Positions 1-34,477 of a DNA stretch of 34,477 bases are shown piece by piece. Within the stretch, counting starts at the first letter, position 1, and each line of letters starts with the position of its first letter. The notes under the pieces are model-generated. The model saw nothing but the letters and a program-made list of their open reading frames with translations. It searched no databases and was not told the origin of the DNA. A program made the translations under genes and the position numbers. This DNA is from Ruminococcus sp. (lineage in GTDB: Bacteria > Bacillota > Clostridia > Oscillospirales > Ruminococcaceae): NCBI GenBank assembly GCA_017441505.1, contig JAFRXL010000010.1, positions 1 through 34,477 of the forward strand, given 5' to 3'.

Positions 1-1923
1 AGACGTAATCACTACGCTTTCTATACTGTAAACGACGAGATAGACGGCTATGATACAGACCGTGATGCATTCCTCGGAAGCATCTATAACGGCTGGGACA
101 ACCCTGAGACAGTCAAGGCTGACAAGCCTTCAAACTCTTTTGCAGACGGTTGGTCACCTGTAGCTTCTCACTACAAGAAGGTAACTCTTGCTCCTGGCGA
201 GTCAAAGACACTCATCTACATCCTCGGCTATGCTGAGAATCCTCAGGACAAGAAGTTTGCTGCTGAAAAGCCGGCTAACCTCCTTACAAGAGAGGCATGG
301 GTACTCAACAAGGAAAAGGCTTATGCAATGATCGAGAAGTACAACACTCCTGAGAAGGTCGCAGCAGGTCTTGAAGAACTCCGCAGCACATGGAATGACC
401 TCCTTTCTATCTTCAAGGTAAACACACCTGATGACAAGGTAAACAGAATGGTAAACATCTGGAACCAGTATCAGTGTATGGTCACTTTCAACCTCTCACG
501 TTCTGCTTCTTACTTCGAGAGCGGTATCGGCAGAGGTATGGGCTTCCGTGACTCTAACCAGGATATTCTCGGATTCGTTCACCAGATCCCTGAGCGTGCA
601 AGAGAAAGACTTATCGACATCGCTTCTACTCAGCTTTCAGACGGCGGATGCTACCACCAGTATCAGCCTCTTACAAAGAAGGGTAACGCAGACATCGGCG
701 GCGACTTCTCTGATGATCCGCTCTGGATGATCCTTTCTGTCGCTTCTTACATCAAGGAGACAGGCGACTGGGGCATCTTGGATGCTGACGTTCCTTTCGA
801 TGATGATCCGAACGGCAAGCACACAATGCTCGAACATCTCAATGTTTCATTCTATCATATCGTAAATAACCTCGGACCTCACGGTCTCCCGCTCGCAATG
901 AGAGCTGACTGGAACGATTGTATCAACCTTTCATGCTTCTCTGATACACCTGGCGAGTCCTTCCAGACATACACCAATCCTAAGTTTGCAGCTGAGGGCG
1001 GTTACTCCAAGATAGCTGAGTCTGCCTTCGTTGCTACACTCTTTACATACACAGGTCCTGCTTTCGTAGGTATCTTAGAGCATCTCGGAAAAGCTGACGA
1101 AGCTGCTAAGGCTCAGGCTGAGATCGACAAGATGAAGGACAATGTTATGAAGTCCGCATTCGACGGCGACTGGTTCATCAGAGCTTATGACGCTAACGGT
1201 GAGAAGATGGGCTCCAAGGAGTGCGAGGAAGGTAAGATCTTCATCGAGCCACAGGGCTTCGCAGTTATGTCAGAGATCGGTAAGGATCAGGGTGCAGACA
1301 TCAAGACTCTCAATTCTATCGATAAGTACCTCAACTGTGAGTTCGGTCTCGTTCTCAATAACCCTGCATTCACAAAGTACTATGTACAGTACGGTGAAAT
1401 TTCCACATATCCGGGCGGATACAAGGAAAACGCTGGTATCTTCACACACAACAATGCTTGGATCATCTGTGCTGAGGCTTATGCAGGCAGAGGTGACAAG
1501 GCATTCGAGTACTACAGCAAGATAGCTCCTGCTTTCACTGAGGAAACTTCCGATATTCACAAGACAGAGCCTTATGTATACGGTCAGATGATCGGCGGTA
1601 AAGACGCAAAGAACTTCGGTCAGGGCAAGAACTCATGGCTCACAGGTACTGCTGCTTGGAATATGGTTGCTATTTCCCAGTACATCATCGGTGTACAGCC
1701 GGTATTCGACGGACTTAAAGTTGATCCTTCCATTCCTCATGAGTGGGACGGCTTCACTGCTACACGTAAGTTCCGTGGTGCTACATACAATATCACTGTC
1801 AAGAACCCAGACCACGTTTGCAAGGGTGTTAAGTCCATGACTGTTGACGGCAAGGCTGTTGACGGAAATGTTATCCCAGTAAACAACGGCGGAGTTCACG
1901 AAGTTGAAGTTGTAATGGGCTAA
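1..1923 (+). CDS. Cellobiose/cellodextrin phosphorylase (GH94), 5' end outside window
   Basis: The reading frame is open from base 1 and ends at TAA 1921-1923, giving 640 C-terminal residues; family members are usually about 800 aa, so roughly the first fifth is missing. GH94 phosphorylases split cellobiose or cello-oligosaccharides with inorganic phosphate, giving alpha-glucose 1-phosphate plus glucose or a shorter oligosaccharide, in the cytoplasm. The window shows hallmark stretches: [10 protein letters not shown] and [10 protein letters not shown] near the left edge, [26 protein letters not shown], and ADWNDC at 904-921, where the second Asp (916-918) is the probable general acid. There is no signal peptide in the visible part, as expected for a cytosolic enzyme. 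The closest match I recognise is cellobiose phosphorylase rather than cellodextrin or chitobiose phosphorylase, but substrate choice cannot be proven without the N-terminus. Codon use is strongly biased (many CTC, GGC, AAG codons), suggesting high expression. A terminator follows directly. Confidence 0.93.
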
Positions 1924-1936
1924 GCTATTTGATAAC

Positions 1937-1970
1937 AAAGGACAGGCTTTCCGGAGTCTGTCCTTTTTGT
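1937..1970 (+). terminator. Rho-independent terminator after GH94 gene
   Basis: AAAGGACAG pairs with CTGTCCTTT across a short loop and is followed by TTTTTGTTTT. It starts 13 bases after the phosphorylase stop codon. The T-tract runs straight into the Shine-Dalgarno sequence of the next gene, so readthrough could feed the lipoprotein gene. Confidence 0.85.
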
Positions 1971-1984
1971 TTTCAGGAGGAAGT

Positions 1985-2611
1985 ATGAAACGTATCATTT
2001 TATTTATCATGACCACAGTATTGCTGTGCAGCACATCTGGCTGCTCGAAGAAAAACTCATCATCGTCCGAGAAAAAAGACATTGAGCCGATACAGCGAAA
2101 AATCGAGGGAAGCATCTACTATAACGAGCTTGCAGGCTTCAAGTTTGACGGCGGTGACACATGGATATATGCCGACCTCAACAGTGATAGCTGGAAAAAA
2201 CTTGAGGAACTTGGCATAGACAATGACATTGAAAACAGGGACCTGAACGCTCACGCTGAAGCGGGCGGACTTTTCACGGTAGATGTAGAAAAATATTCCG
2301 GCGAGCCTATGGACTGGGTGAAGAATAAAATAGCTTCGGACGATTATTTTTCGTTCGAGCTCAGCGAAGGCGAAAAGATAACTCTCGGAGACACAGAATT
2401 TCTCAAAGTCACTACAAAAGCGACTGGAGTAAAAGATGAAGGAACGCTGAAAGGACTAAAAGATTACATAGACGACCAGAGCTTTTTGGCGGCTGGGATT
2501 TATTATACAGCCTGCATCAACGATTACATAGTAGTCATAACCCGACTGTACGGAACTGAAAAAACAGAGTCCGACGAAGAATTCGAGAGTCGTTTCTCCA
2601 CTATAGATTGA
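1985..2611 (+). CDS. Small lipoprotein of unknown function
   Basis: A 208-aa protein. The start ATG 1985 is chosen because AGGAGGA (1975-1981) sits at ideal spacing; the in-frame TTG at 1967 lies inside the preceding terminator and has no ribosome site. The N-terminus MKRIILFIMTTVLLCSTSGC is a charged-hydrophobic lipoprotein signal ending in a lipobox-like TSGC, so the protein is probably lipid-anchored on the outer face of the membrane. A Ser/Lys-rich spacer (KKNSSSSEKKD) follows. The remaining ~170 residues include YYNELAGFKFDGGDTW, a pattern seen in many uncharacterised Firmicutes lipoproteins; I do not recognise a named family. It lies 61 bases after the GH94 gene, separated by a terminator, so co-transcription is possible only by readthrough or from an unseen promoter. 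A strong terminator follows at 2655. Confidence 0.82.
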   Translation: MKRIILFIMTTVLLCSTSGCSKKNSSSSEKKDIEPIQRKIEGSIYYNELAGFKFDGGDTWIYADLNSDSWKKLEELGIDNDIENRDLNAHAEAGGLFTVDVEKYSGEPMDWVKNKIASDDYFSFELSEGEKITLGDTEFLKVTTKATGVKDEGTLKGLKDYIDDQSFLAAGIYYTACINDYIVVITRLYGTEKTESDEEFESRFSTID

Positions 2612-2654
2612 GTTTCAACTCTGTATAATTTTATATCAAAATTTCATATAGTAT

Positions 2655-2700
2655 AAAATATCCTGTGCACAATAATCTTTTGCACAGGATATTTTTGTTT
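2655..2700 (+). terminator. Rho-independent terminator after lipoprotein gene
   Basis: A perfect 15-bp stem (2655-2669 with 2681-2695) whose arms contain ATCCTGTGCA/TGCACAGGAT, with an 11-base loop, followed by TTTTTGTTT. The A-tract on the left arm would also let it work on the minus strand. It isolates the lipoprotein gene from the GH74 transcript. Confidence 0.9.
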
Positions 2701-2773
2701 ATATGCAGTAAGCTGTTTTTTATGAACTATAATGCTTTTTACGGATATTGGCTGTAAATTAAAGAAAATTCTA

Positions 2774-2802
2774 TTGACATTGTACTGAAATTATGTTAGA
2801 AT
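2774..2802 (+). promoter_or_regulatory. Sigma-A promoter of the GH74 gene
   Basis: TTGACA (2774-2779), a 17-base spacer and TAGAAT (2797-2802), with a TGn extension just before the -10. The predicted transcript start is near 2809, leaving an untranslated leader of about 75 bases. Confidence 0.82.
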
Positions 2803-2820
2803 TAACGTGCAAAAGCATAG

Positions 2821-2854
2821 TAAGTCCACAGAATTGGGCGATCTGACGGACTTA
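2821..2854 (+). promoter_or_regulatory. Hairpin in the GH74 5' leader
   Basis: TAAGTCC (2821-2827) pairs with GGACTTA (2848-2854), and inside it CAGA (2829-2832) pairs with TCTG (2842-2845), leaving the 9-base loop ATTGGGCGA. It lies between the predicted transcript start and the ribosome site GGGAGG (2870-2875). It has no T-tract, so it is not a terminator; mRNA stabilisation or a binding site are options. It matches no riboswitch class I know. Confidence 0.5.
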
Positions 2855-2883
2855 ACGAAAATATAAAATGGGAGGACTAAAAC

Positions 2884-5580
2884 ATGAAATTATACAAAAA
2901 GGCTATGGCGGGTCTTTTTGCTGTCGCTATGAGTGCAGGCTTCATTGCACCATACTCAAATTCTTTTATAGGCAAAAATTATACCGCTTCAGCAGCAGTT
3001 AAAGACATCACATCTGACATGACTTGGGGCACCCTTAAAATAGGCGGCGGCGGTTTCGTTTCCGGTATCGTTACAGGTAAAAAGGAAATGTATGCACGTA
3101 CCGACGTTGGCGGTGCTTACAAGTATAACTACGAAACAGAAAGCTGGGAACAGCTTCTGGAATTTATCAATGAAGCTGACAGAGGTCTCCTCAGCGTCGA
3201 TGCTATGGCTATCGACCCTACTGACGATAATACTGTTTACTTCCTCTGCGGATGTGCTTACTTCTCAGCAGAGAAAACTGTTATTTTCAAGACAACTGAC
3301 GGCGGTAAGACATTCAAAGAGATAAATGTTACAAATCTTATTAAAGTAATGGGTAACGGTGACGGCCGTCAGTGCGGCGAGTCTATCGCTGTTGACCCTG
3401 ATAACCCGAAGGTAATTTATGCCGGCGGTGACGTTATGAGCGATGATAAGTCAAAGTCTGCTCTTATCAAATCTACTGACGGCGGCGAAACATGGGAACC
3501 GGTTCTCGGTTACGACTCTCTCGGACTTTTCGGCAAAACCACTAAGTGGCCTACTTGGACAGAGACTTATGCTCGTTCTATAACTGCTGATGAGTACAAC
3601 CACCAGAATGGCGTTGCTGCAATACAGATACTCGACGGAAAAGTTTATGTTGCTACATCTGCAAAAGGCGTTGGAAACGTTCACGTTGCAAGCACAAAAG
3701 ACGATGAGTTCACTCTCCTCAGCAAAGACCTTCCTACAGATGTTTACCCTTCACGTATAAATAAAGATGCCAACGGCGATCTTCTGATCTCCTATATAGC
3801 AGGTCTTGCTTTCGGCGGAGCTTCCGGCGGCGGATACCGCTATTCTCCTAAGACAAATACTGTTACTCAGATCTTTGCAAGCAGTACCGGTCTCGGCTCG
3901 ATCTGGGCTGACCCTACAAATCCGGATCACCTTATCACAGGAAGCTGCGGTAAATGGGAAGATCAGCTCTGGCAGGAATGGACTGACGAACACGGTGCTA
4001 CTTGGGGCGACCAGTATTATCGTTCTTTCGACGGCGGTAAAACTTGGGAGAATATCACTCCCGGAAAACAGGCTGGAGATTGGGGAAATAGACACCTCGT
4101 TGCTAACTATCTGCAAGACGGCGGATATGACTGGATAAGAGATAAGGCTATCCACTGGTCCGGTACTGTTGTTACCGACCCTCGTGATAATAACAGAATG
4201 TTCATTACATCCGGTAACGGTGTCTTCATCTGTACAAACCTCTGGAGCACAGATACAGACCTCGATAAAGTTCCTACATATACCTTCCATCCAGACGGAA
4301 TTGAGGAAGTTGTTGCTCTTGATTTTGCAAGTACAGCTGATGGTCTCGATCTCTCCGCTATAGGTGATTATGACGGTTTTGTACATGAAAAAATGGATAA
4401 GATCGGTCTTCAGTATCAGCCTAATATGGGCTCAACTTCTGCAATTGCTGTTTGTCCTCAGAATACCGACGTTTGGGCAAGACTCGCAGAGGGTGACAAC
4501 GGCGGCGGTTACTACACTACCGACAGAGGTAAGTCATGGACTGCCTTTGCTCCTTCAACTAAAGGCGGAAAACTCGCTATCTCTCAGATAAACAAGTCAA
4601 CTTACCGTATCTTCAACACAGGTAAGAACGACGGAGTTGTGTCATACAGCGACGACTGGGGCAAGACTTGGACTGCTTGTCAGGGAATCCCTTCACAGTA
4701 CGGCTCTAAGCCAACTATGCTCCTCATAGAGCCTGATGACCCGAACACAGTATATGCTTATGCTACATATTATAACTCCTCATGGTTCTATTCTAAGGAC
4801 GAACCGGACGCTTCTGATGCTCAGTATAAGCTCTGCGTCAGCACAGACGGCGGTAAGACCTTCACTTCTACTGATATATGTATGTATGACCAGTGCGACA
4901 GTGCAGGTCGTATAGGCTACCTCGAAAAAGGTCACCTTATACTCGGCGGCGGCTGGTACGGTATGTACGATGTCGTTATCAAGGACGGTAAGGTAACCTC
5001 CAAGAAGCTCGACAACGTAAGCTACTGTAAGACTGTAGGTTACGGTGCTCCTGAGAAGAAGGGCGGAATCAATACTATCTATTTCTACGGCAAACCTGCT
5101 GATACTGACCCTGAGGGCATCTATCGCTCTACAGACGGCGGTAAGAGCTGGGTATGCATCAACACCGACCACCTCTATGGCGGTACCGGAAACGGTAACT
5201 TCCTCGTAGGCGATATGGACGAGTTCGGCAAAGTCTATATGTCAACTGTAGGATGCGGTATCGTTGTTGGATACCTCTCCGACGGCGGAACTGAGCCGCC
5301 TACAGGTACTACAGAGCCAGATAAGGACAGAATATGGGGCGATGCTAATTGCAGCGGCGAGGTCAAAATGAATGACTCCGTTCTCGTTATGCAGGCTATC
5401 GCTAACGCTGATGCTTACGGCGAGGACGGCGATGACGATAACCATATCACTTCAGAAGGTGCTCTCAATGCCGATGTTTATGAGAACGGCAGCGGTCTCA
5501 CCAACCAAGACGCCCTCCAGATCCAGAAGTACCTCATCCACTCCATTGCTTCTCTTGACCCTAAAGATTCTGCGAAATAA
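2884..5580 (+). CDS. Secreted GH74 xyloglucanase with C-terminal dockerin
   Basis: 898 aa. ATG 2884 follows GGGAGG (2870-2875). An N-terminal signal peptide (MKLYKKAMAGLFAVAMSAGF, cleavage probably near ASA-AV) sends it outside the cell. GH74 enzymes are endo-xyloglucanases built from two seven-bladed beta-propellers. The start of the catalytic part is clear (IGGGGFVSGI, ARTDVGGAY), and several blade signatures of the type STDGGKTW or SDDWGKTW recur, for example at residues ~140, ~200, ~370, ~550 and ~660. By family knowledge, the catalytic acids should be Asp74 in ARTDVGG (general base) and Asp495 in IGDYDGF (general acid). A short Thr/Pro linker (TEPPTGTTEP) leads to a dockerin (about residues 817-898) with two calcium loops, DANCSGEVKMND and ADVYENGSGLTNQD, separated by a long insert. 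The dockerin should attach the enzyme to a cohesin scaffold. It is transcribed from its own promoter and ends at a bidirectional terminator. Confidence 0.95.
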   Translation: MKLYKKAMAGLFAVAMSAGFIAPYSNSFIGKNYTASAAVKDITSDMTWGTLKIGGGGFVSGIVTGKKEMYARTDVGGAYKYNYETESWEQLLEFINEADRGLLSVDAMAIDPTDDNTVYFLCGCAYFSAEKTVIFKTTDGGKTFKEINVTNLIKVMGNGDGRQCGESIAVDPDNPKVIYAGGDVMSDDKSKSALIKSTDGGETWEPVLGYDSLGLFGKTTKWPTWTETYARSITADEYNHQNGVAAIQILDGKVYVATSAKGVGNVHVASTKDDEFTLLSKDLPTDVYPSRINKDANGDLLISYIAGLAFGGASGGGYRYSPKTNTVTQIFASSTGLGSIWADPTNPDHLITGSCGKWEDQLWQEWTDEHGATWGDQYYRSFDGGKTWENITPGKQAGDWGNRHLVANYLQDGGYDWIRDKAIHWSGTVVTDPRDNNRMFITSGNGVFICTNLWSTDTDLDKVPTYTFHPDGIEEVVALDFASTADGLDLSAIGDYDGFVHEKMDKIGLQYQPNMGSTSAIAVCPQNTDVWARLAEGDNGGGYYTTDRGKSWTAFAPSTKGGKLAISQINKSTYRIFNTGKNDGVVSYSDDWGKTWTACQGIPSQYGSKPTMLLIEPDDPNTVYAYATYYNSSWFYSKDEPDASDAQYKLCVSTDGGKTFTSTDICMYDQCDSAGRIGYLEKGHLILGGGWYGMYDVVIKDGKVTSKKLDNVSYCKTVGYGAPEKKGGINTIYFYGKPADTDPEGIYRSTDGGKSWVCINTDHLYGGTGNGNFLVGDMDEFGKVYMSTVGCGIVVGYLSDGGTEPPTGTTEPDKDRIWGDANCSGEVKMNDSVLVMQAIANADAYGEDGDDDNHITSEGALNADVYENGSGLTNQDALQIQKYLIHSIASLDPKDSAK

Positions 5581-5602
5581 TTAGTTTTTAGTTCATAATT
5601 AT

Positions 5603-5639
5603 AAAAAAATCACCTCAAAGTATTCTGAGGTGATTTTTT
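5603..5639. terminator. Bidirectional terminator between GH74 and XRE genes
   Basis: ATCACCTCA pairs with TGAGGTGAT, flanked by A7 on the left and T6 on the right, so it can serve both the plus-strand GH74 gene and the convergent minus-strand regulator gene. Confidence 0.9.
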
Positions 5640-5649
5640 ATGTGCAAAT

Positions 5650-5979
5650 TTATTTTTCAGTGGCTTCAATAAAAATACGGAGTAATTTTGATGCATACAT
5701 TTGTTGCTCTGAGGATAATGACTTGCATAGTTCAATGAGTTCTTTTTCCGTTTCAGAGCCTTGGCTATTTTCGCCATTTACAATATAATCTGTTGTTACC
5801 AATAATGATGAGGCTAATTTACGCAGAGTTGTAACAGTCATATTTTTTCTGCCTTTTTCAATGTCCGCAAGAAATTGGACTGAAATATCAGCCATTTCTG
5901 CAAGCCTTTCCCTCGTAAGCCCTTGTTTTTTTCTTAATTGCCAGATTCTTTTGCCTGTTTCTGCGTATGGATACTCCAT
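5650..5979 (-). CDS. XRE-family (Cro/CI-type) transcriptional regulator
   Basis: 109 aa, starting at ATG 5979 with CACCTCTTT (the complement of AAAGAGGTG, 5987-5995) as ribosome site. Residues ~8-65 form a typical five-helix HTH_3 domain: GKRIWQLRKKQGLTRERLAE, then MADISVQFLADIEKGRKN (recognition helix region), then TVTTLRKLASSL. The C-terminal ~40 residues (EKELIELCKSLSSEQQMYAS) are a short helical tail, as in many small chromosomal or element-borne repressors. It is transcribed divergently from the C39-like peptidase gene across a 141-bp region full of CTATAG boxes. One box lies between its own probable -10 (TATACT, 6002-6007 on the minus strand) and -35, so autoregulation plus control of the neighbour is the simplest inference. 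The gene is AT-rich like the peptidase gene and unlike GH74, so the pair may have been acquired together. Confidence 0.9.
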   Translation of the reverse strand: MEYPYAETGKRIWQLRKKQGLTRERLAEMADISVQFLADIEKGRKNMTVTTLRKLASSLLVTTDYIVNGENSQGSETEKELIELCKSLSSEQQMYASKLLRIFIEATEK

Positions 5980-5999
5980 AATATTTCACCTCTTTAGTA

Positions 6000-6100
6000 A
6001 TAGTATAACCTCTACTATAGAAATAAAAAATCATCTATAGATATTGACAAACACCAACTATAGATGTATAATAATTATAGAAGTTATTTATCTTCTATAA
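6000..6100. promoter_or_regulatory. Operator cluster of CTATAG-type palindromes
   Basis: Five boxes share the core CTATAG or one mismatch to it: ACTATAGA (6014-6021), the perfect palindrome ATCTATAGAT (6033-6042), ACTATAGAT (6057-6065), TTATAGAAG (6075-6083) and its inverse CTTCTATAA (6092-6100). Core centres are spaced 20, 23, 17 and 20 bases, about two helical turns each, so bound dimers would line up on one DNA face. The boxes cover the spacer of the regulator promoter and the -35, spacer and start region of the divergent promoter. Binding by the adjacent XRE protein is inferred. Confidence 0.7.
6044..6072 (+). promoter_or_regulatory. Consensus sigma-A promoter of the C39-like peptidase gene
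   Basis: TTGACA (6044-6049), a 17-base spacer and TATAAT (6067-6072): a perfect consensus promoter. One CTATAG box abuts the -35 and another lies inside the spacer, a layout expected for a strong promoter held in check by a repressor. Confidence 0.88.
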
Positions 6101-6120
6101 AATTTTAGGAGGAATGTATT

Positions 6121-7743
6121 ATGAAAAAAACTATTATCGCTCTATTGGCATCAATAGTCCTAATTTTTATATCAAATTCTTTCTATATTTCAAAAAATAA
6201 AATCAACGGAAACGCAGCACAAGATATATTGCTACAAATTAATATAAACGAAATAAAAAAGGTAGGAACTCAAAATCCTGATGGACAAGCCTGTGCTTGT
6301 TATGCAATGGCATATTGTAGAACCATTCTTGATGGATATGCACATTCATGGACTGAATATGACGCTAATAATGGCAGCTTAGGCGAAAATAATGCTTTTT
6401 GTATGTGGAAAAACGGAAATTACAATAAGGGGTATTCTTATTCAGAACTTAATCTATATCAAAATGCATACGATTCAATAAATGCCGGGAGACCTTTTAT
6501 AGTCCACGTATATAATTTTCAAAAAAATTATGCAAATGAACATTGGATAGCTATAGTTGGATACACAGCAGGCTCTAATTATAACAATTTAAATGAAAAT
6601 AATTTTTTTATAATTGATCCCGCCTCATCTGTAACTTTACAATATCCGATTTCTATGGGTGCAACTGTATGGAGATTACTTGATGAAAACGGTTATCAAT
6701 ACTGTTATACCAATTCAGGTAATGCTTTAAAATATTACAATGATGTTCCTCAAAATATTACTATAAAATCCAATAATTTAGTTACAATGGTAGGAAACAC
6801 ATTAGATTTTGAATATACAATAGAGAATGCTGAATTAAAAGGAATTGGTATAGATAAGAATGGTAAAAGATATGACTCTATCCCAGTAACTAATACTTCT
6901 GGAAAAATAAGTTATAATTTTTCTGAGGCAGGAACATATTGTATAATTACTGAGGGAAGTAATCCAAAGGGTTATGCTTGTTGTGACGGAATATGGATAA
7001 CTGTTGTTGAATCAACTTTACCTCAAAACATTTCAATCACTGCTTCAAAAACAAATGTAATGATTGGTGAACCTGTAATTTTTGAATATTCTATAAACTA
7101 CGCCTTTGATGCAGCAGGTGTTGCTATCGATAAAGACAGAAAAAGATATGCTTCTTTAGAAGTTAGTAATACATCTGGCAAAATCCAATATTCTTTTGAT
7201 ACTCCAGGAACTTATTGCGTAATTACAGAAGGTAGGAATTCAGAAGGCTATGCTTGTTGTGATGGAGTTTGGATAACTGTTGTTGAACCAACATTGCCTC
7301 AAAACATTTCAATTTCTGCTTCAAAAACAAATGTTATGGTCGGTGAACCTATAATTTTTGAATACTCTATAGATTATGCATTTGATGCAGCAGGTGTTGC
7401 TATCGATAAAAATAGAAAAAGATATGAATCTTTAGTCGTTAACAATACTTCTGGCAAAATCCAATATTCTTTTGATACTCCAGGAACTTACTGTGTAATT
7501 ACAGAAGGAAGGAATTCCGAAGGCTATGCTTGTTGTGATGGAGTTTGGATAACTGTTATTGGAAACGGCGACTGCAACGACGACGGTAAATTTAATATAT
7601 CTGATGTAGTAGTTTTTCAGAAATGGCTATTAAAAGAAGCTAATAATGAGTTAAAAAAGTGGCAGAATGCAGACCTAAATAACGACAGTATGCTTGATTC
7701 ATTCGATCTTCTTTTAATGAAGAAAGAGCTGATAAACGGCTGA
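6121..7743 (+). CDS. Secreted papain/C39-like peptidase with three Ig-like repeats and a dockerin
   Basis: 540 aa; ATG 6121 follows AGGAGG. The first ~25 residues form a signal peptide or membrane anchor. Residues ~45-200 resemble the C39_2/papain-like fold: GQACACYAMAYC (Cys58 or Cys60 as candidate nucleophile, Gln56 nearby), NEHWIAIVGY (His141) and FFIIDPAS (Asp166) give a Cys-His-Asp set in the right order. Three ~91-residue repeats follow (from residues 210, 301 and 393), each starting PQNI and ending YACCDG(V/I)WITV. The C-terminus (from ~480) is a compact dockerin with calcium loops DCNDDGKFNISD and DLNNDSMLDSFD. It probably acts outside the cell, docked to a cohesin; substrate unknown. 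The gene is much richer in A+T than GH74, suggesting separate ancestry. It is controlled from the operator-rich region upstream. A non-catalytic binding role is possible, since the family assignment rests on motifs only. Confidence 0.8.
   Translation: MKKTIIALLASIVLIFISNSFYISKNKINGNAAQDILLQININEIKKVGTQNPDGQACACYAMAYCRTILDGYAHSWTEYDANNGSLGENNAFCMWKNGNYNKGYSYSELNLYQNAYDSINAGRPFIVHVYNFQKNYANEHWIAIVGYTAGSNYNNLNENNFFIIDPASSVTLQYPISMGATVWRLLDENGYQYCYTNSGNALKYYNDVPQNITIKSNNLVTMVGNTLDFEYTIENAELKGIGIDKNGKRYDSIPVTNTSGKISYNFSEAGTYCIITEGSNPKGYACCDGIWITVVESTLPQNISITASKTNVMIGEPVIFEYSINYAFDAAGVAIDKDRKRYASLEVSNTSGKIQYSFDTPGTYCVITEGRNSEGYACCDGVWITVVEPTLPQNISISASKTNVMVGEPIIFEYSIDYAFDAAGVAIDKNRKRYESLVVNNTSGKIQYSFDTPGTYCVITEGRNSEGYACCDGVWITVIGNGDCNDDGKFNISDVVVFQKWLLKEANNELKKWQNADLNNDSMLDSFDLLLMKKELING
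6748..7560 (+). repeat. Three tandem ~273-bp coding repeats (Ig-like modules)
   Basis: Repeat units begin at 6748, 7021 and 7297 (273 and 276 bp apart). Units 2 and 3 are nearly identical over long stretches, for example around GGTGTTGCTATCGATAAA and CAATATTCTTTTGATACTCC. Unit 1 has clearly diverged. Every unit keeps one Cys in TYC and a CC pair in ACCDG. Confidence 0.85.
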
Positions 7744-7803
7744 AACTCTCTATCTGCACATTACGGGAGTATTAATGTGATTCCTGAGTAATGGGGTAAA
7801 TCA

Positions 7804-7835
7804 AAATCACCATAGGACATTTCCTATGGTGATTT
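7804..7835. terminator. Bidirectional terminator ending both the peptidase gene and the pilus operon
   Basis: A perfect 14-bp stem (7804-7817 with 7822-7835; arms AAATCACCATAGGA and TCCTATGGTGATTT), tetraloop CATT, with T-rich sequence on the right and A-rich on the left. It lies 10 bases beyond the stop of the minus-strand lipoprotein gene and about 60 beyond the plus-strand peptidase gene. Confidence 0.9.
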
Positions 7836-7845
7836 ATTTTTATAT

Positions 7846-9180
7846 TCACGACATTTCCGAGCCCGTATCGTCTGCGAAGAACGATATTTGGACACCGTCC
7901 TCCATAGCGAAAACGTAGATCTCAGTTCCCTTGCCGACCGGAGCATTATCCCATACAGCATAGCTGCCCTCGGTCTCGGAAGGAGTTCCGTATATCTCCG
8001 TCAGCTTATTCACCCAGAAATTATAATTGCTGCTCTTATCGTCAAAGTAGTTGATGCCGACAAGTCCACGGCTTGTGAAGCAAAGTACTATATCGCAGAA
8101 TTTACCGCAGTATTTCACGCTGCCGTACTCCATTATTATCTGCCAAGGCTGACCCCTTTCCTCTGTTCGGTACTCATAACGCTTTGTATAGCCGGACATT
8201 TTCTTTCTCTCAACTGACGGACTGCTGTAGAATTCAAGTCCGTTGAGTTTAAAGTCATTAGTCCTGTCAACATACGGGACAGTTGTAGTCACAGCTGTTG
8301 AAGTTACCGTGGTATTCGCTTCGGTAACAGTATTTGAAACCGCTGTTGTAGAGACTGGGGTGCGTGGTTTGGAAGTAGTGACGGTAGTTTTGCGGTCGTT
8401 GGTTTTTACGGGTTTGGTCACGACTCTCGTAACGGCTGGGGAATCATCTGTAATTTCATTGTTTTCGTCTGTCTCCGGAGTTTCTTCATCATCTTCCGGT
8501 GGAACATCTTGCTCCACAGGCACATATTCCGTTTGATACTGAGGAATATCAGCTTCGGTCTGTACTGTATTTTCAGTTGCTTCTGTCGGAGCTTCTTTTT
8601 TTGTAGGCTCGATAAAGGTCTCGCCGTCAGATATTATCGGCACTACAGGCGACCTTACTTCCGGCGACGGAACATAGTCCCTCGGACGCTCATAGGAATT
8701 ATCCGGAGTTGCCGCTGTAGTGTAAAACGACACCTGTATGCCCTCTTCAAGATTGAAAAGGTATACGACCGTGTCTCTGCCGAGCGGGTCGTCGTACCAT
8801 ACCGCTATACCGCCGCCCTCCTCTGTCGGAGAGCTGTAAATATCCTCCAGCTTATTTTTCCACTCCATATAGTTCCTGCCGTGGTCGAGGTCGTGGTAAT
8901 TCAGACCTATAAGTCCGTCACTTACAAAGCAAAGTGAAAGATCGCAGTTTACATCAAGAAGATCGACACCGGAATAGTCCAGCATCAGCTGTTCTGCATC
9001 GTAGATGTTGACATTTCGTTCCTTTACGAGCTTTTTTTCGCTCAGCTTTTCACGGACTTCATCCGACTTATCATACCAGCCAAGTCCCATAAGAGGCGAA
9101 GATGCTTTTTCCGACTTCTTGGCACAGCCTGCACTGACTGCAAGCACTGCTGCTGTACATATACATATCAGTTTTTTCAT
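7846..9180 (-). CDS. Lipoprotein with duplicated domain and Thr-rich linker (last gene of pilus operon)
   Basis: 444 aa. MKKLICICTAAVLAVSAGC is a lipoprotein signal with lipobox SAGC, so it should be anchored on the outer membrane face. Two copies of a ~120-residue domain are visible. Copy 1 (residues ~30-155) contains LCFVSDGLIGLNYHD and IAVWYDDPLGRDTVVYLF; copy 2 (~310-438) contains LCFTSRGLVGINYFD and YAVWDNAPVGKGTEIYVF. Between them is a low-complexity Glu/Thr/Pro/Val linker (~165-305) that could span cell wall. I do not recognise the domain family. The start lies 1 base after the sortase stop, with AAAGGAGGATTGAG inside the sortase 3' end, so translation is probably coupled and it belongs to the operon. 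A role in pilus anchoring or as a surface sensor is possible but unproven. Confidence 0.85.
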   Translation of the reverse strand: MKKLICICTAAVLAVSAGCAKKSEKASSPLMGLGWYDKSDEVREKLSEKKLVKERNVNIYDAEQLMLDYSGVDLLDVNCDLSLCFVSDGLIGLNYHDLDHGRNYMEWKNKLEDIYSSPTEEGGGIAVWYDDPLGRDTVVYLFNLEEGIQVSFYTTAATPDNSYERPRDYVPSPEVRSPVVPIISDGETFIEPTKKEAPTEATENTVQTEADIPQYQTEYVPVEQDVPPEDDEETPETDENNEITDDSPAVTRVVTKPVKTNDRKTTVTTSKPRTPVSTTAVSNTVTEANTTVTSTAVTTTVPYVDRTNDFKLNGLEFYSSPSVERKKMSGYTKRYEYRTEERGQPWQIIMEYGSVKYCGKFCDIVLCFTSRGLVGINYFDDKSSNYNFWVNKLTEIYGTPSETEGSYAVWDNAPVGKGTEIYVFAMEDGVQISFFADDTGSEMS

Positions 9181-9181
9181 C

Positions 9182-9835
9182 TCAATCCTCCTTTTCCTTT
9201 ATCCTTTCGAGCCTGACTGTCACTCTGCTCTGTCCGCTGAGAGTACAGGTAAACAGCGTCATATCCCACTCACCGTCCTGACGGCGGAGCATCTGTTCAA
9301 CATTATAGCCGTCTATCTCCTCTGAGTATATTACTTCATAGCGGTGAACAGTTCCGGAGCAGTCGATAAAGTCCACTTCGTCGTCCTGAACGAGGTCACG
9401 GATATTTCCGAAATGGCTACTGTAGTTATGTGCTGCTATGACTATATCATCATCCTGCACCGAGCCGCTGTAACGGCAGGGTGAGTATTTAAGTCCCTCA
9501 TAGCTCCAGCCGTCCATAACAGGAAGTTCTGTACCGAGCTTAGGTATCATGATATATCCGCAGTAATATCTGTCGTCAATGCTTATCGTCTTAACTTCAT
9601 CAGTTTCATTGCTGTACTGCTCAAATAGGTCTTCCTCGCCGTCCGGCGGAGTTAAAGCTGGCTCCTGAGTATACTCATGAGTCTCCGGTATCTCGTCTTT
9701 AAGCTGGACCAGAATATCCTCCGCACGTTTGCCGGCTCTTCGGGAATCCCACACATTATACAAGCAAAGGAACAATGCCGATAATATCAGCATTGTTCCA
9801 GCAATTACAAATAATTTCCATATTTTATTTTTCAT
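9182..9835 (-). CDS. Sortase (second, possibly pilus-anchoring)
   Basis: 217 aa. One N-terminal membrane segment (residues ~8-27), a spacer rich in acidic residues, then the sortase barrel from ~85. The catalytic set is visible: His136 in AAHNYSSHFGN, Cys197 in LFTCTLSG and Arg204 in QSRVTVRL. It lacks the C-terminal membrane segment and PYGVNTHRLL-type signature of the class C enzyme upstream, so it is not a second copy of the polymerase. Class B or D are the options, and I cannot decide between them. Sortases cleave LPXTG-like motifs and transfer the protein to an amine; in pilus loci a non-class-C sortase often attaches the finished fibre to peptidoglycan. Its start overlaps the stop of the minor pilin gene (ATGA), which indicates translational coupling. 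Confidence 0.88.
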   Translation of the reverse strand: MKNKIWKLFVIAGTMLILSALFLCLYNVWDSRRAGKRAEDILVQLKDEIPETHEYTQEPALTPPDGEEDLFEQYSNETDEVKTISIDDRYYCGYIMIPKLGTELPVMDGWSYEGLKYSPCRYSGSVQDDDIVIAAHNYSSHFGNIRDLVQDDEVDFIDCSGTVHRYEVIYSEEIDGYNVEQMLRRQDGEWDMTLFTCTLSGQSRVTVRLERIKEKED

Positions 9836-10773
9836 TCTTCATCCTTTTTTGGTCTGAGGAAGGCACCTATGCCTATCATGACCACTCCGCCGCCAACCAT
9901 TGGTATCACAGGCCACCACAGCTGTCCGGTCTGAGGTATCTTCTCTTTGGAAACAGTTGTTGTAACAGGTGGAGTTGTTGATTTCTTGTAAGTATTCTCA
10001 ATAATGAACTGTGTTTCATTATGGTCGATAGCTACAGTGTAAGCAGATGGGATATTGCGTTCAACGACGCTCCAGTTCTTCTTGTCTTTTTCTGATAGCC
10101 ATGAATACTGCCAGTCATTCTCGCTGTTAAGCTTTATGGTATCATACAGACTGCCGTCGCAATAAATTTCAACATCTATCTCAACAGGTCTGTCGGAGAG
10201 GTCAGACTCATCGCCCTTCCATACCTTCTTGACTGCATATTTATTGTAAAAATCATTAGTTGAACGCATTATGAACTTAGGATAAGCATCGTAACTAAGC
10301 TCGGCATTTTCCTCAGCAATGTTGATAAGGAATGTTGAAGGAACATACAGCACATCACCGCTGATAAGTTCTTTTCCTGCAGCAAGGTAAACGCCTGTTT
10401 CGAGGTCGTTGAACTTTAGCTCGCCTTTGCTGTCAGTCTTTCCGGTTTTCAGTATCGGGATATTGTCAGCGACCGCATAGCTTTCGAGTGTCTTTGCAGC
10501 CTTTGTGTTCTCATCAGCAGTCAGCTCACCGAGGCTCACGGAATAGTTTGCAAAATCTCCTTCAAGCACAAGTTCCTTGCCCTGCATCTTTCCGACCCTG
10601 TATATACTCCATTCCATACCTATAAGAATGGTATCATCCCTGCGGCATATAAGAGTCAGGCTCGGAGCATCTTCAGCATAAGCACAGTTCCATGATAAAA
10701 CAGCCGTAAGCATAAGCACTATCGAGCCTATTGCAGCTATCACTGAAAATATTCGCTTTTTTGCAGCCTTCAT
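9832..10773 (-). CDS. Minor/base pilin with CnaB domain and IPQTG sorting signal
   Basis: 313 aa from ATG 10773, which begins 1 base after the stop of the sortase C gene; a GTG nine bases upstream (10782) is the alternative start. A signal peptide (RIFSVIAAIGSIVLMLTAVL) is followed by an N-terminal beta-rich domain (YRVGKM..., LETGVYLAAGKE) and a CnaB-type domain at about residues 185-265: KKVWKGDE supplies the candidate isopeptide Lys, WSVVERNIPSAYTV the Glu, and IIENTY the Asn. Next come a short Thr/Pro linker, the sorting signal IPQTG (residues 279-283), a hydrophobic segment and a positive tail (RPKKDEE). The small size, single CnaB domain and position next to the second sortase suggest the basal subunit that links the fibre to the wall. 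This is an inference from other Gram-positive pili. Confidence 0.85.
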   Translation of the reverse strand: MKAAKKRIFSVIAAIGSIVLMLTAVLSWNCAYAEDAPSLTLICRRDDTILIGMEWSIYRVGKMQGKELVLEGDFANYSVSLGELTADENTKAAKTLESYAVADNIPILKTGKTDSKGELKFNDLETGVYLAAGKELISGDVLYVPSTFLINIAEENAELSYDAYPKFIMRSTNDFYNKYAVKKVWKGDESDLSDRPVEIDVEIYCDGSLYDTIKLNSENDWQYSWLSEKDKKNWSVVERNIPSAYTVAIDHNETQFIIENTYKKSTTPPVTTTVSKEKIPQTGQLWWPVIPMVGGGVVMIGIGAFLRPKKDEE

Positions 10774-10774
10774 A

Positions 10775-11656
10775 TCACTCACCGTCCTTTGGCAATTGTA
10801 TTTCTTCTATCGTATATTTGTCTATATACCGGTCTTTTCTGCGTTTTCCGGTTATCATCCAATAGATAACCAATGCAGCTATGAGCGGTACTAATATTAA
10901 TGGCATTATTGTCATTCTGTCGACCTGTAATGCATCAGCAGGCACTTTCACTCTGCGGCCCTGATCGAAATTGTCGATCCTGTGAGCCCTTATGAGAAGT
11001 CTGTGGGTATTTACTCCATATGGGGTACAGGTCATAAGAGTCATGTAATCTTCCTGAGGTATGATCGCAAGCTCCTCTGTCTGATCGGGAAGTATCTTGA
11101 TTATCTTCTCGACCTCATAGGTCAGCACCTCGTTGAGTACATTAACCGTGAAAATATCGCCCTCGACCATATCATCAAGGTCAGAAAACAGCTTTGCAGA
11201 GGGAAGTCCACGGTGACCGGATATTACCGAATGTGTTGACGCTCCGCCAACGGGGAATGAAGAACCCTTTATATGTCCGGCAGCTATCTGCAATACACCT
11301 TCGTCCGTACCGTGATATATCGGAAGCTCTACACGTATGCATGGGATAGTTATATATCCCATGATGCCTGTGCCTGATATATCAAGTATATCATCATAGC
11401 CCTCTATCTGATCGTAATTTCTGAACGGAGCACTTAGCATTGCGAGTTTGCGGTTATATTCCCTTGCTTCGGCAATTCTGGCATCTATCTCTTTTTCATC
11501 GAGCTGTGCCACGGTCTCTTTATATTCGACTATTGCTTTCATTTGTATCCGCTGATTCCACCAGTTGCTCACTGTCGGATAAAGCATCACGGAGAGGCCT
11601 GCAAGGAAAATGAAAATCAGAATAACTGTAATAAGTGTTTCACGCTTTTTCTTCAT
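10775..11656 (-). CDS. Class C sortase, pilin polymerase
   Basis: 293 aa from ATG 11656; AAGGAG spacing fits this Met better than the adjacent ATG at 11659. Two membrane segments, N-terminal (~8-27) and C-terminal (~255-275), frame the sortase barrel, the class C layout. Active-site motifs are textbook: His in SGHRGLPSAKLF (149 counted from 11659), Cys in MTLMTCTPYGVNTHRLLIR (211) and Arg (220). The region before the barrel (MLSAPFRNYDQ) is where class C enzymes carry a lid, but the usual DPF/DPW is replaced by APF. The enzyme joins the Thr of a pilin sorting motif to a Lys of the next pilin, building a covalent fibre. The gene lies between the major and minor pilin genes and overlaps the latter's alternative GTG start. 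Confidence 0.93.
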   Translation of the reverse strand: MKKKRETLITVILIFIFLAGLSVMLYPTVSNWWNQRIQMKAIVEYKETVAQLDEKEIDARIAEAREYNRKLAMLSAPFRNYDQIEGYDDILDISGTGIMGYITIPCIRVELPIYHGTDEGVLQIAAGHIKGSSFPVGGASTHSVISGHRGLPSAKLFSDLDDMVEGDIFTVNVLNEVLTYEVEKIIKILPDQTEELAIIPQEDYMTLMTCTPYGVNTHRLLIRAHRIDNFDQGRRVKVPADALQVDRMTIMPLILVPLIAALVIYWMITGKRRKDRYIDKYTIEEIQLPKDGE

Positions 11657-11686
11657 CATCTTCTCCTTGTTAGTCTCTCCCTGATG

Positions 11687-11706
11687 GCCTCCGCAGATGC
11701 GGAGGC
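11687..11706 (-). other. Intercistronic hairpin between major pilin and sortase C genes
   Basis: GCCTCCGC (11687-11694) and GCGGAGGC (11699-11706) form a perfect 8-bp GC-rich stem with a 4-base loop, about 45 bases after the major pilin stop in transcript order. No T-tract follows on the minus strand, so it is not a standard terminator. It may protect the pilin mRNA 3' end or attenuate downstream expression. Confidence 0.65.
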
Positions 11707-11749
11707 GTTTCAGGTCATCTTTCGGACTTATGTCCGTTATTTATTAAGA

Positions 11750-13564
11750 TCAGTCAGCGTTTTCGTCCTTAGATCTCTTTCTGGAAACGAGGTAGATACC
11801 TGCGAGACCAGCTGCACAGCCGCCGCCGAGTACGAACAGTGTAGTACCCATGCCACCGGTTGTCGGGAGTGATGTTCCCTTGTTGTTCTCAACATCGATC
11901 TTTGCAACATCGAAATCTGTTGTATCTTCTACAGATACATTATTCAAAGCAAGATCAGTAAGAGCATCTTCTGGATCCCCGCTCCAAGCCTGATCGTTAG
12001 CTGTCTCTGCACTAAGCACTAACTCTACGTCAGGATCAGCAGGGAGCTTATATCCCTCAGGAGCCTTAGTCTCTGTGAGGATGTATGTTCCGTCATCAAG
12101 ACCGATAAACTTGAATACACCGTCTGCACCAGACTTAACAGTTGTTGTAACGCCGGATGTAAGTGACTGGTCAGCAACTGTATATGTACCGTTATTGTTA
12201 TCAATGAACTTTATCTTAGTTGTACCGCTCTTGAGCTCGAATTCAGCATCTTTAAGTTTATCCTTAGTAGTACCGTCTATCTTGGTAACATCGATCTCGT
12301 ATGTGAATACGATTACCTTATCCTCAGGAGTCTTGTCTGTCTTCTCCTTATCATCAGTTTCATCTTCTGGTGTACCATTGTCATCCTTTGGAACGTCCTC
12401 TTTTTCATCGTTTGTGTTAGGAGTATATTCCCAATTCGGATTGTTTGAGTATGTAAGGTCAACCTTGTTCTCCTGTCCTGGGATACCAATAATAGCTGTA
12501 CTATTAAGCTTAGCTGTGTACTCTACAGTTACGATAGTATTTGCGTCAACACCTGCATAAGCCTTTATATCCTCAAATGTTACTAAGATCTGATTCTTTT
12601 CAGAATCCCACTTAACACGGCAGTTTGTTCCGGTATCACCTGTTACTGTGTAAACACCGTCAACAGGATTGCTTGCTGTAAGTGTAGTACCATCCTCTCC
12701 AACTTTAATAGTTACTTCCTGAGGCTGGTCAAACTGTGTTCCGAGAGTATCAGTAAACTTGTAGTAGTAAGCATCATAATCATTAAGTGTGCTTGGCATA
12801 GAGCCGCAAACTCTGAATGGTACAGCATCACCGATGTTATAGTCAGCTACATCGTTCCATTTTCCACCGTTAATTGAAGCTGTCTCAAGAGCTGACGGTG
12901 TACCGTCAAAGCCAGCAGGAGTCTTAACATTCTCAAGAACCTTCTTGATTACTGAAGGATAGGACTTCTTAGTAGCTACTGAAAGACCAGTTGCAGCCTT
13001 ATCAGATGAAGATACCTGAAGTATGAATCTTGAAACCGCATCATTTGAATCATCGGAGACTGTATATGCATCCTTGATGAGATAATAACCCTCAGCAAGA
13101 TCTGTACCTGCTTCCTGGATAGCTGTTCCGCCGGACGTTATTGCCTTAGCAACAATGTCTGCGAGTGCCTGAGCATCTGCTGAGTCATCTACGATTCCGT
13201 CAAGTGCCTTAGCAGCAGCTGCTGCTTTCTGTGCGTCTGTTGCTGTAGCAGGAAGAGCAGCGATATACTCACCTACAGTCTTTGAACCTGCTTCGCTCTT
13301 CTTGAATGCGAGGAAACCAGCATCTGTTTTCAAAGCTGTTGCATCTGAACCCCAACCGGTTATATTGAACTCTGGGTTTTCCGGATCAGTATTGTCATAT
13401 TCACCTGTGAAGATCTGATATGCTGTGTAAGTGTGCTCTGCATTATCAGAAGAAGTATTCATCTTAACGTTTACGTCTACTGCGTATGAAGCTACTGGAG
13501 CCATTGTGCAAGCTGTAAGTGCAAGGGCAGCTGCCATTGCTAAAAATTTTCTTGTATTTTTCAT
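11750..13564 (-). CDS. Major (backbone) pilin, LPTTG-anchored
   Basis: 604 aa; ATG 13564 with AAGGAG eight bases upstream. A signal peptide (KFLAMAAALALTACTMAPVA) precedes an N-terminal domain whose TYTAYQIFTGEYD resembles FctA/SpaA backbone pilins. A pilin-motif-like element YPSVIKK (Tyr202, candidate linking Lys207 or Lys208) follows. The middle domain (~210-385) ends in a long acidic Asp/Glu/Lys/Pro linker (NDEKEDVPKDDNG...). The C-terminal SpaA/CnaB domain (~420-540) starts FTYEIDVTKID and has the E-box YILTETKAPEGY. The sorting signal LPTTG (566-570), a hydrophobic segment and the tail RKRSKDENAD complete it. Subunits should be joined by the neighbouring class C sortase, with internal isopeptide bonds stabilising the domains. 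It lies 66 bases downstream of the giant adhesin gene and is flanked by hairpins on both sides, which fits separate tuning of its abundance. Confidence 0.93.
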   Translation of the reverse strand: MKNTRKFLAMAAALALTACTMAPVASYAVDVNVKMNTSSDNAEHTYTAYQIFTGEYDNTDPENPEFNITGWGSDATALKTDAGFLAFKKSEAGSKTVGEYIAALPATATDAQKAAAAAKALDGIVDDSADAQALADIVAKAITSGGTAIQEAGTDLAEGYYLIKDAYTVSDDSNDAVSRFILQVSSSDKAATGLSVATKKSYPSVIKKVLENVKTPAGFDGTPSALETASINGGKWNDVADYNIGDAVPFRVCGSMPSTLNDYDAYYYKFTDTLGTQFDQPQEVTIKVGEDGTTLTASNPVDGVYTVTGDTGTNCRVKWDSEKNQILVTFEDIKAYAGVDANTIVTVEYTAKLNSTAIIGIPGQENKVDLTYSNNPNWEYTPNTNDEKEDVPKDDNGTPEDETDDKEKTDKTPEDKVIVFTYEIDVTKIDGTTKDKLKDAEFELKSGTTKIKFIDNNNGTYTVADQSLTSGVTTTVKSGADGVFKFIGLDDGTYILTETKAPEGYKLPADPDVELVLSAETANDQAWSGDPEDALTDLALNNVSVEDTTDFDVAKIDVENNKGTSLPTTGGMGTTLFVLGGGCAAGLAGIYLVSRKRSKDENAD

Positions 13565-13592
13565 AATTAATTCTCCTTATCCATCTTTATTT

Positions 13593-13624
13593 GCCTGTCT
13601 GCCGTTTGCTGACAGCAGACAGGC
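13593..13624 (-). other. Intercistronic hairpin between giant adhesin and major pilin genes
   Basis: GCCTGTCTGC (13593-13602) pairs perfectly with GCAGACAGGC (13615-13624) around a 12-base loop. In transcript direction it follows the giant gene's stop at once and precedes the pilin ribosome site. AAATAAAG rather than a T-tract follows, so it is more likely a processing or stability element than a terminator. Confidence 0.65.
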
Positions 13625-13630
13625 TGTCAG

Positions 13631-16600
13631 TTATACGTTTTTAACACGTTTCCTAAACATTACATATCCGGCGACAGCAAGAAGTATCATAACACCTCCT
13701 GCCATATAAATTTTGTTCATTCCCTTTCCGCCGGTTTCGGGAAGTTCTACTCCAGTATCATCCGGAGTATTTTGTATCGTTATTTCAGGCATTGTTCCTG
13801 TTGATGCATTTACTGAATATTCGGTATGCTCGTCGCCGTCGATGAACAGATAGCTTGCTTTGTAGCCGTCTGCTCCGCCGACTTCTTCTACCCAATAATA
13901 GTAAGGTTCAACAGATCCGTCTGCCTTAACGTTGTACATTGGAAGATCATTTGCAATAAGCTGCCAGTTATCACTGCTGCTTATAGTCTTTTCGATGTAG
14001 CCGTCTTCTTCAAATGTCGGCTCACCTGCTGATCTTCTTGGAGTGCTCATTACCGACTTTTCGCCGGTATCTGCCGATCTTATCTCCGGTATCTCTGACG
14101 GAGCTGTTGCTGCATATGCTTTAGCTTTTCCAAGTCTCAGTGTTGATGCACTGAATCTTGTAAGCAGCATTCCGCTTTCAATATCCGGTGATGCCGAGCG
14201 TCTTCTTGGAGCTCCGCTTGGTGCTGGTGGAGATTTTGCGATGATCGTTTTATTGCCATCAGCCGTCTCTACAGTTATTGATTCGCCCCAATGCAGATTA
14301 GCTTGTTTAACTGTAAGATCAAATGACGTGCTTCCAGCTGTGTAATTTACATCTACCCACCAACCAGGTCTATTACCGTTAACGGATACATTATCATCAT
14401 CTCCATTTGTCCTGTAAATTGAACTTATAGGTGATGAAGAATTAATAATATATTTAGTTCCCGGAGTAAATGAAACCTCCTGACCAGCAATATCATCAAG
14501 CTCCATATTTTCGGTTTTAGCCTTCGTATGGATCTTTATTACATATGGACCCTGAACGTTATTCACCTGTATCAACACCGGCTTACTGCTTAGCGTTTGA
14601 GCACCGGAAGCACTGAACACAGCCGGATTACCAGTATTAAATGTGCCATACTTTTCAGCCCAGTCTATACCGGCTGTCGACATACCTATCGAAGTATTTT
14701 GTCCGGTTTCCGGATAAACCTCATATTTAAGAGGCTTCAGGTCTTTAAGTTCATCATTTGTCTGGATAGCATTTATAAGATACTTCCTGTATTCTGTGCC
14801 GCTGTCTTCTACAGCCGGAATATTAAGAGTTATTATTCCGGTTTCCTGATCGTAAGTATAGCTCAGTTCACCTCTGCTTATCTCCTGATCTCCTGATGTT
14901 TCAAATATAAACGGCATCTTCTTGGAAGCATTTACAGTTATCTCCTTCGATGCAGTCTCTCCGTCATTTCGAGTAGCTGTGATATTAGCAGTACCCTCAC
15001 CTACCGGAGTTACAACACCATTGTCGTCAACTGTAGCGACAGTCTCATCACTTGACGACCATTCAAATGTACCGAATGGAGGATCAACGTCTAAATCGAG
15101 CGTATCTCCCATATTAACGGTATCCTCACCGATCACATTAAATGTATCCGGAAGTTCAACTGTAAGTGTTACGCTGTCATGCAAGCCCTTATAGGTTGCA
15201 GTTATTGTCGCATCACCTACGCCCTTGACCGTTAATGTTCCGTCAGCTGCTACTTCTATAACATCAGTATTGCTGCTTGTATAGCCGATGCTGCTCTTAT
15301 TTGTTACATCCTCAGGCTCTTCGCCCGGAGCTGTATAAGTTGCAGTCAGCACAGCCGGAGTCTCATCATATTTGAATGTTGACTTATCCGCTGTAAGCAC
15401 CAATGCCGGATCATCTGTAACATTGACTGTAAGTTCAACTATCTGTCCGTCCTCTGATTGAAGCTTAATGGTAGTAGTTCCGGTTTTCGTACCTGTAGGA
15501 GTAATAGTCAGGATACGTCCGGCAACTCCGTCCGTTGCCACATTTATCAGAGTATCGTCATAATCTTCGCCGTCGGCAGAGATTATCTTTACCTTCTGAT
15601 TTGCAGTTACCGTAACTCCGCTTGTATCGCTCTTTGTCATGGTTACCGGATTCTTATCCAGTGAAAGTATGAGCGGATTCTGCTGAGCTTCTTCGGTATC
15701 TGCTATTGTTGAGCGGTAAACTCTTATCGTTACCTGTTCGCCTTCATGGTTCTCGTTTCCGTCGGACCATGTCTTTATGAACTTGATCTTTGCCGGCTTC
15801 AACTTATTGCTTATAGTAACAGTTCCGTTTTCAGTAGCCACAAGACCATTGTTCTGATATGTTATTTCCGAAATATACCTGTATTCCGGTTCAGACAAGT
15901 TATAGTACCCTTCTGCGGAGTGGAGCACATGAGTGCCGACCTCTTTGAAGTAGTATACATATTCCTCGCTCTGATCGTTTGTTTTCGGCAGATCCTTCAG
16001 TATCTTGCTGAAACCGTCCGCTTTTTCAAGAGTGCATATCCTGTAAGGACTGCCCATTGCAACGGTATTTATATCAGCATCCGCTGGCATTGCTATCTTT
16101 GTGCCTCCTGCCTGTGAAGCAAGCAGCTGATAGATCTCAACTGTTATACTATCCGGCAGTTTACTGAGGTCAGCGGCATTATAATCAGCATCATCAGGAT
16201 CTGTCACTATTTCATCTCCGAGAACATCATACCATTTCTTTACAATTTTCAGCTCTGTTGGCTGAGTATTGGTAATAGTTGTTCTGAATGTTCCGGATGA
16301 TGTTCTGTTTACATATGAAACTATGTAGCCTTCCGGAACCTCTGTCTCTACAGCGTAGTAGTAATAGTCACTGCCGCTGTCATTTGCTGACGGAAGTCCG
16401 TTCCATGAAGCCGCCCAGTCACCCGATTCATCGAGCAGCACCTCAGGATCAATTACAGTTATTGTAAGCTCCTGTTCAGTTCCGTCCGATAAAGCGAGGG
16501 TGATCGTTTCAGTACCGGCTGTATTTCCGGTCACTGAAAGCTGGTTGAGGCTATGGTTTATAGAAGCTATCGTGCTCGCCGGTGATGTCGAAGATATATT

Positions 16601-19600
16601 GCTATCAAAAGTGAACACCTTTGAAGCACCTTTGACAACTACCTTAACATCTCTGTTCGACTGGATGTCAGCACCTGTATATGTACCTTCAACAGCAGTT
16701 CCTTCTGCTATTGCCTCAAGCTGCTCTTCTGTAAGCTGATTGAGCGACTGTACGAGTTTAACGTTTATCTGATCGCCGCTGTGATCGGCACCCATATCGT
16801 TCCATATCTTTTCGACTGTAGCATTCACCGCAGTCTGTCTCTTATCGGTATTGATAATCTCAAGAACACCGGTACCATTACTTATCATTCTTGTTACCTG
16901 CGGTTCGAGGAATCTGCCGTCAAGAGCCGCCTGCTGTGCTTCTGTGAGTTTTTCTGCAACTTCAAAGTTATCGAAATATGCAAGCTGGTATTTCTTGCCT
17001 TCTGTATATTCCAGATAAGTGGTCATTGAACCTGCGGCAACATCTGCAAGTCCGACCTCTACAGGAAGCTGTAGTTTATACTCATTAGCATCGTTCAGCA
17101 CATGATCTTCAAGATCAAGCTTAACTCTGTATGGACCCTTTATTCCGTAGACCTCGAAGTCTATTGCCATTGATTCTGTTGAAGAACCAACTTCCTTCGG
17201 CGGATCAATTACTTTTCCGTCGAGGTTTATCCAGCTCTTCTTGACCTGAATGCCCTCCGAGTTGTTTACGCCTATCTGAGTACCGTCCTTATTTGTACCA
17301 TTTCTGGTATATACCGGAATAAACGGGCTTATCTCATCATTATGCTTGAATCTTCCGCTTGCCGGATCAAAAGTATATTTCTTTCCATTAGCGGTATAGC
17401 TTTCTTCCTGTACGAAGTAGTAGACTGGAGAGCCGTTTTTACCGGTCAGGAGTCCTGTCCACTCGACAGTGTCGAGTATCGCATCAGGATTCTCCGGATT
17501 CTTTTTATAAGTTGCGTTTATCGGATTACTAAATGTTGTATCCGATGCAGGAAGTCCGAGGAATTCCTTAGTTACCGGCTGAAGATCGGTTCCGTTCCTG
17601 TTGTAGGAGTAGTAGAGTTTAAGCTCTACAGAAGCTGTGTCCGGAATATCTATATCCTTGCCGGAGAAAGTCTTTTTCGCCTGTAGCTGTATACGGCAGC
17701 TGTTCGGTATATTAGCTGTGCCGTATGTAGTGAGTGGTTTGATGCGGCTGATTCCGTTTTCATCAAAAGCATCTTCAGGAGGTGTTCCATTAAAACCATC
17801 GTATGAGTAATAGAACACATACTCGCTGTTCGCCTTGAATCCGCCGTTTGTCCAATCAGGCTGTAAGTAATCGGTTGGAGCCTGTACTTCCACGAATTTA
17901 TAGAGTGTTTTCTGTTCAAGATCGAAATCGTGAACATTTTCTCTGTCAGCCGTTGAAGCATCATCACTGTCTGCAAATACCAGTGAAGCGGCTGCATCCG
18001 GATAGGTCTTATCATCACTGCCCTTCTGGACCTCAGTATATCCGACAGTCTCTTCTGGGAAGATGAATTTTCTTATATATCTGCTTTCACGGGATATGGA
18101 TTCTACGCTGCTTGCATATACCCACTGTCCTGAAGCAGTATCGTATTTTGCTACCTTGAATACAGCACTAAGAGTATTAAGAGTGTAGTTGTTTACATCT
18201 ACCTTATATATACTTGGATATTTGATAGCCTCTGCACTCGCACTTGAATCGCTTACATTCATTTCGCTGTGGGACTGTTTAGACCAGCCGCTTGCATTAT
18301 CTTCTTCAAATGAAGCAACGTTATCGAAATAAATGCGGTCGCCATTGCTCTGCTCACCCGGAGGTGCTGTATTTGGTTTGTAACCTGTTACACTATATCT
18401 ATACTCAACATACAGATGCTGCTGATCCGGAACTTCAACATTAAGCACTGCCGGTACCGGTTCTGGAGTTGAAAAAGCTTCTATATTATCGAGCATATAG
18501 TTAACATCATATTTTTGTTGTCCCTCTTCATTATCGTAATAGCTATATTTGGATTTATCAACAATTACGATATATTGTGTGTTTTCCGGCACCTTAAAGC
18601 TCAGTGTACTTACACCAGAACTGTTAAATGCTGGTAAAGCGATCTGACTTTGTACCATATTAGCGTACCAATTCGGTGACGCTGCATCAAATGCGGTATA
18701 GAAGTACACTTCTCCCGGTGAATCTCCGCCGTTCACCACAGGATTCTTATTTATATTGACTGTAACATTATCTCCTGCATTCCAGCCGTCTACCAAATAG
18801 AATCCGATATTAGAACCGTCCTTGGAAGCTGGCTTTCTTCCGGATACTGTAAGACCCGAACGAGGAGCGTAATTGTAATCGATCGTATAGCTGTAATCGG
18901 TTATCGGATGAGTCTTATCAACAGTTCCGTCCTCATTATAAGGATAAACTGCGATATGATCGAGAGCAAGTCTCAGATCGTTCATCGTCTTGCTGCTGCC
19001 CTCACCAAGAGTAAGCGTATCAGTGATACTGATGTAATCATCGTTAGTAAGCTTCTCTCCATCCGGATTTACTTCCAGAGTATAATTGAGGTATCCGCCT
19101 GCAACACCGGCATTGAACTTCTTATTGAGATGATCGTTTTCATCAACTATCGGATCATCCGGTATCGAGCTGTTTATAATAGTAAGAGTTGCTGTCTTAT
19201 CCTTGGTGTCATCTTCTTTTCTTATCTTATTAGTGAGAACTCCGTTTGCGAGTGCCTCATCAAGCTTATCTACCGGTATAGCGATACAATATCTGAAAGC
19301 TACTGTATTCTCACGAAGTGTAAGAGTAAGTGTATCTCCGTCCACTTCATACGTATCATTCATACCGTAATATTCATACCCTATCGGGAAATCCCTTCGC
19401 CATGTAGGGTTATCATCATACGATATGACCGGAGCATAATCACTGCCTAATGACTGAGCTTTAGCTGCATCAAGATAAATCGCACCTTCCGGCAGCGTAT
19501 CGATATACGTTATCTGTTTTGTTTTATCTGAACCCATATCAAAGTTCAGCAGCCAGCGGAATATGTAATAATCTTTTGCTGTTCCGCTGCCGTCAAGATC

Positions 19601-22600
19601 AAGTGTCTTTTTATTAAGATCAGCGGTACTGTTGACACTGTCAAGCACGCCCTCATAATCAAAGCGGATACTCGACTTACCATATCCCTTAACTTCAGTC
19701 TTATTAGTTACCTTGAGATTCTGGTTGCTGTCATACTGATTATAGGTCATCGCATTTACAAGCTTATTATTATAAGTAGCAGTATAACCAGATTCTTCAT
19801 CAAGGATTTCTTCTACTCTGTAGTAGTAATCGATAACGCATCCGTTTTCATCAACTGCCCATTTCGGAACATCGTCTGGCAATTCAAACCAATCTTCGGC
19901 GGTCTTTGCACCTGCCGGAAGAGTATACTCTTTATACTCAGTCCATTTTTCGGTATCAGTTTCAGCCGGAGCAGCTCCGTCTTCTGCACGAGCCTGCCAT
20001 ATCTTGATTTTAATATTCGCCGGACGTGTGTCGTAGGCATTGTTCTTATCGTCCCAGCTCTTTGTAAATTTGAGACGTATCGTTTCAACAGGATTCGGAT
20101 CTTTTCTTTCAAAGGTCATTCCCGGAACATCCTTAGGAGTACCATTGAAGTTAAGTGTATTCGAGAACTGTGAAGTGCTGCCGTTCTGTATACCGCTTAC
20201 ATCTGCTTCTGTCTTATAATTTACTGATATATAACGGTATTTTGAAGCATCGATGTCGGAAGTGAAATCGACCTCAAACTTAACAGCCTTTTCTGTTGAA
20301 GCTGCAAGATCAGTTATCTCGTTACCGGAAGCATCAAAGAACTTGATAGTGTACATATTGCTTGCAAGAGGAGTCATTGTACTATCATCATCGACCGTAT
20401 TACCGTATATCTCTATTGCGGCTGCCTGCTGCGGAGTTATATAATGTAATCCGCCGTTTGCATCGCTGAGAATGGTATCTTCAAATTTATCGCCGCCGGT
20501 TATATAGTTGTCCTTAACAAGCTTTATGTTCCAGTTAAGCTCTCTGTCGTCTGTATCGTTCATACCGACAACATTTGAAGACTTATTATCTGAAATTCCT
20601 TTATAGTATTTCTTGCCTTCTATTCTCATCTTGAGAGTTCCGATGTCACCTGCACCGTCAGTCACGCTGCCGTCAGGCGAAGAGCCCTCTGCGGTATTGC
20701 TTACCTTGACTTCCTGACCAGCCTGATAACCGGCATAATTTCCGGTATCAAATGTTGTTTGTGAAAGCGGCTTTGTATAGAACATCTCTATTTTGTTTAC
20801 TATCTTTGTGGGATCAGTAAGGTGGATAGTTACCGTATCAGATGCCGGATCTTTAGATAAAGTTACATATGAAGAAAGGTCTTCTTCCTGATCGGTATAT
20901 CCTGATTTCTTACTTGCATCGCTCCAGCGGTTGTAGGTACGGAAAGCATTGAATGTGATCTGATCTGCTGTAAGACCTACAAATGCCGGATCGGAAATGG
21001 TGTATCCGTCAAGAGTTCGCTTACTGTTCGCATCGACTCTCGGTTCACCATTCTGATCGGTATAAGCATTAGCTGTAGCAGATATTTTCCATTTTACCTC
21101 TTCCGTATCGGAATTGAAGTCATCGAACCATTTTCCTACCTGGAACTGATGCTCATATTTTACTGTTACATCACCTGTATCCGCCGGAGTAGGAGGATTC
21201 GGTATATGCTGACTTACGCTCGCACTGTTGGTTTGCTCGGTGCTCGACATACCGTCCGTATTATCGAAGGTAACATCCTTCATATAAACTATATCGAGTG
21301 AAGCCGGTATATCAGGAGCATTACTAAAGCTAAGCCTGTTTCCGCTAATCGTATATTTACTTGGATTAAGCTCATGCTTTTGCCAGTTCTCATCAAAGTA
21401 ATATACCTTTGCATCTGCCGGTATAGCTGAGGAATCTTCCACAACTGCTTCTTTAAGACTATCGCCCGAGTAATTATCAACGTGGATAGTCCACTGTATC
21501 TTATCGTTCGTGCCTGCACCCTCAACATAATAATCCGGTGTTCCGGTTTTGCTTATATTGAGTTTGTTCTCAATAGTCATTGTCTTTGAAGCAGTTATAG
21601 GTGTCTCATCACCCTTCTGAGCACTTACATCATTATCATATGTATGTCCGTTTGTCAGATTGCTCTGCTTATAAGTTATAGTTACCTGCTGATTGCTTCC
21701 GGAAAGTGTGAAGTTACCGTTTCCGGTATGAGTTGCACTTCCTTCTGGTGAAACCGTTATGTCGCTTATAGTTGACCAGTCTAAAGCTGTACCGTTGTCT
21801 TTCAGAACATCGGTAAGTGAATACTGGCTGAGGTCGATATAACCTCTTGGGTCTGTAAGAGTTACAGTCCAGAGAATATATTTATTCGGACCTTCACGCT
21901 TGATCTGTCCTTCCTTGGAAATCGTGAGCTTATCATCAGCAAAATCCACATCAAGCTCAACGTTATTTACCTGACTTATCACGATGTTCTTGTCACCGTC
22001 AGCATCATCTGCTCTTGTTACGTTACCGGAGAAGTTTATCGCTCCTTTGAATCCGTTTGTACAGGTATTCAAATAAGAGACGTATTCATTGGTAAAGTAT
22101 ATCGATATAAGTCCGCCGCCGTCTGCACCTTTGGATATTGCATAATATCCGGCTGGTGTAGTAGCACCCTGCTCCCATGAAGTATCGATAACGGTCATGC
22201 TGGAACCGAAGTAATCCTGATTGATCTTCAGGTCTGCCGGGATATTGTAGTGTACGTAATGATTATCAAGTATTCCCGACTCAGCGAGCTGAGCACCGGT
22301 ATACTCATAATTAAGTGTAATACTTAGTAAAGCTGAATCAACATCTCCAACATCAACGATGCACGGAGAGCCGTCATATTTCTGACCGCCGCTGATTACC
22401 GTTATGCTCTGTATCTTGTCTTCAAAGTCATTACTGCCTGCCATTGGCGTTGAAGGTGCGGAGCTGACAAAAGGTGTTGTATCGCCTCTCCGGTTAAGCT
22501 GGATGATCTTTGAAATGTCCACCCTTCCCGCATTCTGTCTTGTCATACTGACTCCCGGAGCTATCATCGACACCGGAACTACAAATGTAACTAAAACAGA

Positions 22601-22705
22601 GAGAGTCAGCAAACAAGCTATAAATCTTTTGTTTTGCTTCCTGTTTCGTATAAGTTCATTGATCTTCCTATGCAGATCTTTCACACCGCTCTCTCCTTTC
22701 ATCAT
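13631..22705 (-). CDS. Giant LPETG surface adhesin, probable pilus tip, with split CnaB domains
   Basis: 3024 aa. ATG 22705 has AAAGGA upstream; a GTG at 22684 with AAAGGAG at good spacing is an equally good start. A positive stretch (RNRKQNKR) and hydrophobic signal segment lie at residues ~27-50. Residues ~100-870 are adhesin-like beta-sandwich and DUF11-like repeats (WTVTLTDPRGYIDLSQ, WTIHVDN, WKISATAN, WNIKLVKDN). CnaB-like modules start near Lys882 (FTKSWDD), a SpaA-like one near 1496 (YPSIYKVDV, E-box FVEVQAPTDY), then near Lys1823 (VKKSW), Lys1966 (VEKIW), Lys2157 (VKKW) and Lys2311 (FIKTW). Big_2-type Ig domains occupy ~2335-2590. The last CnaB resumes only at ~2905-2980 and is followed by LPETG (2988-2992), a membrane segment and the tail RKRVKNV. 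No vWA/MIDAS motif was seen. The size and position upstream of the major pilin suggest a tip adhesin; the ligand is unknown. Confidence 0.92.
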   Translation of the reverse strand: MMKGESGVKDLHRKINELIRNRKQNKRFIACLLTLSVLVTFVVPVSMIAPGVSMTRQNAGRVDISKIIQLNRRGDTTPFVSSAPSTPMAGSNDFEDKIQSITVISGGQKYDGSPCIVDVGDVDSALLSITLNYEYTGAQLAESGILDNHYVHYNIPADLKINQDYFGSSMTVIDTSWEQGATTPAGYYAISKGADGGGLISIYFTNEYVSYLNTCTNGFKGAINFSGNVTRADDADGDKNIVISQVNNVELDVDFADDKLTISKEGQIKREGPNKYILWTVTLTDPRGYIDLSQYSLTDVLKDNGTALDWSTISDITVSPEGSATHTGNGNFTLSGSNQQVTITYKQSNLTNGHTYDNDVSAQKGDETPITASKTMTIENKLNISKTGTPDYYVEGAGTNDKIQWTIHVDNYSGDSLKEAVVEDSSAIPADAKVYYFDENWQKHELNPSKYTISGNRLSFSNAPDIPASLDIVYMKDVTFDNTDGMSSTEQTNSASVSQHIPNPPTPADTGDVTVKYEHQFQVGKWFDDFNSDTEEVKWKISATANAYTDQNGEPRVDANSKRTLDGYTISDPAFVGLTADQITFNAFRTYNRWSDASKKSGYTDQEEDLSSYVTLSKDPASDTVTIHLTDPTKIVNKIEMFYTKPLSQTTFDTGNYAGYQAGQEVKVSNTAEGSSPDGSVTDGAGDIGTLKMRIEGKKYYKGISDNKSSNVVGMNDTDDRELNWNIKLVKDNYITGGDKFEDTILSDANGGLHYITPQQAAAIEIYGNTVDDDSTMTPLASNMYTIKFFDASGNEITDLAASTEKAVKFEVDFTSDIDASKYRYISVNYKTEADVSGIQNGSTSQFSNTLNFNGTPKDVPGMTFERKDPNPVETIRLKFTKSWDDKNNAYDTRPANIKIKIWQARAEDGAAPAETDTEKWTEYKEYTLPAGAKTAEDWFELPDDVPKWAVDENGCVIDYYYRVEEILDEESGYTATYNNKLVNAMTYNQYDSNQNLKVTNKTEVKGYGKSSIRFDYEGVLDSVNSTADLNKKTLDLDGSGTAKDYYIFRWLLNFDMGSDKTKQITYIDTLPEGAIYLDAAKAQSLGSDYAPVISYDDNPTWRRDFPIGYEYYGMNDTYEVDGDTLTLTLRENTVAFRYCIAIPVDKLDEALANGVLTNKIRKEDDTKDKTATLTIINSSIPDDPIVDENDHLNKKFNAGVAGGYLNYTLEVNPDGEKLTNDDYISITDTLTLGEGSSKTMNDLRLALDHIAVYPYNEDGTVDKTHPITDYSYTIDYNYAPRSGLTVSGRKPASKDGSNIGFYLVDGWNAGDNVTVNINKNPVVNGGDSPGEVYFYTAFDAASPNWYANMVQSQIALPAFNSSGVSTLSFKVPENTQYIVIVDKSKYSYYDNEEGQQKYDVNYMLDNIEAFSTPEPVPAVLNVEVPDQQHLYVEYRYSVTGYKPNTAPPGEQSNGDRIYFDNVASFEEDNASGWSKQSHSEMNVSDSSASAEAIKYPSIYKVDVNNYTLNTLSAVFKVAKYDTASGQWVYASSVESISRESRYIRKFIFPEETVGYTEVQKGSDDKTYPDAAASLVFADSDDASTADRENVHDFDLEQKTLYKFVEVQAPTDYLQPDWTNGGFKANSEYVFYYSYDGFNGTPPEDAFDENGISRIKPLTTYGTANIPNSCRIQLQAKKTFSGKDIDIPDTASVELKLYYSYNRNGTDLQPVTKEFLGLPASDTTFSNPINATYKKNPENPDAILDTVEWTGLLTGKNGSPVYYFVQEESYTANGKKYTFDPASGRFKHNDEISPFIPVYTRNGTNKDGTQIGVNNSEGIQVKKSWINLDGKVIDPPKEVGSSTESMAIDFEVYGIKGPYRVKLDLEDHVLNDANEYKLQLPVEVGLADVAAGSMTTYLEYTEGKKYQLAYFDNFEVAEKLTEAQQAALDGRFLEPQVTRMISNGTGVLEIINTDKRQTAVNATVEKIWNDMGADHSGDQINVKLVQSLNQLTEEQLEAIAEGTAVEGTYTGADIQSNRDVKVVVKGASKVFTFDSNISSTSPASTIASINHSLNQLSVTGNTAGTETITLALSDGTEQELTITVIDPEVLLDESGDWAASWNGLPSANDSGSDYYYYAVETEVPEGYIVSYVNRTSSGTFRTTITNTQPTELKIVKKWYDVLGDEIVTDPDDADYNAADLSKLPDSITVEIYQLLASQAGGTKIAMPADADINTVAMGSPYRICTLEKADGFSKILKDLPKTNDQSEEYVYYFKEVGTHVLHSAEGYYNLSEPEYRYISEITYQNNGLVATENGTVTISNKLKPAKIKFIKTWSDGNENHEGEQVTIRVYRSTIADTEEAQQNPLILSLDKNPVTMTKSDTSGVTVTANQKVKIISADGEDYDDTLINVATDGVAGRILTITPTGTKTGTTTIKLQSEDGQIVELTVNVTDDPALVLTADKSTFKYDETPAVLTATYTAPGEEPEDVTNKSSIGYTSSNTDVIEVAADGTLTVKGVGDATITATYKGLHDSVTLTVELPDTFNVIGEDTVNMGDTLDLDVDPPFGTFEWSSSDETVATVDDNGVVTPVGEGTANITATRNDGETASKEITVNASKKMPFIFETSGDQEISRGELSYTYDQETGIITLNIPAVEDSGTEYRKYLINAIQTNDELKDLKPLKYEVYPETGQNTSIGMSTAGIDWAEKYGTFNTGNPAVFSASGAQTLSSKPVLIQVNNVQGPYVIKIHTKAKTENMELDDIAGQEVSFTPGTKYIINSSSPISSIYRTNGDDDNVSVNGNRPGWWVDVNYTAGSTSFDLTVKQANLHWGESITVETADGNKTIIAKSPPAPSGAPRRRSASPDIESGMLLTRFSASTLRLGKAKAYAATAPSEIPEIRSADTGEKSVMSTPRRSAGEPTFEEDGYIEKTISSSDNWQLIANDLPMYNVKADGSVEPYYYWVEEVGGADGYKASYLFIDGDEHTEYSVNASTGTMPEITIQNTPDDTGVELPETGGKGMNKIYMAGGVMILLAVAGYVMFRKRVKNV

Positions 22706-22720
22706 TAGATTTGTCCTTTA

Positions 22721-23302
22721 TCAGGGCTTCCCGAATTTATCGAACGGGTAAACTCTGAGAACCACCTTTCCGAGCACGTTTTCCTCCGCTATGCATCCAA
22801 CGGAAGTTGAACGGCTGTCTACAGATACAGCTCTGTGGTCACCCATTACAAACAGTCGGTTTTCCGGCACCTGATAGGGCATTGTTATGTCGCATTCGCC
22901 TTTAGCTTTACCGCTTACATAAGGTTCATCAAGTTCCTCGTCATTAAGAACGACTGTGCCGTCGTCTTTAATAAGTATATTATCCCCGGGAACTCCGATG
23001 ACCCTTTTAAGCAATACCTTATTATTATAATAGAAAGCAACTATGTCTCCGGTCTTATAGTGTGATGACCTAATGCACATCACGACCTCTCCATTTGTCA
23101 ATGTAGGAGACATACTTGAACCGGTAACTCTGAATACCGGTATAAGTCTCGTTGAGACTATAACTGCTATCGCAGCAACTACTATAAGTGCTCCGACAGT
23201 ACTTTTCAAGTTTCGGAAAAAGCTTTTTTTATACCTTAGCCTTTTCAGTTCTCTTCCAAGCTGTTCGGAAGAGGGAATATCCATTATTTTTTTATCAGTC
23301 AT
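22721..23302 (-). CDS. Signal peptidase I (S26)
   Basis: 193 aa from ATG 23302; a GTG start at 23326 would add eight residues. One membrane segment (~36-56) is followed by the catalytic domain. Ser63 in GSSMSPTL and Lys99 in LLKRVIGVPGD form the Ser/Lys dyad, and FVMGDHRAVSVDSR is the conserved box near the C-terminus. Type I signal peptidases remove signal peptides from exported proteins. A dedicated one at the head of a pilus operon is common in Gram-positive pilus loci, where it supports pilin export or acts as a chaperone. Its start overlaps the end of the upstream coiled-coil gene by 8 bases and its stop is 15 bases before the giant adhesin gene, so it is clearly part of the operon. Confidence 0.93.
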   Translation of the reverse strand: MTDKKIMDIPSSEQLGRELKRLRYKKSFFRNLKSTVGALIVVAAIAVIVSTRLIPVFRVTGSSMSPTLTNGEVVMCIRSSHYKTGDIVAFYYNNKVLLKRVIGVPGDNILIKDDGTVVLNDEELDEPYVSGKAKGECDITMPYQVPENRLFVMGDHRAVSVDSRSTSVGCIAEENVLGKVVLRVYPFDKFGKP

Positions 23303-23525
23303 TACTCTTTTTATCCTCAGAAGCACTGTCAGCCGGTTCGGGAGTTTCAGTCTCGCTCACGGCAGTCTGCTTCTTTTTTAACTCGATAGCCTCATCAGCT
23401 AACGAAAACAATTTATCTTTCAGCAGATCATTTTCCGCTTTAAGTTCTTCGTTTTCCTTTTTTAAATAGTATAGTATTTCAATAAGTTCTACCCTTTTCA
23501 GCTTTTTCAGCTCTTTATCCGTCAT
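23295..23525 (-). CDS. Small acidic/coiled-coil protein, first gene of pilus operon
   Basis: 76 aa from ATG 23525, chosen because GGAGG lies seven bases upstream; longer in-frame starts lack a ribosome site and run toward the promoter. MTDKELKKLKRVELIEILYY is followed by a strong heptad-like coiled coil (residues ~18-52) and an acidic Glu/Pro/Ser tail. No signal peptide or membrane segment is seen, so it should be cytoplasmic. Short proteins beginning with a similar KKLKRxELIE pattern occur in many Clostridia near surface-protein genes; the function is not known to me. It overlaps the signal peptidase gene by 8 bases and lies about 56 bases after the predicted transcript start. Confidence 0.8.
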   Translation of the reverse strand: MTDKELKKLKRVELIEILYYLKKENEELKAENDLLKDKLFSLADEAIELKKKQTAVSETETPEPADSASEDKKSND

Positions 23526-23587
23526 TTCCAAGCCTCCGGACATTAAAATTAGCAGTTCATATATATTCATATTGATTTTATATATCA

Positions 23588-23616
23588 ATTATATCAGCAT
23601 TGACCTCAACATTCAA
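23588..23616 (-). promoter_or_regulatory. Probable promoter of the pilus operon
   Basis: On the minus strand: TTGAAT (23611-23616), a 17-base spacer and TATAAT (23588-23593). Transcription would start near 23581, giving a ~55-base leader to the coiled-coil gene. No other convincing promoter is seen before the 16-kb gene series. Confidence 0.7.
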
Positions 23617-23889
23617 TACAATAATTACAATGTTAATAATTTGTTCTTAATTATCGTGTATTCCCACAACAAAAGTGTTTATCTTTTGTACAACTTTCAG
23701 TAAACAGAAAGATTTATACATTGAGTTTATGGATTACAATATGCATTTTTCAGCTAAAATTACACATTATGTAGAATGTGCCGCTTTTTTTAAAAAATGT
23801 AAAAGCACTAAAAAATACTTGGTGTTGAATTTAACAAATGTTCAGGATTTAAAGTAAAAGTTTGTAATTATTCATTATAAAACCATAAA
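23617..23889. other. AT-rich intergenic region, no gene seen
   Basis: About 270 bases lie between the pilus promoter and the terminator of the DUF11 gene. An ORF of 60 codons (23675-23857, plus strand) lacks a ribosome site. A weak hairpin (GTGC...GCAC around T/A runs near 23778-23810) is present. I see no tRNA, riboswitch or repeat here. Confidence 0.5.
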
Positions 23890-23892
23890 TCA

Positions 23893-23919
23893 TCAAAAGA
23901 AAAGGGGCATAACTGCCCC
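23893..23919 (-). terminator. Rho-independent terminator after DUF11 gene
   Basis: On the minus strand GGGGCA-GTTA-TGCCCC (23904-23919) is followed by TTTTCTTTTG, about 50 bases after the stop codon. Confidence 0.88.
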
Positions 23920-23968
23920 ATTTCCCATATCCATTTTCTCATAATTAAATTTTAAAAATTGCGGCTTA

Positions 23969-24826
23969 TCAGATATTGCCGGAAATAGTTATGATGCTCT
24001 CGCCCGGCTGAGTGCTCCATATTCCGGTGACTGTATCCTGTGTAAACACTGCGGCAGGTACTGTTATCTGACCTGCAAGTGTTGTAAACTCTCCCGTAGC
24101 TTCATTATAAGCGTAGTTTATGCCTGCTGTCCACGGTAAACCGTTGAATGTTGCAGTAAGATTCCTTAATACCGGATCAAAAGTGTCTGTGAATATAACG
24201 TCATCTGCTGTTGTAGCCGGTTCACTGCCATAATTACGTATCACAAAGGTATAGGTCAGTGCTCCGTTTTCTTCAACTGCAACCGGATCAAGAGACTTGC
24301 TTATCTCAAGTGAAGGTGTATTTTCCGGAGTTATCTGCTCTGACGCTGATACATCTGTTATGCCTGCTCCGCTGAGAACTGCTGTATTAATCACATAAGT
24401 GCCGTCCCCAAGAGGTGCGAACTGATTAGCTGTTGCAGAATAAATTATAGCCGCATTGCCGTCCGCAGGCACGCTAATGCCTGTAACTGTAAGCGGAGAA
24501 AGCGAAATTACAGTCGGTGCAGGCTGGAGAACTCCGTTTACATAGTAGCTGAGAGTACCCTCCTCGTAAGTCAGCGGAACTACAGTTACAGCCGGATCAC
24601 CTACTTCATACGTACCAAGATCATCGGTGAGCGTTATCCCGTTAAGAGTTGTGGAACCGCTGTTCACCATGCTTACCACGAACACTACGTTATCACCGGT
24701 AGTATAGGTCTCCGGAGTTGCGTTCTTAGATGCGGAAAGAACTTCAAGTATCTCTCCGGTAGTTATATTAGAAGTGGTCACTGTTCCGTTATAGGAAAGT
24801 GTTGCCTGATTATAAAATACTGCCAT
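23969..24826 (-). CDS. Leaderless DUF11-type repeat protein
   Basis: 285 aa; ATG 24826 is preceded by GGAGGAATC. The sequence is Thr/Val/Asn-rich with almost no Cys or basic residues. It has two related beta-sandwich halves: residues ~30-165 (TGDNVVFVVSMVNSGSTTLN, ITLTDDLG) and ~170-285 (LEISKSLDPVAVEENG, LTYTFVIRNYGSEP, VIFTDTFDP). These match the DUF11 / conserved-repeat pattern of bacterial surface proteins. Unusually, it begins MAVFYNQATLSYNG with no signal peptide, membrane segment or sorting motif. I recall similar leaderless DUF11 proteins in many Clostridia; their location and role are not established as far as I know. It is a single-gene unit with its own promoter, structured leader and terminator. 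Confidence 0.85.
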   Translation of the reverse strand: MAVFYNQATLSYNGTVTTSNITTGEILEVLSASKNATPETYTTGDNVVFVVSMVNSGSTTLNGITLTDDLGTYEVGDPAVTVVPLTYEEGTLSYYVNGVLQPAPTVISLSPLTVTGISVPADGNAAIIYSATANQFAPLGDGTYVINTAVLSGAGITDVSASEQITPENTPSLEISKSLDPVAVEENGALTYTFVIRNYGSEPATTADDVIFTDTFDPVLRNLTATFNGLPWTAGINYAYNEATGEFTTLAGQITVPAAVFTQDTVTGIWSTQPGESIITISGNI

Positions 24827-24842
24827 TATGATTCCTCCATAA

Positions 24843-24887
24843 GACGGCTCTGCCGTCCGATTTCGGGAGGGAGCTCTCCCCTCCCTC
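24843..24887 (-). promoter_or_regulatory. Two GC-rich hairpins in the DUF11 mRNA leader
   Basis: GAGGGAG (24867-24873) pairs with CTCCCTC (24881-24887), and GACGGC (24843-24848) pairs with GCCGTC (24852-24857). The first would sit at the very 5' end of the transcript predicted from the promoter at 24893-24922; the second ends just before the GGAGG ribosome site. A 5'-terminal hairpin often protects mRNA from decay. Confidence 0.55.
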
Positions 24888-24892
24888 GCTTT

Positions 24893-24922
24893 ATTATATT
24901 CTTGTAAAGGACTTCTTGTTAA
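24893..24922 (-). promoter_or_regulatory. Probable promoter of the DUF11 gene
   Basis: On the minus strand: TTAACA (24917-24922), an 18-base spacer and TATAAT (24893-24898). It lies just downstream of the hairpin that ends the anti-sigma gene. Confidence 0.6.
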
Positions 24923-24930
24923 TATGTGAA

Positions 24931-24956
24931 AGGAGCGTCCCTTGCGGAACGCTCCT
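24931..24956. terminator. Hairpin after anti-sigma gene (weak minus-strand terminator)
   Basis: AGGAGCGT (24931-24938) pairs with ACGCTCCT (24949-24956). On the minus strand only TTCACATATT follows, while on the plus strand CGTTTTT follows. It could therefore block antisense transcripts entering the anti-sigma gene better than it ends the sense one. Confidence 0.55.
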
Positions 24957-24964
24957 CGTTTTTA

Positions 24965-26599
24965 TCAGTACACACTTATACCATATGAATATTCATCATA
25001 AAAAACTTCTGTCTTTTTCCCATCAAAATATAATATCTGATTACGTGAACCATAATAAGGACTTCCCGGAATGACTCTTGCACACATTACAAAGCTTTTA
25101 TACTCATCATCCAGATAATATACAGCATTGTCTCCGTAATATGATATTATGTCCGGAGCACCTCCGCTTGCTGTATATATAGCTTTTGCTTTATCAGCAT
25201 ACGTACCAAGTGTCGAATTTACTATATTTTTTACCTGCTCTGGTGTAATTCTCGGAGCATTCTCAGAAAGCTCTCCAGCCATTTGCATGACCTTTCTCTG
25301 ATAAACAGCATTTCCGGAATTAATATACTCCCTTATCTTTTGAAGCTTCGCCGCAGATACTGATACAAACGGATCAGGATATGAATAGTTATTGCCAAAT
25401 AGATAACGCTCGATATATATGCCTTTTTTGTCATTGCCGCAGTATTTTATCGTTTTATTACCATGGTCGATGTATAAGTCTCCATTGGATGATACATTAT
25501 AAATATCTATCTTTTTATTATTTTCATAATATGTTGCATCAGGATATTTCTGACGACTGCTCAAAGCATTTATTGCATCATTTAATTCATAATTATTACA
25601 GTAGGTTACAAATATCTCTCTTATTGCTATGTCTAAATCAAGGCGGTTTTTAACAGGATAGTCCTCAACCGCCAGATACTCCCTGAACGGATACTCAACA
25701 CCATCTTTTCTCTCATCTTTGCGGACTTCTGCAAGTTTAGCTATTTTTTCATTTGACATTCTCTTATTGAACGCCTCCTGAACATCAACATAAGGTGCAC
25801 CGTTTTTGGGATTGATCGTTTCAAGATAGGTAACGATCTCGTTATACCGAGGATCAACCGTCGTCACGCTTACTCCATAAGGATATGTGGTGGTAGGCAG
25901 CGGTGCAGTTGTCGTCGGCAGTGCAGTTGTAGTTGATGTATCATTATAAGGTCCGTAAAGATACGTCGTTACAGTTACAGCAGATTTAGTCTCACGTCTG
26001 CCCGTGACTGCCGTAGTTACGGTATTTTTCCGCTCCTGCCCCTTTACTGTTACTGTAGGATGATTACTGCTGTAATTCTTAACTGTTGTTTCTGTACTGT
26101 ATCCACCTCTGTCTGCAACGATCACTTTGGTATATATTACTCTATTATCTTCATTATGAGTAACTACCATTGTTTCTGTAACTCTTGTAGTCTCAGCTGC
26201 GGATGTGGTAACTATCTGAGTTTCGGCTGTATCTGTTGTTACCTCATTTTTCTCATTTTCCTGACTCGACCTTGTGTGTTCCTCAACTATGACCGGTCGT
26301 GGATCATCTTTCTTTTTCGGATCAGGACGGAATCTGAACACTGCTCCGCATATTGTCGCTCCAATAACCAGAACTACAGCTGCTGCCATTGCAGCAGTCC
26401 TGAATCTTCTTACAGAGCGTACAGGCGTAACGGTATATATATCTGAATGTTCAGATTCTCCGTCCAATTTAGTCCGCACTTTTTCCATAGTTTTTTTATA
26501 TATTCTTTCTTCTGTACGCCGGTCGGCAGCGGGATAACTTCCGGCAATACGTTCAACGGCTGATCTGCTATGCAGCAAAGACTTCATACTTTTTTTCAT
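24965..26599 (-). CDS. Membrane anti-sigma factor-like sensor with Thr-rich stalk
   Basis: 544 aa from ATG 26599, with AAAGGAGG at good spacing; the longer TTG start at 26638 would overlap the sigma gene. The N-terminal ~65 residues are basic and cytosolic (RTEERIYKKTMEKVRTKL). One membrane segment lies at residues ~67-88 (AAMAAAVVLVIGATICGAVF). Next comes a Thr/Val/Glu-rich stalk (~110-235) with runs such as STTTALPTTTAPLPTTT, then a ~300-residue extracellular domain (VTYLETINPKNGAPYVDVQ, AIREIFVTYCNNYELNDAI, YTASGGAPDIISYYGD). I do not recognise that domain. It lies 13 bases downstream of an ECF sigma gene, so an anti-sigma role is inferred from context and topology. No canonical zinc-type anti-sigma HxxxCxxC motif is present. 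The design recalls RsgI-type sensors that present a ligand-binding domain outside. Confidence 0.78.
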   Translation of the reverse strand: MKKSMKSLLHSRSAVERIAGSYPAADRRTEERIYKKTMEKVRTKLDGESEHSDIYTVTPVRSVRRFRTAAMAAAVVLVIGATICGAVFRFRPDPKKKDDPRPVIVEEHTRSSQENEKNEVTTDTAETQIVTTSAAETTRVTETMVVTHNEDNRVIYTKVIVADRGGYSTETTVKNYSSNHPTVTVKGQERKNTVTTAVTGRRETKSAVTVTTYLYGPYNDTSTTTALPTTTAPLPTTTYPYGVSVTTVDPRYNEIVTYLETINPKNGAPYVDVQEAFNKRMSNEKIAKLAEVRKDERKDGVEYPFREYLAVEDYPVKNRLDLDIAIREIFVTYCNNYELNDAINALSSRQKYPDATYYENNKKIDIYNVSSNGDLYIDHGNKTIKYCGNDKKGIYIERYLFGNNYSYPDPFVSVSAAKLQKIREYINSGNAVYQRKVMQMAGELSENAPRITPEQVKNIVNSTLGTYADKAKAIYTASGGAPDIISYYGDNAVYYLDDEYKSFVMCARVIPGSPYYGSRNQILYFDGKKTEVFYDEYSYGISVY

Positions 26600-26612
26600 A
26601 TAGCTTCCTCCT

Positions 26613-27173
26613 TTATAGAGAGATGTCAAAGCGTTCAAGCTGTACTTTGAGCTTCTTTAGTGCTCTTTTCAGCCTGCTTCTGACAGTTACAGGATTTATG
26701 CCGGTTATCTTTCCTATCTCTACTGAACTGCGTTCAAAGAAATATTTCTGGATTATGATAACTGAGTCCGGTTCGCCAAGTGCTTCGATATTATCAAGAA
26801 GTATTTTCGTAAGTTCAGATCTTTCTGCTATCTCTGCAATATTTTCTGACGACGGAAGTGCTTCGTATTCTTCACTCTCCATTTCGATACTTCTTGCATT
26901 TGTCTTTGATGCTGAACGGGCAATATCTATCGCTCTGTTTCTTGCTGTAGTTCCTATATATGCTTTTAGTGAACCGTCAGTTCCTGTATCATATTTTATC
27001 ATAACGTCACTAAGCACGTCTGCTGTGCAGTCTTCTGCATCTCTTGCACATCCGTACTTGTTGAGTATGCTGTATATGATAGTATAAGCATATTGCCAGT
27101 ATTCATCAAATAAGGCTCGGTAACCCTCTTCACGTGAACGCTCTATCTTTTCTTTTATCTCTTTGTCGTTCAC
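26613..27173 (-). CDS. ECF-type RNA polymerase sigma factor
   Basis: 186 aa. The start is GTG 27173, with GGGAGG eight bases upstream; the nearby ATG (27180) is out of frame and quickly hits a stop. Region 2 is at residues ~10-85 (YRALFDEYWQYAYTIIYSIL, DAEDCTADVLSDVMIKY, AYIGTTARNRAIDIAR) and region 4 at ~125-180 (DSVIIIQKYFFERSSVEIG, ITGINPVTVRSRLKRALKKL, a clear helix-turn-helix). Such factors direct RNA polymerase to a small regulon when released from their anti-sigma partner, here probably the next gene. It is transcribed from a recognisable sigma-A-like promoter. Whether the pair controls fibre-degradation or surface genes cannot be read from this window. Confidence 0.93.
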   Translation of the reverse strand: MNDKEIKEKIERSREEGYRALFDEYWQYAYTIIYSILNKYGCARDAEDCTADVLSDVMIKYDTGTDGSLKAYIGTTARNRAIDIARSASKTNARSIEMESEEYEALPSSENIAEIAERSELTKILLDNIEALGEPDSVIIIQKYFFERSSVEIGKITGINPVTVRSRLKRALKKLKVQLERFDISL

Positions 27174-27220
27174 CCGACATTCCTCCCTTTATAAAGCTTT
27201 ATGCATACATTTCAGCTTTC

Positions 27221-27249
27221 ATTATACACATACGATGCCAAAATGTAAA
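27221..27249 (-). promoter_or_regulatory. Promoter of the sigma/anti-sigma pair
   Basis: On the minus strand: TTTACA (27244-27249), a 17-base spacer and TATAAT (27221-27226). The start near 27214 leaves a ~40-base leader. Confidence 0.72.
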
Positions 27250-27263
27250 GTGTTGCATCTTTT

Positions 27264-27304
27264 TTATAAAAAAAAACACTCCTTTTTACGGGAGTGCTTT
27301 TGTT
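27264..27304 (-). terminator. Rho-independent terminator after LRR-transglutaminase gene
   Basis: On the minus strand CACTCC (27291-27296) pairs with GGAGTG (27277-27282), followed by a run of eight or more T and then TATAAAAAAG. It starts about 10 bases after the stop codon. Confidence 0.88.
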
Positions 27305-27311
27305 CTAAATA

Positions 27312-28958
27312 TTAATATGAGATAGATACGGCATCAGACATATCGATCTGACCGTCAAGGTTAACATCAGCGAGAAGCTTAGCTGTATCGGAAAGAGTTA
27401 TCTTTTTAAGGAGATAATTCTGTATTGTGGATACATCAGCCTGTGTTATCTTGCCATCCATATTAACATCGCCTATTGAGTACTGACAAGCAGGCATTGG
27501 TGACAATGTATAGTTGATTCTTGAATTACCTGGTTTATCTATTTTCCAGCTGCTATGTCCGGAAGAACACTTCTTAATATCATTGTCTGATTTAAGGAAG
27601 TGAGAATAATTTGTGGTTGATGACTGACCATCATGACAAGAATCTACATGGAAATAACGATTTCCTAATTTTACCATACACCATGCATGGTTGCTACTGC
27701 TTAAATAGTAGGTCTCTATACCAGCTTCACGGAGAAGAAGTGTAAGTGCTCTTGCATAGCCGTCACAAACAGTTGTATCTCTCATGAAAACAGAGGAATC
27801 AACATGACACTCTGTTGAAGGATCAGGTTTTCCGTTTACATATGCATAGTCAACTTTATCACAAACCCAGTCATGCAAAGCCTTTATCTTCTGACCTTTC
27901 GTCATACCAGAATGTGTATTAGTACCAACGGTATATTTTACTATTGCATTTAAATACTCGTTATAAAACGCAAACTTCTGAACATCACAATATCTGAAAT
28001 TCTTTCTTATCACTTCATCAAAAGCCGTCTGAAAAACAGGCTCAGCATTAGGGCTGTATCTCTTGCTTCTATAGCTTACGATAGTTTGATTATTGAGCTT
28101 ATTGAACTTTTTGCAGTCATTTAATGACTGTCTGATAAACAACTGGTTCAAAATAGCAGGATCAGAGATGTTAAGATTTTCGAGTGAAGTACAATTACGA
28201 AAAACTCCTTCTCTGAACAATTTTTCTGGATAACGTGAAATTGTTACTGATTTAAGGCTTGTACAACCTTCAAATACAAATGCATCAATTGAAGAAACTG
28301 AATTAGGAATAACTATTGATTCAAGGCTTGAGCATGATTTAAACATACTGTATGTTAACTTTGTTATGCTGTTTGATAATATAACAGATTTAAGATTTTT
28401 ACAATTACTGAATACATAATTTCCAAATGTATTTACTGAAGGCAATGAAATAGAAGTGATACCAGAATATGCAAAAGCATTATAATCTATAGTAGTAACA
28501 GATTGAGGTATAGATATTGTTTTTAAATTTGTAGCTCCGCAAAATGCAGACGATCCTATTGTTTTCAAACCTTCTGGTATATTCACAGTTTCTAAAGAGG
28601 TAGCACCGTCAAAGCACTGATCTGGAATTACTAATACACCTCTTGGGATACTAACAGACTTAACTTTTTTATTACTTTTAAATAATCCGAATCCAAGTTC
28701 TTTTACAGTATGACCGTTAATAGATTCAGGGATAATAACATATCCGCCGTTTCCCTTATATTTTGTAAGTTTTGCAGTATATGTTCCTGTTTCCTCATAC
28801 TCCCAGTCACCGTAGCTGACAGCAGCGGATGCAGAAATAGTATTTGTTGGAACTATCTTGCTGAAAATGCTTGCTTCTGATGAGAACACACCTGATGCAA
28901 CTATAGAAAGTGCCATAACAGATGCTATGATTTTTTTTGAATTAATGGTTAAACTCAT
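27312..28958 (-). CDS. Secreted LRR + transglutaminase-like protein with truncated dockerin
   Basis: 548 aa from ATG 28958 with AAGGAGA upstream; the frame is open to 29063, but that extension lies over the promoter. A signal peptide (KKIIASVMALSIVASGVF) is followed by BspA-type LRR_5 repeats (~60-300), with units such as LKTIGSSAFCGATNLKTISI. A transglutaminase-like core has Cys398 in TTVCDGYARAL, His424 in SSNHAWCMV and Asp439 in YFHVDSC, a complete Cys-His-Asp set. A dockerin from ~493 has first loop DVNMDGKITQAD and second loop DVNLDGQIDMSD. It stops at DAVSISY, so most of the last helix is missing. The transglutaminase-like fold covers both cross-linking enzymes and peptidases, so the reaction is not certain. 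The LRR part suggests protein binding outside the cell. Confidence 0.87.
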   Translation of the reverse strand: MSLTINSKKIIASVMALSIVASGVFSSEASIFSKIVPTNTISASAAVSYGDWEYEETGTYTAKLTKYKGNGGYVIIPESINGHTVKELGFGLFKSNKKVKSVSIPRGVLVIPDQCFDGATSLETVNIPEGLKTIGSSAFCGATNLKTISIPQSVTTIDYNAFAYSGITSISLPSVNTFGNYVFSNCKNLKSVILSNSITKLTYSMFKSCSSLESIVIPNSVSSIDAFVFEGCTSLKSVTISRYPEKLFREGVFRNCTSLENLNISDPAILNQLFIRQSLNDCKKFNKLNNQTIVSYRSKRYSPNAEPVFQTAFDEVIRKNFRYCDVQKFAFYNEYLNAIVKYTVGTNTHSGMTKGQKIKALHDWVCDKVDYAYVNGKPDPSTECHVDSSVFMRDTTVCDGYARALTLLLREAGIETYYLSSSNHAWCMVKLGNRYFHVDSCHDGQSSTTNYSHFLKSDNDIKKCSSGHSSWKIDKPGNSRINYTLSPMPACQYSIGDVNMDGKITQADVSTIQNYLLKKITLSDTAKLLADVNLDGQIDMSDAVSISY

Positions 28959-29012
28959 TGGTAAAAATCTCCTTGATATATTTTTTATATAGCTATAATG
29001 ATTGATATATAA

Positions 29013-29057
29013 TTGTTGCAACATAAATAATATAACACAACTTTGCAACAAAGTCAA
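29013..29057 (-). promoter_or_regulatory. Promoter with flanking 9-bp inverted repeat, LRR-transglutaminase gene
   Basis: On the minus strand: TTGACT (29052-29057), a 17-base spacer and TATATT (29029-29034). The perfect inverted repeat TTGTTGCAA (29013-29021) / TTGCAACAA (29043-29051) brackets the -10: one arm abuts the -35 and the other lies at the predicted start site. This is a typical repressor-operator layout; the regulator is unknown. Confidence 0.65.
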
Positions 29058-29158
29058 TACCATAATTAAATAAATATTTCACTTTATTGCCTTACATTTT
29101 ATAATATCACCCATTTTATATTGCAATTTTCAATTTTACGTAAGAAATTATTTTAAGA

Positions 29159-29187
29159 TTGACAATAAAAGTCTTTAATGATATAAT
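29159..29187 (+). promoter_or_regulatory. Consensus promoter of proS
   Basis: TTGACA (29159-29164), a 17-base spacer and TATAAT (29182-29187), a perfect consensus. The leader of about 35 bases is too short for a T-box element. Confidence 0.88.
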
Positions 29188-29228
29188 ATGTATATCTATG
29201 TAAATATTATGGAAAGAGGTTCATATAT

Positions 29229-30671
29229 ATGGCAAAAGATAAAAAAATGGTCACTGCGATAACCTCAATGGACGAGGATTTTGCTCAGTGGTACACAGAC
29301 ATCTGCAAAAAAGCAGAGCTGGTAGAATATACAAGTGTTAAGGGCTGTATGGTAATACGTCCTTACGGCTACGCTATATGGGAGAATATGCAGCGTATCC
29401 TCGACGGTATGTTCAAGGCTACAGGTCACGAGAATGTTTGTATGCCTATGTTCATCCCTGAGAGCCTTCTTCAGAAGGAAAAGGATCACGTTGAGGGCTT
29501 TGCTCCGGAGGTTGCATGGGTAACTCACGGCGGTAATGAGAAGCTTGAGGACAGACTCTGCGTCCGTCCTACTTCTGAGACTCTCTTCTGCGAGCACTAT
29601 TCAAATATAATCCATTCCTACCGTGATCTTCCTAAGCTCTACAACCAGTGGGTAAGCGTTGTTCGCTGGGAGAAAACTACACGTCCATTCCTTCGTTCAA
29701 GAGAGTTCCTCTGGCAGGAAGGTCATACTATCCACGCTACTGCTGAGGAGGCTATCGAGGAAACAGAGCGTATGCTCAACGTTTATGCTGATTTCTGCGA
29801 AAAGGACCTCGCAATGCCTGTAGTAAAGGGCAAAAAGACAGAGAGCGATAAGTTCGCAGGAGCTGTTTCTACTTACGCTATCGAAGCTCTTATGCACGAC
29901 GGTAAAGCTCTTCAGGCTGGTACTTCTCACTATTTCGGCGACGGCTTTGCAAAGGCTTTCGATATTGAGTATACAGACAAGGAAAACAAGAAGGTGTTCC
30001 CTCACCAGACAAGCTGGGGAGTTACAACAAGACTTATCGGTGCAGTTATCATGACTCACGGCGACGACAGCGGACTTGTTCTTCCTCCGGCAGTTGCTCC
30101 TGTACAGGCAGTTATCGTGCCTATCGCTCAGCACAAGGAGGGCGTACTCGATAAGGCTAACGAGCTTCTTGAACAGTTAAAGGCTCAGGGCATCAGAGCT
30201 AAGCTTGATGACAGCGAGAATTCTCCTGGCTGGAAGTTCGCAGAGTACGAGATGAAGGGCGTTCCTGTACGTATAGAGATAGGACCTCGTGATATAGAGG
30301 AGGGCAACTGCATCGTTGCTACTCGTTATAACGGCGAGAAGAAAACTGTAGCTATCGCTGATATGCCGCTTCTCGTAAAGGCTCTGCTTGAAAAGGATAT
30401 TCCGGAGGGAATGTTTGCAAAGGCTGCTGAGAACCGTGCAAGAAGAACTTACTCATGCACAACTATAGACGAGATAAACAAGGCTCTCGAAAACGGTGAC
30501 GGCTTCGTAAAGGCTATGTGGTGCGGAGAAGAAGCTTGCGAGGACGAGGTAAAGGAAAAGACCGGCGTTGGTTCAAGATGTATTCCTTTTGATCAGGAGC
30601 AGCTTTCAGATAAGTGCGTATGCTGCGGTAAGCCTGCAAAATATATGGTGTACTGGGGCAAGGCATATTAA
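29229..30671 (+). CDS. proS: Prolyl-tRNA synthetase, archaeal/eukaryotic-type
   Basis: 480 aa; ATG 29229 with AAAGAGG upstream. Class II synthetase that charges tRNA-Pro in the cytoplasm. Motif 2 is seen as [16 protein letters not shown] and motif 3 as [20 protein letters not shown]; the proline pocket signature VRPTSETL is present. The anticodon-binding domain starts near [11 protein letters not shown]. The C-terminal domain ends in a Cys cluster ([17 protein letters not shown]) and the aromatic tail VYWGKAY, typical of the ~480-aa ProS type 3 found in Archaea, eukaryotes and some Firmicutes. It lacks the editing insertion of the longer bacterial form. Codon use is strongly biased toward a highly expressed set. 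It is monocistronic, with its own consensus promoter and terminator. Confidence 0.97.
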
Positions 30672-30691
30672 TTTTCGGATCTATAAAGTTT

Positions 30692-30730
30692 TTCAGGAGA
30701 ACTCTTTTTAAGGGTTCTCCTGAATTTTTT
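30692..30730 (+). terminator. Rho-independent terminator after proS
   Basis: TTCAGGAGAAC (30692-30702) pairs with GTTCTCCTGAA (30714-30724), followed by TTTTTT. Confidence 0.92.
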
Positions 30731-30773
30731 TACCGAAAAAGGACGCATCATAAGACTGATACCCATATAGGAA

Positions 30774-31373
30774 TCAGGAAACATCGTGGAGCCAGTTATC
30801 TAAAAATTTCATCTGTTTTTCGGTGTGAAACCAATGCTCACCGTTTTCCATAATGGTAATTCCGGCTCCAATGCGATCAGCAAAGGCTCTTATCGTATCG
30901 ATCGATTGCAGGTTATCTTTCTCTCCGTAAAGAATGCAAGTTGGAACAGTCCACGTAACTGGGTTTTGGCGTATCCATAAAAGGTATTCCCAAGACAATG
31001 TTTCACCGTATTCTGTTTCTATCATGCCTTTTTCAAAAAGCTCTTTTTCTGAAATATGTGCCTGATGCATCATACCCATAATCAGTTTTTCCATATCAAC
31101 TATCGGAGATATGAAATAAGCTTTTTCGATCTTTCTGTCACTCAGTGCATTCATAGCAAAAAAAGCACCGATGCTGTTTGCAACAATGCTAATATCATCA
31201 TGTTCAGTTCGGATAAGATCAAAGAATCTGCGAAATTCTTTCTGTGCTTCCCAAGGATTTTCCGCCTCATAATCCAATCCTGAAACGTCATATTCGGGGA
31301 ACAGCATTTTATAGTGTTCCGCTTCTTTGGCGGTACCGCCTTTTCCGTGTATATAAATTAAACCTTTGTTCAT
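30774..31373 (-). CDS. Small alpha/beta hydrolase
   Basis: 199 aa from ATG 31373, with AGGAG seven bases upstream; an upstream in-frame start at 31394 has no ribosome site. The N-terminus LIYIHGKGGTAKEAEHY gives the HG oxyanion strand. The nucleophile elbow is VANSIGAFF with Ser67, so the usual GxSxG is NxSxG. Asp153 in YGEKDN and His180 in GEHWFH complete the triad. There is no signal peptide, so it should be cytoplasmic. The substrate is unknown; small esterases or peptidases of the RBBP9/YdeN kind are the nearest type I can suggest. The gene has its own promoter and no obvious link to its neighbours. Downstream on its strand there is only a weak imperfect hairpin (CTGAT...ATCAG near 30752-30774) without a T-tract. 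Confidence 0.85.
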   Translation of the reverse strand: MNKGLIYIHGKGGTAKEAEHYKMLFPEYDVSGLDYEAENPWEAQKEFRRFFDLIRTEHDDISIVANSIGAFFAMNALSDRKIEKAYFISPIVDMEKLIMGMMHQAHISEKELFEKGMIETEYGETLSWEYLLWIRQNPVTWTVPTCILYGEKDNLQSIDTIRAFADRIGAGITIMENGEHWFHTEKQMKFLDNWLHDVS

Positions 31374-31409
31374 TTTTGATCTCCTGAATTCCAATCTATG
31401 TTAGTAACA

Positions 31410-31439
31410 ATTATAGCATAATCATTGCTTCATTGTCAA
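31410..31439 (-). promoter_or_regulatory. Promoter of the alpha/beta hydrolase gene
   Basis: On the minus strand: TTGACA (31434-31439), an 18-base spacer and TATAAT (31410-31415), with TGC before the -10 (extended -10). It abuts the xylanase terminator, which separates the two transcripts. Confidence 0.8.
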
Positions 31440-31487
31440 TGAAAAAGCCATAGCACTCCTGACCTTGCATCAGAAATACTATGGCTT
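31440..31487 (-). terminator. Rho-independent terminator after xylanase gene
   Basis: On the minus strand AAGCCATAG (31479-31487) pairs with CTATGGCTT (31445-31453); CTGA/TCAG pair inside. TTTTTC follows. Confidence 0.88.
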
Positions 31488-31531
31488 AAAATTCTATATC
31501 AGAACTGTAGAAAAAGTTACGTCCTTATATA

Positions 31532-33496
31532 TTATTTTGTGAAATCCTTAGGATCGAGAGATGTTACGACATGGATAAGATACTTCTGTATCTGGAGAGC
31601 ATCCTGATTTGTAAGACCTTTACCGTTATCGTAAACATCAGCATTTGCAACACCCTGAGCAGTGATGTGGTTCGGGTCGCTTCCGTCCTCACCAAATTCG
31701 TCAGCATTAGCGATAGACTGCATAATGAGAACTGCATCATTCATCTTAACGTCACCGCTGTCGTTAGCGTCGCCCCATACCTTAGCAGCAGGGTAACCGC
31801 CTGTAGTAGGCTCAGTCGGGTCAGTTACAGGCTCTGGTATATCCTTTTCCTCACGGTCACCGACAACGCCGTAGTAAGCTGATTTAGCCTTATAGTCTCC
31901 GTCAAAGAGGAGCGGCACGCCCTCAGCTCTCCAGCTTCTGTCGTCAGTAACGCCCCAGAATACAACAGCAGAAATGCTGTCGGAGTGCTTTTCAAATACT
32001 TTCATCATATCGCTGAAGAAAGTCTTCTGTTTAGCGTAATTTTCCTCTGTAGCTTTTTCGATAGTAGCATCGAATTCAGTTATCTGAATGTCAACACCAG
32101 CGGCTTCCATAGCTGTGAGCATATTGTCATACTGGAAAGCCTGCGGCCAGAGAGAAGTTATATTACAATGGCACTGGAGTCCAAGACCGTCGAGAGTTCC
32201 CTTAGCTTTGAGCTTCTTAGCGAGTTCGATCATAGCATTTGTCTTGCCTGTTGACCACTCATTGTAGTCGTTATAATAGAGTTTGCATCCCTTAGGAGCG
32301 TATTTTCTTGCATAATCAAAAGCGTATTCAATGAAGGAGTTGTCTCCGAACACCTTTACCCATGCGGAATTTTCGGAGCCGGACTGTCCCTGCTGACCCG
32401 GATTACGTGGAGCACCCTGATCTGTGAAAGCCTCGTTAACAACGTCGCAGGCATAGAAGTCTACATCAGGATAGAGCTTTGTAAGCTCTGTGAAATAGTT
32501 CTTGATATAGTTTTCCATACGCTTCAGCATTTTTTCCTTGGATACCCACTCACCGTCGTCCTTATAGCCTTCCTTGAAGAACCAGTCAGGAGTCTGGCTG
32601 TGCCAAACGAGAGTATGAACTCTTACAGGTACATGATTCTTCTTACAATAGTTAAGGAATGGCTTTGCAGCGGAGAATGAGATCTGAGGATCTTCATCAT
32701 CGCCGGTTTCCTCAGCGTATTCCTGACAAGCAGTCTTGTTGAGTACAGAATCCGGTTTCATTTCGTTTCCGGCAGTAAGGCTGCCGTTGAAATGCTTCTC
32801 AACGAGAGCCATAAATGACTTTGATGAGAGATTATCCGGAGTAATTGCTGTACCTATTTTAAAATCATCAGCATATACTTTTCTTATAGACTTCAGATCT
32901 TCTTCGATCGGAACTACAGGAACTTCCTCAACGGTGAAATCATCGATATAAATATCATCCTGACCGCCTTCGAGGTATACAGAAACGTTCTGCATCTCGT
33001 CTGTGAAGCTTATTTTAAGATTCTTTACAGTATACCAGTCGCTTGTGCTGATATTCTGTATGAGGTTCTTATAATGCGGAGTTCCGTCAAGATCGTCATA
33101 CTGGAAGCTTACAGTATTACCTGTATAGTACTTGCCCTTGAATCTGAAACTTACATAGTACTCTGTGTAAGGCTTGCATACCTTATCAAAGTGGAATGCA
33201 GGACCGTTCCAGTCCTGTGATCTTCCGCTTGCGACAAGGACCTTGTTGCCTTTTTCGTCTGTACCGGAAGAGATAACAGTGGTATCATCTCCGCCTCTGT
33301 TAGCGAAGTAGGAGACATCTCCGTCCTCGAAATCAGTGGAATAGATGACGCCGGATGAGCTTGCTGCACTTACAGAAGAGAGGGAAATATTTTCTCCTGC
33401 AATGAAAGCAGCGTTGGTTGTTGAAGCTACTGAGCTGAGAGCCATGGCTGCACCCATAACACCTGCAAGCAGCTTGCGATAATTTTTGCCTATCAT
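31532..33496 (-). CDS. Secreted endo-1,4-beta-xylanase: CBM22-GH10-dockerin
   Basis: 654 aa from ATG 33496, with GGGAGG upstream; an in-frame extension to 33538 overlaps the promoter. A signal peptide (KLLAGVMGAAMALSSVASTT) is followed by a CBM22-like xylan-binding module (~45-200; YYVSFRFKGKYY, SVYLEGGQDDIYIDDFTVEE). The GH10 catalytic barrel spans ~205-560: KPDSVLN, VRVHTLVWHSQTPDWF, acid/base Glu355 in CDVVNEAF, nucleophile Glu474 in QITEFDA, and VVFWGVTDDRSWR. A Pro/Thr linker (EPVTDPTEPTTGG) leads to a long-insert dockerin (~572-654) with loops DANDSGDVKMND and ADVYDNGKGLTNQD. The dockerin is very like that of the GH74 enzyme in protein but differs at many synonymous sites, so it is conserved by selection rather than recently copied. 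It should cut xylan backbone outside the cell while bound to a scaffold. Confidence 0.96.
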   Translation of the reverse strand: MIGKNYRKLLAGVMGAAMALSSVASTTNAAFIAGENISLSSVSAASSSGVIYSTDFEDGDVSYFANRGGDDTTVISSGTDEKGNKVLVASGRSQDWNGPAFHFDKVCKPYTEYYVSFRFKGKYYTGNTVSFQYDDLDGTPHYKNLIQNISTSDWYTVKNLKISFTDEMQNVSVYLEGGQDDIYIDDFTVEEVPVVPIEEDLKSIRKVYADDFKIGTAITPDNLSSKSFMALVEKHFNGSLTAGNEMKPDSVLNKTACQEYAEETGDDEDPQISFSAAKPFLNYCKKNHVPVRVHTLVWHSQTPDWFFKEGYKDDGEWVSKEKMLKRMENYIKNYFTELTKLYPDVDFYACDVVNEAFTDQGAPRNPGQQGQSGSENSAWVKVFGDNSFIEYAFDYARKYAPKGCKLYYNDYNEWSTGKTNAMIELAKKLKAKGTLDGLGLQCHCNITSLWPQAFQYDNMLTAMEAAGVDIQITEFDATIEKATEENYAKQKTFFSDMMKVFEKHSDSISAVVFWGVTDDRSWRAEGVPLLFDGDYKAKSAYYGVVGDREEKDIPEPVTDPTEPTTGGYPAAKVWGDANDSGDVKMNDAVLIMQSIANADEFGEDGSDPNHITAQGVANADVYDNGKGLTNQDALQIQKYLIHVVTSLDPKDFTK

Positions 33497-33528
33497 TTTT
33501 ATTCCTCCCAAAATAATATTGCAATTGT

Positions 33529-33557
33529 ATTTTAACATATTACACAGAAAAAGTCAA
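33529..33557 (-). promoter_or_regulatory. Promoter of the GH10 xylanase gene
   Basis: On the minus strand: TTGACT (33552-33557), a 17-base spacer and TAAAAT (33529-33534), with TGT before the -10 (extended -10). The leader is only about 25 bases, unlike the structured GH74 leader. Confidence 0.78.
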
Positions 33558-33611
33558 TGCAGACAGTATAAATATCGCAAAAATTGGCAAGAAGTATAAC
33601 AACAGAGCAAG

Positions 33612-33645
33612 AAAAAAGAGCAGTTCCCCCGAAAGAGAACTGCTC
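33612..33645 (-). terminator. Rho-independent terminator after right-edge dockerin gene
   Basis: On the minus strand GAGCAGTTC (33637-33645) pairs with GAACTGCTC (33618-33626), followed by TTTTTTC. Confidence 0.9.
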
Positions 33646-33666
33646 CGAAACTTATTCAGTTATCTA

Positions 33667-34477
33667 TTAGTTGTATGCAGGAAGAACTGTGATAGAGTGA
33701 ATGAGGTACTTCTGGATAGTAAGAGCGTCCTTATTTGTAAGGTCAGTACCCGGGATATAGCAGTCACCGTTCTTGCGTCCCTGAGCTGTGATATGTGTAG
33801 GCTCAGTACCGTCTTCGCCGAAGAGGTCTCCATTTGCGAGAACCTGCATAACGAGAACAGCGTCGTTCATCTGAACTTTACCATTGCAGTTAGCATCGCC
33901 GTATACAGGATCATCATAGGAGGATACCTCTATATCAGCGGAATCTACCTTATAATTCTGAGGATTATAAATAATAATACCTGAAATAGTGTCACCCTGT
34001 TCGATCTGTGGGAGTGTTACGCCTGAAATATCGAATACATGTGGGAAACCGCTTAATAATAACTCTCTTCCAGGAGTATAAACCATAACAGTATCACCAC
34101 CTGCACGATATGGTAATCTGCCGCTTGTTGTAGTAGTTACATTTGATGTTGTACGAGTAGTAGTTGTTGTCTGTCTTGTAGTTGTAGTTACCTTTGGAGT
34201 TGTTGATGAACCGTCAGTGTAAACCTTGATAGAATCAACGTTGAAGTCCTGACAATCGATCCACCATGTACCGAACTTGATCTCTCCGCCGTAGTTATAC
34301 TGGATGATGTCAGCAATATCGGAAGGAACTTCCCATGTAACAGTACCCTTGTTGCCGGAGAATGTCTCCTGCATATCCTTGCTCATTGCCCAGTACTCGT
34401 TAGAAGCATCGCTTGTGGAAGTACCGAAAGCACCCTGCCACTTACCGAGAGAACCGTTGTTGGAAGAGATGCTTACC
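33667..34477 (-). CDS. Dockerin protein with CBM-like module, 5' end outside window
   Basis: The frame is open to the right edge, so the Met at 34386 is internal, and 269 C-terminal residues are visible. From the edge inward: a beta-rich module (GKWQGAFGTSTSD, ASNEYWAMSKDM, IIQYNYGGEIKFGTWWIDC, VDSIKVYTDG) resembling CBM modules of ruminococcal cellulases, with aromatic residues suited to sugar binding. Then a Thr-rich linker (VTTTTRQTTTTTRTT), a short ~65-residue second module (GGDTVMVYTPGRELLLSG, VDSADIEVSSYD), and a long-insert dockerin with loops DANCNGKVQMND and GDCYIPGTDLTNKD. I cannot assign the CBM family. A catalytic domain is probably encoded beyond the window. The stop is followed by a terminator, and the xylanase gene next to it has its own promoter. 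Confidence 0.85.
   Translation of the reverse strand, partial: VSISSNNGSLGKWQGAFGTSTSDASNEYWAMSKDMQETFSGNKGTVTWEVPSDIADIIQYNYGGEIKFGTWWIDCQDFNVDSIKVYTDGSSTTPKVTTTTRQTTTTTRTTSNVTTTTSGRLPYRAGGDTVMVYTPGRELLLSGFPHVFDISGVTLPQIEQGDTISGIIIYNPQNYKVDSADIEVSSYDDPVYGDANCNGKVQMNDAVLVMQVLANGDLFGEDGTEPTHITAQGRKNGDCYIPGTDLTNKDALTIQKYLIHSITVLPAYN

Follow-up and report, generated by a model that had tools for sequence, protein, structure and literature searches.

A terminal CnaB domain of Ruminococcus sp. probably split by a large multi-module insert in its B-C hairpin

The last CnaB domain of a giant LPXTG protein of Ruminococcus sp. is, judged by sequence comparison, very probably a single, putatively isopeptide-stapled domain in two pieces that carries a cargo of about 560 residues in its B-C hairpin. 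The gene was found in a stretch of 34,477 nucleotides, which as a whole is called the window here; it belongs to a 2.2-Mb draft genome that is 80% complete. A preliminary description of this DNA had assigned the domain Lys2311, Glu2941 and Asn2979, with 668 residues between Lys and Asn, and reading of the ORF translation confirmed these positions and the spacing. In the protein (P0001), FIKTWSDGNENHEGE corresponds to residues 2309-2323, YYYWVEEVGGADGYK to residues 2935-2949 and EITIQNT to residues 2974-2980. The following features of the gene are relevant:

13631..22705, minus strand: giant LPXTG protein P0001, 3,024 aa, carrying the split domain (ORF translation)
16265..16819, minus strand: CnaB two before the last, residues 1963-2147, split in the same hairpin, K1966/E2120/N2146 (half-profile scan)
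16448..16648, minus strand: small Ig-like insert of CnaB 1963-2147 (about 2020-2086), modelled by AlphaFold2 as an independent beta domain
15800..16255, minus strand: preceding CnaB, contiguous, residues 2151-2302, K2156/E2255/N2300 (from the sequence)
15698..15799, minus strand: N-half of the terminal CnaB, residues 2303-2336, strands A and B (contiguous-CnaB HMM from position 2; single N-half peak)
15773..15775, minus strand: Lys2311, predicted isopeptide lysine (invariant in 9/9 aligned proteins)
14006..15697, minus strand: insert between strands B and C, residues 2337-2900 (564 aa by eye; the profile gives 559)
13766..14005, minus strand: C-half of the terminal CnaB, residues 2901-2980, strand C to last strand (HMM positions 42-104 of 105)
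13883..13885, minus strand: Glu2941, predicted catalytic Glu (invariant in 9/9 aligned proteins)
13769..13771, minus strand: Asn2979, predicted isopeptide asparagine (invariant in 9/9 aligned proteins)
13730..13744, minus strand: LPETG sorting motif, at residue 2988 (sequence motif)

The sole match returned from the named genome collection (L033, the twin) stems from a Ruminococcus sp. MAG from sheep rumen and shares 92% identity with the window over the region. Its layout is equal and its K-N spacing is also 668 residues, and since it is a separate MAG, this argues against an assembly accident. Within the protein of the window, CnaB 1963-2147 is interrupted at the B-C hairpin as well, by about 86 residues; the Ig-like inserts 2005-2092 and 2338-2434 of the two domains have no detectable likeness to each other (BLASTP E 0.55).

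For the comparison with uninterrupted domains, a CnaB HMM was built from 12 contiguous CnaB domains of 7 proteins, including the window's own contiguous CnaB and excluding the twin. The upstream piece met this HMM from position 1-3 in all 11 tails, and the downstream piece of 8/11 tails started at position 33 or later, i.e. without the first third of the profile. Some splits are unclean: in the window, L037, L038, L039 and L041, the N piece reaches beyond HMM position 60, and in L040, L041 and L042, the start of the C piece lies before position 20. The early start in the latter three speaks for a different and rather improbable reading, in which the halves are separate, residues 2303-2336 being the edge of an Ig-like domain that the residues after them complete, and 2901-2980 an independent, shortened CnaB-like domain. 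Against it stand the results obtained with half profiles, for which the contiguous-CnaB profile was cut in two, so that no split domain was part of the training. On 60-aa pieces of residues 2290-2985, the N-half profile gave a sole peak for pieces starting at 2290-2310 (10.8 bits; next value elsewhere 2.7) and the C-half profile a sole peak at about 2900 (24.6 bits), with 4.9 bits at 2290, where the preceding CnaB ends. The window's N-half reached 3 bits in a whole-protein scan vs 10.8 in the short pieces; this low score counts in favor of separate domains, and four of 22 terminal N-halves score under the threshold of the scan.

The half-profile scan covered 33 proteins, of which 29 had matches and 4 had none. 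These 29 comprise the window, the twin, 9 proteins from the first tail search and 18 with a C-half matching profile A3; the scanned set includes the 12 training domains and was picked for window-like tails or C-halves. N- and C-halves alternated in 202/222 neighbor steps, whereas 2,000 label shuffles averaged 123 and reached at most 151. The steps were 113 N-to-C, 89 C-to-N, 5 N-N and 15 C-C, i.e. 20/222 did not alternate. Without the twin, alternation was 197/215, and additionally without the steps inside training domains 178/196. At stricter thresholds it amounted to 160/187 (shuffle maximum 130) and 150/178 (shuffle maximum 124), with more C-C steps (21 and 23) because weak N-halves drop out. 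From C to N, the spacing had a median of 2 residues, with 20/89 values outside the range of -6 to 8 and a maximum of 955. From N to C, the gap was two-peaked: it was either at most 35 residues or between 86 and 1,483 residues, the latter in 37/113 cases. In shuffled proteins, about 0.3 N-half and 1.3 C-half matches were obtained per data set, in the real proteins 118 and 133. The alternation and the two-peaked gaps across proteins both count against separate domains.

With the twin dropped, K was present in 35/36 split vs 71/74 contiguous domains, E in 33/36 vs 50/74, N/D in 28/36 vs 56/74, and all three together in 25/36 vs 39/74, where the residue patterns overlook some Asn that another pattern detects, e.g. 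in L036, L038 and L041. The nearly constant Lys of the split domains is a further point against unrelated halves. Also, the C-half profile matched the solved Cna B repeats of S. aureus (1d2p, 1d2o; E 3.9e-5), which belong to the same CnaB family by sequence but are contiguous and have no insert. The alignments began at chain residues 33, 129, 220 and 316, which we take to be about one third into each of these domains. Thus, the halves match the contiguous-CnaB HMM in the right order and the C-half matches a solved Cna B. The general Pfam model counts against the one-domain reading: Cna_B gave no match to the terminal domain of the window at E <= 1 and exceeded its cut-off on the C-half in 2/10 terminal regions scanned (L036, L040).

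AlphaFold2 contributed little to the frame itself. For residues 2290-2987 (698 aa; two alignment rows, window and twin), the mean pLDDT was 43, with the CnaB frame below 50 and confidence only near the third Ig domain. For residues 1952-2150, again with the twin, the mean was 49, with the frame below 50 and confidence only in the small insert, a block of pLDDT 61-86 with values <50 on both flanks. The frame was left unassembled in both predictions, which the separate-domain reading would accommodate; the small insert of CnaB 1963-2147, however, was modelled as a self-contained beta domain, which counts against that reading. Because structure prediction could not decide, the case for one domain rests on comparison, and the single peaks, the alternation, the two-peaked gaps and the conserved K/E/N together favor the proposal of the preliminary description that the two half-motifs make up one CnaB domain.

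In a protein search of family genomes, matches were obtained in 230/396 genomes at E <= 1e-3, most of those listed covering only the Big_2 part; ten places that matched within or close to the halves were chosen from the matches listed and read. In an alignment of the window with 8 tails from seven genera, all 12 invariant columns lie in the halves and none in the insert. These are K2311, W2313 and R2331 in the N-half and W2914, L2921, Y2937, W2938, E2941, Y2952, D2956, G2970 and N2979 in the C-half. The nearest full-length relative among the matches listed, L034, has 37% identity and a K-N distance of 670 residues; in L035 to L041, this distance is 692, 494, 399, 305, 576, 816 and 264 residues, in this order. 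The C-half profile A3 found 25/396 family genomes at E <= 1e-8, including 12 with E below 1e-15 (both counts contain the window's own genome), and 0/397 other genomes drawn from the phylum; viral contigs gave no match to the window tail. The split, the insertion point, the retained K/E/N and the variable cargo can thus be read from the comparison of these proteins.

The preliminary description had called this way of displaying modules unusual. Size, insertion point and cargo look new, but the arrangement is not a one-off: leaving out the twin, the terminal CnaB was read as split in 22/28 proteins and as contiguous in 6/28 (L048, L049, L054, L055, L057, L059), proportions which, like the others given here, are not family rates because the proteins were chosen for window-like tails. 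Of the split ones, 18 were recognized by the half-profile scan; the other four (L034, L042, L046, L058) were identified with the full profile or visually. L043 has no CnaB half and was excluded from the counts. In a tree of 25 terminal C-halves, 15/22 inner branches were open and 3 starred; it contains 3 label changes and is compatible with one origin. The sequences of L042 and L046 stop at the contig edge after the Glu, so that the Asn lies beyond the sequence. Both giant genes (G135, contigs C55 and C56) have a near-identical 3' end and break off within it at one common point, and this shared break point suggests a repeated tail that broke the assembly.

For the insert, the preliminary description had listed at least three Ig/Big_2-like domains, a beta-rich region and a basic linker. 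Pfam detects two Big_2 stretches, and the remainder was read from the sequence:

15410..15694, minus strand: first Ig-like segment, about 2338-2432 (from the sequence; L034 and L035 have similar stretches; no Pfam match)
15152..15409, minus strand: second Ig-like domain, Big_2-like, about 2433-2518 (placed by reading; Pfam counts two Big_2 and prints the best one)
14927..15151, minus strand: third Ig-like domain, Big_2, about 2519-2593
14216..14914, minus strand: beta-rich module, about 2598-2830 (read from the sequence; no Pfam match)
14012..14215, minus strand: basic low-complexity linker, about 2831-2898 (read from the sequence)

By Pfam, a complete foreign domain (Big_2) lies between the predicted bond residues. 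The first part of module 2598-2830 can be aligned with L034, L039 and L042 at 21-26% identity; Pfam gave no match to this module, and a PDB profile search returned only short matches with E 0.02 or worse. No carbohydrate-binding module was detected in the window insert by Pfam or PDB sequence search, and the PDB search matches of the insert to carbohydrate enzymes sit on its Big_2 part. The cargo of the window probably consists of Ig/Big_2 spacers and module 2598-2830 as a putative glycan- or surface-binding one. In the linker before the C-half, a loosely common RF...LRLG.A.AY stretch was seen by eye in the window, L034, L035 and L037.

The cargo of relatives differs. In the window and the nine relatives scanned first, Big_2 exceeded the Pfam cut-off in 6/10 terminal regions and no CBM did so. 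Among ten further terminal inserts, four hold a carbohydrate-binding module or a GDSL hydrolase over the Pfam cut-off, namely CBM_4_9 in L052 (four stretches, 8.6e-20), CBM77 in L060 (7.6e-30) and L056 (2.6e-20), and a GDSL hydrolase in L047 (2.2e-18), and the other six gave nothing over this cut-off. A module common to the inserts of L034, L035, L037, L039 and L040 matched the solved CBM 5aot (profile E 3.7e-12), which, like 5fu2, belongs to CBM74-RFGH5, presumably from R. flavefaciens as the entry name suggests. In that case, the CBM is part of a GH5 enzyme, whereas the module of the relatives sits inside a surface isopeptide domain; a CBM of this kind was not found in the window's own insert by PDB sequence search. 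Modules A8 and A9 of relatives gave nothing at E <= 0.1 in a PDB profile search.

Inserts are also present in non-terminal CnaB domains, and Pfam recognized GDSL hydrolases over the cut-off in 8/10 of these and no domain in 2/10. GDSL/SGNH hydrolases of about 255 aa were observed in mid-protein CnaB inserts of L035, L036, L038, L039, L040, L042, L046 and L061. When ten GDSL-type inserts were checked by pattern, GDSI was found in 10/10, GTND in 8/10 and D..H in 9/10; this set included the L051 insert, which was covered by the pattern check alone and has neither GTND nor D..H, and in L038 the pattern first matched elsewhere. Related frames can hold different cargo: L047 (GDSL) groups with L051 (none recognized) with a support of 92/85, and L052 (CBM_4_9), L056 and L060 (both CBM77) and L058 form a group of four with a support of 96/90. 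Genome G135, which belongs to the window's genus, has four such genes (L042, L046, L047, L061), and their inserts have no mutual similarity at E <= 1e-3.

In the window, a signal peptidase I gene precedes the giant gene, which is followed in turn by the genes of the major-pilin-like protein, the class C sortase, the small CnaB protein and a second sortase-like protein:

22721..23326, minus strand: signal peptidase I (TIGR02227 over cut-off)
11750..13564, minus strand: major-pilin-like LPXTG protein with isopeptide domains (TIGR04226 over cut-off)
10775..11659, minus strand: class C (pilus) sortase (NF033745 266.6 bits, cut-off 160)
9832..10782, minus strand: small CnaB protein (Pfam Cna_B over cut-off)

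With the model of SpaH/EbpB major pilins (NF033902), the major-pilin-like protein scored 83.6 bits, under the cut-off of 95. The small CnaB protein is a possible basal pilin. The second sortase-like protein (9182-9835) scores just above the general TIGR01076 cut-off and far under that of the class C model. Tip genes of pilus operons have this layout, with signal peptidase, major pilin and class C sortase genes as neighbors. The giant LPXTG protein, encoded together with a major-pilin-like gene and a class C sortase, is therefore probably a pilus-tip subunit and not wall-proximal: its sorting signal is more likely to connect it to the shaft of the pilus, so that the last CnaB would link tip to shaft. 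The placement of the insert next to the wall anchor in the preliminary description is thus probably wrong, since the gene lies between the signal peptidase and the major-pilin-like gene, followed by the class C sortase.

By tblastn on 29 fetched loci (twin included), signal peptidase and pilin were found in 20, pilin in 23, sortase in 8 and none of these neighbors in 6 (L041, L042, L043, L046, L050, L061), misses that say little because many fetched stretches end early. The loci L048, L049, L054, L055 and L057, in which the terminal CnaB is contiguous, have neighbors as in the split loci, and that four of them (L048, L049, L054, L055) carry an uninterrupted domain in an equal operon context again counts against two separate domains. 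The wider neighborhood of the window includes dockerin proteins and a GH10 enzyme, as is typical of fibre-degrading Ruminococcus. Upstream of the operon, a protein of 285 aa is encoded (23969-24826), which gave DUF11-type matches and, more weakly, matches to DUF7507 and DUF4183. According to a survey of isopeptide bonds, DUF11 has been renamed CLIPPER, an isopeptide domain (PMC12617251). A 276-bp tandem repeat with 2.3 copies (6929-7561) is part of a dockerin protein that gave a Peptidase_C39-like match and a weak one to PKD, and a further protein (27312-29063) has a transglutaminase-like domain and a dockerin in addition to leucine-rich repeats.

Pairing of the halves between molecules, with the K-half of one tip protein stapled to the C-half of another, is conceivable given the distance of about 560 residues between the halves and the fact that engineered split CnaB domains ligate. 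It is nevertheless highly improbable, as tip proteins usually occur in one copy per pilus and nothing in this analysis pointed to such pairing. Closure within one molecule is the reading followed here.

Known pilins provide partial precedents. We take 2XID to be Spy0125 and 3TXA to be GBS104. The domain inserted in GBS104 and RrgA is of von Willebrand A type, as opposed to the several insert kinds seen here. Both proteins resemble the window in that an isopeptide domain is split between the bond residues, but the survey describes CnaA-like folds with Asp for them, while the window has a CnaB with Glu (PMC12617251). This survey states that CnaA and CnaB folds both tolerate domain insertions in loops and names RrgA and Spy0125 (PMC12617251), so that the principle of domain insertion is known. 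Its Table 1 gives K188-N692, i.e. 504 residues, for the GBS104-like 3TXA as the largest separation in that table, and for 2XID a domain of residues 291-384 and 588-598 with K297/E347/D595 and a K-D distance of 298 residues (PMC12617251). Spy0125/Cpa of S. pyogenes comes closest, being a pilin with a CnaB-like domain and a large domain between the bond residues; it is described as a CnaB domain of SpaA type into which a thioester domain is inserted (PMC12617251, PMC6194298). The insertion in Spy0125 follows the Glu and immediately precedes the last strand, in contrast to the position between strands B and C, before the Glu, in the window, and it consists of one thioester domain vs about 560 residues with several domains (PMC12617251, PMC6194298).

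Compared with these systems, the hairpin used, the insert size and domain number, the enzyme or CBM cargo and the recurrence along one protein look like new features; no report of CnaB domains with CBM or GDSL inserts was found among the matches listed, mainly from open-access literature. According to the legend of its Figure 3, the survey scanned the AlphaFold Database with an upper limit of 1,280 residues (PMC12617251). Since 26/29 of the proteins scanned here are longer than this and Pfam Cna_B passes in only 2/10 regions, published surveys may under-count such domains.

One CnaB domain that forms no bond, with K/E/N retained for packing only, is an unlikely alternative. The survey reports that folds in which large insertions separate the bond residues lack aromatic caps, which shows only a differing site detail (PMC12617251). 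K, E and N are invariant in 9/9 aligned proteins, and bonds are listed in its Table 1 for the insertion-bearing domains of Spy0125 (2XID) and GBS104 (3TXA) (PMC12617251). From the conserved K/E/N, we infer a Lys2311-Asn2979 bond in the two-piece domain. For its fold, force path and ligand we likewise infer the following.

Strands A and B with Lys2311 would be followed by about 560 residues of independently folding modules and then by strand C onward with Glu2941 and Asn2979. The halves would fold together, and the Glu would promote the Lys-Asn isopeptide bond between first and last strands, as in other CnaB domains, thereby closing a covalent ring of about 669 residues around the whole insert. 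Force on a CnaB with a first-to-last-strand bond passes through the bond, and isopeptide domains resist extension. A pulling force from the stalk to the sorting signal would thus enter at strand A, cross the bond and leave through the last strand without passing the insert, and this would make the B-C hairpin a force-shielded cargo slot. Off the force path, modules would be held fixed and unstretched by the frame, and their exchange would be harmless to it. Some relatives appear to load this slot with carbohydrate-binding modules or an esterase-like enzyme.

As a more tentative generalization, which we consider possible though somewhat less likely than its opposite, the B-C hairpin may serve throughout the family as a cargo slot at the pilus tip, holding exchangeable, tension-free modules from Ig spacers to CBMs and GDSL esterases of up to about 1,500 residues. 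If true, plant-fibre-binding and -deacetylating modules would be carried on one filament, and cargo would be swapped in evolution with the staple undisturbed. This would show how enzymes and binding modules carried on a surface filament escape stretching while the filament is under mechanical load. The family would also provide a natural set of insertion-tolerant isopeptide frames, which protein engineers could copy for loop display. It further suggests that gut and rumen bacteria have pili which attach to the plant cell wall or act on it.
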